Source: Pseudonocardia sp. SCN 73-27
GTDB taxonomy: Bacteria > Actinomycetota > Actinomycetes > Mycobacteriales > Pseudonocardiaceae
Assembly (NCBI GenBank): GCA_001725415.1
Contig: MEGH01000038.1
Span: 73,715 to 137,714 of the forward strand
Reading direction: 5' to 3'
Length of the DNA: 64,000 nt
Positions 1 to 64,000 of this stretch are shown here, in pieces; within the stretch, counting starts at the first letter, position 1, and every line of letters begins with the position of its first letter. A model generated the notes under the pieces. The model was given only the letters and a program-made list of their open reading frames with translations. It was not told where the DNA came from and ran no database searches. A program made the translations under genes and the position numbers.

Positions 1-1
1 C

Positions 2-949
2 CTGCTGGTCATCGGCTCGCTGACGATGCTCACCGGGCTCTCCACGCCGCAGAGCTGGACGTCGGACGTGTTCGCCGCGGGGTTCCTGCTCATCCCGGTG
101 CTCGCGGCGACGCAGTTGCGCGCCACCGTCTGCGCGGCCGTCGCGGGGGCGACTCTGGCCGTGTTCCTGGTCGCGGCGATCGTGACGCAGGAGGCCAACG
201 CCGAGCCGTGGGGCTCACTGCTGCTGCGGACGATGATCGTCGCCGGGGTGGGGCTCGGCTGTGTGGGGCTGTCCCGGATCCAGCGCTCCCGCGTCGAGAC
301 GATCGGCTCGCTCGTCAACGACCGCACCGACCTGCTCGACCAGCTCACCGGCATCGAGGAGCACGAGCGCCGGGCGCTGTCGGAGGCGCTGCACGACGGT
401 GCGCTGCAGTACGTCCTGGCCGCCCGCCAGGACCTGGAGGACGCCCGCGACACCGGCGACGCGGCGTCGTTCGACCGGATCGAGGAGGCGCTGCTGGAGT
501 CGTCGCGGCTGCTGCGGACCACCGTCTCCGAGCTGCACCCGGCCGTCCTCGACCGGGCGGGGCTGACGGCGGCACTCGGCGATCTCGTCCGCACCGCGGC
601 GGGCCGCGCCGGGTTCGTCGGGGAGGTGTCGACGGACGGCTGGCCCGACGAGCGCACCCCGCTGGACGGGATTCTCTACCGAACAGCGCGTGAGCTCGTC
701 GGCAACGCGGCGAAGCACGCGTCGGCGTCCACGCTGCGGCTGTCGCTCACCGGGTCCGACGGGTGTGCACGGCTGGTCGTCGCCGACGACGGCGTCGGCC
801 TGCCCGCCGACGCGATGACCACCAGCCTGCGCCGTGGCCACATCGGACTGGCCTCGCACCGGGTGCGCATCGAGGCCGCAGGCGGCACGTTCACGGCCGC
901 CCCCGCGGCGGAGGGGGGCACCGTGGTGGCGGTCCAGCTACCCCTGTGA
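2..949 (+). CDS. Sensor histidine kinase, NarL/DesK (HisKA_3) type, 5' partial
   Basis: This is the C-terminal part of a membrane sensor kinase; the frame is open to the left edge, so the start lies outside the window and the ATG at 26 is probably internal. Hydrophobic segments fill the first ~80 residues. They are followed by the dimerisation/phosphoacceptor motif EEHERRALSEALHDGALQ (His about residue 123 counted from the ATG at 26) and a HATPase_c domain with ELVGNAAKHA and VADDGVGL boxes. The short H-box with a HATPase of this type is known for NarL/DesK-family kinases, which pair with LuxR-type regulators. No regulator follows; the partner is presumably upstream, outside the window. The stop codon lies within a 40-bp palindrome. 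Confidence 0.9.
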   Translation: MLVIGSLTMLTGLSTPQSWTSDVFAAGFLLIPVLAATQLRATVCAAVAGATLAVFLVAAIVTQEANAEPWGSLLLRTMIVAGVGLGCVGLSRIQRSRVETIGSLVNDRTDLLDQLTGIEEHERRALSEALHDGALQYVLAARQDLEDARDTGDAASFDRIEEALLESSRLLRTTVSELHPAVLDRAGLTAALGDLVRTAAGRAGFVGEVSTDGWPDERTPLDGILYRTARELVGNAAKHASASTLRLSLTGSDGCARLVVADDGVGLPADAMTTSLRRGHIGLASHRVRIEAAGGTFTAAPAAEGGTVVAVQLPL

Positions 950-985
950 GCGGTGATGGTCGCCATGGCGATCATCACCACTCAC
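946..985. repeat. 40-bp palindromic repeat, family A copy 1
   Basis: A dyad with arm GTGAGCGGTGATGGTCGCCA and a near-complementary right arm ending CACCACTCAC. The TGA of the kinase gene lies in the first bases of the left arm. It is the first of ten copies of the same length and plan in the window. There is no T-tract after the stem, so it is not a classical intrinsic terminator. Confidence 0.9.
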
Positions 986-1129
986 GACCGCCGCGATCCG
1001 TGTCCGCCGATCGGTGGACACGGGCGTCGTCCTCGTCATCGTGCGGTCGGTCGACGGTGCGGATCCGTTGCGCGCGAGAGCCTTGAGGCATCGGGGAGGA
1101 AGCCCCGCAGACCGAATGAGGCGAGTGCG

Positions 1130-1798
1130 ATGACCACGACGATGGAGAACCGCTACTGGGACGGCGACACCGAGCGTATGGCGCCGGTCGGGCAGCAGGT
1201 CCGCACCGCCGTCCCGCCGCGGGCGGCCGCTCCGGAGCAGGGCTACGACCGGCAGCGCGGCTACGAGGCGCAGCACGGGTTCTCCGGCGAGCGTCGCTAC
1301 GGCTACGACGGAGCCTCGGCCGCCGTCCCGCCGGCCGCCCCGATCAACGTCGAGCCGGTCGAGCACCGCCCTGTCGTCGACGCCACGCGCCTCTGGGCCG
1401 GCGGCCTCGCCACCGCTGTCGTGGCAGCGTTGATCGGGCTGGTCGGAGTCCTCGTCGTCCGGGTGGCCTTCCACGTCGCGCTCTACGCACCGGCCGGTTC
1501 GGCGGCGCTGGGGTCGTCGGCCTCGGTGACAACTCTCTGCCTGGTCGCCGCCGGCGCCGCGCTCGCCGCGACGGGCCTCGCCCACCTGCTCCTGCTGTCG
1601 ACGCCGCGCCCGCTGGCCTACCTCGGCTGGATCGTCGGCCTCACGACCGCCGTCGCCGTGGTGATCCCCTTCCTCGGCGCGACGGCGCTGGCCGTCACCG
1701 GTGCCGCCGCGGTGATCCACCTGATCATCGGCCTGGCGATCGGGACGCTCGTCGCCGGCTCGGCCGCCGCCGCGACCCGCAGCGGCCGGCTCCACTGA
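1130..1798 (+). CDS. DUF6069-type membrane protein
   Basis: A 222-residue membrane protein of unknown function. The first ~80 residues are polar and rich in Tyr, Gly, Arg and Pro. Four hydrophobic helices follow (starting near TRLWAGGLATAVVAAL, then TLCLVAAGAALAATG, YLGWIVGLTTAVAVV and TGAAAVIHLIIGLAIG). The GWIVGLTTAVAVVIPF stretch resembles what I know of the DUF6069 family. The ATG at 1130 is chosen over longer in-frame starts because it begins just before the recognisable protein and has a GA-rich stretch (GAATGAGGCGAG) upstream. The longer reading would run through the palindrome at 946-985. It stands alone between the kinase and the oxidoreductase operon. Confidence 0.75.
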   Translation: MTTTMENRYWDGDTERMAPVGQQVRTAVPPRAAAPEQGYDRQRGYEAQHGFSGERRYGYDGASAAVPPAAPINVEPVEHRPVVDATRLWAGGLATAVVAALIGLVGVLVVRVAFHVALYAPAGSAALGSSASVTTLCLVAAGAALAATGLAHLLLLSTPRPLAYLGWIVGLTTAVAVVIPFLGATALAVTGAAAVIHLIIGLAIGTLVAGSAAAATRSGRLH

Positions 1799-1959
1799 TC
1801 GGGCACATCGAGACCTGATCGCGACTCCGACCCGGCAGTCTCGACCTCGCGCCCTCGCACCGGACCCACCAGCCCGGTGCGGGGGCGCCTTCCTGTGCGC
1901 GGAACCGAGTCGTCGTTAGAACCTTGACTACGCTCCCCGTCGGGGGCAGTGTCCCCGGT

Positions 1960-3909
1960 GTGGCCTCACCGTTGACGCGCCTGTTCGAGCCCGTGCAGAT
2001 GGGGAACGTGCGGCTGCGCAACCGCATCGTCATGGCCGGTCACGGCAGCCGGTTCGTCGACCCGCACGAGCACGCGCTGGCCGAACGGCAGGCCCACTAC
2101 CTGGCCGAACGAGCCCGCGGCGGCGTCGGGCTGATCATCCAGGGCTCCGGCATCGTGCACCCGACCGGCCTGACCTTCGGCGGCATCAACCAGGTCTGGG
2201 ACGACGCCGGCATCGCCCCCTACGCCCGCGTCGTCGACGCCGTCCACGCGCACGACGCCGCGATCTTCGCCCAGCTGTCCCACCTCGGACGCCAGGGCAG
2301 CGGCTTTCCCAGCCACCGCGAGCTGTGGGCGCCCTCGGCCGTGCCCGACCCGTCGAGCCGCGTCGTGCCCCACGCGATGACGCGCGCCGACATCTCCGAG
2401 CTCGTCGAGTCCTACCGGTCGGCAGCGCGGCGCTTCCTCGCCGCGGGGTTCGACGGCCTCGAGGTCTACATGGCCCACGGCTACCTGTTGTGCTCCTTCC
2501 TCTCCCGCTTCAGCAACACCCGCACCGACGAGTACGGCGGCTCGCTGGAGAACCGGATGCGGCTGCCGCTGCGGGTGCTCGCCGAGGTTCGCGAGGTCGC
2601 CGGGCCGGACGTGCCCGTCGGCATCCGGGTGTCCGGCGACGAGTTCGTCCCCGGCGGCCTGGAGATCGACGAGAGCCGCGAGATCGTCGCCCGGCTCCTC
2701 GACGCCGTGCCGACCCACTACGTGAGCGTCAGCCAGTCCAACTACGCCTCGATCGACCGTCAGATCCCCGACATGAGCTACCGGCAGGCGCCGTTCGTGC
2801 ACCTCGCCGGCTCGATCCGCGAGGTCACGGGCGGGGTGCCGGTGTTCGCGGTCGCCCGCGTCGTCTCCGCGGAGAAGGCCGAGGAGCTGATCGTCGACGG
2901 CACCGCCGACCTGGTGTGCCTGGTCCGCCCCCTGATCGCCGACCCCGAGCTGCCGAACAAGGCCCGAGACGGCCGCCTCGACGAGATCCGGCCCTGCATC
3001 TCGTGCAACGTCGGCTGCCGCGGCGGGCCCCATCGCGGCGTCCCGGTCGCGTGCCTGGTCAACCCCGTCGTCGGCTTCGAGAAGCAGTGGGGCGGCGAAC
3101 TGCCTGTCGTCGACGAACCGCGCCACGTGGTCGTCGTCGGCGGCGGGCCGGGCGGGCTGAAGACGGCCGAGACCGCGGCCCTGCGCGGGCACCGCGTCAC
3201 GCTGCTGGAGGCCTCCGACCGGCTGGGTGGACAGGTGCTCGTCGCCGCCGCCGCGATGCCCTACCGCGACGAGTTCGCGGGGGCGACGAGGTTCCTCGAA
3301 CACCAGCTCGCCCGCCTCGACGTGGACGTGCGGGTGGGCGTGCGCGCCGGGGTGCCGGAGATCCTCGCGCTGGACCCGGACCTCGTCGTCGTCGCCACGG
3401 GCTCGACGCCCGGCACGCCCCCGGTCCCCGGCGGTGCCGGTGCGGTCAGCGCCCACGACGCCATCACCCACGGGGTGCACGGCGAGCGGGTCGTCGTCCT
3501 CGACTCCGGCGAGGCCGACTGGAAGGTCCTCACCACCTGCGAGCGCCTCGCCGCGGACGGACACGTCGTCACCCTCATCACGCCGGTCCCCGCCGGGGCC
3601 GAGCTCGACGCGTTCTCCCGGCCGCCGATGATGCGCCGCCTCGGCGCGGCGAAGGTCCGGATCCGGGAGAGCCACACCGTGCTGTCCATCGAGGACGGAC
3701 AGGTGCGCTCGCGCGACAACTGGACCGGCGAGCAGGTAGTAGACGACGCCGACGCGGTCGTTGCCGCGTGGTACGGCGTGGCCTCCGACGCGCTGGTCGG
3801 AGAGCTTGCGGCGCAGGGGATTCAGGTCCGGGCCGTGGGCGACGCGCTCGCCCCGCGCCGGGCCATCGACGCGATCTGGGACGGGTTCCGAGTGGGGGTG
3901 GAAGCATGA
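1960..3909 (+). CDS. OYE/2,4-dienoyl-CoA reductase-type FMN, FAD and 4Fe-4S oxidoreductase
   Basis: A three-part reductase. An N-terminal OYE-type TIM barrel (NVRLRNRIVMAGHGSRF; FAQLSHLGRQG; FSNTRTDEYGGSLENR) is followed by a 4Fe-4S site (CISCNVGC, then a fourth Cys in VACLVNP) and a C-terminal FAD/NAD domain (VVVVGGGPGGLKTAETAALRG). This is the layout of 2,4-dienoyl-CoA reductase FadH, trimethylamine dehydrogenase and related enzymes. The substrate cannot be told from sequence. The GTG at 1960 (VASPLTRLFEP) is chosen because family members usually begin just before this motif; a TTG at 1924 is an alternative. It overlaps the next SDR gene by 4 bases (ATGA), so the two are probably one operon. 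It resembles the mycofactocin-linked OYE proteins at 22.8-26.6 kb but is complete. Confidence 0.85.
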   Translation: MASPLTRLFEPVQMGNVRLRNRIVMAGHGSRFVDPHEHALAERQAHYLAERARGGVGLIIQGSGIVHPTGLTFGGINQVWDDAGIAPYARVVDAVHAHDAAIFAQLSHLGRQGSGFPSHRELWAPSAVPDPSSRVVPHAMTRADISELVESYRSAARRFLAAGFDGLEVYMAHGYLLCSFLSRFSNTRTDEYGGSLENRMRLPLRVLAEVREVAGPDVPVGIRVSGDEFVPGGLEIDESREIVARLLDAVPTHYVSVSQSNYASIDRQIPDMSYRQAPFVHLAGSIREVTGGVPVFAVARVVSAEKAEELIVDGTADLVCLVRPLIADPELPNKARDGRLDEIRPCISCNVGCRGGPHRGVPVACLVNPVVGFEKQWGGELPVVDEPRHVVVVGGGPGGLKTAETAALRGHRVTLLEASDRLGGQVLVAAAAMPYRDEFAGATRFLEHQLARLDVDVRVGVRAGVPEILALDPDLVVVATGSTPGTPPVPGGAGAVSAHDAITHGVHGERVVVLDSGEADWKVLTTCERLAADGHVVTLITPVPAGAELDAFSRPPMMRRLGAAKVRIRESHTVLSIEDGQVRSRDNWTGEQVVDDADAVVAAWYGVASDALVGELAAQGIQVRAVGDALAPRRAIDAIWDGFRVGVEA

Positions 3910-4655
3910 AGACGGTGCTCGTGACGGGTGCGGGCGGCGGGATCGGCGCGGGGATCGCCCGGGTCCTGGCGTCGCGGGACTGGCACGTGGTGGTGAACGA
4001 CGTGTCCGTGGACGGGGCGGAGAAGGTCGCGGCCGACATCGGTGGGACGGCGCTGCCCGGTGACGTGACCACCGACCCGGCGGCGCTGGTCGAGGCGGCG
4101 GTGGCCGTCAACGGCGGGCTCGACGGGCTGGTCAACAACGCCGGGATCATCCGCCGCGGCCCGCTGTCCTCGCTGGATGCGGCGGACGTCGACGCGGTGC
4201 TGGGGGTCAACCTGCGCGCGGTCGTCGCGCTCTCGGCCGCCGCGCTGCCGCACCTGTCCGCGACGGGCGGGTCGATCGTCAACATCGCGTCGATGGCGGC
4301 GGAGGTGCCGCAGCTGGGCGGGGGTATGTACGCGGCGTCGAAGGCCGGGGTGGCGTCGTTCACCCGGCAGGCGGCCGTCGAGTGGGGTGCGCAGGGCGTG
4401 CGGGTCAACGCCATCGGCCCCGGCATGATCCGCACCGAGATGGCCGAGGCCGTCTACGCCGACCCGGTCATGTACGAGCGCCGCCGCGCGCTCATCCCTG
4501 TCGGGCGGATCGGGGCGCCGGAGGACATCGGCCGCGTCGTCGCCTTCCTGCTCTCCGACGACGCCGGCTACGTCAGCGGCCAGCACATCCTCGTCGACGG
4601 CGCCCTCACTCAGACCTTGATGGCCCACTTCCCGCAGCCGGGCGACACCGCGTAA
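3906..4655 (+). CDS. Short-chain dehydrogenase/reductase (SDR)
   Basis: A 249-residue classical SDR. The cofactor motif TGAGGGIGAG lies at the N-terminus, the NNAG structural motif near residue 78, Ser in the NIASMAAE strand and catalytic YAASK near residue 143. The C-terminus carries DDAGYVSGQHILVDGA, as in FabG-like enzymes. An acidic residue after beta strand 2 (VNDVS) favours NAD(H). It starts at the ATG that overlaps the stop of the OYE-type reductase, so the pair likely oxidises and reduces a common substrate. The true substrate is unknown. Confidence 0.9.
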   Translation: MKTVLVTGAGGGIGAGIARVLASRDWHVVVNDVSVDGAEKVAADIGGTALPGDVTTDPAALVEAAVAVNGGLDGLVNNAGIIRRGPLSSLDAADVDAVLGVNLRAVVALSAAALPHLSATGGSIVNIASMAAEVPQLGGGMYAASKAGVASFTRQAAVEWGAQGVRVNAIGPGMIRTEMAEAVYADPVMYERRRALIPVGRIGAPEDIGRVVAFLLSDDAGYVSGQHILVDGALTQTLMAHFPQPGDTA

Positions 4656-4714
4656 CCGCCGAAACGTGAGTGCTGTTTCGCGGGCCGCGGACAGCTCTCC
4701 TGTTGGTCTCGGCG

Positions 4715-5413
4715 TCAGAGGTCGACGACGAGCCAGCCGCCGTGGTGCTCCGCCACGGTGAAGGGGCGGCCTGTCGTGTGGCCCAGGGTGTGGAGGTCGG
4801 CCAGGTCGAAGCGGCGGACGTGGCCCCAGGTGCGGTCGGGCTCGTCCTCGAACGGCACCGCCACGACGACGCGCTGCCGCGCGACCCGCAGCATCTCCGC
4901 CAGCACCTGCTGTCCCGCACGTGGGGGCAGGTGTTCGAGCAGGTGGACGGCGAACAGCGTGTCGGCCGACCTGGAGGCGAGCGGGACGGCGGTGGCGTCG
5001 GCGGCCATCGCGTGCACGGGACGGCCGAGGCGCCGTGACATCCGGGCGAGCAGCGCGGCCGTGCCCGGCACCAGGTCGAGCGCCGTGACCCGGTGGCCCG
5101 CGGCGGCCAGTCGCAGCGACAGGAACCCGAAGCAGCACCCGAGCTCGACGACGTCCCCGATCGCGAGCCCTGCTGCCCGCTCGTGCACCGGCGCGATCTC
5201 GGCGCACGTGCCGGAGACCCGTGCGCGGGTCTCCAGCGCGCCGAGGGTGTTGCGGTAGAAGGCGAGCCAGGCCTCGTCGGGATCGTCGGCAGCCGCGGTG
5301 ACGACGGCGACGAACGCCGCCTCGAACGCCTCCGGCGACAGGACGCCCGGCGCCACGAGGGTGCGCGCGAGCCAGCCGGCGAGGTCGTTGTCGAGCCGGT
5401 CGAGAGTGATCAT
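4715..5413 (-). CDS. Class I SAM-dependent methyltransferase; possible mycofactocin oligosaccharide methyltransferase (MftM-like)
   Basis: A 232-residue methyltransferase. SAM motif I is VVELGCCFGFLSLRLA, the acidic residue after strand 2 is in VTALDLVPG, and motif III/IV is ADTLFAVHLLEHLP. A distinctive N-terminal part (SPEAFEAAF, WLAFYRNTLGALETR) and C-terminal EHHGGWLVVDL flank the Rossmann fold. I think it resembles the methyltransferase that caps mycofactocin glycans (MftM). That is from memory and unconfirmed, though a mycofactocin locus lies 16 kb away. It is convergent with the SDR gene, with a small hairpin (CGAAAC...GTTTCG) in the 59-base gap. Confidence 0.7.
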   Translation of the reverse strand: MITLDRLDNDLAGWLARTLVAPGVLSPEAFEAAFVAVVTAAADDPDEAWLAFYRNTLGALETRARVSGTCAEIAPVHERAAGLAIGDVVELGCCFGFLSLRLAAAGHRVTALDLVPGTAALLARMSRRLGRPVHAMAADATAVPLASRSADTLFAVHLLEHLPPRAGQQVLAEMLRVARQRVVVAVPFEDEPDRTWGHVRRFDLADLHTLGHTTGRPFTVAEHHGGWLVVDL

Positions 5414-5576
5414 GTGCTGCTCCCGGGGTCGCGGCAGCCCTGTGCCGCAGCACGTCCGACGCTAGGTCGGTGCGTGGCGCAGCGGTGCGGAAACCGTCCG
5501 CGCGGGGGCGCGCGACTGTCCGACCGGACGGGCCCCGGTCCGCGCCTCCGGGTGAGGCTCGTCGCTGTAATCGATA

Positions 5577-5606
5577 TTGACTGTCGTTTTCATCAGCACG
5601 TAGCGT
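5577..5606 (+). promoter_or_regulatory. Candidate promoter with metal-regulator-like dyad upstream of the ABC importer
   Basis: TTGACT at 5577-5582 and TAGCGT at 5601-5606 are spaced by 18 bases and lie about 35 bases before the permease GTG. The 15-mer TGACTGTCGTTTTCA at 5578-5592 overlaps the -35 and spacer. Its outer TGA/TCA arms resemble 15-bp Fur/Zur-type boxes, but the inner match is weak. This AT-richer patch stands out from its surroundings. Confidence 0.4.
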
Positions 5607-5639
5607 CGTCGTCGCAGGAGTCGAGGATGCGAGGGCACG

Positions 5640-6701
5640 GTGACGTCAGCAACGACCGCTCTGGTCGGTCCGCGGTTCGCCGCGCCGGGCCGATTCGCGC
5701 TGCTCTGCGGCGGGTTGGCCGTCGCGACGGTCGTCGTAGTGGTGCTCGGCGTCGTGATCGGCGCGGTGCCGGTGCCGCCGGGGACTGTGGTCGGCGTCGT
5801 CGCGCACCGGCTCGGGCTGCCCGTCGCCGCGCCCGACCCGGTGGCCGACCAGATCGTCTGGGCCTCCCGGCTCCCGCGCGTGCTGTTGGCGGTGCTGGTC
5901 GGCGCGGGGCTGGCGGTCGCGGGGGCGGTCATCCAGTCGGTCGTGCGCAACCCGCTCGGCGACCCCTACCTGATCGGCGTCGTCCCCGGGGCCGGGCTGG
6001 GCGCGGTCACGGTCATCGTCGCAGGCGGCGCCGCGGTGGGCGGGCTGTCGCTGTCGGCGGCGGCGTTCGTCGGGGCGCTGCTGGCGTTCGCGGTGACGTT
6101 CCTGCTGGGCCGCAAGGACGGGCACTGGCCGCCGACGCGCCTCGTGCTCGCCGGCGTCGCTGTCGGCTACCTCGTCTCGGCCGTCACCTACTTCCTGCAG
6201 ACGATCGCGACGCCGACCCAGGTCACCCGCGTCCTGTTCTGGACGCTCGGCAGCGTCGCGAGCGCCCGCTGGGCCGATCTCGTGCTGCCGGTGATCGTGG
6301 TCGTCGCCGCCACCGGGTGGCTGCTGCTGCAGGGCCGCCGGCTCGACGCGCTGGCCAACGGCACCGACGTCGCCTCCTCGCTGGGCCTCGCGGTCGGCCG
6401 GTTCCAGCTGCAGTTGATGCTCGTCGTGGCGTTGCTGACGGGCACGCTCGTCGCAGTCTCGGGCGGGATCCTGTTCGTGGGGCTGGTGATCCCGCACGTC
6501 GCGCGGCTGCTCGTCGGGGCGGGCAACCGGCGAGTGCTGGTCGGGGCGGTGCTGCTGGGGGCGGTGTTGCTGCCGCTGGCCGACCTCGCCGCCCGCACCG
6601 TCCGCGCCCCCGTCGAGCTGCCGATCGGCATCGTGACCGCCGCCGTCGGCGCGCCGTTCTTTCTGTGGCTGCTGCGGTCCTCGGGCAAGGGGGCGCGCTG
6701 A
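5640..6701 (+). CDS. FecCD-family ABC transporter permease (iron chelate/cobalamin type)
   Basis: A 353-residue polytopic membrane protein with the hallmarks of BtuC/FepD permeases: RLPRVLLAVLVGAGLAVAGA near the N-terminus, NPLGDPYLIGVVPGAGLGA, and GLVIPHVARLLVG close to the C-terminus, where the ABC ATPase docks. The GTG start at 5640 follows a GAGGG ribosome-binding site. Its stop overlaps the ATPase start by one base. The transported ligand is probably a metal chelate or corrinoid, given the family; nothing in the permease defines it. Confidence 0.93.
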   Translation: MTSATTALVGPRFAAPGRFALLCGGLAVATVVVVVLGVVIGAVPVPPGTVVGVVAHRLGLPVAAPDPVADQIVWASRLPRVLLAVLVGAGLAVAGAVIQSVVRNPLGDPYLIGVVPGAGLGAVTVIVAGGAAVGGLSLSAAAFVGALLAFAVTFLLGRKDGHWPPTRLVLAGVAVGYLVSAVTYFLQTIATPTQVTRVLFWTLGSVASARWADLVLPVIVVVAATGWLLLQGRRLDALANGTDVASSLGLAVGRFQLQLMLVVALLTGTLVAVSGGILFVGLVIPHVARLLVGAGNRRVLVGAVLLGAVLLPLADLAARTVRAPVELPIGIVTAAVGAPFFLWLLRSSGKGAR

Positions 6702-7528
6702 TGCGGGTCGAGGCCGAGGGCGTCGACGTCGAGATCGCCGGGCGGACGATCGTCGCGGGGGCGGTGCTGCGCGCGGAGCCCGGGACCGTCGTGGGGCTGT
6801 TGGGGCCCAACGGGTCCGGCAAGACGACGCTGCTGCGCACCGTCCACCGGGCGTTGCGCCCGCACGCCGGGACCGTCCACGTCGGGGGCGACGACGTGTG
6901 GCGGCTCGCCCCCAGGACCGCGGCGCGGCGGACCGCCGTCGTCATGCAGGACGACCCGACCGACTTCGAGTTCACGGTCCGCGAGGTCGTCGAGCTCGGC
7001 CGGGTGCCGCACCAGGGCCTGCTCTCGCGCGATCCCGCCGCCGACGCCGCGATCGTCGCCGACGCCATGCTCACCGCTCGGGTCGACGGCCTGGCCGACC
7101 GGCTCGTCAGCACCCTGTCCGGAGGTGAGCGGCAACGGGTGTTCCTCGCCCGCGCGCTCGCCCAGTCGACGCCCGTCCTCGTCCTCGACGAGCCGACCAA
7201 CCATCTCGACGTCCGCGCGCAGGTCGAGCTGCTCGAACTGCTGCGCGGGCTGGGCGTCACCGTCGTCGCCGCGCTGCACGACTTCAACCTCGCAGCCGCC
7301 TACTGCGACGACGTCGTCGTCATGCGCGACGGCCGCGTCGTCGCCCACGGCCCGATGGCCGACGTCCTCGTCCCCGACCTGGTGTCGCGGGTCTACGGCG
7401 TCGCCGTCGCGCGTGGGACCAACCCGCTGACGGGCCGCCCGTCGTTCACGTTCGCCCCCCTTCCCCAGCTCGAGGAGAACCCGTGTCCGTCCCCCGCCTC
7501 GCCGTTGCAGCCGTCGCCGCTGCCCTGA
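6701..7528 (+). CDS. ABC transporter ATP-binding protein (FepC/BtuD type)
   Basis: The nucleotide-binding subunit of the importer. Walker A is GPNGSGKTT, the Q-loop is VVMQDD, the signature is LSGGERQRVFLARAL, Walker B is VLVLDEPTNHLD and the switch His is in ALHDFNLAA. It is 275 residues, about the usual length plus a tail: its last 15 codons are read through the start region of the substrate-binding protein gene, a 46-base overlap in different frames. The start ATG overlaps the permease stop, so translation is probably coupled. Confidence 0.93.
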   Translation: MRVEAEGVDVEIAGRTIVAGAVLRAEPGTVVGLLGPNGSGKTTLLRTVHRALRPHAGTVHVGGDDVWRLAPRTAARRTAVVMQDDPTDFEFTVREVVELGRVPHQGLLSRDPAADAAIVADAMLTARVDGLADRLVSTLSGGERQRVFLARALAQSTPVLVLDEPTNHLDVRAQVELLELLRGLGVTVVAALHDFNLAAAYCDDVVVMRDGRVVAHGPMADVLVPDLVSRVYGVAVARGTNPLTGRPSFTFAPLPQLEENPCPSPASPLQPSPLP

Positions 7529-8433
7529 CGCTCGCCGCGTGCGGCAGCGCCCCCGCCGCGGGCCCTGCCGCCGCGACCGGTGAGGGCTTCCCGGTGTCGG
7601 TCACCCGCTGTGGCCACGAGCAGACCTTCGTCGCGCCGCCCGAGCGCGTCGTCCTCGGCTGGCCGACGACCCAGCGCACCCTCGCCGCGCTCGGTGTCGC
7701 CGACCGTGTCACCGGATACGTCAGCGGCGCGCTCGCGCCGATGCCCGCCGGCTCGACCGCGCAGGAGGTGTCGCCCGACTTCAAGCCCGCCAAGGAAGCC
7801 GTCCTCGCCGCCCGGCCCGGGCTGTTCCTGGCCAACGACGAGAACCAGATCTCCGGCGCCGAGGGCACCGCGAGCTGGGCCGACCTCGACGCCGCCGGCG
7901 GTCGCGGGTTCGTGCTCGGCGGGTACTGCCTCGACGCGCCCGCCCCCGACACCCTCGACGCCGTCTACACCGACATCCGCGACCTCGGTTCGATCTTCGG
8001 TGTCCGCGACCGGGCCGACCAGGTCGTCACCGACCTGCAGCGCCGGGTCACCACCGCCGCGGCGAAGGGCGGCGGGGCACGGGTCGCGGTCGTGCAGGTC
8101 TACGACGGCAAGGTCTACGCGCTCGCCGGCTCGTACTACAACGCGATCGTCGCCGGTGCCGGCATGACCAACGTGTTCGCCGGGCTCGGCCAGAACTTCG
8201 CCGAGATCAGCGCCGAGCAGGTCCTCACCTCGACGCCCGACGCGATCATCGCCGTCCACGACGACCCCGCCGGTGCCGACGCCGCCGTCGCCGCCGCACG
8301 TGAGGCCTTCGCGTCGACCCCGGCTGTGGCCGCGGGGAAGGTGTCGGCGATGTCGAGCGTCGACATCAGCGGTGGCGGCGTGAACATCGTCGACCTCGTC
8401 GAGCAGGCGGCCACCGCGGTCCACGGCCCGTGA
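7483..8433 (+). CDS. Iron-siderophore/cobalamin-type ABC substrate-binding lipoprotein
   Basis: A 316-residue FepB/BtuF-type binding protein. The signal peptide ends in the lipobox LAAC followed by Gly-Ser, so it should be lipid-anchored outside the membrane. The mature part has the two-lobe motifs PPERVVLGWPTTQRTLAALG and the late QVLTSTPDAIIAVHDD. The GTG start at 7483 has GAGGAG just upstream and lies inside the 3' end of the ATPase gene. Two mature-region Cys (VTRCG, GGYCLD) could form a disulfide. The ligand is not determinable from sequence. Confidence 0.9.
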   Translation: MSVPRLAVAAVAAALTLAACGSAPAAGPAAATGEGFPVSVTRCGHEQTFVAPPERVVLGWPTTQRTLAALGVADRVTGYVSGALAPMPAGSTAQEVSPDFKPAKEAVLAARPGLFLANDENQISGAEGTASWADLDAAGGRGFVLGGYCLDAPAPDTLDAVYTDIRDLGSIFGVRDRADQVVTDLQRRVTTAAAKGGGARVAVVQVYDGKVYALAGSYYNAIVAGAGMTNVFAGLGQNFAEISAEQVLTSTPDAIIAVHDDPAGADAAVAAAREAFASTPAVAAGKVSAMSSVDISGGGVNIVDLVEQAATAVHGP

Positions 8434-9638
8434 CGGGCACCCGGTCGCTGCTGGCGGCCAACCCGTCGTTCCGGCTGTGGCTGGCCTCCGACGTCGTGCG
8501 GACGCTCGGGTTCGCCGTCAGCACCGTCGTCCTGCCGATCCTGGTCTACGAACGCACCGGCTCCCCGGTGCAGACCGGGTTGCTCGCGGCGCTGCGGGTC
8601 GTCCCCTATCTCGCGGTCGGGCTCCTGGCCGGGGCGATCGCCGACCGGGTCGACCGCAAACGCCTCCTGATCGCGACGACGGTCGTCGAAGGCCTGGCAA
8701 TGGCCACGATCCCGCTGGTCGACGCTGTCACCCCGGTCCCGCTGATCCAGATCTACCTGGTGACGCTGATCGGGTCGACGGCATTCGTGTTCGCCGACGC
8801 CGCCGCCTTCGGCGCGCTCCCGACGATCGTCGGCCCCGACCGGCTCGCCTCCGCCAACGGGACGCTGCTCGCCGCGGTGTCGGCGGCGATGATCGGCGGA
8901 CCCGCGATCGGATCGCTGCTGGTCGCGACGATCGGCGCCGCCCCCGCGATCTGGGTCGACGTCGGCGGGTTCGCCCTCGGCGCACTGCTGCTCATGGGCG
9001 TGCGTGGGGAGTTCTGCGAACCCCGCACGTCGACGACGTTGCGCGCCCACGCCGTCGCCGGCCTGCGGTTCGTGGTGTCGGACCGGACGTTGTGCGTGCT
9101 GCTGGTCGCCGGGTTCGCGCAGTCGCTCGCCATCGGCGCAGTCGCCGGTCAGCTCGTCGTGTTCGCGGTCGAGGGCCTCGACATCCCGGAGATCGACGCC
9201 CGCGTCGGCTGGCTGTTCTCCGCCGGATCGGTGGGGACGCTGCTGGCCGGGGTGGTGTTCGGCCGGCTCTTCGACGTCGGCCGCGTCCGCCTGCTGACGC
9301 CCGCCGCGCTCCTCGCCGGGGCCGGGTCGCTGGCGCTGCTCGCCGCCGCGGGCGGGATTTGGGTCGCCGCCGTTGGTTACCTGCTGTTCGGGCTGGCGAC
9401 GCAGGTCGCGATCAACACCGGCATCACCTACCGCCAGCTCGTCAGCCCGCCGGGGCTGCGATCGTCGGTCAACGTGATCGGCCGCATGGTGGCCTGGGGC
9501 GGCAACCCCTTCGGCGCCATGGTCGCCGGCTTCGTCGCCGCCGCGGCCGGGGTGCGCACGGCGTTCTGGGCGGGTGTCGTCGTTCTCGCGGTGACGGCCC
9601 TCGTCGCAGCCCTGACGATCCCGCGCAAGCGCCCGTGA
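8430..9638 (+). CDS. MFS transporter, MFS_3/EntS-like exporter
   Basis: A 402-residue 12-helix MFS protein. It opens with NPSFRLWLASDVVRTLGFAVSTV-type sequence and the loop 2-3 motif GAIADRVDRKRLLI, as in EntS-like siderophore exporters and macrolide-type exporters. The GTG start overlaps the stop of the binding protein (GTGA), so it belongs to the importer operon. An exporter coupled to a chelate importer suggests a secrete-and-recapture system, or self-resistance to the RiPP made by the convergent cluster. Neither is proven. Its stop lies in a family A palindrome. Confidence 0.85.
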   Translation: MTGTRSLLAANPSFRLWLASDVVRTLGFAVSTVVLPILVYERTGSPVQTGLLAALRVVPYLAVGLLAGAIADRVDRKRLLIATTVVEGLAMATIPLVDAVTPVPLIQIYLVTLIGSTAFVFADAAAFGALPTIVGPDRLASANGTLLAAVSAAMIGGPAIGSLLVATIGAAPAIWVDVGGFALGALLLMGVRGEFCEPRTSTTLRAHAVAGLRFVVSDRTLCVLLVAGFAQSLAIGAVAGQLVVFAVEGLDIPEIDARVGWLFSAGSVGTLLAGVVFGRLFDVGRVRLLTPAALLAGAGSLALLAAAGGIWVAAVGYLLFGLATQVAINTGITYRQLVSPPGLRSSVNVIGRMVAWGGNPFGAMVAGFVAAAAGVRTAFWAGVVVLAVTALVAALTIPRKRP

Positions 9639-9674
9639 GTGGCTGTATTGGCCATAGCCAATGCAGCCACTCAC
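9635..9674. repeat. 40-bp palindromic repeat, family A copy 2
   Basis: The left arm is GTGAGTGGCTGTATTGGCCA and the right arm ends GCAGCCACTCAC. The two unmatched positions would still pair as G-U in RNA. The core TTGGC/GCCAA differs from the TCGC/GCGA core of other copies, but on both arms. It contains the MFS stop codon. Confidence 0.9.
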
Positions 9675-9718
9675 GACCTCGGCAGGCCCTCGCCCCGACC
9701 GGCACGCCTCCGGCGCCT

Positions 9719-9758
9719 GTGAGCGGTAATAGTCGCTATAGCGACTATTACCGCTCAC
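9719..9758. repeat. 40-bp palindromic repeat, family A copy 3
   Basis: A perfect dyad with arm GTGAGCGGTAATAGTCGCTA. With copy 2 it forms a pair of hairpins in the 125-base gap between the convergent MFS and YcaO genes, where a bidirectional end signal would be expected. Confidence 0.9.
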
Positions 9759-9763
9759 GAGGG

Positions 9764-11077
9764 TCAGTGGGGGAGCGGGGTGCGCGGGACGGGGAACGGG
9801 GAGGTGCGGCGGGCCGCGGCGAGGCGGGTCCCGCCCAGGAACGGCAGTCCCTGCGGGGCGTTCGAGTACAGGCCCGGCACCAGCACCCGGACGACCGTGA
9901 AGCCCAGCGGCGCGACGTCGGGGGTCGTCACGTCGACGGCGACGACCCGGTGCCCGGCCAACGTCAGGACGTCGACGAGGTCCCCGGTGCCGCGGACCGG
10001 CGCGGCGAGCGACTCCAGCGCGACTTGGTCCGTCGTCCGCTCCGACAGCTCGGTCTCGAACTCGGCGCGCACTGCCGGGTCGAGGTGGAGCTGCAGGTGG
10101 CAGGCGTAGTCGACGACGTCGGAGCGGTCCGGCAGGTACGCCGAGCCGTAGGCGCGGTCGGCCCGCCACTGCTTGAGCGGGCTGTGCGGGTGGGCGGCTG
10201 CGGCGGCGAAGGCCCCGTGGGGGTCGTCGTAGTCGGCGAGGACGAGCTGAAGCTGCAGGGCCTCGGCGAACGCCTTCACCGCGGCGGTGACCGGGTCGGG
10301 GTCGACGCCGGTGCCGAGGCTGAGCAGGCCGGTCGTGGCGTCGGTGACCAGCGCGGCGACGACGGGCAGCCCGAACGGCGAAGTGAGCGCGACGAACCGC
10401 GTCGTGAGCAGTCCGTCCGGCCCAGCGGCGAAGGAGACCAGCCATGCGGGCGGGTCGAGCGCACGGACGCCGAGGCCGCCGTACCAGGACAGAGTCATGG
10501 CGTCGCGTTCCACGACCTCGCGCAGCCCGCCCCACACGGCGAAGCCGCGGTCGGGGCCGGCGGCCAGCCCGGCCTGAATGACGGGGTTGGTCAGCGGACC
10601 GCGCTGGGCGCCGACGGGTGAGTGGTACGACGGCCACACCGGACCGGCGGGGACGAGGACCTCGGAGTCGTCGACGAGATCGCGGCCGACCACCCACTCC
10701 ATCTCCAGGTCGGTGGTCATCGGGACTGCGGGGAAGCCGGGCGTCGCGTACTGCGCGTCGGAGAAGAACGCGAAGGTCGTGGGGTCGAGGGCGTTGCCGC
10801 CCAATGCTTTGTGGCTCGCCCGGACCAGTCCGGGCGGGACGAGGTTGCCGCAGTAGCGCTCGACGGCCTCGCCGATCGCCGCGGCCCGTACCGCCGCGGG
10901 GTCGGCGAACGCATAGCCGGCCCCGGCCGGGTCGGAGGCCCAGCCGCCGAAGCGGGAGGTGTCGGCGATGCGGGAGGTCGTGAGCGCGAACGACGTCGGG
11001 AAGTGCGCGGGGATGGCGGCGGGGTCGAGGGCGCGGACGATCCCGGTCCGCGGATCGGCCAGCAAATCGGGGGACAC
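9764..11077 (-). CDS. YcaO-domain protein 1 (TOMM cyclodehydratase type)
   Basis: YcaO proteins use ATP to activate peptide backbone amides and make azolines, thioamides or amidines. This 437-residue protein has the ATP-binding signatures AAIGEAVERYCGN near residue 70 and LREVVERDAMTLSWYG near residue 190. It ends in a Pro-rich tail containing PVPRTPLPH, close to the PxPxxP C-terminus of azoline-forming YcaO enzymes. It starts at GTG 11077, 10 bases after the stop of YcaO 2, and is the last gene of the minus-strand RiPP operon. It differs clearly from YcaO 2, so the two are paralogues with probably distinct jobs. Confidence 0.88.
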   Translation of the reverse strand: MSPDLLADPRTGIVRALDPAAIPAHFPTSFALTTSRIADTSRFGGWASDPAGAGYAFADPAAVRAAAIGEAVERYCGNLVPPGLVRASHKALGGNALDPTTFAFFSDAQYATPGFPAVPMTTDLEMEWVVGRDLVDDSEVLVPAGPVWPSYHSPVGAQRGPLTNPVIQAGLAAGPDRGFAVWGGLREVVERDAMTLSWYGGLGVRALDPPAWLVSFAAGPDGLLTTRFVALTSPFGLPVVAALVTDATTGLLSLGTGVDPDPVTAAVKAFAEALQLQLVLADYDDPHGAFAAAAAHPHSPLKQWRADRAYGSAYLPDRSDVVDYACHLQLHLDPAVRAEFETELSERTTDQVALESLAAPVRGTGDLVDVLTLAGHRVVAVDVTTPDVAPLGFTVVRVLVPGLYSNAPQGLPFLGGTRLAAARRTSPFPVPRTPLPH

Positions 11078-11087
11078 GGGTCGCCTC

Positions 11088-12443
11088 TCAGGCCAGGGGC
11101 AGGGGATGTGCGACGAGGTCGGCCTCGTCGCGGGGTGGGTCGGGCCAGCCGAGCCGGGCGGGGACGTCGAACAGCCGGGTGCCGCCGTGCAGCGGGAACG
11201 CGGGCGGCCCGTTACCGACGAGCCCGGCCGCCACGACCCGGACGACGCACCAGCCGGCGGCCGCGACGTCGGGTGTCGTCAGGTCGACCGAGACCGTGCG
11301 GATGCCGGCGGTGGCGAGTCGTCGAAGGTAGGTGGCCCGGGGGTCGGCGACCGCAGCGACATCGGCGAGCTTGTGGGAGGGGACAGGTCGCAGCCGGGAC
11401 AGTGGCGTCCCCTGCATCCGCGGGTCCAGGTAGAGCTGGGCGACGGCGGGCAGGTCGGTCAGCGCCCGGAACCCGGGGCCGGCGTCGTCGAGGTACCGGC
11501 GGTCCGCGCGGAACGGCAGGTAGGCGTGGGCCTCGATGGTCCCGGACGCGACCGCGGCCCACGTGAGGCTGGCGGGATCGGCGAGGTCGCGGGCGTGGCG
11601 CAGCAGCCCGAGCGCCTCGACGAGGGCCTTGCCCGCGGCCCGCGCCGGATCGGCCCGGCACGCGCTGCCGAACCCCACGAACCCGTCCTGCTCCACCAAC
11701 GCAGCGACCACCGGAACCTCGAACTCCGACGGCACCGCGACGAGATGCACCTGCAACGGCCGGTCGCCCGCGGGACGGCCGAGGGCCCCGGTGACGCGGC
11801 CGTCGTCGTCGAGACCCGTCGCCGGGGCGCCGGAGGCCCACCAGATGCCGGTGGCGTCGCGTTCGAGCAGCTCCTCGAGGGCGGACCGTTCGGCCGCCGC
11901 GCGGTCGGTGCCTGCGGCGATGCCGGAGTACATGAGCGAGTGCGTCGGCGGCTCGTCGGCGCGGGTGCCGTGGACGTAGTCGAGATGGGCGAGCGACGCG
12001 GGCACCCACGTCGCGTCGCCGGTGTGGAGATCGGTGCCGCGCACCCACCCGACGCGCAGGTCCCGGGTGAACGGCACGAACGGGAACCCGTGTTGGCTGT
12101 ACTGCCGCGCCGAGTAGAGCGCGAGTGTCGACGGATCGAGTGCGTCGTCGCCGGCCTCGATCAGCTCGTCGTACGACGCGCGGCGCAGCACGTCGGGCAC
12201 GGCGTTGCCGCAGTAGCGCTCGATGGCCTCGCCGATCGCAGCGGCGCGGGCGGCGTGCTCGTCGCCGAGGCTGGCGCCGAAGCCGGTGGCGTCAGCGCGC
12301 CACGTCGTGAAGCGGTCGGTGCGGCCGACGAGCGCGCCGTACGACACGAGCCCCGACGGCAGCCCGGACGGCACGGGCAGCCGGTCGACGTCGACGAGCA
12401 GCCCGGTGCGGCGGTCGGTGAGGGGGTGGGCGAGGCCGGTCAC
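11088..12443 (-). CDS. YcaO-domain protein 2 (TOMM cyclodehydratase type)
   Basis: The second YcaO protein, 451 residues, with AAIGEAIERYCGN and LEELLERDATGIWWASG ATP-site motifs. The C-terminus is HPLPLA, a weaker version of the Pro-rich tail seen in YcaO 1, so the catalytic end may be altered. It starts at GTG 12443, overlapping the hydrolase stop by 4 bases. Two YcaO proteins with one leader-binding protein in a cluster is uncommon. One may form azolines and the other another backbone change, or they may work as a hetero-complex (inference). Confidence 0.88.
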   Translation of the reverse strand: MTGLAHPLTDRRTGLLVDVDRLPVPSGLPSGLVSYGALVGRTDRFTTWRADATGFGASLGDEHAARAAAIGEAIERYCGNAVPDVLRRASYDELIEAGDDALDPSTLALYSARQYSQHGFPFVPFTRDLRVGWVRGTDLHTGDATWVPASLAHLDYVHGTRADEPPTHSLMYSGIAAGTDRAAAERSALEELLERDATGIWWASGAPATGLDDDGRVTGALGRPAGDRPLQVHLVAVPSEFEVPVVAALVEQDGFVGFGSACRADPARAAGKALVEALGLLRHARDLADPASLTWAAVASGTIEAHAYLPFRADRRYLDDAGPGFRALTDLPAVAQLYLDPRMQGTPLSRLRPVPSHKLADVAAVADPRATYLRRLATAGIRTVSVDLTTPDVAAAGWCVVRVVAAGLVGNGPPAFPLHGGTRLFDVPARLGWPDPPRDEADLVAHPLPLA

Positions 12444-13987
12444 CGGACCTCCCCGACGGGCAGGGTCAGCGACGACTTTCCGGTGTGGACGGTGTGCGTG
12501 CCGGCGCGCAGGTGGACGGCGTAGTGGCGGTCCTCGCCGGTGCCGGGGTTGCGGGCCAGGAACGGGAAGTCCGATCCCGTGACCTCCAGGACCAGTCGCG
12601 ACCCGGTGCCGACGACGAGCGCCGCCGCCCCCAGCGGCACCCGGATCCGGCCGTGGCGTGTGGCGACCGCGGACCCGCGGGTGACCTCCAGCAGCCTGCC
12701 GTCGGGCCGGTGCTCCAGCACGCGGACGATCCAGTCGGCGCTGTCGGTGGTCGTCGACACCGTGAGGTCGACGTGCCCGGCGCCGTCGACGCGCAGCGGT
12801 TCGGGCAGCGGGCCGGTGGCGAAGCGGGCGGCGTCGCGGCGGGCGAGCAGCGGGGCGCGGTCGCCGGCGGGCAGCGTCGAGGGAAAGGGATCGGCGGGGT
12901 CGTGGGTGAACATGACGACCCCCGGTTCGGCCTCGCGGTCCAGCCCGCCGTCGGGCCCGAGGTGCCAGGTCCGTTGCAGCGCAGCGGGTGGCCACGTCGG
13001 CGTCGTCTCCCAGCGATCCGCGCCGGGGACGAACACCCGTGCGGCCCCGGGCGCGGTGGGATCGTCGAGGGCAGCGCGCAGCCAGTCGACGAACAACGAC
13101 CCGAGCGGCAGTCGCGACGCCGGACCGTGCTCCCGGGCGCCGACCGCGGTCGAGCCGTCCATCCCGAGGTCGTGCCCCCACGGACCGACGACCAGATCGC
13201 GGCGCGGTCGCGGCGACACCGCGGAACCGGTGCGGGAGAACAGGTCCAGCACCTCGTCGACCAGCAGGTCGTACCAGCCTCCGACGTGCAGCGACGGCGC
13301 CGCCAGCCCCCGGACCTCGGCATCCGTGACCGCCTCCGGCGGGGAGTCCGACGGGTGCAGTACCAGGGTGTCGGCCCAGTGCGGGAGCCTCGCCCCGAGC
13401 AGGTCGGCGATCCCGGCGACGGGCAGATGCGCCAGCAGGTCGGGATGCTCGGCGAACACGATCCGGCGCAGGCCCTCCCGGCTGGTGCGGGAGTCGGCGC
13501 GGTCGAGCCACCACCCGGCGTGCTCGGCAAGGCGCAGGATGCCGGAGGGCTCGAACTTGGTGCGGTGCAGGCCCATCGACGGTCCGAGGCTCAGCACCGC
13601 CGACACCGGCCGTTCCACCGCCGCCGCCCACGCCGTGTACCCGGCGTACGAGCCGCCCAGGACGGCGATCCGCCCGTCGGACCACGGCTGGTCGCGGACC
13701 CAGTCGAGCAGCGCGGCACCGTCGGCACGCTCGTTGCGGTACGGCGTCCACGTGCCCGCGGAGTCGTAGCGACCGCGGACGTCCTGCACGACGAACCCGA
13801 ACCCCCGCGAGCGCCACGCCCGGCCCTCGGCCAGGTGCGTGGAACGCCCGTACGGCGTCCGGGTCACGACGACCGGCACCGGCCACTCCGCCGCCGGCGG
13901 GACGTGCGCGTCGAGGACGAGCTCGGCGCCGTCGGGGGCGGCGACGGGGAGGTTTGCCCAGGTCGTGAGCTCTGCCAGGGTCTTCAC
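12440..13987 (-). CDS. CocE/NonD-family alpha/beta hydrolase (X-Pro dipeptidyl-peptidase-like)
   Basis: A 515-residue serine hydrolase. The N-terminal part has the family's RTPYGR, VVQDVRGRYDSAG and nucleophile elbow GGSYAGY. The catalytic Asp is likely in GGWYDLLVDE and the His in GPWGHD. The C-terminal jelly-roll domain (LTVSTTTDSADWIVRVLEH) is typical. CocE, glutaryl-acylase and PepX relatives cleave esters or N-terminal X-Pro peptides. In this operon it could remove the leader or trim the modified core, which contains a Gly-Pro and an Asn-Pro bond. The GTG start at 13987 overlaps the stop of the E1-like gene. Confidence 0.85.
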   Translation of the reverse strand: MKTLAELTTWANLPVAAPDGAELVLDAHVPPAAEWPVPVVVTRTPYGRSTHLAEGRAWRSRGFGFVVQDVRGRYDSAGTWTPYRNERADGAALLDWVRDQPWSDGRIAVLGGSYAGYTAWAAAVERPVSAVLSLGPSMGLHRTKFEPSGILRLAEHAGWWLDRADSRTSREGLRRIVFAEHPDLLAHLPVAGIADLLGARLPHWADTLVLHPSDSPPEAVTDAEVRGLAAPSLHVGGWYDLLVDEVLDLFSRTGSAVSPRPRRDLVVGPWGHDLGMDGSTAVGAREHGPASRLPLGSLFVDWLRAALDDPTAPGAARVFVPGADRWETTPTWPPAALQRTWHLGPDGGLDREAEPGVVMFTHDPADPFPSTLPAGDRAPLLARRDAARFATGPLPEPLRVDGAGHVDLTVSTTTDSADWIVRVLEHRPDGRLLEVTRGSAVATRHGRIRVPLGAAALVVGTGSRLVLEVTGSDFPFLARNPGTGEDRHYAVHLRAGTHTVHTGKSSLTLPVGEVR

Positions 13988-14727
13988 GACGCGAGTGCCG
14001 GCAGTGTCAGGACGGGGTGTCGGGTCACGCGCAGCGGGTCCGTCGCGACCTCGGTCTGGTACCCGACGGGCCCGGCGACGTCGGTGCGCCACCACGTCGC
14101 GATCTCGTCGGCGACAAGTCCGGCGACGACCGCCGCGACCCCGGGACCCGGGTCCGGCAACGGCGGCGCAGACGCAGGGTCGTCGAGCCACGCCCAGTGA
14201 TGGGTCAGCTCGTCGGGGATACCGCTGGCGGCGAGGCGACGGCCCCGCAGGTCGGTGTAGGAGGGCGACTGTCCCGGCACGGTCAACGGCCCGACCAGCC
14301 ACGACGACCCCTCCGCGTGGCAGCGGTGCCAGGCGACACTCGCTGCGGCGCAGGCGTCGTCGAGCGCGCGCCAGCGGGAGTCGGGCAGCCAGCCGGCGCA
14401 GTCGACGAGGACGTCGACCTCGTCGAGTTCGCCGTTGCGCCGGGGAGACCAGGACGCGAGGACGGCCGCGAGCGCGTCGGCGACAGGCCCGTCGCCATGG
14501 AGAAGGACGCGCGGAGGTGTGCGCACGGGCGGCGGGGGCGCCAGCAGACCCTGGGCCTCGAACGCCTGGCGCAGTGAGTCGATGTCGGCGTTCCCGGGGG
14601 CCGCGCTCTGGAAGGCGCGCAACGCCTCCTCGGGGCCGTTGATGCGCAGGTACCGGTCGCCGGGCAGCGCGCAGCGCCAGCCGTCGGGCGTCGGATAGAG
14701 GTGATGGCCGGGGCGCAGCGTGGTCAC
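13984..14727 (-). CDS. TOMM E1-like/leader-peptide-binding cyclodehydratase partner protein
   Basis: A 247-residue protein. The N-terminal ~75 residues (RPGHHLYPTPDGWRCALPG... LRQAFEAQGLL) look like the winged-helix RRE-type leader-binding part of TOMM C proteins. The rest resembles a reduced ThiF/E1 fold (RVLLHGDGPVADALAAVLASW, then VDVLVDCAGW). Only the acidic ATP-site features of true E1 enzymes are missing, as in other TOMM partners that only bind the precursor. Its role is to deliver the precursor to the YcaO proteins. It is the first gene after the precursor, separated by a hairpin. Start GTG 14727. Confidence 0.75.
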   Translation of the reverse strand: MTTLRPGHHLYPTPDGWRCALPGDRYLRINGPEEALRAFQSAAPGNADIDSLRQAFEAQGLLAPPPPVRTPPRVLLHGDGPVADALAAVLASWSPRRNGELDEVDVLVDCAGWLPDSRWRALDDACAAASVAWHRCHAEGSSWLVGPLTVPGQSPSYTDLRGRRLAASGIPDELTHHWAWLDDPASAPPLPDPGPGVAAVVAGLVADEIATWWRTDVAGPVGYQTEVATDPLRVTRHPVLTLPALAS

Positions 14728-14749
14728 GGGGTCCTCCGGAAGGCGAGGG

Positions 14750-14779
14750 CCCTGGCGCCCGCGGGTGCGGACGCCAGGG
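14750..14779 (-). terminator. Hairpin between RiPP precursor and modification genes
   Basis: CCCTGGCGCCC and GGACGCCAGGG form an 11-bp stem with one mismatch and an 8-base loop, in the 72-base gap downstream of the precursor on the minus strand. Partial terminators after the precursor gene are common in RiPP operons and raise the ratio of precursor to enzymes. There is no U-tract, so it may instead stabilise the precursor mRNA. Confidence 0.55.
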
Positions 14780-14799
14780 CGGTCACGTTCGGTCGGTGA

Positions 14800-14988
14800 T
14801 CAGCCGGAGAACGAGAAGGGGTTGTGCACCAGGGCGTTGGTCGTCGGACCCTGCAGCGCCGACAGGGCCGGGAGCTCGGCGACCTCGTCGAACGAGAACG
14901 GGTTGTGCACCAGCGCGTTGGTCGTCGGGCCCTGGAGAGCCGACAGCGCGGGGAGCTCGGCGATCTCGTCGAAGGTGACGTTGTCCAT
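14800..14988 (-). CDS. TOMM/azoline-type RiPP precursor peptide with two tandem 27-residue units
   Basis: A 62-residue peptide: a five-residue start (MDNVT), then two near-identical units of 27 residues (residues 6-32 and 33-59), then FSG. Each unit runs FDE(I/V)AELPALSALQG followed by PTTNALVHNPFS. Only Ile/Val differs. The acidic, Leu-rich first half of each unit looks like a recognition element, and the second half holds the modifiable Thr-Thr and Ser residues. There is no Cys, so thiazoles cannot form; oxazoline, methyloxazoline or amidine products are possible. The ATG at 14988 follows a GGAGG ribosome-binding site. The location just before the E1-like and YcaO genes supports the assignment. 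I recognise no named precursor family. Confidence 0.8.
   Translation of the reverse strand: MDNVTFDEIAELPALSALQGPTTNALVHNPFSFDEVAELPALSALQGPTTNALVHNPFSFSG
14812..14973 (-). repeat. Two tandem 81-bp coding repeats in the precursor gene
   Basis: Unit 1 spans 14893-14973 and unit 2 spans 14812-14892. They encode the same 27 residues except one Ile/Val change, and the DNA is also nearly identical, so the duplication is recent or kept uniform by gene conversion. Confidence 0.9.
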
Positions 14989-15009
14989 CCGGAACCTCCA
15001 TCTAGCGAA

Positions 15010-15028
15010 CATGGAAACCGTTTCCATG
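15010..15028. promoter_or_regulatory. Perfect 19-bp palindrome upstream of the RiPP precursor, candidate operator
   Basis: CATGGAAAC, a central C, then GTTTCCATG: a perfect 9-bp dyad, 22 bases upstream of the precursor ATG. The TGGAAAC/GTTTCCA arms resemble operators of LacI/GalR-family repressors, although these usually have an even centre. No such regulator is encoded in the window. The position would block transcription of the whole minus-strand operon. Confidence 0.55.
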
Positions 15029-15114
15029 TAGGCGAGACGGTACGGCCCGGATCTCCGGTTCGGAAGGGCCTGCGCCGGGGTGTGACCCGGCCCACGAACT
15101 GAACACCCCGATAC

Positions 15115-15165
15115 GCAGGAACGGCACTTTCCCGCAACCGGGCTGCGGGAAAGTGCCGTTCCTGC
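15115..15165. repeat. 22-bp perfect inverted repeat with 7-base loop
   Basis: The left arm (15115-15136) starts GCAGGAACGGCACTTTCC and is matched exactly by the right arm (15144-15165); the loop is ACCGGGC. It lies in the 393-base gap between the RiPP precursor and the VWA gene. It is longer and more perfect than needed for a terminator and is not a copy of family A or B. Confidence 0.85.
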
Positions 15166-15229
15166 ACGTCGGGACGCCGGGACGTCGGGACGCCGGGACG
15201 CCGGGACGCCGGGACGCCGGGATGCCGGG
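15166..15229. repeat. Octanucleotide tandem repeat, eight copies
   Basis: Eight head-to-tail units of ACGCCGGG. Units 1 and 3 read ACGTCGGG and unit 8 reads ATGCCGGG; a degenerate ninth unit follows. It directly abuts the 22-bp inverted repeat. Short perfect tandem arrays are prone to length change by slippage. No ORF of note uses it. Confidence 0.9.
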
Positions 15230-15334
15230 ACGCCCGGGTCTCTCGGGACGCCGGCGCCGGGACGTCAGGACCTCTGGGGCCGAGGCCGGGACCGGTACCG
15301 GGACGTCAGGTCTCGGGGTGCCCGGCCGGACCTC

Positions 15335-15374
15335 GTGAGTGGCAATAGTCGCTATAGCGACTATTGCCACTCAC
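15335..15374. repeat. 40-bp palindromic repeat, family A copy 4
   Basis: A perfect dyad with arm GTGAGTGGCAATAGTCGCTA, 7 bases downstream of the stop of the minus-strand VWA gene. This is the nearest to a consensus copy. Confidence 0.95.
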
Positions 15375-15381
15375 AGGGGAG

Positions 15382-16926
15382 TCAGCGGCCGATCAGTTCG
15401 CCCGCCATCTCGTGGGCGGTGGTCTCCAGGCCGGTGAGGTCGCGGACCACGCGGACGCGGTCGCAGTGCTCGGCGTAGGCAGGCAGGTCGCAGCGGCCCA
15501 GGCCCCAGGAGTAGCGGGGCTCCGGGGTCAGCCAGATGGTCTCCCGCGCCCGCCGCGTGATCTCGACGAACGCCTCCATGTTGGGGTCGTTCCCGTTGCC
15601 GCGGCCGTCGCCCAGGATCAGCACGGTCGAGCGCCGGTTGACCGCCGACGAGTGCTCCTCCAGGAACTGCCCGAACGCGAGCCCGTAGTGGGAGTTGGCG
15701 TCGACGTCGAGGACGTCCCCGCCGAAGACGAGCCCGAGGGCCTGCTCGACGGGGTGGTCGGCGAACAGGTCGGTGATCTCGACGAGGTCGGACACGAACG
15801 CGAACGACCGGACCTGCCCGAACAGGTCCTGCAGCCCGTGCACGAGGTGCAGCGTGAACCGGGCGGTGGCGCGCACCGACAGCGAGACGTCGGCCAGTAC
15901 GACGAGCCGCGGCTTGTCCTCGGCGCGTTTGACGGTCACCGGGTTGAAGGGGATGCCGTCGAAGCGCATGTTGCGACGCATGGTCCGGCCCGAGTCGACC
16001 CGGCCCTGCGCGGCGACGCGGCGGCGGTGCGTCAGCGCCCCGTGCAGCGTCTTGGCCAGGCGGCGCAACGAGTCCTCGAGCTGCATGCGCTCGGTCTCGG
16101 TGGCGCGGTCGACCTCGGCGGCGCGGACGGCGTCCTCGTGCCCGGCGTCGACGATCCGCTGTTCCAGCTCCAGCAGCTGCTCGAGGTGTTTCTTGATGGC
16201 CTCGGGCAGGTTGGCCAGCACCCCGGCGAGCCTGCGCCGCAACGCCGCCGCGTCGTCCTCGGTGCCCGTGGTCGCGTCGAGCTCGTCCTCGGTGGCGGTG
16301 AGCCAACCGAGCAGCGCCTCCTGCTGGGCGACGGAGAGGTCGGCGTCGACCTTGGTGCCGGTGGCCTGCGAGATGTCGCCGGGCAGGCCGGCGCCCGACA
16401 GCCGGTCCGTCTCGATCTGGACGCGGTTGCCCTCGGTGAGTTGCGACGCCTGGTCGTCCTTCGAGAAGACGATCTCGTCGGTCATCGCGGCGAGGTCGAT
16501 CTTGTTGGCCTCCTGGTGCAGGTTGTACTGCTGCGCAAGGTCTTCCGGGTCGAAGTAGTCACGGATGTCGACGGGTTTGCCGTGGCTGTGGCCCTGCTGC
16601 GGGGTCTGGCCGGGGTCCTCGGAGAGCGTGAAGTCGTCGAGGGTCCCGTCGTCGGAGAGATCGCCGTGGCCGTGCCCGTGACCGTGGCCGTGCTCCTCCT
16701 CGCCCACCTTGACCAGCGCGAAGTAGGCGGAGAACACCTCGTCGAACACCTCGTCGTCGCGGCGGTCCTTCACCAGCGCGACCCGCAGCGCCTCCCGCAG
16801 CAGCCCGCGGTCGGCGAGGATGCCGGGCTGGGCGGCGCAGCGCATCGCGTCGAGGGCTTCGGACACCGAGATCCGCACGCTCCGCAGCCGCAGCAGCCGG
16901 ACGAACCGGTGGATCGCGGCCTCCAT
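15382..16926 (-). CDS. VWA-domain protein (CoxE-like), partner of MoxR ATPase
   Basis: A 514-residue protein with a helical N-terminal part and a C-terminal von Willebrand A domain. The MIDAS-type motif is LADVSLSVRATARFT (DxSxS), with the later Asp/Gly motifs LILGDGRGNG. MoxR/VWA pairs act as chaperones that insert metals or activate oxidoreductases such as CO dehydrogenase and methanol dehydrogenase. A His-Gly-rich linker (EEEHGHGHGHGHG) lies near residue 80 and could bind metal. It overlaps the MoxR stop by one base, and the operon sits beside the methanol dehydrogenase gene. A family A palindrome lies just downstream. Confidence 0.85.
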   Translation of the reverse strand: MEAAIHRFVRLLRLRSVRISVSEALDAMRCAAQPGILADRGLLREALRVALVKDRRDDEVFDEVFSAYFALVKVGEEEHGHGHGHGHGDLSDDGTLDDFTLSEDPGQTPQQGHSHGKPVDIRDYFDPEDLAQQYNLHQEANKIDLAAMTDEIVFSKDDQASQLTEGNRVQIETDRLSGAGLPGDISQATGTKVDADLSVAQQEALLGWLTATEDELDATTGTEDDAAALRRRLAGVLANLPEAIKKHLEQLLELEQRIVDAGHEDAVRAAEVDRATETERMQLEDSLRRLAKTLHGALTHRRRVAAQGRVDSGRTMRRNMRFDGIPFNPVTVKRAEDKPRLVVLADVSLSVRATARFTLHLVHGLQDLFGQVRSFAFVSDLVEITDLFADHPVEQALGLVFGGDVLDVDANSHYGLAFGQFLEEHSSAVNRRSTVLILGDGRGNGNDPNMEAFVEITRRARETIWLTPEPRYSWGLGRCDLPAYAEHCDRVRVVRDLTGLETTAHEMAGELIGR

Positions 16927-18128
16927 CAGAACGGCCGCTTGCGACGCCCGCCCGACCCGAACGACCGCGAGCCCTGGCCCGGTGTCACGGTGCGGACCGG
17001 AGTGGGCGTCTGCTGCGTGGCCCCGTGGGTGCCTCCGTACACGCTGCCGTGGCGGCCCGCGGTGTCCTTGGCGGCGCGCTTGGCCTTCCCGTCGACGTCA
17101 CCGTCGTCGTGGTCGTGCTCGCCGCCGTGCCCGTGGTCGTGACCATGTCCGTGTCCGTGGCCGTGGGCCGGCTCCTCCACCGAGGCGTTCGGGTCGACCA
17201 GCCGCGGCAGCGCACCCAGTGCCTTGGTGACGTCCTTGTCGTACTTGACGACGACCGACACGGTGTCGGACAGGACCTGCGCGTTGAGCTCGTCGACGCC
17301 CAGGACGGCCAGGGTCCGGACCCAGTCGATGGTCTCGGAGATGCTGGGCGCCTTGCGCAGTTCGAGCTCCCGCAGCCCGCGGACGACGCCGACGAGCTCC
17401 TCGGCCAGCGCGTCGGAGAGCCCCGTCTTCTTGCTCTTGACGATCTCCAGCTCGCGCTCGGCGGCCGGGTAGTCGAGGAACATGTGCAGGCAGCGACGCT
17501 TGAGCGCGGCGGCCAGGTCGCGGGTGTTGTTCGAGGTCAGCAGCACGTAGGGCCGGTTCTCGGCGACGAACGTCCCGACCTCGGGGACGGAGATCTGGAA
17601 CTCGCCGAGGGTCTCCAGCAGCACGGCCTCCAGGGCCTCGTCGGCGCGGTCGACCTCGTCGATCAGCAGGACGACGGGCTGCTCGGAGCGGATGGCCTCC
17701 AGCAGCGGGCGCGGGGCGAGGAACCGTTCGGAGAAGAACACGCTCTCCTGGGCGCCGATGCGGTCGACGGCGGCGTGCAGGTCGGGGGCGTCGGCGACGA
17801 CCTGGCCGATCTTCTCCCGCAGGATCTGGGTGTACAGCAGTTGCTTGCCGTAGTCCCACTCGTAGAGCGCCTTGGTCTCGTCCTGGCCCTCGTAGCACTG
17901 CAACCGCAGCAGCCGCCGGCCCGTCGCGAGCGCGAGGACCTTGGCCAGCTCGGTCTTTCCGACGCCCGCAGGGCCTTCGAGCAGCAGCGGCTTGTCGAGC
18001 CGCGTCAGCAGGAAGACGGTGGTGGCGAGCCGGGTGTCGGCGATGTAGCCCTGGTCGCGCAGGGCGGCGATGACGTCGTCGACGGAGTCGAACGTGGGGG
18101 CCGGGTCGAGGTCGGACTCAGTGCTCAC
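16926..18128 (-). CDS. MoxR-family AAA+ ATPase with His-rich C-terminal tail
   Basis: A 400-residue AAA+ protein. Walker A is EGPAGVGKTE, Walker B is VVLLIDEVDRAD, and sensor 1 is VLLTSNNTRDL. The family's usual length is about 320 residues. Here a ~75-residue tail adds a run of alternating His and Gly/Asp (AHGHGHGHGHDHG) and a Gly/Arg-rich end. The matching His-rich linker in the adjacent VWA protein suggests a joint metal-handling role, perhaps loading the metal of the neighbouring alcohol dehydrogenase (inference). The GTG at 18128 is chosen because the longer frame upstream has no recognisable content. Confidence 0.9.
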   Translation of the reverse strand: MSTESDLDPAPTFDSVDDVIAALRDQGYIADTRLATTVFLLTRLDKPLLLEGPAGVGKTELAKVLALATGRRLLRLQCYEGQDETKALYEWDYGKQLLYTQILREKIGQVVADAPDLHAAVDRIGAQESVFFSERFLAPRPLLEAIRSEQPVVLLIDEVDRADEALEAVLLETLGEFQISVPEVGTFVAENRPYVLLTSNNTRDLAAALKRRCLHMFLDYPAAERELEIVKSKKTGLSDALAEELVGVVRGLRELELRKAPSISETIDWVRTLAVLGVDELNAQVLSDTVSVVVKYDKDVTKALGALPRLVDPNASVEEPAHGHGHGHGHDHGHGGEHDHDDGDVDGKAKRAAKDTAGRHGSVYGGTHGATQQTPTPVRTVTPGQGSRSFGSGGRRKRPF

Positions 18129-18243
18129 GGCCGGGTACTCCTTCCGCGCGGCTCTCCGGCGAGCCGCGGCAGGTAGCGCGGGCGAGCCCGCCACGCCCCC
18201 GGCATGCGCCGGAGTCGCGTGGCGGGCCCGTCGGGAAGAGGTA

Positions 18244-18283
18244 GTGAGCGGCAATGATCGCTACAGCGACCATTGCCGCTCAC
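18244..18283. repeat. 40-bp palindromic repeat, family A copy 5
   Basis: The left arm is GTGAGCGGCAATGATCGCTA, with two mismatches between arms near the centre. It lies 4 bases beyond the stop of the minus-strand methanol dehydrogenase gene. Confidence 0.9.
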
Positions 18284-18287
18284 AGGG

Positions 18288-19580
18288 TCAGCTCAGCAGG
18301 TCGTCCAGGTCGCCGTTGATGCAGTGGTCGACGACCGGCCGGACCGTCTCGAAGGTGCACTCCTTGGGGTTTCCCGGGGTGCAGGCGTCACCGAGGACGT
18401 GGTTGGTGATCCGGTCGACGTCGGCGGCGTCGCCCTTGATCTCCTTGGCGTTCTCGTAGTACTGCGTCGGGCCCGTGCCCAGCCGGTTCTTCGAGTAGCT
18501 GTCCTTGGTGACGTCGACGAACCGCTCCGGGATACCCACGTCGCGCAGCAGCCGGATCGACGCGGCGAGCGCGGCGTCGGCGGCCTGCGGCTTCGTCATC
18601 CCCGCGGTGTCGATGCCCATGGCCTCGGCGATGTCGGCGAACCGCTCGTAGCAGACCGGCATGTTGAACGCCCACACCCGCGGCAGCGCGATGGCGTTGT
18701 TGAGGCCGTGGTGGGTGTCGTAGAACGCCGACACCGCGTGGCTGATCGAGTGGATGATCCCCAGACCACCGGAGTTGAACGCCTGGGCGGCGATGTACTG
18801 CGCGTACATCATGCCCTCGCGGCCGGCCAGGTCCTGCCCGTTCCACACGGCCTGACGCAGACTCTGCGCGGTGAGCTTGATGGCGTGCAACGCGTTGCCC
18901 AGCGACGGCTGGAAGTTCAGCCGCGACACGTACGGCTCGGAGGCGTGGGCGAGCACGTCGAAACCACACTGCGCGGTGTAGTCGATCGGGCAGTCGTAGT
19001 AGAGCACCGGGTCGTCGATCGCCAGCGTCGTGACCGAGGCGTCGTCGAACGCGACGTACTTGTGGGGGTTGTCGGGGTCCGTCGTCGTGTCGGTGATGAC
19101 GTAGGCCCAGGAGGTCTCCGACCCGGTACCGGCCGTGGTCGAGACCGCGATGTGCGGCGGGTTCTGTGGGTTCTCCGACTTGTTGAAGCCCTCGAACTCG
19201 TTGACGTTGCGACCGTCGTGCGCGACCGAGATGCGCGCGCCCTTGCAGGCGTCGTGCGACGAGCCGCCGCCGATGGAGACGAACGAGTCACAGTTGTTCT
19301 GCTGGTACAGGCCCACAGCGTCCATGACGTTGTAGTCCTTGGGGTTCGACTCGACCTGGTCGTAGAGGACGACCTCGAGACCGTGGTACTTCATCGACTC
19401 GACGATCTTGTGGACGATGTCGGTGCCGCGCAGGCCCGAGGTCATCACGAGCGTCTTCTTGAAGCCCAGCTTCAGGGCCTCCGGCCCGATCATCTCGTGC
19501 GCGCCCGGCCCGAGCAGAGCCTTCGGGAACGGGTGGAACTCCTTGATGGGGAACGGCTTCAACAGCTCGTCGACCTGCAT
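18288..19580 (-). CDS. mdo: NDMA-dependent methanol/alcohol dehydrogenase (iron-containing ADH family)
   Basis: A 430-residue group III alcohol dehydrogenase. The nucleotide motif GGGSSHDACKG, the TTAGTGSETS segment and the metal-binding His region (SISHAVSAFYDTHHGLNNAIALPRVWAFN area) are present. The N-terminus (MQVDELLKPFPIKEFHPFPKA) matches what is known of actinobacterial NDMA-dependent methanol:oxidoreductases. In these decameric enzymes NAD(P)H is tightly bound and re-oxidised by mycofactocin, so the mft genes on the opposite strand fit well. It probably oxidises methanol or other short alcohols to aldehydes. It is preceded by an AAAGG ribosome-binding site and is upstream of the MoxR/VWA pair on the same strand. 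Confidence 0.93.
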   Translation of the reverse strand: MQVDELLKPFPIKEFHPFPKALLGPGAHEMIGPEALKLGFKKTLVMTSGLRGTDIVHKIVESMKYHGLEVVLYDQVESNPKDYNVMDAVGLYQQNNCDSFVSIGGGSSHDACKGARISVAHDGRNVNEFEGFNKSENPQNPPHIAVSTTAGTGSETSWAYVITDTTTDPDNPHKYVAFDDASVTTLAIDDPVLYYDCPIDYTAQCGFDVLAHASEPYVSRLNFQPSLGNALHAIKLTAQSLRQAVWNGQDLAGREGMMYAQYIAAQAFNSGGLGIIHSISHAVSAFYDTHHGLNNAIALPRVWAFNMPVCYERFADIAEAMGIDTAGMTKPQAADAALAASIRLLRDVGIPERFVDVTKDSYSKNRLGTGPTQYYENAKEIKGDAADVDRITNHVLGDACTPGNPKECTFETVRPVVDHCINGDLDDLLS

Positions 19581-19742
19581 GGCAGCCCTTTCTGGTGCAG
19601 GTGGGTGGTCGCCGCCGACGCTAGGACCGGATGTGGCGTGGGTCCCAGCGAAACCGTTCGGCCCACCCGGCCAGGACTGCCCGGTCGTACAGGTACCGGT
19701 CAGCTCACCCGCAGGGCTGGCGCAGGGCTCCGACCTGCGGAA

Positions 19743-20876
19743 TCAGGCGCGACGACGGCAGAACCACGACTCGCCGACCTCGCCGAAACCTCGACGCCGG
19801 TACCAGTCGCGCGGCCAGTCGGCGGCGTCGGCGTCGAGCCACACGAGGTCGCACCCGGCCTGGCGGGCCTGCCGCAGCGCACCCGCGAGCAGCGCGTCGC
19901 CCAGCCCCCGGCCGCGGTGGGTCGGGGCGGTCTCGACGGCGTCGAGCTCCGCCGTCGCCCCGTCGATCTTCAGCAGGCAGCAGGCGACGACGAGCCCGTT
20001 CTCACGGATCGCCATGGCGTGCACGTCGACCGTGTCGTCCTCGATCTCGTGCCGGTCGGACAGCTGGGCCCGCTGCTCCTCGGTCAGCCCCGGCGCCGAC
20101 CGCAGCCACGAGGCCTCCCAGAACGCGCGCAGCTCCGACGGCAGCGCCCGCTCTGCGTGCACGTGGTGGCGGGGCGGCTCGGCCGACGGCGTCGTCACCA
20201 GGGACACCAGGTGGTCGACCTCCCAGCCGTGGCGGCCCAGCTCGGCGGCGGTGGCGGCGGCGTCGACCCCGCGCAGCGTCGCCGCCCGGTGGGCCAGGCG
20301 CGCTGCGCCCAGGACGTGCTCGGCGTCGGAGATCACCTGCGCCGCAGCGACCGGCCCGTCGAGCAGCAGCTGGTTGTGCTGGTACGACGCCGACACCGCC
20401 TCGGTGACGACGGCGACGCCCGCGGTGACGGGCTGCTCCGACGTCGCGAGCCGGCGCAGCACCGAGTACGCCATCGCGTCACGACGGGCGACGGCGTCGA
20501 CCCGGGCGGGCGGACCGCCGGGCGCGTCGAAACCACCGTCGGGGCGCGGGCGGAACGGCAGCACGGCGACGACCGCACCCGTCGGCACCGGGCCGTAGGC
20601 GTGCGGGAAGACCATGTCCGACGGGTCGTCCGGCAGGCCCGGCTCCCAGCGCAGGTCCGCGATCCGGCCGGCGTCGACGGCCAGCGCCACGATGTCCTCG
20701 CGCCCCGCGAACAGCCTGGTGGCGGGCAGCGCGACCTGCTCGGCCGTCGACAGGTGCACGAACCCGGACTCGGCCATCGACCGGCCCGCCGCCCCCGACA
20801 GCCCGAGCGCGCCGTCGGCCAGGGCCGCCCGCCACTCGGCCGGCGTGCAGAGGTGCAGCAACGTCGGAGCACTCAC
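19743..20876 (-). CDS. DUF952 - GNAT N-acetyltransferase fusion protein
   Basis: A 377-residue two-domain protein. Residues ~1-110 resemble DUF952 (LLHLCTPAEWRAALADGALG, SGFVHLSTAEQVALPATRLF, FPHAYGPVP). After a middle region that looks like a divergent acyltransferase, residues ~290-375 form a GNAT domain (VETAPTHRGRGLGDALLAGALRQARQAG, DWYRRRGFGEVG). The start is GTG 20876; a longer reading lacks recognisable sequence. It is divergent from mftA with a 146-base shared promoter region. No link to mycofactocin is known to me. Confidence 0.8.
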   Translation of the reverse strand: MSAPTLLHLCTPAEWRAALADGALGLSGAAGRSMAESGFVHLSTAEQVALPATRLFAGREDIVALAVDAGRIADLRWEPGLPDDPSDMVFPHAYGPVPTGAVVAVLPFRPRPDGGFDAPGGPPARVDAVARRDAMAYSVLRRLATSEQPVTAGVAVVTEAVSASYQHNQLLLDGPVAAAQVISDAEHVLGAARLAHRAATLRGVDAAATAAELGRHGWEVDHLVSLVTTPSAEPPRHHVHAERALPSELRAFWEASWLRSAPGLTEEQRAQLSDRHEIEDDTVDVHAMAIRENGLVVACCLLKIDGATAELDAVETAPTHRGRGLGDALLAGALRQARQAGCDLVWLDADAADWPRDWYRRRGFGEVGESWFCRRRA

Positions 20877-20952
20877 GTCGTCAAGTCTGAACGGTCCTGT
20901 CCGGACCCCTCCGAACGGGTGGGGCCGGACAGGTCGGCGGTCCAGGTCACCC

Positions 20953-20979
20953 TTGCATTGGCACCGGGTGCCATTTAGC
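20953..20979 (+). promoter_or_regulatory. Candidate mftA promoter with operator-like dyad
   Basis: TTGCAT at 20953-20958 and TTTAGC at 20974-20979 flank the dyad TGGCACCGGGTGCCA at 20959-20973, leaving about 44 bases before the mftA ATG. A dyad in the spacer of the only promoter-like sequence before mftA is a natural site for the MftR-type (TetR) regulator known to control such loci; that regulator is not in the window. The spacer of 15 is short, so the exact hexamers are uncertain. Confidence 0.4.
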
Positions 20980-21022
20980 GTCCAGTTCGTCCCACGCACC
21001 ACCCAACGACGGGAGACAGCCG

Positions 21023-21130
21023 ATGGCGCCGGCCGAGAACACCCAGTCCACCGCCTCGCAGGAGGAGCCGCTCGTCGAGGAGACCCTCGTCGAAGAGGTC
21101 TCGATCGACGGTATGTGCGGTGTCTACTGA
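21023..21130 (+). CDS. mftA: Mycofactocin precursor peptide MftA
   Basis: A 35-residue precursor ending IDGMCGVY, the conserved C-terminus from which MftC and later enzymes make mycofactocin out of the last Val-Tyr. The acidic leader (EEPLVEETLVEEVS) is typical for recognition by MftB. A GGGAG ribosome-binding site lies ~10 bases before the ATG. The mftB start lies 11 bases inside its 3' end. The peptide is the source of a redox cofactor for NDMA-dependent dehydrogenases such as the one encoded nearby. Confidence 0.95.
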   Translation: MAPAENTQSTASQEEPLVEETLVEEVSIDGMCGVY

Positions 21131-21431
21131 CCCGACCGCCGGTGGCGCGGACCCCGGGTTCGACCCGGGTTCCGCGTACCGCTGCAGCCCGCAGGTCTCC
21201 CTGCGGCCCGAGTCCTTCGGGGCACTCGTCTACCACTTCGGGACGCGCAAGCTCTCCTTCCTGAAGACGCCGCAGCTCGTCGACGTCGTCACCGGGCTGG
21301 AGAAGCACTCCGACGTGCACGCCGCGATCGACGCGGCGGGCGTTGCCGAGACCGAACGCCCCGCGTACCTCACGGCCCTGGCCGGCCTCGCCGCCTCCGG
21401 GACCATCGAGGCCCGTCCCACCACCACGTAA
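21120..21431 (+). CDS. mftB: Mycofactocin biosynthesis chaperone MftB (RRE/PqqD-like)
   Basis: A 103-residue peptide chaperone that binds MftA and presents it to MftC. The PqqD-like winged-helix core is visible in YRCSPQVSLRPESFGALVYHFGTRKLSFLKTPQLVDVV and the C-terminal helices with LAGLAASGTI. The GTG start at 21120 lies within mftA, the usual gene overlap. mftC follows after 13 bases. Confidence 0.93.
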   Translation: MSTDPTAGGADPGFDPGSAYRCSPQVSLRPESFGALVYHFGTRKLSFLKTPQLVDVVTGLEKHSDVHAAIDAAGVAETERPAYLTALAGLAASGTIEARPTTT

Positions 21432-21444
21432 GCAGGGAGCGCAC

Positions 21445-22701
21445 GTGAAGCTCGTCGACCACTTCCAGTACGGGCTCAGCTCACCCATCTGCCTGACCTG
21501 GGAGCTGACCTACGCGTGCAACCTCGCGTGCGTGCACTGCCTGTCGTCGTCGGGCCGTCGCGATCCGCGTGAGCTCACCACCGCCGAGGCCAAGGCCGTC
21601 ATCGACGAGCTGCAGCGGATGCAGGTCTTCTACATCAACATCGGCGGCGGCGAGCCCACGGTGCGCCCCGACTTCTGGGAGCTGCTCGACTACTCGATCT
21701 CCCACGACGTCGGCGTCAAGTTCTCCACGAACGGCATCAAGCTCGACAAGAAGCGCGCCGCCCAGCTCGCGGCGACCGACTACGTCGACATCCAGATCTC
21801 CCTCGACGGCGCGACCGCCGACGTCAACGACCACGTCCGCGGCCCGGGCTCCTACTCCACCGCGATGCGGGCGCTGGAGAACCTCGCCGAGGCCGGGTTC
21901 GCCCAGCCGAAGATCAGCGTCGTCATGACGCGGCAGAACGTCGACCAGCTCGACGAGTTCAAGGCCATCGCCGACAAGTTCGGCGCCCAGCTGCGCATCA
22001 CCCGGCTCCGCCCCTCCGGCCGCGGCGCCGACGTGTGGGACGAGCTGCACCCGCTGCCGTCGCAGCAGCGCCAGATGTACGACTGGCTCGTCGAGCGCGG
22101 CGACCAGGTCCTCACCGGCGACTCCTTCTTCCACCTCTCCGCCTACGGCGAGGCCCTGCCCGGGCTGAACCTGTGCGGCGCGGGTCGCGTCGTCTGCCTG
22201 ATCGACCCGGTCGGCGACGTCTACGCCTGCCCCTTCGCGATCCACGAGAACTTCCTCGCGGGCAACGTCCGCTCCGAGGGCGGGTTCCAGAAGGTGTGGC
22301 AGGAGTCCGAGCTGTTCACCGAGCTGCGTCAGCCGCAGACCGGCGGCGCCTGCTCCGGATGCATGCACTACGACTCGTGCCAGGGCGGCTGCATGGCGGC
22401 CAAGTTCTTCACCGGCCTGCCCCTCGACGGCCCCGACCCCGAGTGCGTCCGCGGCTTCGGCGAGCAGGCCCTCGCGGCCCGCGACGGCGAGACGCTGATC
22501 CCGAAGTCCGACGTCGACCACAGCCGCTCGGCCCCGCGGAACTCGCGCACGCCGAAGGCGCCGGTCCCGCTGACGCTGACGACCCGCCCCCCTGTCGTCG
22601 ACCGCCCGGACCGTGCGTGCGAGACCAGCCCGCTCGCCGGCTTCGGCGCCTCGGAGTCCGACTCCGGGCTGCGCCGGCCGGTCGGTTTCCAGGGCGCCTG
22701 A
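21445..22701 (+). CDS. mftC: Mycofactocin radical SAM maturase MftC
   Basis: A 418-residue radical SAM/SPASM enzyme that decarboxylates and cross-links the C-terminal Val-Tyr of MftA. The SAM 4Fe-4S motif CNLACVHC is at residues 25-32 and the GGEP-type motif is in NIGGGEPTVRPDF. Auxiliary cluster Cys are in LNLCGAGRVVCLIDP, YACPF, GGACSGCMHYDSCQGGC and DPECVRG. About 25-30 residues at the C-terminus extend beyond the usual end. The GTG start at 21445 follows AGGGAG. A strong hairpin lies just downstream at 22709-22740. Confidence 0.96.
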   Translation: MKLVDHFQYGLSSPICLTWELTYACNLACVHCLSSSGRRDPRELTTAEAKAVIDELQRMQVFYINIGGGEPTVRPDFWELLDYSISHDVGVKFSTNGIKLDKKRAAQLAATDYVDIQISLDGATADVNDHVRGPGSYSTAMRALENLAEAGFAQPKISVVMTRQNVDQLDEFKAIADKFGAQLRITRLRPSGRGADVWDELHPLPSQQRQMYDWLVERGDQVLTGDSFFHLSAYGEALPGLNLCGAGRVVCLIDPVGDVYACPFAIHENFLAGNVRSEGGFQKVWQESELFTELRQPQTGGACSGCMHYDSCQGGCMAAKFFTGLPLDGPDPECVRGFGEQALAARDGETLIPKSDVDHSRSAPRNSRTPKAPVPLTLTTRPPVVDRPDRACETSPLAGFGASESDSGLRRPVGFQGA

Positions 22702-22708
22702 GACGGCC

Positions 22709-22740
22709 GGCACCGGACCCGCCCGACCGGGTCCGGTGCC
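22709..22740 (+). terminator. Hairpin after mftC
   Basis: GGCACCGGACCC and GGGTCCGGTGCC form a perfect 12-bp stem with an 8-base loop, 7 bases after the mftC stop. There is no U-tract. It may end or attenuate the mftABC transcript before the oxidoreductase genes. Confidence 0.6.
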
Positions 22741-22754
22741 GTGCATCTCCCTCC

Positions 22755-25700
22755 GTGTCCGCGCTGACGTCCCCCTGGCCGCTGCGGGGTCGCGTCGCGC
22801 CCTCGCGGGTGCTGTTCGGGCCGCACGAGACCAGTCTCGGGGACGGCCGGGCGTTCTCGGCGCGGCACGTCGCCTACTACGCGGCGCGGGCCACGGGTGG
22901 GTGCGGCGTCGTCGTCACGGAGACGGCGTCGGTGCATCCGTCGGACCATCCGTATGCGCGGGCGCCGCTCTTTTCCGATGCCGTCGACGGGTGGGCCGCT
23001 GTCGCCGCCGCCTGCCGTCCGGCGCTGGTGCTGGCGTCGCTCGGGCATGCGGGTTCGCAGGGGTCTGTCCTCCACGGGGCGCCGGTCCTGTGGACCTCGG
23101 CTTCCTACGACCGGACCGCGCTCGTCGACGGGTTCCGCTCCGCTGCCCTGCTCGCCGTCTCCTCCGGGCTCGACGGGGTGGAGATCGACGCCGGGCAGTA
23201 CGCGCTGCTGCGGCAGTGCGTCTCTTGCGGGGACTCCTCGCTGGTCATCGAAGTACTCGACGTCGTCCGCAACGCGATCGGCGATGCCGTCCTGGGGCTG
23301 CGGCTCTGCTGCGACGAGCTCACCCCTTGGACCGGGATCACGCCGTCCTCCATCGCGCCGGTGGTCGACGCCGTCGCGGGCGTCGTCGACTATCTCGTGC
23401 CGGTGCGCGGGGGCGGCTTCTCCACGGCGGCCACCCGCCCCGACATGCACACCCCGCCCGGGGTCAACCGGGAGCTGTCCACGACCGTTAAGTCCATTGT
23501 GGACACGCGATGCGCGGTGGTGTGGCAGGGCTCGGTCGCCTCCCCGTCCCTCGCGCAGGAGGGTCTCGACAACGGCGTCGCCGACGCCGTCGAGATGACC
23601 CGGGCACAGATCGCCGATCCCGACCTCGTCGCCCTGGTCCGCGCCGGGACACCGGACCGGGTCCGGCCGCCGACCCTCTCCGGCCGGTGGTGGGCGGGCC
23701 GGGACCCGCGCAACGTCGTGGTCTCCGACGACGCGGCGCCTCCTTTCCCGTCGCCGGTGGCGCAGGGGACCGGGGAGGTCCTCGTCGTCGGGGGAGGGCC
23801 GGCCGGGCTCGAGGCGGCGCGGAACTTCGCGCTGGAGGGGCGGTCTGTGCACCTCGTCGAGCGCGACGACCACCTCGGCGGTGCGCTGCGCCTCGCCGCC
23901 GCCCTGCCCGGCCGCGACCGGCTCCGGCTGCTGATCGAGTGGTGGGAACGCGAGCTCGCGCACCTCGGCGTCCGGGTGACCACGGGCCGCACAGTGACGC
24001 CCGCGGACCTCTCCGATCGGGGTGTCGAGATCGTCCTCGCGACGGGCTCGCGCCCGCGTCCGCCGTCGTTCCGGGTGGGCTCCGGGGTGGAATGCATCCC
24101 CGCTGCAGAGCTTCTCGACTGCACGAACGGCCCCTTCGCCCAGCTCAGCTGCGGGACGGGGCCGTTGGTGCAGCTGGATGTCGTCGTGTCCGATCCCGTC
24201 GGCGACGCCGTCGCGATCGGGGTGGCCGAGCTGCTCGCCGCGGCCGGGCACCGCTGCACCCTGGTCACGCCCGACCCTGCGGCGGGGATGCGCCTCGGTC
24301 CCGGCGCCGACGTTTCAGGAGCCCACGCCCGGCTCCTGCGCGCGGGCGTCACGATCGCGGCGTTCGCCGAGGTCAGGTCCGTTGCGGACGGAACGGCGGA
24401 GCTCGTCGACGTCCACACCGCCGAGGTCCGTCGCGTCCCGTGCACGGTCGTCGTCGACTGCGTCCAACGCCTCCCCGACGACACCCTCTGGTCCGCGCGC
24501 CCCGACCTCCCCCGCGCCGGCGACTGCGTCGCACCCCGCGGCATCCAGGAGGCGGTCCGCGAGGGAAGAGCCCCTGTGAGTGGCGATATTGGCTATAGCC
24601 AATATCGCCACTCACGAGCTCTGACCAGGCGTTCGGTGGGGCGGACTGCGCTCGGGCCGGACCCGTTGTCCTCGCCCCTGCAGCTCGGGCCGCTGCGGTT
24701 GAAGAACCGGGTCGTCTTCGCCGCGCACCTCACCGGCTTCGCCGAGGACGGACTGCCGAGCACGCGGCACATCGACCACTACGCGGCGCGGGCGGCCGGC
24801 GGGGCCGGGCTCGTCATCACCGAGGAGCACGCGGTGCATCCCGGCGACCGCCCCTACGAGCAGATGATCCGCGGCCACGACCCCCGCGTGCTCGACGCGT
24901 ACCGGCAGCTCACCGAGGCCGTCCACGCACACGGGGTCCCGGTGCTGGCGCAGCTCAACCACAACGGCCCGCAGTCGTCGGGGCTGTACTCGCAGGCGCC
25001 GGTGTGGGGGCCGTCGGCGATGCCGGACCCGATGTTCCGCGAGGTGCCCGTCGCGATGACGGTCGGACAGATCCACGAGCTGGTCGCGGCCTACGCCGAC
25101 GTCGCGGCGCGGTGCGTCGAGGGCGGGTTCGACGGCGTCGAGCTCCAGGCGTCGCAGGCCTCGATCCTGCGGGCGTTCCTGGCGCCGGGCGCGAACCTGC
25201 GCACGGACGCGTACGGCATCGCCAGGACGCGCCTGTTGGAAGAGGTCGTCGACGCCGTGCGTGCGGCCATCGGACCGGACCGGGTGCTCGGGGTGCGGCT
25301 CGGTGGCGGCGAGGACGTCCCCGGCGGACTGACGGTCGACGACGCCGTGGCCGCCGCCCGGCTCGTGGAGCCCGACGTCGACTACCTGAGCACCTCCGTC
25401 GGACTGGCGACGCAGACGTTGGAGCTGGTCGAGGCCCCCTCGCCGGTTCCGGCGGGGTATGCGGCGGCGCTGCCGTCGGCGGTCCGGGCGGCGGTCTCGG
25501 TGCCGGTCCTGGGCGCGGGCCGCTACACCCGTCCCGACGACGCCCGCGCCGCTCTGACGGCTGGGCACTGCGACCTCGTCGGGGTCGTCCGCGGTCAGAT
25601 CGCCGACCCGCAATGGGCGTCGGGCACCGGGGCGCGGACCTGCATCGGCTGCAACCAGGAGTGCACGGCGAACGTCGGCATGAACCGGCCGTTGTCGTGC

Positions 25701-25964
25701 GCGGTCCGCCCGCGCCCCGACGACTCCCGCCGAGTTCGGCACCAGACCGGTTCGATCATGATCGGAACCAGTCTCCTGTCGAACTCGGCGGGTCCTGTGG
25801 GGTTGCTGGTCGTCGGGGGTGGGCCGGCCGGGTTGCGGGCGGCGGCGTCGGCGGCGCAGCGGGGGATGCGGGTGCGGCTCGTCGAACGATCCGACCACCT
25901 CGGCGGGACGCTCGCGCTCGCCGCCCGCGCCCCGCCCGCGCCCCGGGCCGCGGGGAGCTCATGA
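22755..25964 (+). CDS. Mycofactocin-system OYE-type oxidoreductase 1 fused in frame to the N-terminal part of oxidoreductase 2
   Basis: One open frame of 1069 residues holds two genes that are normally separate. Residues 1 to ~607 resemble mycofactocin-system FadH/OYE oxidoreductase 1 (VLFGPHETSLGDGR; VEMTRAQIADPDLV; GGGPAGLEAARNFALEG). No stop follows: the frame passes through a family A palindrome (24576-24615, read as VSGDIGYSQYRHSR) into oxidoreductase 2. The GTG at 24636 is the likely original start of oxidoreductase 2 (LGPLRLKNRVVFAAHLTGF; 4Fe-4S motif CIGCNQEC; GGGPAGLRAAASAAQRG). The second part stops early at 25964 because of an 11-bp duplication. Part 1 also lacks the usual NxRxDxYGG segment after LLRQ and the 4Fe-4S Cys. 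The region looks to be decaying. Confidence 0.75.
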   Translation: MSALTSPWPLRGRVAPSRVLFGPHETSLGDGRAFSARHVAYYAARATGGCGVVVTETASVHPSDHPYARAPLFSDAVDGWAAVAAACRPALVLASLGHAGSQGSVLHGAPVLWTSASYDRTALVDGFRSAALLAVSSGLDGVEIDAGQYALLRQCVSCGDSSLVIEVLDVVRNAIGDAVLGLRLCCDELTPWTGITPSSIAPVVDAVAGVVDYLVPVRGGGFSTAATRPDMHTPPGVNRELSTTVKSIVDTRCAVVWQGSVASPSLAQEGLDNGVADAVEMTRAQIADPDLVALVRAGTPDRVRPPTLSGRWWAGRDPRNVVVSDDAAPPFPSPVAQGTGEVLVVGGGPAGLEAARNFALEGRSVHLVERDDHLGGALRLAAALPGRDRLRLLIEWWERELAHLGVRVTTGRTVTPADLSDRGVEIVLATGSRPRPPSFRVGSGVECIPAAELLDCTNGPFAQLSCGTGPLVQLDVVVSDPVGDAVAIGVAELLAAAGHRCTLVTPDPAAGMRLGPGADVSGAHARLLRAGVTIAAFAEVRSVADGTAELVDVHTAEVRRVPCTVVVDCVQRLPDDTLWSARPDLPRAGDCVAPRGIQEAVREGRAPVSGDIGYSQYRHSRALTRRSVGRTALGPDPLSSPLQLGPLRLKNRVVFAAHLTGFAEDGLPSTRHIDHYAARAAGGAGLVITEEHAVHPGDRPYEQMIRGHDPRVLDAYRQLTEAVHAHGVPVLAQLNHNGPQSSGLYSQAPVWGPSAMPDPMFREVPVAMTVGQIHELVAAYADVAARCVEGGFDGVELQASQASILRAFLAPGANLRTDAYGIARTRLLEEVVDAVRAAIGPDRVLGVRLGGGEDVPGGLTVDDAVAAARLVEPDVDYLSTSVGLATQTLELVEAPSPVPAGYAAALPSAVRAAVSVPVLGAGRYTRPDDARAALTAGHCDLVGVVRGQIADPQWASGTGARTCIGCNQECTANVGMNRPLSCAVRPRPDDSRRVRHQTGSIMIGTSLLSNSAGPVGLLVVGGGPAGLRAAASAAQRGMRVRLVERSDHLGGTLALAARAPPAPRAAGSS
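24576..24615. repeat. 40-bp palindromic repeat, family A copy 6, inside a reading frame
   Basis: A perfect dyad with arm GTGAGTGGCGATATTGGCTA. In other copies the TGA in the left arm is often a stop codon; here the frame is shifted by one (CCT GTG AGT), so it is translated and joins two oxidoreductase sequences. Confidence 0.95.
25726..25792. repeat. 67-bp imperfect palindrome inside the oxidoreductase 2 coding region
   Basis: The left arm starts CCCGCCGAGTTCGGCACCAG and the right arm ends CTGTCGAACTCGGCGGG, with few mismatches and a central ATCATGAT. It lies in frame between the Fe-S part and the FAD domain and adds residues such as GSIMIGTSLLSNS. It is unrelated in sequence to family A and no second copy was seen. 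Confidence 0.8.
25924..25945 (+). repeat. Exact 11-bp tandem duplication causing a frameshift
   Basis: CCCGCGCCCCG occurs twice, head to tail (25924-25934 and 25935-25945). Removing one copy gives a continuous reading LAARAPGRGELMTLVDD that joins the two halves of oxidoreductase 2. With both copies the frame ends at 25964. Confidence 0.9.
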
Positions 25965-26617
25965 CGCTGGTCGACGACCTCGTCGCCGAGTGCCGGGTGG
26001 CCGGGGTGGAGCTGTGCACGGGCGTCGAGACGGAACAGGAGAGTGGGCTCGTCATCCGGGCCACGGGCGGCATCCCCGACCGGCCGACCTGGGCCGTCAG
26101 CGGCGTGCACGACGTCGTCGACGTGCTCGACGGATCAGCCGACCCCCGCGGCGAGGTACTGGTCGTCGACGGGACGGGGTTCCACGAGGCCACGTCGGTC
26201 GCGGAACTGCTCGCCGAGCGCGGATGCGCTGTGGAGGTCGTCGCGGCGGCGATGGTCGTCGGCCAGGACCTCGGCCTCACCCTGCACCGGCCCATGTTCC
26301 GGCGGCGCGCGGCCGCGCTCGGGATCCGCTGTACCCCGGACACGGTGGTCCTCGCCGCGACGCGCACGTCCGCGGGGCGGGTCGCGGTGACGCTGCTGCA
26401 CCACCCCACGGGACGCGAGCACACGAGGGAGGTCGACGCGGTCGTGGTCGCCACCCCGCCGCGCCCGCGCGTGGGTCCGAACCGGATCGGCGACGCCCTC
26501 GCCCCGCGCCGCGTGGGTGCCGCGATCGCCGACGCGGAGAGGCTCGTCGCCGAGATCGACACCAGTGCTGTCGGCGCGCCCGGAAACAGCACTCCCGTCG
26601 GTCTCGACGGGCGTTAA
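25961..26617 (+). CDS. C-terminal FAD/NAD-binding fragment of mycofactocin-system oxidoreductase 2 (frameshifted)
   Basis: This 218-residue frame continues oxidoreductase 2 in the next frame (MTLVDDLVAECRVAGVELCTGVE; VLVVDGTGFHEATSVAELLAERGC; DAVVVATPPRP; GDALAPRRVGAAIADAERLV). These are the NAD-binding and closing segments of a FadH-type enzyme. By chance an ATG at 25961 overlaps the premature stop (ATGA), so it could be translated as a separate chain by coupling. Whether the two chains make a working split enzyme or the gene is dead cannot be told. The cause is the 11-bp duplication just upstream. Confidence 0.7.
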   Translation: MTLVDDLVAECRVAGVELCTGVETEQESGLVIRATGGIPDRPTWAVSGVHDVVDVLDGSADPRGEVLVVDGTGFHEATSVAELLAERGCAVEVVAAAMVVGQDLGLTLHRPMFRRRAAALGIRCTPDTVVLAATRTSAGRVAVTLLHHPTGREHTREVDAVVVATPPRPRVGPNRIGDALAPRRVGAAIADAERLVAEIDTSAVGAPGNSTPVGLDGR

Positions 26618-26626
26618 GGTCCGCGC

Positions 26627-27319
26627 GTGCCCCTGTTGCGGGATCTCACCTGGCCACAGCTGCGCTCCACGCGCCCGACGCTGCTCGTGCCTGTCGGGTC
26701 GGTCGAGCAGCACGGACCGCACCTGCCGCTCGACACCGACGTGCGGATCGCCGAGGCCGTCGCCGCCGGAATGCTCGCCGCCGAGCCGTCGCTCGTCGTC
26801 GCCCCGGCCGTTGCCTACGGGGCCGCGGGGGAGCACGAGGGCTTCCCCGGCACCGTGTCGATCGGACACGATGCGCTGCGGCTGCTGCTCGTCGAGTACG
26901 GGCGGTCCGCGTGCCGCTGGGCCGGGCGGCTGCTGTTCGTCAACGGCCACGGCGGCAACCTCGTGACGGTGGTCGAGGCCGTCGAACGGCTGCGCTACGA
27001 GGGGCGCGACGCCGCCTGGGTCCCCTGCGGCACACCGGGTGGCGACCCGCACGCCGGTCGCACCGAGACTTCCCTGATGGCGGCGATCGCCCCCGCCACC
27101 GTGCATGCCGACCGCGCCGAGCCCGGCAACACCGCGCCGCTCTCCGAGCTGCTCCCGCTCCTGCGCGCAGGCGGGACCGCGGCGGCCAGCGCGAACGGCA
27201 TCCTCGGCGACCCCACCGGCGCGTCGGCCCGCGAGGGTCGTGCCCTGCTGGCGACGATCGTCGACACCTGTCTTGTGGCGATGCACAAGTGGGAGCCCGG
27301 CCCAGGCGGACGTTTGTGA
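26627..27319 (+). CDS. mftE: Mycofactocin biosynthesis peptidase MftE (creatininase family)
   Basis: A 230-residue creatininase-family metalloprotein that releases the modified Val-Tyr unit from MftA. Metal ligands are visible in VPVGSVEQHGPHLPLDTDV, GAAGEHEGFPGTVSIG, VNGHGGN and AGRTETS (Glu/His/Asp positions conserved in the family). The start is GTG 26627, 9 bases after the oxidoreductase fragment. In canonical loci mftD lies between mftC and mftE; here the oxidoreductase pair fills that place and no mftD is present in the window. Confidence 0.93.
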   Translation: MPLLRDLTWPQLRSTRPTLLVPVGSVEQHGPHLPLDTDVRIAEAVAAGMLAAEPSLVVAPAVAYGAAGEHEGFPGTVSIGHDALRLLLVEYGRSACRWAGRLLFVNGHGGNLVTVVEAVERLRYEGRDAAWVPCGTPGGDPHAGRTETSLMAAIAPATVHADRAEPGNTAPLSELLPLLRAGGTAAASANGILGDPTGASAREGRALLATIVDTCLVAMHKWEPGPGGRL

Positions 27320-27416
27320 CGATCACCCTGCTTTCTTGTCAAGAGGCGTGGGTCACATAGCCTCGGGAGGGACGACGGACGCGCCGTCGCACTGCCGCTC
27401 GAAGATGAGGACGTTC

Positions 27417-29114
27417 ATGGGCTTCCCCTCCGACCTGACGATCGCACGCGGAGCGAATCTCAAGCCCCTCGACGAGGTGGCCGCGGCCATGGACATCCCG
27501 CCGCACCTGCTCCAGCCCTACGGCGACGACGTCGCGAAGATCAAGCTCTCGGCCGTGCAGGAGCTCGCCGACCGGCCGAAGGCCAAGTACGTCGTCGTGT
27601 CCGCGGTGACCCCCACGCCGCTGGGCGAGGGCAAGACGACCACCACCGTCGGGCTCGGGCAGGCGTTCTCCCACATCGGGAAACGGGCGACGATCGCGAT
27701 CCGCCAGCCCTCGATGGGCCCGACGTTCGGGATCAAGGGCGGTGCCGCGGGTGGTGGCTACTCGCAGGTCGTGCCCATGGACATCCTCAACATGCACCTG
27801 ACCGGCGACTTCCACGCCGTCACCGCCGCCCACAACATGCTGTCCGCGGTGCTCGACAACCACTTGTTCCAGGGCAACGAGCAGGGGATCGACCAGCACG
27901 ACATCACGTGGCGACGCGTTCTGGACGTCAACGACCGGGCCCTGCGCAACATCGTCGTCGGCCTCGGCGGGCGCCTCGACGGCGTGCCCCGCCAGACCGG
28001 TTTCGACATCACCGCGGCGTCCGAGGTCATGGCCATCCTGGCCCTGTCGACGTCGATCCCGGAGATGCGGGCCCGGCTCGGCCGCATCGTCGTCGGCTAC
28101 CGCCGCGACGGGTCCGCCGTCACCGCCGAGGACATCAAGGGTGCAGGCGCGATGGCCGCGATCATGGTCGACGCGTTGCGCCCCAACCTGATGCAGACGC
28201 TCGAGAACACGCCCGTCCTCGTCCACGCCGGACCGTTCGGCAACATCGCGCACGGCAACTCGTCCGTCGTCGCCGACCTCATCGGCATCCACGCGGGCGA
28301 CTACCTCGTCACCGAGGCCGGCTTCGGCGCCGACATGGGCGCCGAGCGGTTCTTCAACATCAAGTGCCGCGCCTCGGGCCTGGTTCCGGACGCCGCTGTC
28401 GTGGTGACGACGGTCCGGGCGCTGAAGGCCCACTCCGGCAACCACCGCATCGTCGCAGGCAAGGCGCTGCCCGAGGCGCTGCTCGCCGAGAACCCCGACG
28501 AGGTCCACGAGGGCGGCGCCAACCTGCGCAAGCAGATCGAGAACATCCGCATCCACGGCGTCACGCCCGTCGTCGCGATCAACGCCTTCCCCGACGACCA
28601 CCCCAGCGAGCACGCCGCCATCGCCGAGATCGCCGCCTCAGTGGGCGTCCGCTCCGCGGTGTCGACGCACTTCTCCGACGGCGGCCGCGGCGGCGCCGAC
28701 CTCGCCCAGGCCGTCGCCGAGGCCGCCGACGAGCCCTCCGACTTCGCGTTCCTCTACCCCGACGCCGCCTCGCTGCGCGAGAAGATCGAGATCGTCGCGA
28801 CGAAGGTGTACGGCGCCGACGGCGTCGACGTCGCCCCCGCCGCCTCCCGGCAGCTGGACAACTACGAGCGCAACGGGTTCGGCGACCTGCCCGTCTGCAT
28901 CGCGAAGACGCACCTGTCGATCTCGTCCGACCCGTCGCTGAAGGGCGCTCCGACGGGCTGGCGCCTGCCGGTGCGCGAGGTGCGTGCGTCCGTCGGGGCG
29001 GGCTTCGTCTACCCGATCTGCGGCGACATGCGGACCATGCCCGGCCTGGGCACCCACCCCGCGGCGCACGAGATCGACGTCGACGCCGACGGCAACATCG
29101 TCAACCTCTCGTGA
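27417..29114 (+). CDS. fhs: Formate--tetrahydrofolate ligase
   Basis: ATP-dependent 10-formyl-THF synthetase, 565 residues, close to the usual length. The P-loop TPLGEGKTT is at residues 67-75, followed by RQPSMGPTFGIKGGAAGGGYSQV-type sequence and the conserved LTGDFHAVTAAHN and EAGFGADMGAERF segments. The ATG at 27417 is preferred; an in-frame ATG at 27405 is possible. Its stop overlaps the start of the cyclohydrolase-type gene. Formate from methanol or formaldehyde oxidation would enter the folate pool here. The 97-base gap after mftE leaves room for its own promoter. Confidence 0.96.
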   Translation: MGFPSDLTIARGANLKPLDEVAAAMDIPPHLLQPYGDDVAKIKLSAVQELADRPKAKYVVVSAVTPTPLGEGKTTTTVGLGQAFSHIGKRATIAIRQPSMGPTFGIKGGAAGGGYSQVVPMDILNMHLTGDFHAVTAAHNMLSAVLDNHLFQGNEQGIDQHDITWRRVLDVNDRALRNIVVGLGGRLDGVPRQTGFDITAASEVMAILALSTSIPEMRARLGRIVVGYRRDGSAVTAEDIKGAGAMAAIMVDALRPNLMQTLENTPVLVHAGPFGNIAHGNSSVVADLIGIHAGDYLVTEAGFGADMGAERFFNIKCRASGLVPDAAVVVTTVRALKAHSGNHRIVAGKALPEALLAENPDEVHEGGANLRKQIENIRIHGVTPVVAINAFPDDHPSEHAAIAEIAASVGVRSAVSTHFSDGGRGGADLAQAVAEAADEPSDFAFLYPDAASLREKIEIVATKVYGADGVDVAPAASRQLDNYERNGFGDLPVCIAKTHLSISSDPSLKGAPTGWRLPVREVRASVGAGFVYPICGDMRTMPGLGTHPAAHEIDVDADGNIVNLS

Positions 29115-29662
29115 GCCTGTCCGACCGCACCGTGCGCGACCTGCTCGACGACGTCGCCGCCCGCACCCCCGCACCGGCCGGTGGTGCGGTGGCGGCGCTC
29201 GTCGCCGCACAGGCGGCCGCGCTGGCGGGGATGGCGTCGCGGTTCGCCCCGGGCGCGCCCGGCGCCGACCTGGCGGACCGACTGCGCGCCTCGGCCTCCA
29301 CGCTCGCCGACGACGACATCGCCGCCTACTCGGCGTTCATGGCGGCGCGGAAGACCGCGGAGGAGGCCGCCGCCCGCTCGCATGCCGCCGACGTCCCGCT
29401 CGCTACCGCCGAGGCCGCCGCCGAGGTCGCCGCGCTGGCCGCCCCGCTCGTGACCGACGGCAACCGCAACCTGCGCGCCGACGCCGCCACGGCGGTGTTC
29501 CTCGCTGCCGCCGCTGCTGCGTCGGCGGCGACGATGGTCTCGGAGAACCTGGCCTCCACACCCGACGACCCGCGCCTGGCCCGCGCCGCCCGCGCCGCGG
29601 CCGCTGCTCGCGGGTGCGCCGACACGGCGTTCAGCGCCTTCCCCGCGGTGGCGGCCCCGTAG
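29111..29662 (+). CDS. fchA: Cyclodeaminase/cyclohydrolase family protein (FchA-like methenyl-THF cyclohydrolase)
   Basis: A 183-residue all-helical protein of the FTCD_C type. The N-terminal GGGxxAAL-like motif ([24 protein letters not shown]), the central DDDIAAYSAFMAARK and the late RNLRADAATAVFLAAAAAASAA match the family. In bacteria with Fhs it usually interconverts 5,10-methenyl- and 10-formyl-THF. The GTG start overlaps the fhs stop (GTGA), supporting that role. The FchA assignment rests on this coupling. A family B hairpin follows. Confidence 0.85.
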   Translation: MSLSDRTVRDLLDDVAARTPAPAGGAVAALVAAQAAALAGMASRFAPGAPGADLADRLRASASTLADDDIAAYSAFMAARKTAEEAAARSHAADVPLATAEAAAEVAALAAPLVTDGNRNLRADAATAVFLAAAAAASAATMVSENLASTPDDPRLARAARAAAAARGCADTAFSAFPAVAAP

Positions 29663-29683
29663 GCCCTCGGCGCGAGAAGTCGG

Positions 29684-29733
29684 GCGCAACCTCACGGTCG
29701 GTTCCGGGCCGCGTGGCGACAGTGAGGTTGCGC
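29684..29733. repeat. Family B inverted repeat, copy 1
   Basis: GCGCAACCTCAC and GTGAGGTTGCGC form a 12-bp perfect stem that extends imperfectly (GGTCG/CGACA) around a ~16-base loop. It lies between convergent genes (fchA-like on plus, phosphodiesterase-like on minus), ending 2 bases from the latter's stop. Confidence 0.85.
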
Positions 29734-29735
29734 GG

Positions 29736-30881
29736 TCAGCTCTCCGGGCCTGCGACCAGGAGCGGGACGAGCTGCTCGGCGCTGGTCAGGGAGCCGTGCT
29801 GGCCGACCAGCTTCGCGAGCTTGGGTTCGGCCTGGCTGCGCACCAGGGCGGTGCCGCCGCGCATCGCGGCGACGACGTCGCCGATCCGCCCGGCGACGTG
29901 CGGTCCCAGCGGCCCGAACCAGCCGGCGGCGACGGCCTCGTCACGGGTGACGACCCAGGCGTCGCCGCCCAGCACGTCCTGCCACGTCGCGAGGACGTCG
30001 GCCGCGGCGCCGGGCGCCGTGTAGACGTGCCTCGCCCGGGCGTCGCCACCCAGCAGCGTGACCCCGGCCTGCAGGGTCTCGTCGGTGTCGAAGTCGGGGG
30101 CGCGGTCGACGGTGACCATCCCGTGGTCCCCGGTGACGACGAGGAGGGCGTCGGGCGGGAGGGCGGCGGCGATCGTCGACACCAGGAGGTCGATCTGGCG
30201 CAGCTGCAGCCGCCAGGGGAGCGTGCCGGGGCCGTGGACGTGGCCGAGGGTGTCGAGGTCGGAGTGGTAGCCGTAGCAGAGGCGCCGCCCGGGGCCGGTG
30301 AGGGCGGCGTCGATCTCGGCGGCGAGGTCGCCCAGCGCGAGCACCCCGCGGAACGTTCCGCCGCGCAGGGCGGCCCGGGTGAGGCCCGACTCCCGTTGGA
30401 ACGCAGGGGCCACGGCGGTGACGACGACCCCGTCGGCGGCGGCCCGCTGCAGCGCGGTGTCCGACGGCTGCACGACCTCGGGGACGTGGGCGTCGCGCTG
30501 GTCGACGTGCTTGCCGTCGCGGGCGCGGGTCCAGCGCAGGACGTCGAGGAGGGCCTGGTCGCCGGGGTCGAAGGAGAGGCCGACGAGTCCGTGGCCGCCG
30601 GGCGGCAGGCCGGTGCCGAGTGACGCGAGGCTGATCGGGGTCGTCGACGGGAACCCGACGGTCAGCGGCCCGGCGTCGGGCATCGCGGAGAGGAAGGGGG
30701 CGTCGGCGGCGTGGGTGCGCAGCAGCTCGGTGCCGAGCCCGTCGACGAGAAGGACGCAGGCGGCGCGGACCGGCGGCATCGGGATCGGCGCAGGGCCGGG
30801 AACACCGAGTGCGGCGAGGACCGAGGGGAGGACCTCGGCGAGTGAGGCGGTGCCGTACCGCGGGAGCAGTGGTGCCGTCAC
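29736..30881 (-). CDS. Alkaline phosphatase/nucleotide pyrophosphatase superfamily protein
   Basis: A 381-residue metal-dependent phosphohydrolase-fold protein. The first metal motif is VLLVDGLGTELL, the nucleophile is in the GFPSTTPISLASLGTG loop (Thr/Ser), and later ligands are in YGYHSDLDTLGHVHGPGT and VVTGDHGMVTVD. There is no signal peptide, so it is probably cytoplasmic. The family includes NPP-type phosphodiesterases; the substrate is unknown. The GTG start at 30881 is chosen because the upstream extension is not family-like. Confidence 0.88.
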   Translation of the reverse strand: MTAPLLPRYGTASLAEVLPSVLAALGVPGPAPIPMPPVRAACVLLVDGLGTELLRTHAADAPFLSAMPDAGPLTVGFPSTTPISLASLGTGLPPGGHGLVGLSFDPGDQALLDVLRWTRARDGKHVDQRDAHVPEVVQPSDTALQRAAADGVVVTAVAPAFQRESGLTRAALRGGTFRGVLALGDLAAEIDAALTGPGRRLCYGYHSDLDTLGHVHGPGTLPWRLQLRQIDLLVSTIAAALPPDALLVVTGDHGMVTVDRAPDFDTDETLQAGVTLLGGDARARHVYTAPGAAADVLATWQDVLGGDAWVVTRDEAVAAGWFGPLGPHVAGRIGDVVAAMRGGTALVRSQAEPKLAKLVGQHGSLTSAEQLVPLLVAGPES

Positions 30882-31027
30882 ACGTGCAGCCTGCCATCCG
30901 TGACGGGTGTCGTCTTGACACCGCGGTGCAGGCCACTGACACTCGGGCGACACTGAGTGGAAGTGATTCCCGCTGAGTGGAAACTGCCCGGGCGGTCGAC
31001 GATGTCGGCCCGGACCTCAGGAGCACC

Positions 31028-32392
31028 ATGAGCGACACCGCCGGAACACCCGCGGCGGCCGACGCCGCCGAGACCCGTGTGCGCGGTCCGCTGCGCCGCG
31101 TCCTGGTCTCGAGCTTCGTCGGCTCGGCGATCGAGTGGTATGACTTCATCCTCTACGGAACCGTTGCGGCGCTTGTGTTCCCGGCGCTGTTCTTCCCGAA
31201 CTCCAGCGACACCGCGGCCACGCTGCAGTCGCTGTCGACGTTCGCGGTCGGCTTCATCGCCCGGCCCATCGGCGGCATCGTCGCCGGGTGGATGGGCGAC
31301 CGGATCGGCCGCAAGAAGGCCCTGGTCATGACGTTGCTGACCGGTGGCATCGCGACGTTCCTCATCGGTTTCGTCCCCACCTACGAGACGATCGGGGCCG
31401 CGGCGCCGCTGCTGCTGGTCGTGCTGCGGCTGCTGCAGGGCTTCGGCGTCGGCGGCGAGTGGGGCTCGGCCGTCCTGATGGCCACCGAGCACTCGCCGGT
31501 CGACCGTCGCGGCCGCTCCGGCGGCTGGGCCCAGCTCGGCGTCCCCGCGGGCCTCACGCTGTCGACGCTGGTCCTGCTCGTGACCCGGGCGTCGATGTCG
31601 GACCAGGCGTTCTCCGACTGGGGCTGGCGCGTCCCGTTCTGGATCTCGGCGCCGCTGATCGTCGTCGGCCTGTTCATCCGGCTCAAGGTGGGCGAGACGC
31701 CCACGTTCACCGAGATGGCCCGCACCGGGCAGCGCGTGCGCAACCCGCTGTGGCAGGTCATCCGCCGCCAGCCCGGCCCGATCCTGCTGACGACGGGCCT
31801 GCGCGTCTCCGACAACATCGGCTTCTTCATCCCCTGCACGTTCGCGATCGCGTACGCGAAGAAGCCGCTGGGCTACTCGAACCTGTCGATGGAGATCGCC
31901 CTGCTGGTGACGGGCATCGGCGGGCTGATCACGGTGCCGCTGTTCGCGCGCTGGTCCGACACGGTGGGGCGAAGGTCGCTCTACCTGTACGGGTCGTTGT
32001 TCTGCGCGGTGTGGGCATTCCCGTTCTTCTGGCTGCTCGACTCGAAGGTCCCGGTCCTGGCGATCATCGCGATCTTCGTGTTCTTCAATGTCGGCCACAG
32101 CATGCTCTACGGCCCGCAGGCCGCCTGGTTCATGGAGCTGTTCGACCCCGACGTCCGCGCCAGCGGGGTCAACCTCGGCTCCCAGCTGTCGGGCGTCATC
32201 GCCGGCGGCCTCACCCCGCTCATCGCGACGGCACTGGTCGCCGCGTCCGGCGGCTCGTCGACGCTCGTCGCCGTCTACACCGCCGTCACCTGCCTGATCA
32301 GCGTCGCGTGCGCCTACTGGACGCGCGAGACGCTGCCCTCCCGCGCGGCCGGCACCGTCCGCGCGACCGACCGAGGAGCACGTGTTGTCTAA
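31028..32392 (+). CDS. MHS-family MFS transporter (metabolite:H+ symporter)
   Basis: A 454-residue 12-helix transporter with MHS hallmarks: VSSFVGSAIEWYDFILYGTVAAL at helix 1, GGIVAGWMGDRIGRKKAL in loop 2-3, RLLQGFGVGGEWGSAVLM and GRRGRSGGWAQLGVP-like loop sequence. Relatives carry shikimate, proline/betaine, citrate or alpha-ketoglutarate. It overlaps the lyase gene by 11 bases, so its substrate is probably an organic acid degraded by the next two enzymes. Confidence 0.93.
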   Translation: MSDTAGTPAAADAAETRVRGPLRRVLVSSFVGSAIEWYDFILYGTVAALVFPALFFPNSSDTAATLQSLSTFAVGFIARPIGGIVAGWMGDRIGRKKALVMTLLTGGIATFLIGFVPTYETIGAAAPLLLVVLRLLQGFGVGGEWGSAVLMATEHSPVDRRGRSGGWAQLGVPAGLTLSTLVLLVTRASMSDQAFSDWGWRVPFWISAPLIVVGLFIRLKVGETPTFTEMARTGQRVRNPLWQVIRRQPGPILLTTGLRVSDNIGFFIPCTFAIAYAKKPLGYSNLSMEIALLVTGIGGLITVPLFARWSDTVGRRSLYLYGSLFCAVWAFPFFWLLDSKVPVLAIIAIFVFFNVGHSMLYGPQAAWFMELFDPDVRASGVNLGSQLSGVIAGGLTPLIATALVAASGGSSTLVAVYTAVTCLISVACAYWTRETLPSRAAGTVRATDRGARVV

Positions 32393-33230
32393 GTGGTTGT
32401 CCGACCGTCTCGCCCGTCCCGAGCTGCTGATCGCACCCGGTGCCTACGACGCCTTCACCGCGAAGCTGGTGTCGTGCAGTGGCTCCGAGGTCGTCTACTG
32501 CGGCGGCTTCGCGACGACGGCGTCCGGCTACGGGCTGCCCGACGTCGGGCTTCTCGGCATGGCGGAGACGACGGGGATGTACCGGCGGATCGCCGCGGTC
32601 GTCGAGACGCCGCTGATCGTCGACGGGGACACCGGGTACGGCGGACCGCTCAACGCCGCGCGCACCGTCCAGGAGCTGGGGCGCATCGGCGTCGCCGGCG
32701 TGCACATCGAGGACCAGCAGGACCCGAAGCGCTGCGGGCACGTCGACGGCAAGCGGGTGCTCTCGCCCGACGACGCCGCCGCCCGGGTGCGTGCCGCCGC
32801 TGACGCCTCGGCCGGTGGTGGCCCCGCGATCATCGCCCGCACCGACGCGCTGGCCCCGGAGGGGATGGCGTCCGTCGTCGACAGGCTGGGCCGCTACGCG
32901 GAGGCCGGTGCCGACGCGATCTTCGTCGACGCCGTCCGGAACCTCGACGAGTTGCGGGAGGTCCGGGCCGCGACGACGCTGCCGCTCGTGTTCAACGCCG
33001 CGCGCACCGGCGTCGGCCCGACCCTGACGGCGGCGGAGCTGTCGGAGGTCGGCGTCGACATGGTGCTGTACCCGATCGAGCTGATGATGGCCGCGATGGA
33101 CGCGAGCCGCCGCATGCTCGGCGAGCTGCTCGCCGGCAACGCCCCCGACGTCCCGGTGAGCTTCGCCGACCTCAACGACCTGCTCGAGCTGCCCGAGTAC
33201 GTCGCCCGCGACCGGAAGTACCGCGGATGA
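32382..33230 (+). CDS. Isocitrate lyase/PEP mutase superfamily C-C lyase
   Basis: A 282-residue TIM-barrel lyase of the 2-methylisocitrate/dimethylmalate lyase and oxaloacetate hydrolase group. Mg-binding DGDTGYGG, the ExQxxPKRCGH signature (EDQQDPKRCGHVDGKRVL) and IIARTDALA are present. The KRCGH Cys is the catalytic residue of lyases; PEP mutases lack it. It starts at GTG 32382 inside the transporter gene and overlaps the next gene by 4 bases. The substrate is not fixed by sequence. Confidence 0.9.
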   Translation: MLSKWLSDRLARPELLIAPGAYDAFTAKLVSCSGSEVVYCGGFATTASGYGLPDVGLLGMAETTGMYRRIAAVVETPLIVDGDTGYGGPLNAARTVQELGRIGVAGVHIEDQQDPKRCGHVDGKRVLSPDDAAARVRAAADASAGGGPAIIARTDALAPEGMASVVDRLGRYAEAGADAIFVDAVRNLDELREVRAATTLPLVFNAARTGVGPTLTAAELSEVGVDMVLYPIELMMAAMDASRRMLGELLAGNAPDVPVSFADLNDLLELPEYVARDRKYRG

Positions 33231-33979
33231 CCCCGGTCTCTCTTTCGGCGACCGGTGGAGTCGCGACGCTGCTCGTCGACCGCAGGCCCTCGGAGACCTG
33301 GGACCTGGCGACGATCTCGGCGCTCGCCTCCGGCCTCGGGGACGCGGAACGGCAGGGCGCGCGCGTCGCCGTCCTCGCCGCGGCCGGCGACGTCTTCTGC
33401 GCCGGCGGCGAGATCGGCGGCCCCGCGGCAGGTGTGTCGGTCGCCGAGCACCGGGCGCGCTACGCCGACGCCTTCGTGGAGCTCGACCGGGCGCTGCGCA
33501 CGTCGGCGGTGCCGGTCGTCGCGAAGGTGCGAGGACCGGCCAACGCGGGCGGGTTGGGCGTCGTCGCCATGTGCGACGTCGTCGTGGCCGGGTCCACCGC
33601 GAGCTTCGCGACGCCCGAGGTCCGCGGCGGCATGTTCCCGCTGATCGCGATGGGCATGCTGCACCCGCACCTGAGCCCGCGGCGGGCGTTCTCCCTCTTC
33701 TACGGTGGGGAGCCGCTCGGCCCCGCGGAGGCCGTCGCCGCCGGGCTCGCCACGGAGGCAGTCGACGACGCCGACCTCGACGACGCCGTCGCCCGCTGGT
33801 GCGACCGGCTGCTCGCGGCCGACCCGCGGGCCGTCGCGATCGGCCGCCGCGCCTACTGGGCGATGGCCGACGCCGCGCCCGGCGACCGCGCCGCGATCGG
33901 CGGCAAGGCATTGCGCGAGCTGATCTCCACCTCCGACGCGACTCCGGACCAGAGCTACATGCAGCGCGCGCTGGAGTGA
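33227..33979 (+). CDS. Enoyl-CoA hydratase/isomerase family protein
   Basis: A 250-residue crotonase-fold protein. The oxyanion-hole segments VFCAGGEIGG and RGPANAGGLGVVAMCDVVVA and the trimer-type segment PEVRGGMFPLIAMGML are visible. The Glu pair of classic hydratases is not clearly complete, so isomerase or hydrolase activity is possible. The ATG overlaps the lyase stop. It is the third and last gene of the MHS transporter operon. Confidence 0.88.
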   Translation: MTPVSLSATGGVATLLVDRRPSETWDLATISALASGLGDAERQGARVAVLAAAGDVFCAGGEIGGPAAGVSVAEHRARYADAFVELDRALRTSAVPVVAKVRGPANAGGLGVVAMCDVVVAGSTASFATPEVRGGMFPLIAMGMLHPHLSPRRAFSLFYGGEPLGPAEAVAAGLATEAVDDADLDDAVARWCDRLLAADPRAVAIGRRAYWAMADAAPGDRAAIGGKALRELISTSDATPDQSYMQRALE

Positions 33980-34014
33980 CCCTGTGCGCGGAAGGCGTGC
34001 CCATGACCGACCTC

Positions 34015-34054
34015 GTGAGTGGCGTTATCGGCCATAGCCGGTAACGCCACTCAC
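34015..34054. repeat. 40-bp palindromic repeat, family A copy 7
   Basis: The arm is GTGAGTGGCGTTATCGGCCA, with a core of CGGC/GCCG instead of TCGC/GCGA and near-complete pairing. It lies between the enoyl-CoA hydratase and IclR genes, 21 bases before the IclR start, so here it sits in an upstream region. Confidence 0.9.
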
Positions 34055-34075
34055 GGGGCGGCAGAATGGCCGGTG

Positions 34076-34873
34076 ATGACCCAGACCTCCCGACCCGGGG
34101 CCGCGCGCTCCGGGGAGTCGCTCGGCACCGTCGCCCGGGCGATCGAGATCATCCGGACGGTCGCCGACAGCCCGCGCCCGCTCTCCCTCACCGAGCTGTC
34201 GACGACGCTCGGCCTGCCCACCAGCACCGTCCACCGGCTGACGCGGCTGCTCGAACCGCAGGGCATGGTCCGCTACGACGCCGAGACCCGGCTCTACCAC
34301 CCGGGCGAGGAGCTGCTGCGGCTCGGATTCCTGCTGTCGTCGCGGTGGAGCGTCGAGGAGCTGGCGCGCCCCACGTTGCAGCGGGTCGTCGCGGCCTGCG
34401 ACGAGACCTGCCAGCTCTCGCGCTACCTGCCCGAACAGCGCTCGATGATGTTCGTCGAGCAGGTGCGGTGCAGTCATCCGCTGGCGTTCACGCTGCCGCT
34501 GTTCCAGCCGCAGCCGCTGCTGTGGGGCTCGTCGGGGCGGGTGATCATGGCGCACCTGCCGCCGGCCGAGGTGGAGGCGGTGCTCGCGGCGGCGGAGGCG
34601 TCGCCGGTGGCGGGGTTCGCGCCGCCGTCGGCGGAGAAGCTGAACGAGGACCTCGACCGCATCCGTGAGCGCGGCTGGGACCGCACCGACGGGGAGAAGC
34701 TCGCGCACGCCGTCGGGTTCGCGGCGCCGGTGTTCGACGCGCACGGCATCCACGGGTCGGTGGCGACCCCGGTCCCGACGGCGCGCTACTCGCCGGAGGA
34801 TCACGACCGGTTCGTCGAGCTGATCGTGACCGCGGGCCAGGAGCTGTCGCGGCTGCTGGGCCATCAGGGATGA
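34076..34873 (+). CDS. IclR-family transcriptional regulator
   Basis: A 265-residue regulator. The N-terminal winged helix is seen in VARAIEIIRTVADSPRPLSLTELSTTLGLPTSTVHRLTRLLEPQG-type sequence (near residues 15-60), and the C-terminal effector domain in LWGSSGRVIMAHLP and PVFDAHGIHGSVATPVP. It probably controls the transporter/lyase/hydratase operon just upstream. The ATG at 34076 (or GTG at 34073) is used because longer readings pass through the palindrome. Its stop overlaps the mftF start, an unexpected coupling. Confidence 0.92.
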   Translation: MTQTSRPGAARSGESLGTVARAIEIIRTVADSPRPLSLTELSTTLGLPTSTVHRLTRLLEPQGMVRYDAETRLYHPGEELLRLGFLLSSRWSVEELARPTLQRVVAACDETCQLSRYLPEQRSMMFVEQVRCSHPLAFTLPLFQPQPLLWGSSGRVIMAHLPPAEVEAVLAAAEASPVAGFAPPSAEKLNEDLDRIRERGWDRTDGEKLAHAVGFAAPVFDAHGIHGSVATPVPTARYSPEDHDRFVELIVTAGQELSRLLGHQG

Positions 34874-36306
34874 CGGGCCCGGCCGACACCCGGCTCCCCG
34901 ACGGGTTCCGGGTCGTCCTCGACCGGCGGACCCGGATTCTCGACGGCGGTGCCGCGCTGCTGGGCGGGGCGCCGCCGCGACTGGTGCATCTCACCGCCAA
35001 GGCCCGTTCCCTGATGAGGGACAACGGGATCGTCGTTGCCGACCCGGCCTCGCGCGCGCTCGCGCGGCGGTTGCTCGACGGGGGACTGGCCCAGCCCGCC
35101 CCTCCCGCCGCGGCCCTGGAGCGCCCGGCTGCGAAGGACGTCACCGTCGTCGTCCCGGTGAAGGACCGCACGGCCGGGCTGGTCCGGCTGCTCGCAGCGC
35201 TGCCCGCCGACCTGGGCGGGATCGTCGTCGTCGACGACGGATCGGCCGTCCCGGTCGCCGTCACCCACGACCGCCCGGTCACGGTGCTGCGCCACGAGCG
35301 CGCGAAGGGCCCGGCCGCCGCCCGCAACGCCGGGCTCGCCGCCGCCACGACCGACCTGGTCGCCTTCCTGGACTCCGACGTCGTCCCGCGTCCCGGCTGG
35401 CTCGAGCCGCTGCTCGACCGCTTCGCCGACCCCGCCGTCGGGCTCGCGGCCCCGCGGATCGTCGCGCTCGAGGCCGGTACGACGTGGGTGAGCCGCTACG
35501 AGGCCGTCCGGTCGTCGTTGGACCTCGGGCTCGACGCGGCGCCCGTCGTCCCGCGCTCGCGGGTCGCCTACGTGCCCAGTGCCGCGCTACTGGTGCGCCG
35601 CGACGCCGTCGGCACCGGGTTCGACGAGGCGCTGCACGTCGCCGAGGACGTCGACCTCGTGCTGCGGCTGCACGCCCAGGGCTGGCGGCTGCGCTACGAG
35701 CCGGCGTCCCACGTCGCGCACGACCATCGCGTCGACGTCCGGCAGTGGTTGGGCCGCAAGGCCTTCTACGGGACCGGTGCGGCCCCGCTGGCCCTGCGGC
35801 ACCAGGGTGCGGTGCCGCCGATGGTGCTCTCGCCGTGGTCGGCGGCGGTGTGCGCGCTGCTGCTGGTGCAGCGCCGCGGCGCGACGGCGCTCGCCGCGGC
35901 GGTCACGGTCGGCGGGGCCGAACGCCTGTCGCGCAAGCTCGGGAAGCTCGACCGGCCCCGGCTCGCCGCTGCCCGGCTGACGGGGGCGGGGCTGCTCGGC
36001 GCGGTCGCGCAGACCGGGTCGGCGCTCACCCGGCACTTCTGGCCGCTCGCCGTGCTCGCGTGCCTCGTCTCGCGGCGGGCCCGTCGTGCGGTCGCGGTTG
36101 CCGCGGTGGCCGAGGGCGTCGTCGACTGGTGGACCCACCGCGCCCACGACGCAGGCGGCCCCGGACCGCTCTCCCACATCGCGGCGCACCGGCTCGACGA
36201 CCTCGGCTACGGAGCCGGGCTGTGGTGGGGTGCGTGGCGGCACCGCACGACGGCGCCGCTTCGCCCGACCGGGCCGGGTGGGTCGCGGCCACACCGACAG
36301 GGCTAG
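34870..36306 (+). CDS. mftF: Mycofactocin glycosyltransferase MftF
   Basis: A 478-residue GT2-type enzyme that adds glucose units to mycofactocin. The N-terminal region (LPDGFRVVLDRRTRILDGGAALLGG area) is typical for MftF. It is followed by the GT-A core with VVVPVKDRTAGLVRLL, IVVVDDGSA and the DxD metal motif FLDSDVVPRPGW, then a C-terminal region with hydrophobic helices. It lies 7.5 kb beyond mftE, separated by folate, phosphodiesterase and organic-acid genes, and overlaps the IclR gene by 4 bases. Confidence 0.92.
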   Translation: MTGPADTRLPDGFRVVLDRRTRILDGGAALLGGAPPRLVHLTAKARSLMRDNGIVVADPASRALARRLLDGGLAQPAPPAAALERPAAKDVTVVVPVKDRTAGLVRLLAALPADLGGIVVVDDGSAVPVAVTHDRPVTVLRHERAKGPAAARNAGLAAATTDLVAFLDSDVVPRPGWLEPLLDRFADPAVGLAAPRIVALEAGTTWVSRYEAVRSSLDLGLDAAPVVPRSRVAYVPSAALLVRRDAVGTGFDEALHVAEDVDLVLRLHAQGWRLRYEPASHVAHDHRVDVRQWLGRKAFYGTGAAPLALRHQGAVPPMVLSPWSAAVCALLLVQRRGATALAAAVTVGGAERLSRKLGKLDRPRLAAARLTGAGLLGAVAQTGSALTRHFWPLAVLACLVSRRARRAVAVAAVAEGVVDWWTHRAHDAGGPGPLSHIAAHRLDDLGYGAGLWWGAWRHRTTAPLRPTGPGGSRPHRQG

Positions 36307-36587
36307 TCCGAACGGATGAAGCGGCCGGCGAGACTGCACCGCATGTGCGTTTCAGGGGGGCCAACCGCTCCGCGGTTGCGGGACCGATGACCCGATCGGG
36401 CACGCACACGCCCCGTGACCTGCGTCGACGCCCGCCGAGCGTGTTGCACGGGTCGATCATCGGGAGTGTGATGTGTCGACCGCCACACGCGTGCGCGGTG
36501 CCCCGCGCGGTCCGCCGCGGCGGGGCGACACCACCCCCGGTAGTCCTCGCGACACGCCACCGACGTCGCGGTTGAGGAGTGAGACTC
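36307..36587. other. Gap between mftF and the CO dehydrogenase operon
   Basis: No convincing gene. A short hairpin (CAACCGC/GCGGTTG, 36362-36378) lies about 55 bases after mftF. The rest is GC-rich leader and promoter space for coxS, with GAGGAG ahead of the coxS ATG. No clear -10/-35 pair was identified. Confidence 0.6.
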
Positions 36588-37103
36588 ATGGCACAGGTCC
36601 GGGTCACGGTCGACGGCGTGAACTACGCCGACGACGTCGAGCCCCGAATGTTGTTGGTTCAGTACCTGAGGGAGCGTCTGGGCAAGACCGGGACAGTCGT
36701 CGGCTGCGACACGAGCAACTGCGGTGCCTGCACCGTCCACCTGAACGGGCAGAGCGTGAAGTCCTGCTCCGTCCTGGCGGTCCAGGCCGACGGCGCCGAG
36801 GTGCTGACCATCGAGGGGCTCGCCCGCGACGGTGAGCTGCACCCCGTTCAGAAAGCGTTCAACGAGTGCCACGGACTGCAGTGCGGCTACTGCACCCCCG
36901 GCATGATCATGGCGGCCGTCGACCTGCTCGGGGACAACCCCGACCCCGACGAGACCGAGGTGCGTGAAGGCATCGAGGGCAACCTCTGCCGCTGCACCGG
37001 CTACCAGAACATCGTCCGCTCGGTGCAGCGCGCCGCGCAGATGATGAAGCCCGGCGCGTCGGTCCCGACCGAGTCGCCGGCCCCCGTCGCGGGAGGCAAC
37101 TGA
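36588..37103 (+). CDS. coxS: CO dehydrogenase-type [2Fe-2S] small subunit
   Basis: A 171-residue electron-transfer subunit of a molybdenum hydroxylase. The first cluster motif is [15 protein letters not shown] with a fourth Cys in VKSC. The second cluster is built by CGYCTPGM and CRCTGYQNI. It passes electrons from the Mo site to FAD in the medium subunit. The first gene of an S-L-M operon; coxL follows after 2 bases. GAGGAG precedes the ATG. Confidence 0.95.
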
Positions 37104-37105
37104 GC

Positions 37106-39583
37106 ATGACCACGACCGCCGAACCCACCACCGAGCTCGGCAAGGCGCGCACCCGCAAGGAGGACGCGCGCCTCATCACCGGGCGCACCCGCTACACCGA
37201 CGCGATCACCCCGCACGGCACGCTGCACATGTTCGTCGTGCGGTCCCCGATCGCCCACGCGACGATCACGAGCGTCGACAAGTCCGCCGCCGAGGCCGCC
37301 CCCGGTGTCCTCGGCGTCTTCACGGCCGCCGACCTGGGCGTCGAGGCCGTCGGCCTGCCCTGTGCCTGGCCGATCACGCCCGACATGAAGTCGCCGCAGC
37401 GTCCGTTGCTCGCCACCGGAACCGTGCACTTCGCCGGTGAGGGCGTCGCCGTGGTCGTCGCCCGCACGCCCGCCGAGGCGCGCGACGCCGCCGACCTCGT
37501 CGAGATCGACTACGACCCGCTCGAGCCGGTCCTCGACATGGAGGCCGCCCTCGCCGACGGCGCCACCCTCGTCCACCCCGACCTGGGCACCAACGAGAAC
37601 GCCACCTGGGTGTTCGACTCGGGTGCCGCCGGCACCGGCGGCAGCGTCGACGAGGCGATCGCGGCCGCCGAGGCCGACCCCGACTCGATCGTGCTCAAGC
37701 GCCGCTTCCGCCAGCAGCGGCTCATCCCTGCCTTCATGGAGCCGCGGTCCTGCGTCGTCGACCCGACCGGTGAGCAGATCACCGTCTGGGCCGCCACCCA
37801 GGTCCCGCACATCCTGCGCACCATGACGACGGTGACCCTCGGCGTCCCCGAGGCCAAGCTGCGCGTCATCGCCCCCGACGTGGGCGGCGGCTTCGGCGGC
37901 AAGATCGGCGTCCTGCCCGAGGAGATGCTCTGCGTCGCCCTGGCGCAGCGGCTCAACAAGCCGGTCAAGTGGACCGAGACCCGGTCGGAGTCCCTGCTCG
38001 CCGCCCACCACGGCCGCGACCAGATCCAGGACATCACGATCACGGCGAAGAAGGACGGCACGGTCACCGGCCTCGACGTCCACCTCCTCGCCGACATGGG
38101 CGCCTACCTCGGCCTCGTCGGTCCCGGCGTGCCGATCCTGGGCGCGTTCATGTTCAACGCCATCTACAAGTTCCCGGCGCTGAAGTTCACGTGCACCAAC
38201 GTCTTCACCACGAAGACGCTGACCGACGCCTACCGCGGCGCCGGCCGTCCGGAGGCCACGTTCGCGATCGAGCGGATCATGGACGAGCTCGCCGTCGAGC
38301 TCGGCCGCGACCCGATGGACCTGCGCAAGCAGAACTGGATCGCCCACGAGGAGTTCCCGTTCACCACCGTCGTCGGCCTGACCTACGACACGGGGAACTA
38401 CGAGCAGGCCACCGAACAGGCCATGGCGACGTTCGACTACGCCGGCCTGCGCCGCGAGCAGGAGGAGCGCCGCGCCCGCGGTGACAAGGTCCAGCTCGGC
38501 ATCGGCATCTCGACCTTCACCGAGATGTGCGGTCTCGCCCCGTCCCGTGTCCTCGGCTCGCTCGCATACGGCGCCGGTGGCTGGGAGGCAGCCAGCATCC
38601 GCATGCTCGCCACCGGCAAGGTCGAGGTCGTCACCGGCTCGTCGGCACACGGCCAGGGCCACGAGACGGCGTTCAGCCAGATCGTCGCCGACCAGCTCGG
38701 TGTGCCGTTCGAGGACGTCGAGATCCTCCACGGCGACACCCAGATCTCGCCGAAGGGCCTCGACACCTACGGGTCGCGGTCGCTCGCCGTCGGCGGCATC
38801 GCGATCGTCAAGGCGGCCGACAAGGTCATCGCCAAGGCGAAGAAGCTGGCCGCACACCTGCTCGAGGCGTCCGAGGACGACATCGAGTTCAACGCCGGCC
38901 AGTTCACCGTCCGCGGCACCGACAAGGGCAAGGCCATCCAGGAGCTGGCGTTCGCCGCGTTCATGGCGCACGACTACCCCGAGGACATGGAGCCCAGCCT
39001 CGACGCCGAGGCCGTGTACGACCCGGAGAACTTCTCCTTCCCGCACGGCACGCACCTCGCCGCGATGGAGGTCGACACCGAGACCGGCAAGGTCGCGCTG
39101 CGCCGTTACGTCTGCGTCGACGACATCGGCAATGTCGTCAACCCGCTCATCGCCGAGGGCCAGGTCCACGGCGGCCTCGCCCAGGGCATCGCGCAGGCGC
39201 TCTTCGAGGAGGCCAACTACGACGACCAGGGCACCCTGGTCAACGGCACCTTCGTCGACTACACGCTGCCGTCGGCGGCCGACCTGCCCAGCTTCGAGTC
39301 GTCGACGGTCTCCACGCCGTCCACCTCGAACCCGCTGGGCGTCAAGGGCGTCGGCGAGGCGGGCACCATCGCCTCCACCCCGGCCATCGTCAACGGTGTC
39401 ATCGACGCACTCCGGCACCTCGGCGTCACCGAGGTCGAGATGCCGACGACGTCGCAGCGCGTGTGGCGGGCCATCCAGGAGGCGCAGGGCCGCAGCACGC
39501 AGGAGACTCCCGTCGACACCCACTCGCCGGGTGCGGGCCTCGGCTCGATCGACCCGAACAACCCCCAGGGAGAGGTCCAGTGA
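37106..39583 (+). CDS. coxL: Form II CO dehydrogenase-like molybdenum-binding large subunit
   Basis: An 825-residue xanthine oxidase-family catalytic subunit binding molybdopterin cytosine dinucleotide. Key segments are APDVGGGFGGKIG, AYRGAGRPE (residues 375-381 and following), GQGHETAFSQI and GVKGVGEAG near the C-terminus. Form I CO dehydrogenases carry AYxCSFR; AYRGAGR marks form II, whose true substrate (CO or another carbonyl or N-heterocycle) is often uncertain. The S-L-M order also fits form II. The 4-base overlap with coxM supports one operon. Confidence 0.94.
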   Translation: MTTTAEPTTELGKARTRKEDARLITGRTRYTDAITPHGTLHMFVVRSPIAHATITSVDKSAAEAAPGVLGVFTAADLGVEAVGLPCAWPITPDMKSPQRPLLATGTVHFAGEGVAVVVARTPAEARDAADLVEIDYDPLEPVLDMEAALADGATLVHPDLGTNENATWVFDSGAAGTGGSVDEAIAAAEADPDSIVLKRRFRQQRLIPAFMEPRSCVVDPTGEQITVWAATQVPHILRTMTTVTLGVPEAKLRVIAPDVGGGFGGKIGVLPEEMLCVALAQRLNKPVKWTETRSESLLAAHHGRDQIQDITITAKKDGTVTGLDVHLLADMGAYLGLVGPGVPILGAFMFNAIYKFPALKFTCTNVFTTKTLTDAYRGAGRPEATFAIERIMDELAVELGRDPMDLRKQNWIAHEEFPFTTVVGLTYDTGNYEQATEQAMATFDYAGLRREQEERRARGDKVQLGIGISTFTEMCGLAPSRVLGSLAYGAGGWEAASIRMLATGKVEVVTGSSAHGQGHETAFSQIVADQLGVPFEDVEILHGDTQISPKGLDTYGSRSLAVGGIAIVKAADKVIAKAKKLAAHLLEASEDDIEFNAGQFTVRGTDKGKAIQELAFAAFMAHDYPEDMEPSLDAEAVYDPENFSFPHGTHLAAMEVDTETGKVALRRYVCVDDIGNVVNPLIAEGQVHGGLAQGIAQALFEEANYDDQGTLVNGTFVDYTLPSAADLPSFESSTVSTPSTSNPLGVKGVGEAGTIASTPAIVNGVIDALRHLGVTEVEMPTTSQRVWRAIQEAQGRSTQETPVDTHSPGAGLGSIDPNNPQGEVQ

Positions 39584-40431
39584 TCCCCGCCAAGTTCGAC
39601 TACGTACGGCCCTCGTCGGTGGACGAGGCCGTGGCGGCCCTGCGGGACGCCGGTGAGGACGCCAAGATTCTCGCCGGCGGGCAGAGTCTGCTGCCGGTGC
39701 TGCGGCTGCGGCTCGCCGCACCGTCGGTGATCATCGACCTGGGCGGCATCGCCGACCTGCGCCGGATCGCCGAGGACGGCGACCGCATCGCGATCGGCGC
39801 CATGGCCCCCCACCACGACGTCATGCGTGACGACCTGGTGAAGCAGCACGTCTCGCTGCTCTCGCAGGCCACCGCCACGGTCGCCGACCCGCAGGTCCGT
39901 CACCGCGGCACCCTCGGCGGCGCGCTGGCGCACGCCGACCCGGCCGGCGATCTCGGTGCCGTCGCGCTCGCGCTCGACGCCGAGTTCGTCATCGCGGGCG
40001 CCTCCGGCACCCGCACCGTGCCGGCGAGCGAGTTCTTCGTCGACTACTTCACGACCGCCATCGGCGAGGGTGAGATCCTCACCCAGGTGCGGTTCCCGAA
40101 GTACACCGGCTGGGCCACGCACTACGAGAAGTTCAACCGGACCGCACAGGCCTGGTCGATGTGTGCGGTCGCCGTGGCCCTGCGCATCGACGGCGGCTCG
40201 ATCGCCGAGGCCCGCGTCGGGCTGACCAACATGGGCACCACCCCGATCCGCGCGAGCGGTGTCGAGGCGGCCCTCGTCGGACAGCAGGCGAACGAGGACT
40301 CGGCACGTGCCGCGGCCGAGCACGCGACGGAGGGCACTGCCGCACCGAGTGACGCCGACGCCGCATCCGACTACCGTGAGCACCTGGCAAGGGTGCTGAC
40401 CGGCCGGGCGGTGCTCGCGGCAGCGGGCTGA
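39580..40431 (+). CDS. coxM: CO dehydrogenase-type FAD-binding medium subunit
   Basis: A 283-residue FAD subunit. The FAD-binding motifs AGGQSLLPVLRLRL and TVADPQVRHRGTLGGALAHADPAGD (the TxGG-type loop) are present, and the C-terminal CO_deh_flav_C part contains FNRTAQAWSMCAVAV. The GTG start at 39580 overlaps the coxL stop. A long hairpin follows 14 bases after the stop. Confidence 0.94.
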   Translation: MIPAKFDYVRPSSVDEAVAALRDAGEDAKILAGGQSLLPVLRLRLAAPSVIIDLGGIADLRRIAEDGDRIAIGAMAPHHDVMRDDLVKQHVSLLSQATATVADPQVRHRGTLGGALAHADPAGDLGAVALALDAEFVIAGASGTRTVPASEFFVDYFTTAIGEGEILTQVRFPKYTGWATHYEKFNRTAQAWSMCAVAVALRIDGGSIAEARVGLTNMGTTPIRASGVEAALVGQQANEDSARAAAEHATEGTAAPSDADAASDYREHLARVLTGRAVLAAAG

Positions 40432-40444
40432 GCAACAGCGTCAT

Positions 40445-40481
40445 CTGTGGACGCCCGCCCGACCCGGGTGGGCGTCCACAG
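40445..40481 (+). terminator. Hairpin between coxM and coxG
   Basis: CTGTGGACGCCC and GGGCGTCCACAG form a perfect 12-bp stem around a 13-base loop. Downstream sequence is GTGTTGTGCGGGGGTTTTTC, so a short T-run follows at a distance. It may be a leaky terminator, since coxG starts 75 bases on. Confidence 0.65.
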
Positions 40482-40555
40482 TGTTGTGCGGGGGTTTTTC
40501 GGCCCCTCCCGCCCGGTCGGCGGGAGTGTGGCCCCGAAGAGGAGGCAGTTCACCG

Positions 40556-41284
40556 ATGCAGCTGGAGAACAAGTTCACGATCGCGGCGCCGATCGAAGAG
40601 GCCTGGGCGGCCCTGAACAACCCGGAGACGGTCGCGCCGTGTTTCCCGGGCGCCACCCTGACCGAGTACGAGGACGACTCGTTCACCGGCACCGTCAAGG
40701 TCAAGCTCGGCCCGATCTCCCTGACCTACAAGGGCAAGGGCACCTACGTCGAGCGTGACGACGCGAACCACAAGGTCGTCATCGACGCCACCGGCCGCGA
40801 CTCCCGCGGCAACGGCACCGCCGCGGCCAAGGTCACCGGCTCGATGGTGGCCCAGGGGCCGGACAAGACCGAGGTCACGATGGTCACCGACCTCTCGATC
40901 ACGGGCCGTCCCGCCCAGTTCGGCCGCGGCGTCATCTCCGACGTCAGCGAGAAGATCATCGGGCAGTTCGCGTCGTGCCTGACCGACAAGCTGAGCGGCT
41001 CCGCCGCCGCCGACGCCGCACACGCGGCGCCGTCGGCCGACGCGCCCGCCGCGGCCGCGCCGACCAGCGCCCCGACGGCGGCCACCGCCGGAACCGAGGC
41101 CCCGAAGCCGGTGACGACGCCGAAGTCGACGCCGACGGGTGGCCCGCTGCGCAGCGAGGTCGACGCGATCGACCTGCTCGACTCGGCCGGCGCGCCCGTC
41201 CTCAAGCGGCTGGCGCCCGTCGTCGGTGTGCTCGGCGTACTGGTGGCGATCTTCGTCATCGTGCGTCGCCTGCGGTCGAAGTAG
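40556..41284 (+). CDS. coxG: CoxG-like SRPBCC protein with C-terminal membrane anchor
   Basis: A 242-residue protein. Residues 1-150 form a CoxG/START-like domain (MQLENKFTIAAPIEEAWAAL; PCFPGATL; GRGVISDVSEKIIGQFASCL). A Pro/Ala/Thr-rich linker of ~60 residues leads to a hydrophobic helix (VVGVLGVLVAIFVIV) and a basic end. CoxG is thought to recruit CO dehydrogenase to the membrane, and the tail anchor fits this. AGGAGG ribosome-binding site at 40540-40545. Confidence 0.9.
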   Translation: MQLENKFTIAAPIEEAWAALNNPETVAPCFPGATLTEYEDDSFTGTVKVKLGPISLTYKGKGTYVERDDANHKVVIDATGRDSRGNGTAAAKVTGSMVAQGPDKTEVTMVTDLSITGRPAQFGRGVISDVSEKIIGQFASCLTDKLSGSAAADAAHAAPSADAPAAAAPTSAPTAATAGTEAPKPVTTPKSTPTGGPLRSEVDAIDLLDSAGAPVLKRLAPVVGVLGVLVAIFVIVRRLRSK

Positions 41285-41293
41285 CAGCAGCCC

Positions 41294-41333
41294 GTGAGTG
41301 GCAATAGTCGCTGGAGCGACTATTGCCACTCAC
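41294..41333. repeat. 40-bp palindromic repeat, family A copy 8
   Basis: The arm is GTGAGTGGCAATAGTCGCT, with a GG at the centre instead of TA/AT. It lies between the convergent coxG and PepSY genes. Confidence 0.93.
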
Positions 41334-41340
41334 GAGGCCG

Positions 41341-41829
41341 TCAGTCGTCCCAGCGGTCGTGGTCACCGCCGCGGCCGCGGTCGTCGCCGCCCCGGTGGTC
41401 CTCGCCACCGCCGTTCGTGATGTGGCGGCTGTCGTCGTAGCGGTCGTCATCGTCGTCGAGGCGGTCGCGGGTCACCTGGCCCGTCGCGGTGTCGACGTGC
41501 AGCTCCCGCACACCCGACCCCGTCCGGACGTCGACCTCCCACACCTGGCGGTCGTGTTCGGACTCCCGCTCCACCTTCACGACCTGCCCGCCACCCACGT
41601 GCGCCACGGCCGCCTGCTCGGCGGCGGAACGGTCGACGCCTGCCTGCACGGCGTCGGTGAGCAACGGGGTGGGCGGCGCGCCTGTCGAGCTCGTGGAGGT
41701 CGTCGGCACGGTCGGGGTGCGGGTCGTGCTGTCCTCGCCCCCGGCGCCGAGTGCCAGCGCGGTGCCCGTCAGGGCGAGCAGGGTGACGCCGGTGGCGGCG
41801 GCGAGAACGACGGGGCGGCGGATGTTCAC
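41341..41829 (-). CDS. Secreted PepSY-domain protein with Asp/His/Arg-rich tail
   Basis: A 162-residue protein with an N-terminal hydrophobic segment (VVLAAATGVTLLALTGTALAL) that acts as a signal peptide or anchor. A PepSY core follows (RSAAEQAAVAHVGGGQVVKVERES; VWEVDVRTGSGVRELHVDTATGQV). The last ~35 residues are low-complexity Asp, His, Gly and Arg. PepSY proteins next to OmpR-type two-component systems often act as cell-surface inhibitors or sensors; the kinase/regulator pair is just upstream on the same strand. Confidence 0.88.
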   Translation of the reverse strand: MNIRRPVVLAAATGVTLLALTGTALALGAGGEDSTTRTPTVPTTSTSSTGAPPTPLLTDAVQAGVDRSAAEQAAVAHVGGGQVVKVERESEHDRQVWEVDVRTGSGVRELHVDTATGQVTRDRLDDDDDRYDDSRHITNGGGEDHRGGDDRGRGGDHDRWDD

Positions 41830-41995
41830 GGTGTCCTCCGGATCGGTGTTCGTCGGGTTCGCCCGACCTGCACGACGATGCCGCCGCGCCGCCTAGCACC
41901 GCGCTGCCCGATCCCTAACGCCCCGCTAAGTCGTGTGACGGCTGCGACTCGGGCCCCCGCGTCCTGCAAGCCGCCACGGCCGGCCTGCCGACTCC

Positions 41996-42049
41996 GCGCG
42001 CAACCTCACGGTCGTGAATCAGGCACGGGACGACCGTGAGGTTGCGCGC
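41996..42049. repeat. Family B inverted repeat, copy 2 (best copy)
   Basis: GCGCGCAACCTCACGGTCG is matched exactly by CGACCGTGAGGTTGCGCGC, a 19-bp perfect stem with a ~16-base loop. It lies between the two-component and PepSY genes on the minus strand. Confidence 0.92.
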
Positions 42050-42323
42050 CGTGGTTCGGGCGGGCGTCGGAGGGGATCGGGTCGGCCAGGGTGTCGCGGG
42101 GCGTAGCTGACAGGGCGATCGGAGAGCCGGACCGCGACGCGGCCATCGCCTGCGACCGACAGCCCCCGCAGGCCGCGGCGACCTCGCGCACAGGTCGGGG
42201 ACCGGAGCGCCCGTCGTCGTCGAGGAGACGAGCGTGTCGGTGAGCGTGCAGGTCGAGTCGCGTCCACGCGACGACGCCGACGACCGCTCCGGCGACGACG
42301 AGCAGGGCGACCAGCGCGGCCAC
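42006..42323 (-). CDS. Possible small membrane-anchored protein, function unknown
   Basis: A 105-residue frame starting at GTG 42323. It begins with a good transmembrane helix (AALVALLVVAGAVVGVVAW) and basic residues follow (LHAHRHARLL). Third-position GC is high as in real genes, but the C-terminal part runs into a family B hairpin and has no recognisable domain. It begins about 30 bases after the kinase stop on the same strand. It may be spurious. Confidence 0.3.
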   Translation of the reverse strand: MAALVALLVVAGAVVGVVAWTRLDLHAHRHARLLDDDGRSGPRPVREVAAACGGCRSQAMAASRSGSPIALSATPRDTLADPIPSDARPNHGAQPHGRPVPDSRP

Positions 42324-42354
42324 GAGCCGTCTCCGCCCGTCCTCGACCCTACGG

Positions 42355-43626
42355 TCAGGATCGTGGCGGTCCGAGACCGACCACGACCCGCAGCCCCCGC
42401 CCCGGCGACTCCAGGCGCAGTCCGCCGCCGGACTGTTCGGCGGAGCGGCGCGCGATGTCGAGGCCCAGGCCCGTCGACCCGGCGCCGCTCACCCCGCGGC
42501 GCAGCGCGGGGGCTCCCGCGGGGATGCCGGGGCCGTCGTCGGCGACGGTGAGGGTGGCACCGCCGTCGGGTTCCGGTGTGAGCCGCACGGCGAACGACGT
42601 CCCGTCGGGGGTGTGAGCGAAGACGTTGCCCAGCAACGTGTCCACGACGGCTTCGAGGTCGCCGCGGGGCAGCGCGACGGGCAGCGGGCCGGGGGCGAGG
42701 TCGACGGTGACGTCACGTTCGGTGTCCTCGGCGAGCACCGACCAGAACGCGACGCGCTCGGCGACGACCGGCACCGCGTCGCAGGCCGCGGGGTCGGGGC
42801 CGCGGCGACGGGCCTGCTCGATCGCCCCGGTGACGGCGCGCTGCACGGCGTCGACACCTTCGCCGATGCGGGCGGCGTCGGAGGGCGACAGCGACTCGGC
42901 CTCGAGCCGCAACGAGGTCAGCGGAGTGCGGACGCGATGGGCGAGGTCGGCGATGGTCTCGCGTTCCTCGCGCAGCAGGTCGGTGATGCGTCCGGCGAGT
43001 CCGTTGAGGGCCCCGGCGACGACGCCCAGCTCGGCGGGGGCTCCCGCGTCGGCGCGGGCGTCGAGGTCGCCGCGGGCGAGGCGGTGGGAGACGGCGGCGA
43101 GGTCGGTGGTGGCGTGGACGAGCCTGCGCGCCAACCGGTCGGCGAGCACGAGGCCGACGGCGAGCAGCGTGATCCCGAGCCCGGCGAGCAGCAGCCAGGA
43201 GCGGCCGACGCCGCGGGTCAGGTCGGCGTCGGGGACGAAGGCGCGTACGGCCCCTCCGGCGCCACCGGCGTCACGGACGGCGACCACGATCTCCCGCCCG
43301 CCCGATACGTCGGTCGACGCCGAGACACCGCGGGCGCCGAGCTCGACGAGCGGCGTGCGGGCGGCAGGGGTGCCGAGGACGGCCCCGTCGGGCAGGAAGA
43401 GTGTCACCTCGGCGGGCGTCGTGGCGCCGACCTGGCCGACCGCGAGAGCCAGGGCGTCGCGGCCGGCGGTGGCGACGAGCGGGCTGAGCGACTGGGCCTG
43501 CGCGGTCACCGTGGCGACGGCCCGGTCCTCGGCGACGGTGCGCACGAGGAGGGCGAGAGGGACGAGGAACGCGACGAGGACGAGGGTTGTCGTCGCAGCG
43601 ACGAGTACGAGGACGCGGCGGCGCAC
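42355..43626 (-). CDS. Sensor histidine kinase (HAMP-HisKA-HATPase)
   Basis: A 423-residue kinase. The first transmembrane helix is near residues 5-30, an extracytoplasmic part spans ~30-140, and the second helix is near 145-165. A HAMP region follows, then the H-box TIADLAHRVRTPLTSL (His230, with R after H instead of the usual E) and HATPase_c motifs LLGNVFAHTP, VADDGPGIP and GLGLDIARR. The HRxxTP rather than HExxTP motif is a small oddity. The response regulator is 3 bases upstream. Confidence 0.93.
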   Translation of the reverse strand: MRRRVLVLVAATTTLVLVAFLVPLALLVRTVAEDRAVATVTAQAQSLSPLVATAGRDALALAVGQVGATTPAEVTLFLPDGAVLGTPAARTPLVELGARGVSASTDVSGGREIVVAVRDAGGAGGAVRAFVPDADLTRGVGRSWLLLAGLGITLLAVGLVLADRLARRLVHATTDLAAVSHRLARGDLDARADAGAPAELGVVAGALNGLAGRITDLLREERETIADLAHRVRTPLTSLRLEAESLSPSDAARIGEGVDAVQRAVTGAIEQARRRGPDPAACDAVPVVAERVAFWSVLAEDTERDVTVDLAPGPLPVALPRGDLEAVVDTLLGNVFAHTPDGTSFAVRLTPEPDGGATLTVADDGPGIPAGAPALRRGVSGAGSTGLGLDIARRSAEQSGGGLRLESPGRGLRVVVGLGPPRS

Positions 43627-43629
43627 GGA

Positions 43630-44310
43630 TCAGCCCGGGGCGCCCAGGCGCACCCCGACACCCCGCACCGAGTGCAGGTAGCGCGGGGCCTGCGCGGTCT
43701 CGCCGAGCTTGCGGCGCAACCACGACAGGTGCACGTCGACGGTCTTGTCCGCGCCGCCGTAGGGCAGCCGCCACACCTCGGTGAGCAACTCCCGCTTGGC
43801 GACGACCTCGCCCGCCCGCGCCGCCAGGTAGTGCAGCAGGTCGAACTCGCGCGGGGTCAGCTCCAGGTCACGGTCGTCGAGCCGGGCCGTGCGCCCCCGC
43901 GGGTCGACGACGAGCCCGCCCACCGTCACGGTCGGATCGAAGTCCGCCTCCGCGCCGCGACGCAGCACCGCCCGGATGCGGGCGTCCAGCTGGGCGGACC
44001 CGAAGGGCTTCACCAGGTAGTCGTCGGCACCGGCATCGAGCACCGCGACGATCTCGGCCTCGTCGTCACGCGCGGTGGCGACGATGACCGGCACCTTGCT
44101 CGCGCCGCGCAGCATCCGCAGCATCACGGTGCCGTCGAGATCCGGGAGGCCGAGGTCGAGGACCACGATGTCGGGCCGGTTGCCGACGGCCTGCTCCAGC
44201 CCGGCCATCGCGGTGGGCGCGGAGTCGACGGCGTGGCCGCGTTCGGAGAGCCCGCGCACGAGCGCACCGCGGATCGCGGCGTCGTCCTCCACGAGCAGTA
44301 CCTGGGCCAT
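43630..44310 (-). CDS. OmpR/PhoB-family response regulator
   Basis: A 226-residue regulator. The receiver domain has the acidic pair VEDD, phosphoacceptor Asp52 (VVLDLGLPD), the Thr-like switch VIVATARDDE and KPF. The winged-helix DNA-binding domain has LELTPREFDLLHYLAARAG and VDVHLSWLRRKLG. The ATG at 44310 is preferred over one six codons upstream. It likely controls the PepSY gene and the divergent gene at 44414, which shares its promoter region. Confidence 0.94.
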   Translation of the reverse strand: MAQVLLVEDDAAIRGALVRGLSERGHAVDSAPTAMAGLEQAVGNRPDIVVLDLGLPDLDGTVMLRMLRGASKVPVIVATARDDEAEIVAVLDAGADDYLVKPFGSAQLDARIRAVLRRGAEADFDPTVTVGGLVVDPRGRTARLDDRDLELTPREFDLLHYLAARAGEVVAKRELLTEVWRLPYGGADKTVDVHLSWLRRKLGETAQAPRYLHSVRGVGVRLGAPG

Positions 44311-44413
44311 GTCCGCACCGTATGACACGCGGGGTGTGTGCGAGGTACGTCCGGTGCCGACGTTGGCGCAGCCTTAGCGCTGTTTTAACCATCGGGGCGG
44401 GCATGCTCGTGAG

Positions 44414-44875
44414 GTGCGCCCCAGCAGAGCCCGATCCGCCGCCGCCGTCCTGGTGTGGGTGGTGATGGCAGCGGGTGCGCTCGTCGTCGGACTGACCGCG
44501 GTCGGCGCGGTCGGGTCCGGCATCACCGGGGAGGGCCTGCGCCCGTTGACGTCGGAGGAGATCGACACCCGGCTCGCCGCGCTGCCCGCCACCTCCGCGC
44601 CCCAGCCGCCCGCCTCGTCCGCGTCGCCGGCCGCGGAGCCGCAGGCCGTCGTCGTGTCCGGTGCGCCGGGCGGGACGGTCGTCGTCCGCTGCGAGGGGGC
44701 GACACCGCGGATCGTCTCGGCCAGCCCCGCGCAGGGCTTCGAGCTCAAGGAGTCGGGATCCGACGACGGCCGCCCTCGGGTGCGGTTCGAGGGCGGCGAC
44801 ATCGAGGTCGATGTGCGGCTGACCTGTGCCAACGGTGCGCCGGTGGGCGACGTGCGCGTCGAGCACGACGACTGA
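44414..44875 (+). CDS. Exported protein of unknown function
   Basis: A 153-residue protein with an N-terminal hydrophobic segment (AAAVLVWVVMAAGALVVGL), a Pro/Ala/Ser linker around residue 60, and a small beta-rich C-terminal region with two Cys (VVVRCEGATPR, RLTCANGAPVG) that could form a disulfide. I know no family. It is divergent from the response regulator gene with about 100 bases between, including an AT-richer CTGTTTTAAC, so it may be a target of that regulator. Confidence 0.7.
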   Translation: MRPSRARSAAAVLVWVVMAAGALVVGLTAVGAVGSGITGEGLRPLTSEEIDTRLAALPATSAPQPPASSASPAAEPQAVVVSGAPGGTVVVRCEGATPRIVSASPAQGFELKESGSDDGRPRVRFEGGDIEVDVRLTCANGAPVGDVRVEHDD

Positions 44876-44901
44876 CGCCCGCCCCCTGCCAGGATGGCGC
44901 C

Positions 44902-45915
44902 ATGACCGGGGCCGGGCGGCACAACGACATCACCGACGTCGCGGGCATCCGCGTCGGGCACGCGCAGGTCGAGGGCGAGGGCGCGCTCAGCGGCACGACG
45001 GTCGTCCTCGCGCCGCCCGGGGGCGCGGCGGCGGGGGTCGACGTCCGTGGCGCGGCGCCGGGCACGCGTGAGACCGACCTGCTCGACCCGCGCAACACCG
45101 TCGACAGGGTGCACGCGATCGTCCTGGGCGGCGGCAGCGCCTACGGTCTCGACGCCGCGGCCGGGGTGATGGCTCGGCTGGAGGAGGCCGGCGAGGGGTT
45201 CGCGGTGCCCGGCGGGGTGGTGCCGATCGTTCCGGCCGCGGTGCTGTTCGATCTCGGGCGCGGTGGTCGGTTCGGGGCTCGACCCGGTGCGGCGCAGGGC
45301 GTCGCGGCTCACGATGCGGCGTCCGACGGCCCGGTCGCGCAGGGTGTCGTCGGTGCGGGGACGGGCGCGGTCGCGGGCGGGCTGAAGGGCGGCATCGGTT
45401 CGGCCGGCGCGGTCCTCCCGGACGGGACGACCGTCGCCGCGCTGGTGGCGGTCAACGCGGTCGGCTCACCCGCCGACCTGGCGACGGGTGCGCTGCACGG
45501 GGCCCGGCACGGCGTGCCCGGCGAGTTCGACCTGCCCGCGGTCCGTGATTCCGGGGGCGTGGGCCGGGCGCTGGCCCGGCACACCGGTGGCGGTGCCGGC
45601 ACGGCGACGACGATCGGGGTCGTCGCCACCGACGCGACGCTCGACAAGGCCGGCTGCGCCCGGTTGGCGACGATGGGGCACGACGGCCTGGCCCGTTCGC
45701 TCGCGCCCGTGCACACGGTGATGGACGGCGACACGATCTTCGGGATGGCGACGGGCGCGCGGCCCGCCCCGGACATGCCGGGCCTGTTCGCGCTGCATGC
45801 CGCGGCCGCCGACGTCGTCGCGCGGGCGATCGTGCACGCGGTCCTGCACGCCTGCAGCGTGTCGACTCCTGCCGGTACCTGGCTCTCGTACCGGGACGCC
45901 GTCGCGGGGTCGTGA
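44902..45915 (+). CDS. P1-family peptidase (DmpA/L-aminopeptidase type)
   Basis: A 337-residue self-processing aminopeptidase of the DmpA/BapA type. Conserved segments are NDITDVAGIRVGHAQ, VLGGGSAYGLDAAAGVM, GTGAVAGGLKGGIGSA, ATTIGVVATDATLDK (the likely autocleavage/nucleophile region) and MGHDGLARSLAPVHTVMDGDTIF. The ATG at 44902 follows an AGGATGG element. It is 26 bases after the exported protein gene. Its stop lies in a family A palindrome. Confidence 0.9.
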   Translation: MTGAGRHNDITDVAGIRVGHAQVEGEGALSGTTVVLAPPGGAAAGVDVRGAAPGTRETDLLDPRNTVDRVHAIVLGGGSAYGLDAAAGVMARLEEAGEGFAVPGGVVPIVPAAVLFDLGRGGRFGARPGAAQGVAAHDAASDGPVAQGVVGAGTGAVAGGLKGGIGSAGAVLPDGTTVAALVAVNAVGSPADLATGALHGARHGVPGEFDLPAVRDSGGVGRALARHTGGGAGTATTIGVVATDATLDKAGCARLATMGHDGLARSLAPVHTVMDGDTIFGMATGARPAPDMPGLFALHAAAADVVARAIVHAVLHACSVSTPAGTWLSYRDAVAGS

Positions 45916-45951
45916 GTGGCAATGGTCGCCATGGTGACCATTGCCACTCAC
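45912..45951. repeat. 40-bp palindromic repeat, family A copy 9
   Basis: The arm is GTGAGTGGCAATGGTCGCCA, with one non-matching position that can pair as G-U. It overlaps the P1 peptidase stop and lies 4 bases from the stop of the convergent MoaD-like gene. Confidence 0.93.
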
Positions 45952-45955
45952 AGGC

Positions 45956-46237
45956 TCAGCCGCCCGCGAACGGTGGCAGCACGTCGAGGACCGCCCCGTC
46001 GGGGACGACCACGGACGTGTCGCGGACCGCCACCTCGTCGAGCAGGTAGCTGCAGCGCAGCAGGACGCGGGTGAACTCGGCGTCGTGGGCGGCGCGGAGG
46101 GTGTCGAGCAGGTCCTCCACCGTCGCGCCCTCGGGGAGGTCGACGGTGGTCGTCTCGGTTCCGGCTGCCGCACGGGCCGCCGCGTAGAAGCGGACCGTCG
46201 TCGTGAGCGTCGTCGTTCCGGTCGTCACAGGAGACAT
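45956..46237 (-). CDS. MoaD/ThiS-family sulfur carrier protein
   Basis: A 93-residue beta-grasp protein ending PPFAGG; the C-terminal Gly-Gly is the site of adenylation and thiocarboxylation. The TTVRFYAAARAAAG start and DLPEGATVEDLLDTL match MoaD-like carriers. It lies 5 bases downstream of moaA on the same strand, so it most likely supplies sulfur for molybdopterin. No MoaE or MoeB is in the window. Confidence 0.9.
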   Translation of the reverse strand: MSPVTTGTTTLTTTVRFYAAARAAAGTETTTVDLPEGATVEDLLDTLRAAHDAEFTRVLLRCSYLLDEVAVRDTSVVVPDGAVLDVLPPFAGG

Positions 46238-46242
46238 CCTCC

Positions 46243-47304
46243 TCAGCCGCCGATCGCGCTCATCGGGCGGTCGGGCTGCAGGAAGCCCGGGTCGTCGATG
46301 CCGTGCCCGGCGAGCTTGCCCCACATGGCGTCGCGCCAGGTGTCGGCGATCTCGGCGTCGGTGGAGCCGCCGCGCAGCATGGCCCGCAGGTCGGTCTCGG
46401 TACGTGCGAACAGGCACGAGCGGATCTGGCCGTCGGAGGTGAGCCGGGTGCGGTCGCAGGCGCCGCAGAACGGCCGCGTCACCGAGGCGATGATGCCGAC
46501 CATCGTCGGGCCGCCGTCGACGACCCAGCGCTCGGCCGGGGCGGCACCCCGGTGCCCGGGGTCGGGCGTCAGCGTGAAGTGCTCCGAGAGGGCCTGCATG
46601 ATCTCACCGGCCGTGACCATCTCGGTGCGCTCCCAGCCGTGCTGGGCGTCGAGCGGCATCTGCTCGATGAAGCGCAGCTCGAAGCCCTCGTCGAGGGCGA
46701 AGCGCAGCAGGTCGACGGCCTCGTCGTCGTTCATCCCGCGCAGCAGCACCGTGTTGATCTTGACGGGGGACAGGCCCGCGTCGCGGGCGGCGCGCATGCC
46801 GGCGAGGACGTCGTCGAAGCGGTCGCGGCGGGTGATCGAGGCGAACCGGTCGGGACGCAGGGTGTCGAGCGAGACGTTGAGCCGGTTCACCCCGGCCGCA
46901 GCGAGCGCCTCGGCGCGGCGGGCGAGGCCGACGCCGTTGGTGGTCAACGAGATGTCGGGACGCGGCTTCAGTGCCGCGGACGCGGCCACCAGTCCCTCGA
47001 GCCCCTTGCGCAGCAGCGGCTCGCCGCCGGTGAAGCGCAGCTCCTCGACGCCGAGGTCGCGGACGGCGATCGCGACCAGCCGCAGCAGCTCGTCGTCGGT
47101 GAGCTGCTCCTCGCGCGGCATCCAGTCGAGGCCCTCGGCCGGCATGCAGTAGTGACACCGCAGGTTGCAGCGGTCGGTCAACGAGATGCGCAGGTCCGTC
47201 GCCACCCGGCCGAAGCCGTCGACGAGGCGGGGATCAGCGGGGCGGGCGGGGTCTCGGGTGGTGGCCGTCCGCAGGGCGGGCAGGCCGAGCTCCGTAGCCG
47301 TCAC
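46243..47304 (-). CDS. moaA: GTP 3',8-cyclase MoaA
   Basis: A 353-residue radical SAM enzyme for the first step of molybdenum cofactor synthesis. The N-terminal cluster motif is CNLRCHYC within ISLTDRCNLRCHYCMP. The C-terminal GTP-binding cluster is in FCGACDRTRLTSDGQIRSCLF, and the protein ends in the catalytic Gly-Gly (MSAIGG). The GTG at 47304 (VTATELGLPAL) is used. It pairs with the MoaD-like gene and fits the need of the CO dehydrogenase-like enzyme 6 kb away. Confidence 0.95.
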   Translation of the reverse strand: MTATELGLPALRTATTRDPARPADPRLVDGFGRVATDLRISLTDRCNLRCHYCMPAEGLDWMPREEQLTDDELLRLVAIAVRDLGVEELRFTGGEPLLRKGLEGLVAASAALKPRPDISLTTNGVGLARRAEALAAAGVNRLNVSLDTLRPDRFASITRRDRFDDVLAGMRAARDAGLSPVKINTVLLRGMNDDEAVDLLRFALDEGFELRFIEQMPLDAQHGWERTEMVTAGEIMQALSEHFTLTPDPGHRGAAPAERWVVDGGPTMVGIIASVTRPFCGACDRTRLTSDGQIRSCLFARTETDLRAMLRGGSTDAEIADTWRDAMWGKLAGHGIDDPGFLQPDRPMSAIGG

Positions 47305-47441
47305 CTCACGAGCGTAACCATCCGCGGGCCCTCCCACGTGTGTGCTGAGCAGCGGGAATCTGCGTCTCCGCAGGTGCGCCGCCGGGCGACGACATGATCC
47401 GCAGAATCGGATGTTCCACGCGCGGTGACGTGTCTCACGTG

Positions 47442-47487
47442 GGCCGCCCGCCCTGATCGACAGGAGAGGTCGATCAGGGCGGCGGCC
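47442..47487 (-). terminator. Hairpin downstream of the acyl-CoA dehydrogenase gene
   Basis: The arms GGCCGCCCGCCCTGATCGAC and GTCGATCAGGGCGGCGGCC pair with one bulged base around a short loop (AGGAGAG). It is 6 bases after the stop of the minus-strand dehydrogenase gene. There is no T-tract, as for most hairpins here. Confidence 0.7.
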
Positions 47488-47493
47488 GTCACG

Positions 47494-48699
47494 TCATTCG
47501 TGGGCGGCCAGCTCCTGGCGCGCGACCGACCGCAGGTGCACCTCGTCGGGGCCGTCGGCGAAGCGCAGCGCGCGGGCCCACGTGTAGAAGTAGGCGAGCG
47601 GGAAGTCGTCGCTCATCGCGGCGGCGCCGTGGATCTGCATGGCTCGGTCGATGACGGTGCACGCCATCCGCGGTACCGCCACCTTGATGGCCGCGATCTC
47701 CGTGGCCGCGCCCTTCGAACCGTGCTCGTCGATCAGCCACGCCGTCTTGAGCACCAGCAGTCGCGCCTGCTCGATCTCGATGCGCGACAGCGCGATCTGC
47801 TCGCGGACGACGCCCTGGTCGGCCAGTGGGCGGCCGAACGCGACACGGTCACGGGCGCGGCGGACCATCAGGTCGACGGCACGCTCGGCCATGCCGATCA
47901 GCCGCATGCAGTGGTGGATGCGGCCGGGGCCGAGCCGGGCCTGGGCGATCGCGAAACCGCCGCCCTCCTCGCCCAGCAGGTTCGACGCCGGCACGCGGAC
48001 GTCGTCGAACTCGATCTCGGAGTGACCGTGCTGGTCCTGGTAGCCGAACGTCGGCAGATGACGGAGGACGTTCATGCCCGGGGCGTTGCGCGGCACGAGG
48101 ATCATCGACTGCTGGCGGTGCCGCGGGGCGTCCGGGTCGGTCTTGCCCATGACGATGAAGACCGTGCAGCGCTCGTCGGCGGTGCCGGAGATCCACCACT
48201 TGCGGCCCGAGATCACGTAGTCGTCGCCGTCGCGGCGGATCCGCGTCTGCACGTTCGTCGCGTCCGACGACGCGACGTCCGGCTCGGTCATCGCGAACGC
48301 CGACCGGATCTCGCCCTCGAGCAGCGGTTCGAGCCACTGCTGCTTCTGCTCCGGCGTCCCGAACAGGTGCAACGTCTCCATGTTTCCGGTGTCGGGGGCT
48401 TGGCAGTTGATGGCCTCCGGGGCGATGACCGGCGACCAGCCGGACACCTCGGCGACGGCCGCGTACTCGAGGTTGGACAGCCCGGAGATGCTGGGCAGGA
48501 ACAGGTTCCACAGGCCACGCGAGCGCGCCTCGGTCTTCAGCTCCTCCAGGACCGGGGGTAGGTCCCACTCCTGGGGGGTGCCACGGCGTTCGGAGCGCCA
48601 GGCGTCGTAGGTGGGCTCGGCGGGGAGCACCTTCTCGTCGAGGAACGCGCGCATCCGGCGGGTGTGGTCCGCGGCCGCGGCGCTGGGTTCGAAGTCCAC
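47494..48699 (-). CDS. Acyl-CoA dehydrogenase family protein
   Basis: A 401-residue flavoenzyme. The FAD-binding segments [15 protein letters not shown] and [21 protein letters not shown], the mid-domain [19 protein letters not shown] and the C-terminal [34 protein letters not shown] are typical of the FadE/ACAD10-11-like group. GTG 48699 ([12 protein letters not shown]) fits the family start; a TTG at 48711 is also possible. It is transcribed away from the molybdate locus. Confidence 0.93.
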
Positions 48700-48769
48700 G
48701 ACCGCAGCCAATCACAGGTCCGGACGCCTCCCTGGCGGAGTGCTCATCCGCGGAACTAGGATGCGGCGC

Positions 48770-49174
48770 GTGCCGCAGTTCAGGATCTCTGACGCCGCGC
48801 GTCTGCTCGGCGTCAGTGACGACACCGTCCGCCGCTGGGTGGACGCCGGCGCGTTGCCCGTGCAGCCCGACCCCTCGAACCGCAAGGTCATCGACGGCGC
48901 CGCGCTCGCCGAGTTCGCCCGCGAGCACGCCACCGCCACGCCCGACCCGTCCCACGTGCAGCGCTCCGCGCGCAACCGCCTGGTCGGGCTCGTGACGTCG
49001 GTCGTCGCCGACACGGTGATGGCGCAGGTCGAGATGCAGTGCGGCCCGCACCGGGTCGTGTCGCTGATGAGCGCGGAGGCGGTGAACGACCTCGGGCTGG
49101 TGCCAGGGGCGCTCGCGGTCGCGGTCATCAAGTCGACCAACGTGGTCGTGGAGATCCCAGGAGGACTCTCGTGA
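48770..49174 (+). CDS. HTH-TOBE molybdate-responsive regulator/molbindin
   Basis: A 134-residue protein. The N-terminus is a MerR/excisionase-like helix-turn-helix (FRISDAARLLGVSDDTVRRWVDAGALPV). The C-terminus is a TOBE/Mop molybdate-binding domain (SARNRLVGLVTSVVADTVMAQVEMQCG; LGLVPGALAVAVIKSTNVVVE). It probably regulates modABC in response to molybdate. The GTG at 48770 lies only a few bases after a TAGGAT -10-like sequence (48757-48762), so the message may be leaderless; an in-frame ATG at 48761 is an alternative. It overlaps modA by 4 bases. Confidence 0.88.
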   Translation: MPQFRISDAARLLGVSDDTVRRWVDAGALPVQPDPSNRKVIDGAALAEFAREHATATPDPSHVQRSARNRLVGLVTSVVADTVMAQVEMQCGPHRVVSLMSAEAVNDLGLVPGALAVAVIKSTNVVVEIPGGLS

Positions 49175-49959
49175 AGTTCCGTGTACTGCTCGGCCTGCTG
49201 GCCGGGCTCGCCCTGCTGCTCGCGGGGTGTGGTGGGAGCTCGGGCGCGTCGGACGCCGGGGGGTCGTCCGCCGCTGCCCGGCCCACGACCCTGACGGTGC
49301 TCGCCGCCGCCTCGCTCACCGAGACCTTCAACACCATGAAGGCCCAGTTCGAGACCGACAACCCGGGCGTCACCGTGCGCATCAGCTACGGCGGCTCGTC
49401 CGACCTGGCGTCCCAGATCGTCAACGGCGCGCCCGTCGACGTCTTCGCCGCCGCCAGCGACGCGACCATGAAGACCGTCACCGACAAGAGCCTCACCGCC
49501 GCCCCGCCGACGATCTTCGCGACGAACGTCCTGCAGATCGCCACCCAGCCCGGCAACCCCAAGGGCATCGCCTCGTTCGCCGACCTCGCCAAGCCCGACC
49601 TGAAGGTCGTCGTCTGCGCCCCGCAGGTCCCCTGCGGCGCCGCCGAGCAGAAGATCGAGACAGCCACCGGCGTCACGCTGACCCCGGTCAGCCAGGAGAC
49701 CGACGTCAAGTCCGTCCTCGGCAAGGTCAGCAGCGGCAACGCCGACGCCGGCCTCGTCTACGTCACCGACGTCACCGCCGCCGAGGGCTCTGTCCAGGGC
49801 GTCACGTTCCCCGAGGCCCAGCAGGCCGTCACCAACTACCCGATCGCCGTCATCGAGAACGCGCCGCAGGCCGAACTCGCCCAGAAGTGGGTCGACATGG
49901 TCAACGGCGAGTTCGGTCGGAAAACGCTGAACGCGGCGGGCTTCGGCGCCGAGAAGTGA
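49171..49959 (+). CDS. modA: Molybdate ABC transporter substrate-binding lipoprotein
   Basis: A 262-residue binding protein. The signal peptide ends in the lipobox LLAGC. The mature part shows the ModA motifs TVLAAASLTETFNTM, YGGSSDLASQIVNGAPVDVFAAAS and DAGLVYVTDV. It captures molybdate or tungstate outside the cell. GTG 49171 overlaps the stop of the regulator. GGAGGA lies just upstream. Confidence 0.95.
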   Translation: MKFRVLLGLLAGLALLLAGCGGSSGASDAGGSSAAARPTTLTVLAAASLTETFNTMKAQFETDNPGVTVRISYGGSSDLASQIVNGAPVDVFAAASDATMKTVTDKSLTAAPPTIFATNVLQIATQPGNPKGIASFADLAKPDLKVVVCAPQVPCGAAEQKIETATGVTLTPVSQETDVKSVLGKVSSGNADAGLVYVTDVTAAEGSVQGVTFPEAQQAVTNYPIAVIENAPQAELAQKWVDMVNGEFGRKTLNAAGFGAEK

Positions 49960-49978
49960 CATGTGAAACGGCGACCCC

Positions 49979-50830
49979 GTGAGTGTCACCGACGACGCAC
50001 CGCAGGCACCCCGGGCCGAGCGGAAGCCGGACCGGCGCCACGTTCGTGACGTCGCCCTGCCCCGCTGGATGTGGGTGCCTGCGGTCATCGCGTTCCTGGT
50101 CATCGCGCTGCCCGTCCTCGGCCTGCTCCTCGAGGCCGACTGGGCGCGCATGCCCGAGCTGCTCACCAGCGAGGCCGCACTCGCCGCGCTGCGGCTCTCG
50201 CTGGAGACGGCCGCGGCGTCGACGGTGCTCTGCATCGTGCTCGGCGGCCCGCTCGCGGCCGTGCTCGCCCGCGGCAGGATGCCCGGGCTGCGCACCCTGC
50301 GGTCGGTCGTGCTGCTGCCGCTCGTGCTGCCCCCGGTCGTCGGCGGCCTGGCGCTGCTCTACCTCGTCGGCGCCCGCGGGCTCGTCGGCGAGGCCCTCAG
50401 GCTCGGGTTCGGCATCACGATCCCTTTCACCACCGCCGCGGTGATCATCGCGCAGACCTTCGTGGCCATGCCGTTCCTCGTCGTCAGCCTCGAAGGTGCG
50501 CTGCGGACCGCGGGGGAGCGGTACGAGGCCGTCGCCGCCACCCTCGGCGCCTCACCCGCACTCACGTTCCGGCGCGTCACCGTGCCGCTCGTGCTGCCCG
50601 GCCTCATGTCCGGCACCGTCCTCGCGTTCGCCCGCTGCCTCGGCGAGTTCGGCGCCACCATCACCTTCGCCGGGAACCTGCAGGGCACCACCCAGACCCT
50701 GCCCCTGCTCGTCTACGTCCAGCGTGAGACCGACGACGCCGGCGCCATCGCCCTGTCGCTGCTGCTCGTCGTCGTCGCGATCCTGGTCATCGCCGTCGCC
50801 CGGCCGCGCAACACGGAAGGCATCCGATGA
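49979..50830 (+). CDS. modB: Molybdate ABC transporter permease
   Basis: A 283-residue permease with about six helices. The BPD_transp_1 ATPase-contact loop is EAVAATLGASPALTFRRVTVPLVLPGLMSG (EAA motif). The C-terminal part carries LGEFGATITFAGN, characteristic of ModB. It begins at GTG 49979, 19 bases after modA, and overlaps modC by 4 bases. Confidence 0.95.
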   Translation: MSVTDDAPQAPRAERKPDRRHVRDVALPRWMWVPAVIAFLVIALPVLGLLLEADWARMPELLTSEAALAALRLSLETAAASTVLCIVLGGPLAAVLARGRMPGLRTLRSVVLLPLVLPPVVGGLALLYLVGARGLVGEALRLGFGITIPFTTAAVIIAQTFVAMPFLVVSLEGALRTAGERYEAVAATLGASPALTFRRVTVPLVLPGLMSGTVLAFARCLGEFGATITFAGNLQGTTQTLPLLVYVQRETDDAGAIALSLLLVVVAILVIAVARPRNTEGIR

Positions 50831-51939
50831 CGGGTGCCGCCCTCGCCGCGAGCATCCGGCTCGAACGGCCCGCCTTTGCCCTCGACGTGGCGATCGACGC
50901 CGCGCCCGGCGAGGTCGTCGCCGTACTCGGCCCCAACGGCTCCGGCAAGTCCACCCTGCTCGGCGTGCTCTCCGGGCTCCTCGTCCCCGACTCCGGGAAC
51001 GTGCGCATCGGCGAGGACACCGTCGCCGACGTCGACGCCGGCATCTCCGTCCCGCCCCACCGCCGCGGCGTCGGGCTCCTCGCCCAGCAGGCCCTGCTCT
51101 TCCCGCACATGACCGCGCTCGCCAACGTCGCCTTCGGCCCCCGCGCCGCCGGCATGCCGAAACGCGAGGCCGAGGCCCGGGCGCTCTCGCTCATCGCCGA
51201 CGTCCTCCCCGGACTCGACGCCGACGAGATGGCGCGCCGCCGCCCCTCCCAGATGTCCGGCGGGCAGCAGCAGCGCGTCGCCCTCGCCCGCGCCCTCGCA
51301 CCCCGCCCCGGCCTCCTGCTGCTCGACGAACCCCTCGCCGCCCTCGACGTCGACGCCACCCCCGCGATGCGCTCCCTGCTGCGCCGCGTCATCCGCGACG
51401 CAAAGCAGACCGCGCTGCTCGTGACCCACTCCGCGCTCGACGCCCTCGTCCTCGCCGACCGCGTCGTCGTCCTCGACAGCGGCCGGATCGTCGAACAGGG
51501 GACGACGCGGGAGGTCCTCACCAAGCCCCGCACCCCCTTCACCGCCCGCATCGCCGGCCTCGACCTCGTCCCCGGCACCGCCTGCGCCGACGGTCTGCAC
51601 ACCCACGACGGCACCCTCATCAGCGGGCGTTTCGACGACCCGCTCCCCGAGGGCGATGCCGCCGTCGCCGTCTTCGCGCCGTCCGCGGTGTCGGTGTTCC
51701 GCGACCGTCCTGCGGGGAGTCCCCGCAACGTCCTGCAGGTGCGGCTCGCGGCCGTCGAGCCGCAGGGCGACACCGTCCGCCTCCGCGCCTCCCCGCCCGC
51801 CGACGGCGCCGACTGGCTCGAAGGCCTCGCCGCCGACGTCACCCTCGCCGCCGCCGCGGATCTCGCCGTCGAGCCCGGGGCCGAGCTCTGGTTCGCGGTG
51901 AAGGCCACCGAGGTCGCCGTCCACCCCGCCACGAGCTGA
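50827..51939 (+). CDS. modC: Molybdate ABC transporter ATP-binding protein
   Basis: A 370-residue ATPase. Walker A GPNGSGKST, signature MSGGQQQRVALARAL, Walker B LLLLDEPLAALD and the switch VTHSALDAL are present. The C-terminal ~120 residues form a regulatory TOBE-type domain (NVLQVRLAAVEPQGDTVRLRA) that may sense molybdate and inhibit uptake. It is the last gene of the regulator-modABC operon. Confidence 0.95.
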   Translation: MTGAALAASIRLERPAFALDVAIDAAPGEVVAVLGPNGSGKSTLLGVLSGLLVPDSGNVRIGEDTVADVDAGISVPPHRRGVGLLAQQALLFPHMTALANVAFGPRAAGMPKREAEARALSLIADVLPGLDADEMARRRPSQMSGGQQQRVALARALAPRPGLLLLDEPLAALDVDATPAMRSLLRRVIRDAKQTALLVTHSALDALVLADRVVVLDSGRIVEQGTTREVLTKPRTPFTARIAGLDLVPGTACADGLHTHDGTLISGRFDDPLPEGDAAVAVFAPSAVSVFRDRPAGSPRNVLQVRLAAVEPQGDTVRLRASPPADGADWLEGLAADVTLAAAADLAVEPGAELWFAVKATEVAVHPATS

Positions 51940-52000
51940 CCCGCCGTTCCCGGCCCTGCGCGTGAGCGCAGCGCTGGGGAAGCGCACGAGCGCTGACCCC

Positions 52001-52056
52001 GCGCGCAACCTCATTGCTGTCCGACGGCCGCCACGACAACCATGAGGGTTGCGCGC
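52001..52056. repeat. Family B inverted repeat, copy 3
   Basis: GCGCGCAACCTCAT and ATGAGGGTTGCGCGC pair, with one bulged G and a ~27-base loop region. The T/A change at the end of CTCA(T/C) is compensated on the other arm. Confidence 0.85.
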
Positions 52057-52064
52057 GATCCATG

Positions 52065-52118
52065 GCGCGCAACCTCACTGCTCTCGGGAGCCGCGGCGGG
52101 AACGCTGAGGTGGCGCGC
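52065..52118. repeat. Family B inverted repeat, copy 4 (degenerate)
   Basis: GCGCGCAACCTCA and TGAGGTGGCGCGC pair with one or two mismatches. It is in tandem with copy 3, only 8 bases away. Confidence 0.75.
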
Positions 52119-52538
52119 GGTCGGTGGGCCGGATCGGTGAGGCCACTGCGCGCCGGGGGTTGCAGCTGATCCGGGGCGTGCGGCGGCACATCCGTCGCTT
52201 CTCGCACCGGATTGTCCGAGGCGGTACCTCCGGCGGGTGATGCGTCCGCAGGCACTGGGCCACCAGGGGTGATGCGGGATGGGCACGGTGCGGAGTCGTC
52301 GTCGGCCGGGGGTTGTCCCGTTCGGGGTGTTCGACCTCCCGGCGGTCACGGATGGTGCCGGGTTCTGCCTGGTGAGCGGGTCGTCGCGGCCTCGGCGACG
52401 CTCCGTGTCGAAGGCATCCGACAACCCCAGGACGACTACCGACTGCGACGATCGTGGCTAAACTCCTGTAACAGCAACATCACCTGCCTCGATCGTGTGG
52501 CTACCGGCGCGGTCGGCGGCTCCGTACGGTCACTCGAC

Positions 52539-53984
52539 GTGACGCGCATTGCCCTGAAGGTGCTCCCCGTGGTGCTGCTGCTCGTCGTCTTCGGCTCCAT
52601 GACGGGCACCACCCCGACCGGGTTACCGTCGCCGATCGTCGACGACGGTCCAGCGGTCGCCGGGGTCGCTGTCGTGCCCGACACCCCGGCCATCCCGGCG
52701 GCGAGCATGCCGGCGAGTGCGCCCGTCACGACGAGCCCCGCGGTCGCCCGGTCCGGCGGGACCGTCACCACGACGCCCGCGGCAACGAACGCGGCAACGA
52801 CGACGACGGCGCCGGCCGAACCGACCTCGGCCGGTGCCGTCGTCCCCGCCGTCCCGGCCACCGCAGTAGAGCCGGCGGCCGACACCACGACGGCGATCGG
52901 GCCGGGGTCGGAGGGCTACGTCGTGCACGCCGCGACGACGGAGGACGCCACCAGGGCCACCGAGGACCTCGGGGTCGTCCCGTCGGCGATGTTCGAGCAC
53001 GCCGTCTCCGGGTTCGCGGCGCAGCTGACGGCGGAGCAGGTCGAGAAGCTGCGGGCACTCCCGGGGATCCTCGGCGTCGAGCACGACCGCCAGATCAACC
53101 CGCTGGAGCCGCGGACCGTCCGCACCGCGCAGCCGCAGCCGTCGGCCGAGGCGACGCAGGACTCACCGCGCAACTGGGGCCTCGACCGCATCGACCAGAC
53201 GTCGCTGCCGCTCGATGGCAGGTACACCGTCAACTCGACCGGTGCCGGGGTCACCATCTTCGTCGTCGACACCGGGGTCGACGTCACGCACCCGGACTTC
53301 AACGGCCGCGCGAGCGTCGGCGTCGACACCATCGACGACAACGTCTCCGACTGCGACGGCCACGGCACCGTGGTCGCGGGCATCGCGGCGTCGACGACCT
53401 ACGGCGTCGCGAAGCAGGCGTCGGTGAAGTCGGTGAAGGTGCTGGACTGCAACGGGACGGGCACGCTGTCGTCGCTGCTGTCGGGTGTCGACTGGGTGGC
53501 ACGCAACCACTCCGGCCCGTCGGTCGCGGTGATGTCGTGGAGCTACGGCTCGTCGGACGTGCTCACCGCGGCGGTGAAGGGCCTGGTCGACTCGGGCGTG
53601 TTCGTCGCCTCCTCGGCCGGCAACACCGGTGCCGACGACTGCCGGGTCGCGCCGCGCAACGCGAGCGGGGTGCTGGTCGTCGCCAACTCGACGATCGACG
53701 ACCGGCGTGCCCCGACGTCGAGCACCGGCGCGTGCGTGAGCCTGTACGCGCCGGGCACGGGCATCATCGCGCCGGTCCCGGGTGGAGGGACGGCGTCGTA
53801 CAGCGGGACGTCGATGGCGGCGCCGTTCGCGGCGGGGGTCGCCGCGCTCTACAAGCAGCGCAACGGCGACGCCCCGAGCGCGACGATCAAGCAGTGGATC
53901 ATCGACCGCGCGACGCCCGGGGTGATCAGCGGCGGGGACGCCGGCGGCACCCCCGACCGCCTGCTCAACACCGGCGGGCTCTGA
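52539..53984 (+). CDS. Secreted S8 (subtilisin-like) serine peptidase
   Basis: A 481-residue preproprotein. A signal segment ([18 protein letters not shown]) is followed by a ~90-residue Ala/Thr/Pro-rich region, an inhibitor I9-type propeptide ([19 protein letters not shown] to HDRQINP) and the subtilase domain. The catalytic triad is Asp244 ([10 protein letters not shown]), His275 (DGHGTVVAG) and Ser425 ([13 protein letters not shown]); oxyanion Asn is in SSAGNTGAD. It is secreted and probably self-activating. GTG 52539 is chosen because it begins the signal peptide. No pro-protein convertase or sortase signal was seen. Confidence 0.93.
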
Positions 53985-53994
53985 GCCTGGGGTC

Positions 53995-54034
53995 GTGAGT
54001 GGCAATGGTCGCCATAGCGACCATTGCCACTCAC
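53995..54034. repeat. 40-bp palindromic repeat, family A copy 10
   Basis: The arm is GTGAGTGGCAATGGTCGCCA, with a near-perfect right arm. It lies between the convergent subtilase and serS genes, 4 bases from the serS stop. Confidence 0.95.
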
Positions 54035-54038
54035 ACGG

Positions 54039-55304
54039 TCACTGCGGGTCGAGGCTGGAGAACCCGGCGTAGGGCACCAGGACCTCGGGAAGCTCGACCG
54101 AACCGTCGGGCTGCTGGCCCTGCTCCAGGATCGCGACGAGCGTGCGCCCGATGGGCAGGCCCGACCCGTTGAGGGTGGCCGCGAAGCCGCGGGAACCGTC
54201 CTTGGCCTTGGTGCGGATGCCGGCGCGGCGGGCCTGGAACGTCCCGAAGTCGGAGCACGACGAGATCTCGCGGTAGGTGTCCTGGCTGGGCAGCCACACC
54301 TCGATGTCGAACGTCAGCGTCGACGAGAAGCCCGTGTCGCCCGCCGCGAGCTTGACGACGCGGTAGGCCAGCCCGAGGCCCTGCAGCGCCGCTTCGGCGT
54401 GCCCGACGAGGACGTCGAGCTCCTCGCGTGAGTGCTCCGGGTCGACGAAGCGGACGAGCTCGACCTTGGCGAACTCGTGCATCCGGATGAGGCCGCGGGT
54501 GTCGCGGCCGTAGGAGCCGGCCTCCGAGCGGAAGCACGGGGTGTGCGCGGTGTAGGTGAGCGGGAGCGACTCGAGGTCGAGCGTCTCGCGGGCGTGCAGG
54601 TTGGTGAGCGGCACCTCGGCCGTCGGGATGAGGAAGAGCTCCCGGTCGGCGACCTCGGTGCGGAACAGGTCCTGCTCGAACTTGGGCAGCTGGCCGGTGC
54701 CGGTCATGGTCTGGCGCGTGACCAGCGACGGCACCGAGAACTCGGTGTAGCCGTTCTCCAGCGCCTTGTCGATCAGGTAGGACCCGATGGCGCGCTGGAG
54801 CGCCGCGCCCTTGCCCTTGAGCACGGCGAACCGCGGGCCCGACAGCTTGGTGGCGCGCGGCAGGTCGAGGATGCCCAGCCTCTCGGCGATGTCGACGTGG
54901 TCGAGCGGCGACTCGACGACGGGCGGCTGCCCCCAGGTGCGGACGAGCTCGGCGTCGGCGTCGGAGGTGCCGTCGGGCGACTCGTCGGCGGGCAGGTTGG
55001 GGATGCCCAGCAGCAGGTCCTGCAGCTGGGCGTCGAACTCCTTCTGCTCCTCCTCGGCCGCGGAGACGACGCCCTTGAGGTCGCGGGCGCGTTCGACGAG
55101 CGCGGGCCGCTCCTCGGCCGACGCACCCTTCACCGACGTGGCGACCCGCTTGGACTCGGCGCGCGCCTCGTCGCCACGCTGGATGGCCGAGTTGCGGCCG
55201 GACAGGAGCTTCTCCAGCTCGGCGAGGTCGAGGGAGTAGCCGCGGCGGGCGAGCTTGCGCACGGCGTCGGTGGCGGGGTCGAGCAGGACGCGCGGGTCAT
55301 GCAT
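54039..55304 (-). CDS. serS: Serine--tRNA ligase
   Basis: A 421-residue class II synthetase. The N-terminal coiled-coil tRNA-binding arm spans ~residues 25-110 (LAELEKLLSGRNSAIQRGDEA). Motif 2 is FRSEAGSYGRDTRGLIRMHEF and motif 3 is NGSGLPIGRTLVAILEQ, both standard. The ATG at 55304 begins the family-typical MHDPRVLLDP. It is single-copy housekeeping in actinobacteria. No tRNA gene is adjacent. Confidence 0.97.
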   Translation of the reverse strand: MHDPRVLLDPATDAVRKLARRGYSLDLAELEKLLSGRNSAIQRGDEARAESKRVATSVKGASAEERPALVERARDLKGVVSAAEEEQKEFDAQLQDLLLGIPNLPADESPDGTSDADAELVRTWGQPPVVESPLDHVDIAERLGILDLPRATKLSGPRFAVLKGKGAALQRAIGSYLIDKALENGYTEFSVPSLVTRQTMTGTGQLPKFEQDLFRTEVADRELFLIPTAEVPLTNLHARETLDLESLPLTYTAHTPCFRSEAGSYGRDTRGLIRMHEFAKVELVRFVDPEHSREELDVLVGHAEAALQGLGLAYRVVKLAAGDTGFSSTLTFDIEVWLPSQDTYREISSCSDFGTFQARRAGIRTKAKDGSRGFAATLNGSGLPIGRTLVAILEQGQQPDGSVELPEVLVPYAGFSSLDPQ

Positions 55305-55437
55305 CGGTCGAGGGTATCGCCCGGGTACACCCCGATTTCGGACGGTCCGGACCTGGCCTGCGGAGGAGTGGCGTGTGTCGCTGCGGCGGGACAGGATGTC
55401 CTGAGCCTTTCCGACCGCACCCGAGGAGAACGACGTC

Positions 55438-57102
55438 GTGACCTCCGCAGGCGCCCCCGCTGTCCCGTCCTATGCCTCCGGCATCTCCGAGGTGCCGCTG
55501 CTGGGCGACACGATCGGCGACAACCTCGACCGCACCGCCACCGCGCAGCCCGACGTGGAGGCGCTCGTCGAGGTCCCGACGGCCCGCCGCTGGACGTACG
55601 CGCAGCTGCGCGAGGACGTCGAGGTCGTGGCGATGGGTCTGATGCGCGCGGGCATCGGCAAGGGTGACCGCGTCGGGATCTGGGCGCCGAACATGGCGGA
55701 GTGGACGCTGGTCCAGTACGCGACGGCGAAGATCGGCGCGATCCTGGTCAACATCAACCCGGCGTACCGCACGCACGAGTTGGAGTACGTGCTCAACCAG
55801 GCCGGCGTGAGGATGCTGGTGTCGGCGGAGAGGTTCAAGACGTCGGACTACGTCGGCATGATCGAGAAGGTGCGGGGCAACTGCGCCGCGCTGGAGCGGG
55901 TCGTGATCATCGGCGCCCCGGAGTGGGACGCGCTGGTGGAGTCCGGCAAGGGCGGTGACCGGCAGGCGCTCGCGCAGGCGCAGGCCGCGCTGAGCCCCGA
56001 CGACCCGATCAACATCCAGTACACGTCGGGCACCACGGGCTTCCCGAAGGGTGCGACGCTGTCGCACCACAACATCCTCAACAACGGCTATTTCGTCGGC
56101 CGCCTGTGCGGCTACACCGCCGAGGACCGGGTGTGCATCCCGGTGCCCTTCTACCACTGCTTCGGCATGGTGATGGGCAACCTGGGCTGCACGACGAACG
56201 GTTCGACGATGGTCATCCCCGCGCAGGGGTTCGATCCCGAGGCCACGTTGGCGGCCGTGGCGCAGGAGCGGTGCACCTCGCTCTACGGGGTGCCGACGAT
56301 GTTCATCGCCGAGCTCAACCACCCCGACTTCTCCTCCTACGACCTGTCGAGCCTGCGGACCGGGATCATGGCCGGCTCGCCGTGCCCGGTCGAGGTGATG
56401 AAGCAGGTCGTCGACAGGATGGGCATGACCGAGGTGACCATCTGTTACGGCATGACCGAGACCAGCCCGGTGTCCACCCAGACCCGTGCCGACGACTCGC
56501 TGGAGCGCCGGGTGTCCACGGTCGGGCGGGTGCACCCGCACGTCGAGGTCAAGGTCGTCGACCCGGAGACGGGGCTGACGATGCCGCGCGGCGAGGCCGG
56601 TGAGCTGTGCACCCGCGGTTACTCGGTGATGCTGGGCTACTGGGAGCAGCCCGACAAGACGGCCGAGTCGATCGACGCGTCGCGCTGGATGCACACCGGC
56701 GACCTCGCGATCATGGACTCCGACGGCTATCTCAACATCACCGGCCGGATCAAGGACATGGTCATCCGGGGTGGGGAGAACGTGTACCCCCGCGAGATCG
56801 AGGAGTTCCTCTACACCCACCCCGACATCCTGGACGCGCAGGTCATCGGCGTCCCCGACGTCAAGTACGGCGAGGAGCTGTGCGCGTGGGTGAAGCTGCG
56901 CGACGGCGTCGCGGGGTTGACGGCGGAGCAGGTCCGCGAGTTCGCCACGGGCAAGCTCGCGCACTACAAGATCCCGCGCTACGTGGTCGTCGTCGAGGAG
57001 TTCCCGATGACCGTCACCGGCAAGGTGCGCAAGGTCGAGATGCGGGAGAAGTCCGTGGAGCTGCTCGACCTGGCCGACGCCGCGGCGGTGAAGAACGCCT
57101 GA
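55438..57102 (+). CDS. AMP-binding acyl-CoA synthetase (FadD-type)
   Basis: A 554-residue ANL-superfamily ligase. The phosphate loop is [14 protein letters not shown], the A5 region is [10 protein letters not shown], the hinge region is [21 protein letters not shown] and the catalytic Lys is in [14 protein letters not shown]. The sequence is close to medium- and long-chain acyl-CoA synthetases of the FadD35 kind. The GTG start at 55438 follows GAGGAG. It is divergent from serS with a 133-base gap. Confidence 0.92.
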
Positions 57103-57325
57103 CGGCCGTACCGGTTGGGCCATTCGGCTCCGACCGTCGGTGGTTTTGGGCGGTGCGCGCCCGGGGTGCGCAGGTCTAGGCTGGTGCCTGCGCGTCCCGG
57201 TGTCGCTAGGCGAGCCGACCGATCAGGTGCGGTGGACCAGGCAGCAGCAGGGCGCGTTTGTCGTGCGGGGGTGAGGGTCACCCCGGCGCGACCGCGTGGC
57301 AACGATCGAGGAACGGGTGCGCAGG

Positions 57326-57712
57326 ATGCCGACCGGCAGGGTCAAGTGGTACGACGCCGACAAGGGGTTCGGCTTCCTCTCGCAGGACGGCGGCGAGGAC
57401 GTCTACGTCCGCAAGGCTGCCCTGCCGGCGGGTGTGGAGTCGCTGAAGTCGGGACAGCGCGTCGAGTTCGGGATGGCCGAGGGCCGGCGCGGCCCGCAGG
57501 CGTTGCAGGTCAAGCTGATCGACGCGCCGCCGTCGGTCGCGGAGGCCGCCCGCCGGCCCGCCGAGGAGCTGCACGGCCTGATCGAGGACATGATCAGGCT
57601 GCTGGAGAGCAAGGTGCAGCCCGACCTGCGTCGCGGCCGCTACCCGGAGCGCAAGACGTCGAAGCTCGCGGCGGAGGTCGTCCGCGCCGTGGCCCGCGAC
57701 CTCGACGGCTGA
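57326..57712 (+). CDS. Cold-shock domain protein, CspB-like with C-terminal extension
   Basis: A 128-residue protein. The cold-shock domain occupies residues 1-65 ([33 protein letters not shown]), with RNP1 GFGFLSQ and RNP2 DVYVRK. A ~60-residue helical, basic C-terminal extension follows, as in the longer mycobacterial CspB. The ATG at 57326 is used because it begins the domain; a GTG at 57296 is an unlikely alternative. The downstream order DUF2771-MFS-DUF3027 matches a block I know from mycobacteria. Confidence 0.9.
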
Positions 57713-57722
57713 GCCGCTCGCG

Positions 57723-58202
57723 TCACGCGTCGGTGGTCAGTACCCAGCTGCCGCGGATGAGGAACTCGCCCTGCCCGGTCTGCGGGTCGGCCGAGGGGAT
57801 GCCGAAGGCCTGCACCTGCGCGGTGAGGAGCTGATCGGTCGGGGCGGGCAGCTCGAGGGTGTAGTCCTTCCGGGCGCCCGCCGCGAACACGGGGCTGCGC
57901 CCGTCGACCTGCCGGCCGTCGGCGCCGCGGTAGCTGAACACCACGTGCCACGGTGCCGACGACACGCCCTCGGTGAGCGCGACCTGTACCGGCGTGCCCA
58001 CGGGCACCCCGAGATGGACCTCGGCGTTCGGGTCGCCCTTGCAGTCGGTGACCTTGAGGTCACACCACTGCGTCGGTCCCGTGGTGCGCTCCTGCCCGGC
58101 GACGGTGAACGTCACCTGGGGCGGGGCGTCGTCCGACCCGCTGCACCCGGCCAGCAGCACGGCGCAGGCGACGAGCAGGAACGGGAGGAGACGACGCAGC
58201 AC
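57723..58202 (-). CDS. DUF2771-type lipoprotein
   Basis: A 159-residue exported protein. The signal peptide ends in VLLAGCSG, a lipobox. The mature part has two Cys (QWCDLKVTDCKG) and beta-rich sequence (VHLGVPVGTPVQVAL; WHVVFSYRG) typical of DUF2771. Its function is unknown. It is convergent with the cold-shock gene and 9 bases after the MFS gene stop region on the same strand, the conserved arrangement in related genomes. Confidence 0.85.
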   Translation of the reverse strand: MLRRLLPFLLVACAVLLAGCSGSDDAPPQVTFTVAGQERTTGPTQWCDLKVTDCKGDPNAEVHLGVPVGTPVQVALTEGVSSAPWHVVFSYRGADGRQVDGRSPVFAAGARKDYTLELPAPTDQLLTAQVQAFGIPSADPQTGQGEFLIRGSWVLTTDA

Positions 58203-58211
58203 CCGGCCAGC

Positions 58212-59993
58212 CTATGAGTGCGCCGTCGGCGCCATGGGCGGGGTGCCGACGCGTGCCTCCCGCGCCCCCAGCCCCGGGATCAGGGTGCGGCCGCGGCTGA
58301 TCAGGTACGTCTGGATGCCCGCCAGTGTGACCAGGCACGACACGACGACGAACCCGATCCAGAACGTGCTGTGCGGCAGCAGGACGCCGAACGCACCGCC
58401 GAACACCCAGGCCAGCTGCAGGACCGTCTCCGACCGGCCGAACGCCGACGCCCGCGACTCCTCGGGCAGGTCGCGCTGGACGACCGCGTCGAGCGACACC
58501 TTGGCCAGCGCGCTGGCAGTCGAGCCCACGAGGCCGACGATCGCGGCCGTCCAGATGCCGGGGATGACGGCGGCGACGACCGTCGAGCACACGACGGCCC
58601 CGATGCAGCTGAGCACGACCGCGTCGGCGCGCCCGAACGACGCCCGCGAGCCCGCGAAGTTGCCGATGAACCCGCCCGCGCCGGCCGCGGCACCGACGAT
58701 GCCGATGAGGAACAGCTGCCGCGACGGGTCGGACTCGGTCTGGGCCTTCACCACGAACGCCACGAACAGGGCGAGGAAGCCGGTGAGGATGCGGATGGAG
58801 CCGTTGCCCCACAGGGACGTCAGCACGCCGCGGCCCATGGGTCTGCGCTTGCCGCGGCGGGTGCTGCGCAGCGCCGCGGGGACCTCGCCGGCGGTGACCT
58901 CGACCCAGCGCGGGATGCGCACGCACAGCCACACGCCCACGACGGCCAGGCCCGCCGTGTAGAACAGCGCCCCCGGCGAGCCGAACGCCCACGCCACGCC
59001 GGCCGCGATCGCGCCGAACACGCCGCCCGCGACCAGGCCGAACGTCGTCAGCCGGGAGTTGGTGGTGGTGAGCCCGATGGTCTCGGGCAGCACCCTCGGG
59101 GTGACCGCCGCCTTGAGCACCATGTAGCTCTTGGACAGGACCAGCGTGCCCAGTGCGGCGGGGTAGAGCAGCCAGTTCTCGTAGTTGAGCGCCATGACGA
59201 CGGCGAGGATCGCGCGGCCCGCGAACGACACCGCGAGCGCGGCGCGGCGGCCGCGCTGCAGCCGGTCGAGCAGCGGCCCGATGACGGGCGCCACCACCGC
59301 GAACGGGGCGACGGTGATCGCCAGGTACAGGGCGACGTTCGTCTTCGACTCGGCCGTGGCGGCGGCGAAGAACAGGGTGTTGGCCAGCGCGACGGTGACG
59401 GCGGCGTCGACCGCGTAGGTCATCATCGTCGCGTAGGTGAGCGCGGTGAGGCCGGAACGGTCGGCGCCGTCGGCGGTGGCCGCCCGGTGGAACGTGCGGA
59501 TGCCGCCCTGGGCGAACTGCTTGGTGCGCATGGCCGCGACGCGGGTGACGGTCAGCTTGCGCGGGGTCCTGGGGCCGGTCTGCTGCCGGGTCGGCTCCGC
59601 ATCGGCTTCCCCGGCCACGGGCTCGGGCCGGGTCGTCCCGCGCGGCGGCTCCGGGACCGTCTCGCCCGCCCAGTCCGCGGCCGGGCCCATCGGCGGGCGC
59701 GGCTCGGCGGGCGTCGTCGGGTACTCGTCGAGCATGTCCGGCTCACGGCGGTAGGCGGCCGGGTCGTAGCCGGGATCGTCGTGCCACGGGTAGCGGCGGT
59801 GCACCGTCGGCTCGTAGGGAGCGGGCGCGGGCCGCGCGTCGGGACGGCGTTCGCCCCAGGCCGCGGGCTGCTCGGGAACCGGCGGCCGGGTCGGGCTGGA
59901 CCCACCACCGGGCACCCACGGGCGACGCCTGCCGCGCCGCGGCTCGCGGGAGTCGGAGGAACCGGTCCGTGCCACGGGTTCATTGTGGCTCAT
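58212..59993 (-). CDS. MFS transporter with long disordered N-terminus
   Basis: A 593-residue protein. The first ~150 residues are Pro-, Arg- and Glu-rich with no helix. About 12 hydrophobic segments follow (TALTYATMMTYAVDAAVTVALANTLFF onward), with the MFS motif PVIGPLLDRLQRGRRAAL. It looks like the transporter conserved next to DUF2771 and DUF3027 in actinobacteria (Rv0876c-like). The substrate is unknown. The ATG at 59993 (MSHNEPVART) is preferred over the longer open frame upstream. Confidence 0.87.
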   Translation of the reverse strand: MSHNEPVARTGSSDSREPRRGRRRPWVPGGGSSPTRPPVPEQPAAWGERRPDARPAPAPYEPTVHRRYPWHDDPGYDPAAYRREPDMLDEYPTTPAEPRPPMGPAADWAGETVPEPPRGTTRPEPVAGEADAEPTRQQTGPRTPRKLTVTRVAAMRTKQFAQGGIRTFHRAATADGADRSGLTALTYATMMTYAVDAAVTVALANTLFFAAATAESKTNVALYLAITVAPFAVVAPVIGPLLDRLQRGRRAALAVSFAGRAILAVVMALNYENWLLYPAALGTLVLSKSYMVLKAAVTPRVLPETIGLTTTNSRLTTFGLVAGGVFGAIAAGVAWAFGSPGALFYTAGLAVVGVWLCVRIPRWVEVTAGEVPAALRSTRRGKRRPMGRGVLTSLWGNGSIRILTGFLALFVAFVVKAQTESDPSRQLFLIGIVGAAAGAGGFIGNFAGSRASFGRADAVVLSCIGAVVCSTVVAAVIPGIWTAAIVGLVGSTASALAKVSLDAVVQRDLPEESRASAFGRSETVLQLAWVFGGAFGVLLPHSTFWIGFVVVSCLVTLAGIQTYLISRGRTLIPGLGAREARVGTPPMAPTAHS

Positions 59994-60046
59994 GCCCTGC
60001 CCGACACGCCGATCCCGCGGGCCACCCGAACCGGTTCCCTGCGCGA

Positions 60047-60802
60047 TCAGCCGAAGCGCACCCGGAACATCGTCGGCCACAGCTTCCCCGTCAGCAGGAA
60101 GTCGCCGCCGCCCAGCGACGCGATGCCGTTGAGGACGTCCGCGCCCGGCCGTTGGTCGGCGGGCAACAGCCCGGTGGCGTCGACGATCGCGGTGACGCGA
60201 CCGTCCGCGGGGTCGATGCGGACGATGCGGTCGGTCTGCCACACGTTGGCCCACACCTGCCCGTCGACGCACTCCAGCTCGTTGAGCTGCGTCAGCGGCC
60301 GGCGGTCGAGGGTCACCCGGACCGAGCCGGTCTCGGCGAACGTCACCGGATCGTGGAAGCGCAGCAGGTCGGTGCCGTCGGAACGGACGAGCCGCGTCCC
60401 GTCGTGGCACAGGCCCCAGCCCTCGCCGGCCATCGGCACCTGCCGGCGCAGCGTGAGCGACGCCCGGTCCCACTCCAGGACGACGCCGTCGCGCCAGGTC
60501 AGCTGCCAGATGGTGTCACCGACGACCGTCAGCCCCTCCCCGAACATGTTGCCCGGCAACGGGACCGCGCGACGCAGCGCGCCCGTCGCCGGGTCGAGCT
60601 CGCGCAGCTGGGAGCGGCCCTCCAGGCCGGTGCCCTCGTAGAGGACGCCGTCGTCGAGCTCCAGGCCCTGGGTGAACGCGGTGGGGTCGTGCGGGAGCTC
60701 GCCGAGCACCTGCGGACGCAGCACCGGCGGGCCCGGCTGGGCCGCGCCGCACGCGGCCATCGCGAGCACCGCGACGAGCAGGAGCGCACGGCGGACGATC
60801 AC
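60047..60802 (-). CDS. Glutaminyl-peptide cyclotransferase-like lipoprotein
   Basis: A 251-residue beta-propeller protein of the plant/bacterial-type glutaminyl cyclase family. The lipobox is LAMAACG. Conserved features are HDPTAFTQGLELDDGVLYEGTGLEGRS-like sequence, FGEGLTVVGDTIWQLTWRDGV, EGWGLCHDGTRLVRSDGT and LNELECVDGQVWANVWQTDRIVRIDP. It converts N-terminal Gln of secreted peptides to pyroglutamate. The GTG at 60802 begins the signal peptide. It is divergent from the DUF3027 gene with only 28 bases between them. Confidence 0.9.
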   Translation of the reverse strand: MIVRRALLLVAVLAMAACGAAQPGPPVLRPQVLGELPHDPTAFTQGLELDDGVLYEGTGLEGRSQLRELDPATGALRRAVPLPGNMFGEGLTVVGDTIWQLTWRDGVVLEWDRASLTLRRQVPMAGEGWGLCHDGTRLVRSDGTDLLRFHDPVTFAETGSVRVTLDRRPLTQLNELECVDGQVWANVWQTDRIVRIDPADGRVTAIVDATGLLPADQRPGADVLNGIASLGGGDFLLTGKLWPTMFRVRFG

Positions 60803-60830
60803 GATCGGCAAGGGTGGCACAATCTCGCCC

Positions 60831-61712
60831 GTGAGCGACGAACCGACGCACGACGAGGGCGCCACGGTCCGCGAGGCCCAGCGCCCGCCGGCCGACGCGA
60901 TCGACCTCGCACGGGCGGCGGCCGTCGAGGAGGCGGCCACCGACGCGGGGCCCGACGAGGCGGCCGCGGCCGTCGGCGAGCACCTGGGTGGTGCCGCCGA
61001 GGACGACGCGTACACGCACTTCTTCGCCGCGACCCGCCCCGGCTACCGGGGCTGGCGCTGGGCGGTCACCCTCGGCTGGGCGGGTGAGGGCGAGCCGGCC
61101 ACGGTCAGCGAGGTCGTGATGCTGCCCGGGCACGACGCCCTGGTCGCGCCGACGTGGGTGCCGTGGCACGAGCGGGTCCGCCCCGGCGACCTCGGCGTGG
61201 GCGACCTGCTGCCCTCCCCGGCCGAGGACGAGCGTCTCGTCCCCGGCTACGTCGCGTCCGACGACCCCGCGGTCGAGGACGTCGCCGTCGAGATCGGGCT
61301 GGGCCGCACCCGCGTGCTGAGCCGGTTCGGCCGCACCGAGGCCGCGATCCGCTGGCAGGAGGGTCCGCACGGCCCGTCCGCCGCGATGGCCCGGTCGGCG
61401 CCCGGCGTGTGCGGCACGTGCGGCTTCTTCGTACCGCTGGCGGGATCGCTTCGCGGCGGGTTCGGCGTGTGCGCCAACGAGTTCTCGCCGGGCGACGGCG
61501 CGGTCGTCGCCGTCGAGTACGGCTGCGGCGCACACTCCGACGTCGTGGTCGAGCAGGGGTCGCCGGTACAGGTCGCGGCGCTCGTGTTCGACGACGGGGT
61601 GGACCTGGAGACGATCGCTCCTCCCGCCGCCTCCTCGGACGAGGCCGACCCAGCCACATCCGACGAGGCCGTCGTCGTGGAGAGCGCCGAGCCGGCGCCG
61701 GCCGACTCCTGA
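60831..61712 (+). CDS. DUF3027-type protein with CxxC motif
   Basis: A 293-residue soluble protein of unknown function. Conserved segments are DDAYTHFFAATRPGYRGWRWAVTLG, WVPWHERVRPGDLGVGDLLP and the Cys-rich CGTCGFFVPLAGSLRGGFGVCANEFSP, plus YGCGAHSD; the four Cys could bind zinc. The GTG at 60831 has CACAAT about 10 bases upstream, so the transcript may be leaderless. The C-terminal ~35 residues are acidic and low-complexity. Its stop overlaps the next gene's proposed start. Confidence 0.87.
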   Translation: MSDEPTHDEGATVREAQRPPADAIDLARAAAVEEAATDAGPDEAAAAVGEHLGGAAEDDAYTHFFAATRPGYRGWRWAVTLGWAGEGEPATVSEVVMLPGHDALVAPTWVPWHERVRPGDLGVGDLLPSPAEDERLVPGYVASDDPAVEDVAVEIGLGRTRVLSRFGRTEAAIRWQEGPHGPSAAMARSAPGVCGTCGFFVPLAGSLRGGFGVCANEFSPGDGAVVAVEYGCGAHSDVVVEQGSPVQVAALVFDDGVDLETIAPPAASSDEADPATSDEAVVVESAEPAPADS

Positions 61713-64000
61713 GCGCGCCGTCAGCCGAAGGGTCCGTCGGCGCCGACCCGTTCGGCACGGAGTCCCTGCGCGCCGCGGTACTCGACGCCTGGGCGTCCTC
61801 CCCGACCCGGTTCCGGGAGGACGCCAACGCCGAGGAGGACCTGCTGCTCGGCGGCTACGCCGGGGCCTGGTTCGTCGAGCTGGCGCAGAACGCCGCCGAC
61901 GCCGCGCGTGCCGCCGGGGTCCCGGGCCGGGTGCTGGTCGGAGTCGTCGACGGCGAGCTGCGCGTCGCCAACACCGGCGCCCCTCTCGACGCCGCCGGGG
62001 TCGCGGCCCTGGCGTCGCTGCGGGCGTCGGCCAAGCGTGACGACGAGGGCTCGGTCGGCCGGTTCGGCGTCGGGTTCGCTGCGGTGCTGGCGGTGTCGCG
62101 GGAGCCGCGCGTCGTCACCCGGGACGGGCGCGGGGTGCGGTTCTCGGCGTCGGCAACCGCGGAGGCGGTCGCCGGCCTGCCCGGACCCGCGGCCGAGCTG
62201 GCACGCCGTGCCGGGCAGCTGCCCGTGCTGCGGCTGGCGTGGCCCGTGGCCGAGGAACCGCCGCCAGCGGGGTTCGACACGGAGGTGCGGCTGCCGCTCT
62301 CCACGGTTGTCGAGCCGCCCGAACTCACCGGTCTCGGCGTCGACGACCTGCTCCTCGCCCTGCCCGATCTGGTGGAGATCACCGTCGGCGCGGAGAGGGT
62401 CACCCGCGTCGACGAGGGCGACGGCCGGGTCCGCGTCGGCGACCGCGTGTGGCTGCTGGCCCGCGCCACCGGCACCCTCGACGACGACGAGGCCGGCACC
62501 CAGGCCGTCGAACAGCGGGGACGTCGGGACTGGTCGCTGACCTGGGCGTTGCCCCTGGATGTGCACGGGGCGCCCGACCCGGCCGGCGCCGACGTCCTGC
62601 ACGCGCCCACACCCAGCACCGAACGGCTCTCGCTGCCCGCCCGGCTCATCGCCACCGTCCCGTTGGAACCCGACCGCCGGCGCGTCCGCGACACCGCCGC
62701 CGCCCGCCGCGTCCTCGCCGCCGCGGGCCCTGCCTACCTCGACCTCGTCCGCGCCGTGCCGGGCGTCGACCGCGTCCGGCTCGTGCCCGCACCCGGGTTC
62801 CCGCAGTCGCCCACCGACGCCCTCCTGCGCGACACCGTGGTCGACGCCCTGCGCGACGGCGAGTGGCTCCCCGGCGCCGACGGCCGCGAGCTCGTCGCCC
62901 GCCGCGCCGAATGGCTCGACCTCCCCGACGGGGGCCCGCTCGCCACGCTGCTCACCGGCGTCGCCGACCTCGCCGACCTCGCCGACCCCGCCGCGCTCAC
63001 CGGGGTCCCGGTCGGGGTGCTCGACCAGCTCGGCGTGCGCCGCCTCGGCCCCGCCGCGCTCGCCGACCGGCTCCTGCCCGTCGAACGGCCCGCCGCCTGG
63101 TGGCACGCGGTGTACGACGCGCTCGCCCCGGCCGCCGACGCCGTCCCCGGACTGCTCGACGAGCTGCGCGCCCTGCCCGTCCCCCTCGCCGACGGCCGCA
63201 CGATCGCCGGGCCACGCAGCGTCGTCATCCCCGTCGACGACACCGCCGACCTGCTCGCCGGCCTCGACCTCCCCGGCCTGCACCTCGCCGACCCCGCCGC
63301 CGCGCACCCGCTGCTGGAACGCCTCGGCGCCACCACGGCCGAGCCGTCGTCACTACTCGGGCTGCCTGCGCTGCGCGACGCCGTCGACCGCTCCGTCGAC
63401 GACGCCGAGGCAGGCCTCGACACGATGCCGCTGGCCCGCGTCGTCCTCCGCCTGCTGACGGCGGGCGTGGGGCGACGCGCCGGCGCGCTCGCGCTGCCCG
63501 ACGAGAACGGCGACCCTGCCCGCGCCGACGAGCTCCTCCTGCCCGACGCCGCCCTCCGCCCGCTGCTCGCCCCCGACGCGCCCGTCGGCGTCCTGCATCC
63601 CGACGTCGCCGACGGGTTCCCGCGGGAGGCGCTCGTCGCCGCCGGGGTGCTCGACGGGTTCGCCCTCGTCGTCGACGACGAGCCGCTCGGCCCCGACCAC
63701 GACCTCCACGACGAGGACCTGTGGTGGGACAGCCTCGACGCCCCGCCCGCGCGGGTCGCCGCCGTCCGCGACCTCGACCTCGTCGACGACGACGCCTGGG
63801 CCGGCGCCCTGGCCCTGCTGGGAGCCGACCGCGACACCCGCGCCGCCGTCCTCACCGACGGCCACACCCGCTGGTGGTTGCGCCGCAACGTCGTCCTGGG
63901 CGGGCGGGCGCCCGGGTACTGGCGGCTGCCGTCGGCGGGGGACCTGGCTGCGTTGTACGAGCCGGTGCACGGGGTCGACGAGGCCCTCCTGCGCGCCGTC
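61709..64000 (+). CDS. Sacsin/Hsp90-like ATPase-domain protein, 3' partial
   Basis: The open frame runs 764 codons to the right edge without a stop. The N-terminal region has a GHKL-type ATP-binding fold: FVELAQNAADAARAAG (Asn of the N box), RVANTGAPLDAAGV, RASAKRDDEGSVGRFGVGFAAVLAV. The remainder is unlike Hsp90 and resembles actinobacterial sacsin N-terminal-like proteins. No ATG, GTG or TTG lies in this frame near the expected N-terminus; a CTG at 61709 overlaps the DUF3027 stop (CTGA), matching the usual ATGA coupling, and is proposed as the start (LSAPSAEGS). The function is unknown, perhaps a chaperone. Confidence 0.85.
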   Translation, partial: MSAPSAEGSVGADPFGTESLRAAVLDAWASSPTRFREDANAEEDLLLGGYAGAWFVELAQNAADAARAAGVPGRVLVGVVDGELRVANTGAPLDAAGVAALASLRASAKRDDEGSVGRFGVGFAAVLAVSREPRVVTRDGRGVRFSASATAEAVAGLPGPAAELARRAGQLPVLRLAWPVAEEPPPAGFDTEVRLPLSTVVEPPELTGLGVDDLLLALPDLVEITVGAERVTRVDEGDGRVRVGDRVWLLARATGTLDDDEAGTQAVEQRGRRDWSLTWALPLDVHGAPDPAGADVLHAPTPSTERLSLPARLIATVPLEPDRRRVRDTAAARRVLAAAGPAYLDLVRAVPGVDRVRLVPAPGFPQSPTDALLRDTVVDALRDGEWLPGADGRELVARRAEWLDLPDGGPLATLLTGVADLADLADPAALTGVPVGVLDQLGVRRLGPAALADRLLPVERPAAWWHAVYDALAPAADAVPGLLDELRALPVPLADGRTIAGPRSVVIPVDDTADLLAGLDLPGLHLADPAAAHPLLERLGATTAEPSSLLGLPALRDAVDRSVDDAEAGLDTMPLARVVLRLLTAGVGRRAGALALPDENGDPARADELLLPDAALRPLLAPDAPVGVLHPDVADGFPREALVAAGVLDGFALVVDDEPLGPDHDLHDEDLWWDSLDAPPARVAAVRDLDLVDDDAWAGALALLGADRDTRAAVLTDGHTRWWLRRNVVLGGRAPGYWRLPSAGDLAALYEPVHGVDEALLRAV

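Follow-up and report, generated by a model that had tools for sequence, protein, structure and literature searches.

What does a bacterium make from a peptide gene that is one unit written twice, and what does it make it for? This question is raised by a small gene next to two YcaO genes in the 64-kb stretch of Pseudonocardia DNA analysed here, which we call the window. We propose that the gene encodes a motif-B precursor of the streptamidine family, that it yields two ALQGPT amidines and that it belongs to a zinc acquisition system controlled by Zur. To this explanation as a whole we assign a probability of roughly 0.6.

The precursor gene, its neighbours and its family

The gene occupies positions 14800..14988 of the minus strand; in the open reading frame translation its ATG is at 14988 and its stop at 14800. 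The product of 62 amino acids has the layout MDNVT, FDEIAELPALSALQGPTTNALVHNPFS, FDEVAELPALSALQGPTTNALVHNPFS, FSG. A single residue (I/V) separates the two 27-residue units, their DNA identity is 90%, and Cys is absent from the whole peptide. The sequence GGAGG lies 6 nt 5' of the ATG. A longer in-frame start (ATG 15027, METVSMF...) was dropped: the stretch it adds coincides with the operator palindrome described below, hence we prefer the short start.

The NCBIfam profile for streptamidine-related RiPP repeat proteins, NF040715, scores 121.2 bits against this peptide (cutoff 45). The streptamidine profile NF040714, which describes motif A, reaches 21.3 bits, under its cutoff of 40. The locus carries a repeated motif-B unit with NALV beside YcaO genes. 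Profile score and unit comparison place the gene in the streptamidine (AmiA) precursor family, as a member with two units of motif B.

Such precursors have been described before. Network 1 of the streptamidine-type precursors holds 237 sequences with one, two or three copies of motif A or B; where a cluster has two YcaO genes, as mainly in Frankia, Rhodococcus and Clavibacter, the motif is usually B, and the family precursors lack cores rich in Ser, Thr or Cys (PMC8442711). Thus the two-unit layout is already known. The original prediction, which knew of no described family with this layout, was mistaken on this point: the NF040715 score and the published motifs rule out a novel family. Compared with NF040715 (AmiA_rel_RiPP2x) and the motif-B clusters of these three genera, the window has the same two repeats, two YcaO genes and motif, without essential difference. 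Other parts of that prediction stand, namely a RiPP precursor of two near-identical, Cys-free 27-residue units and its place upstream of E1-like, hydrolase and two YcaO genes on the same strand, as the domain matches confirm.

The enzymes follow the precursor on the minus strand. An E1-like, leader-binding protein of AmiB type (13984..14727; TIGR03882 28.6 bits, below the cutoff of 36.9) matches the protein at the AmiB position of L050, an 18-kb motif-A locus, at 28% over 201 aa (E 1e-5). A PDB sequence search with the E1 alignment gave TruD as the best match, which at E 0.13 is not significant. Next come an S15/CocE-type hydrolase of AmiC type, a putative leader protease (12440..13987; TIGR00976 229 bits, PF02129), whose start overlaps the E1 stop via GTGA and which matches the L050 hydrolase at 34% (E 7e-51), and the YcaO genes 1 (11088..12443; TIGR03604 283 bits) and 2 (9764..11077; TIGR03604 255.5 bits). 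The two YcaO proteins match AmiD of L050 at 38% (E 5e-62) and 33% (E 1e-40). In a tree of 48 rows, first YcaO (clade Y1), second YcaO (clade Y2) and AmiD are each set off by a fully supported branch; AmiD joins the first-YcaO group, possibly as a long-branch effect. The tree leaves out the second YcaO of L037, an odd ORF of 569 aa, and the second YcaO of L031 is cut by a contig end.

To the left of the RiPP operon, on the plus strand and convergent with it, lie the transporter genes: the FecCD permease of a metal-chelate type ABC importer (5640..6701; PF01032 293 bits), the importer ABC ATPase (6698..7528; PF00005), a FecB-like substrate-binding lipoprotein (7483..8433; PF01497) with an uncertain start codon, the listed ORF overlapping the ATPase, and an MFS transporter (8430..9638; PF07690) as candidate exporter. 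Most of this arrangement recurs among the 25 other motif-B loci: E1-like protein in 24, hydrolase in 22, both YcaO in 22, FecCD importer in 20 and MFS transporter in 20, where three of the loci with gaps (L029, L031, L043) are contigs of 3.4 to 7.5 kb. A SAM methyltransferase divergent from the importer (4715..5413, minus strand; PF13649) is a possible further member; it was matched in just one of the 25 (L022). The Zur-regulated genes of M. smegmatis include a methyltransferase, according to the part of PMC7174638 available to us.

Streptamidine itself (ami BGC of Streptomyces albidoflavus J1074; PMC8442711; NF040714) resembles the window in its AmiB-, AmiC- and AmiD-like enzymes in identical order and in its Fec-type importer. 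It differs in having motif A, where the window has two units of motif B and a second YcaO, and an ABC exporter, where the window has an MFS transporter. The AmiE dehydrogenase, essential for streptamidine biosynthesis (PMC8442711), has no match at E 1e-3 in the 26 motif-B loci, some of them on short contigs. The window binding protein has no match in L050, nor has AmiF1 of L050 in the window.

How widespread is the family? By sampling, the motif-B profile is rare. NF040715 occurs in 3 of 62 sampled genomes of the genus and 2 of 298 of the order, the genome of the window included in both counts, and in that genome alone among 396 sampled from the phylum. A scan of 84,980 species genomes gave 24 motif-B loci, which with the window and L014 make up the 26 loci compared here. 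The motif-A profile was found in 33 of 246 sampled genomes of one genus (that of G459), three of the 33 yielding no locus, and in 2 of 396 genomes of the phylum.

The unit was counted in these relatives, a comparison that the original prediction had suggested. Two units are present in 23 of the 26 motif-B loci, four in L027, five in L035 and one in L045, and the 27-residue period is kept in all 30 unit spacings of the 25 multi-unit loci. The repeat in the window is therefore no chance feature. With four and five units the two Acrocarpospora loci, L027 and L035, go beyond the three reported in the main text of PMC8442711; their precursors show small differences in the core flank (VHTPFG, VHTPFA, VHSPFA). 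The single-unit peptide of L045 (Streptomyces lavendulae, 10001-10105) has no E1 or YcaO gene in 20 kb; its box is poor, a fragment of a binding protein follows the peptide, and the locus is perhaps a decayed cluster.

Over their first 11 residues, the two units of one precursor agree at 0.72 in the 23 two-unit loci, whereas agreement between precursors is 0.29 to 0.37. Judged by this comparison, the units of a precursor evolve in concert, by conversion or shared recognition.

Position and chemistry of the core

Which part of the unit becomes the product? The original prediction chose the half PTTNALVHNPFS, with azolines on its Thr and Ser or a macroamidine there. Conservation speaks for this choice: the half that contains NALVxNPF is the most conserved portion of the unit, and all 56 motif-B units have Thr at position 0. 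But NALVxNPF is common to the streptamidine precursors, as in the motif-A example ...FSPIADQGQLA-HLSATH-SNALVENPF..., and lies there outside the product HLSATH, which was proven by NMR (PMC8442711). For this reason we set PTTNALVHNPFS aside as the likely core and regard it as improbable. NALVHNPF is probably a follower outside the core.

The alignment with motif A points to ALQGPT instead. Against a profile built from eleven motif-A precursors the first window unit aligns without a gap (16.7 bits), and HLSATH falls on ALQGPT. Hence we take ALQGPT as the counterpart of the streptamidine core, and the core proposed originally is probably wrong. The alignment reaches the core in three of five motif-B precursors (window, L033, L043) and spans the NALVxNPF portion alone in L024 and L025. 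Full-sequence scores of the five range from 18.8 to 24.1 bits, against a best score of 8.7 for 1000 shuffled precursors. The core consensus of motif B is A-(P/L)-Q-(G/A)-P-(G/T); Ala1 and Gln3 are present in all 56 units. The predicted core ALQGPT has no Cys and lacks the richness in Ser, Thr and Cys of an azol(in)e peptide (TOMM/LAP).

Each unit would then consist of a leader F-D-E-(I/V)-A-E-L-P-A-L-S, a core A-L-Q-G-P-T and a follower T-N-A-L-V-H-N-P-F-S. By analogy with streptamidine, the core may be dehydrated by the E1-like protein together with one YcaO enzyme or both, the S15/CocE hydrolase may free its N-terminus, and the amine of Ala would close with the Leu carbonyl (residue 2) into a six-membered amidine. 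The amidine of streptamidine lies between the N-terminal amine and the residue-2 carbonyl (PMC8442711). One precursor would give two copies of one hexapeptide amidine. This agrees with the earlier expectation of two like products, with a macroamidine as a possible product. Core and mass of motif-B products can now be predicted: computed by the same analogy, ALQGPT minus water has an [M+H]+ of 568.3089. The same calculation returns the value of 647.326 reported for streptamidine; it predicts 467.2612 for a shorter product ALQGP and 370.2085 for ALQG, while the core proposed originally would give a peptide near 1279.643.

The chemistry of motif B may differ from that of streptamidine, however, because Ser3 of streptamidine, which may take part in amidine formation (PMC8442711), is replaced by the invariant Gln. 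With Gln3 in every unit and no AmiE match in any of the 26 loci, the motif-B loci show neither mark of streptamidine proper.

A further likeness is to the cyanobactins (PatE/LynD/TruD), which have repeated recognition sequences round repeated cores and an E1/YcaO cyclodehydratase; YcaO 1 matches TruD at E 1e-10. The comparison was already drawn in PMC8442711. In contrast to cyanobactin clusters, no PatA/PatG-type protease was seen among the typed window genes, and the window cores are free of Cys.

Palindromes before the precursors and their regulator

The original prediction missed an operator. A predicted Zur-type palindrome, ACATGGAAACCGTTTCCATGT (15009..15029, 15-bp core 15012-15026), lies 23 bp before the precursor ATG. 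A second predicted box (5575..5595, core 5578-5592 TGACTGTCGTTTTCA) lies before the FecCD operon, between it and the methyltransferase. In sequence both resemble the boxes of Zur regulons, which have a 7-1-7 layout near the start, as before znuA and the genes of Cys-free ribosomal proteins.

A published pattern allows the boxes to be scored independently of the present sites. This is TGANAANNNTTNTCA, the inner part of the actinobacterial znuA motif as given in the part of PMC5472717 available to us. In the 64-kb window the published pattern finds two sites, before the precursor and before FecCD, with 2 mismatches each. We counted a box where TGANAANNNTTNTCA occurs no more than 100 bp from the start and with two mismatches or fewer; the start positions of eight motif-B loci were set by hand from ORF reading. 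By this count 23 of the 26 motif-B loci have a box, whereas 0.74% of 10,400 random windows from the same loci pass. Nine of these boxes have no mismatch, ten have one and four have two, at a distance of 17 to 38 bp. The loci without a box are L045 and two from Frankia, which carry a perfect variant palindrome, CGGAAATGGTTTCCG. Two mismatches make for a loose pattern, which 1 of 400 random windows near the window precursor passes, and hence the weight is carried by the positions of the boxes and their conservation.

The boxes extend to motif A. Of 33 motif-A loci 32 were scored (L067 was not located), and 31 of these have a box by either published pattern; among 9600 random windows the patterns pass in 0.90% and 0.65%. 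The one locus without a box, L049, is near a contig end. Streptamidine-type L050 shares with the window Zur-type boxes before both precursor and importer: at one mismatch or fewer by either published pattern, its sites lie only before amiA and amiF1. Genome G491 has three motif-A precursor places (L047, L048, L049), two of them boxed and the third near the contig end.

In the 6.95-Mb genome of the window, the 21-bp palindrome at 15009-15029 is the sole place that matches TGNAAACSNTTTNCA without a mismatch. The pattern TGRAAAYSRTTTYCA with up to two mismatches occurs at 7 sites (1 for the reversed control). The precursor box alone has zero mismatches; the sites ahead of rpmE2 (Cys-free L31) and znuA have one mismatch each, and a site with two lies between rpmG-rpmB-rpsN and the divergent cobW. 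The remaining three sites have no matched zinc gene nearby. Since TGRAAAYSRTTTYCA was drawn up after the sites were known, the rank of the precursor box is partly by construction; the matches at znuA and the ribosomal protein genes are not. A LacI-type operator was also considered and dropped as improbable because the same pattern recurs before znuA and rpmE2.

In other genomes, only matches that received a locus were counted. The Arthrobacter genome that contains L038 has the lineage pattern at two places only, the precursor and znuA. Agreia has four: the precursor with FecCD, a second FecCD gene that lies 429 bp from a cobW match, an ABC ATPase and one unmatched place. The second FecCD-type transporter (L082) has a perfect lineage box and is likely another zinc-regulated importer. 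Of five places in Clavibacter one is the precursor, two have cobW matches starting 169 and 744 bp off, and two are unmatched. Five further genomes yielded 23 loci: four precursors, three znuA, three ABC ATPases, one binding protein and twelve with no matched zinc gene.

Could the palindromes serve another Fur-type regulator, one for iron, peroxide, nickel or manganese? Fur-family operators commonly have the 7-1-7 layout. The genome of the window has five FUR-family genes, and the boxes of Microbacteriaceae read TGAGAAYSRTTCTCA. All this would suit such a regulator. However, the pattern marks znuA in the same genome, in Arthrobacter, in Streptomyces MBT53 (twice) and in Amycolatopsis suaedae, and it marks the genes of Cys-free L31, L33 and S14 in the genome of the window. 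Moreover, at least 17 motif-A boxes match, without mismatch, the Zur motif of S. coelicolor, which was derived by ChIP (the part of PMC5472717 available to us). We therefore consider another Fur-type regulator very improbable and Zur the likely regulator of streptamidine-family precursors. The word Zur is absent from the main text of the streptamidine paper (PMC8442711), and no link between Zur and streptamidine was found among the open-licence matches listed. As far as these searches go, Zur-type control of the family is unreported.

A possible role in zinc acquisition

Both operons of the window are preceded by Zur-type boxes, and hence we expect induction on zinc starvation: zinc-bound Zur would repress the RiPP and FecCD operons and release them when zinc is scarce. 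Most likely the role is zinc acquisition, in which the product would be a secreted zincophore that the MFS transporter exports and the Fec-type transporter re-imports. Coelibactin-type zincophores are not known to be ribosomal peptides. Coelibactin and other Zur-repressed zincophores resemble the window in the Zur box before their biosynthetic genes (for coelibactin, the part of PMC5472717 available to us), but the streptamidine family is without known zinc binding.

Indeed, streptamidine did not bind iron, Co, Cu, Mg, Mn, Ni or Zn in assays, and an amiD mutant behaved like the wild type under metal starvation (PMC8442711). His, Cys and acidic residues are missing from ALQGPT, which hence would by itself be a poor zinc ligand. 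Alternatively, then, the family is Zur-controlled and the peptide is not a chelator. It might act as a signal, an antibiotic or a metabolic adjunct under zinc shortage, or the importer might carry something else. The boxes at the precursors, the lack of zinc ligands in the predicted core and the metal assays agree with this alternative. Against it, 20 of the 25 other loci have a Fec-type importer close to the cluster, the importer has its own box in both the window and L050, and no antibacterial or other bioactivity was seen for streptamidine (PMC8442711). On balance we think a non-chelating peptide unlikely, though less so than the other alternatives above. A zincophore could be reconciled with the negative metal tests if the product holds zinc only with its follower, with a partner or with the binding protein.

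More tentatively, and with somewhat less than even confidence, we extend zinc acquisition to the whole family: motifs A and B alike may be Zur-repressed, and their amidine peptides, together with Fec-type importers, may act as zincophores, the first made by YcaO enzymes. Streptamidine-like clusters have been reported in over 230 species, and their role has hitherto been unknown. A box at nearly every precursor examined offers a specific and cheap test of this role, by zinc chelation or zur deletion. If the clusters are Zur-controlled, growers learn how to switch silent ones on.

Overall, the original prediction is partly supported: the RiPP precursor and its cluster stand, the novelty and probably the core do not.

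Some other features of the window are worth recording. A perfect palindrome of about 40 nt (GTGAGTGGCAATAGTCGC...) recurs in five near-identical, dispersed copies (9719-9758, 15335-15374, 24576-24615, 41293-41334, 53995-54034), and two of them flank the RiPP operon. Tandem GGGACGCC-type repeats lie upstream of the operon at 15170-15245. The regions 15382-19580 and 21343-22701 encode an NDMA-dependent methanol dehydrogenase (TIGR04266), a radical SAM-SPASM protein and, below cutoff, MadB/MadC-like ATPase and VWA proteins; we presume that they are a mycofactocin locus.
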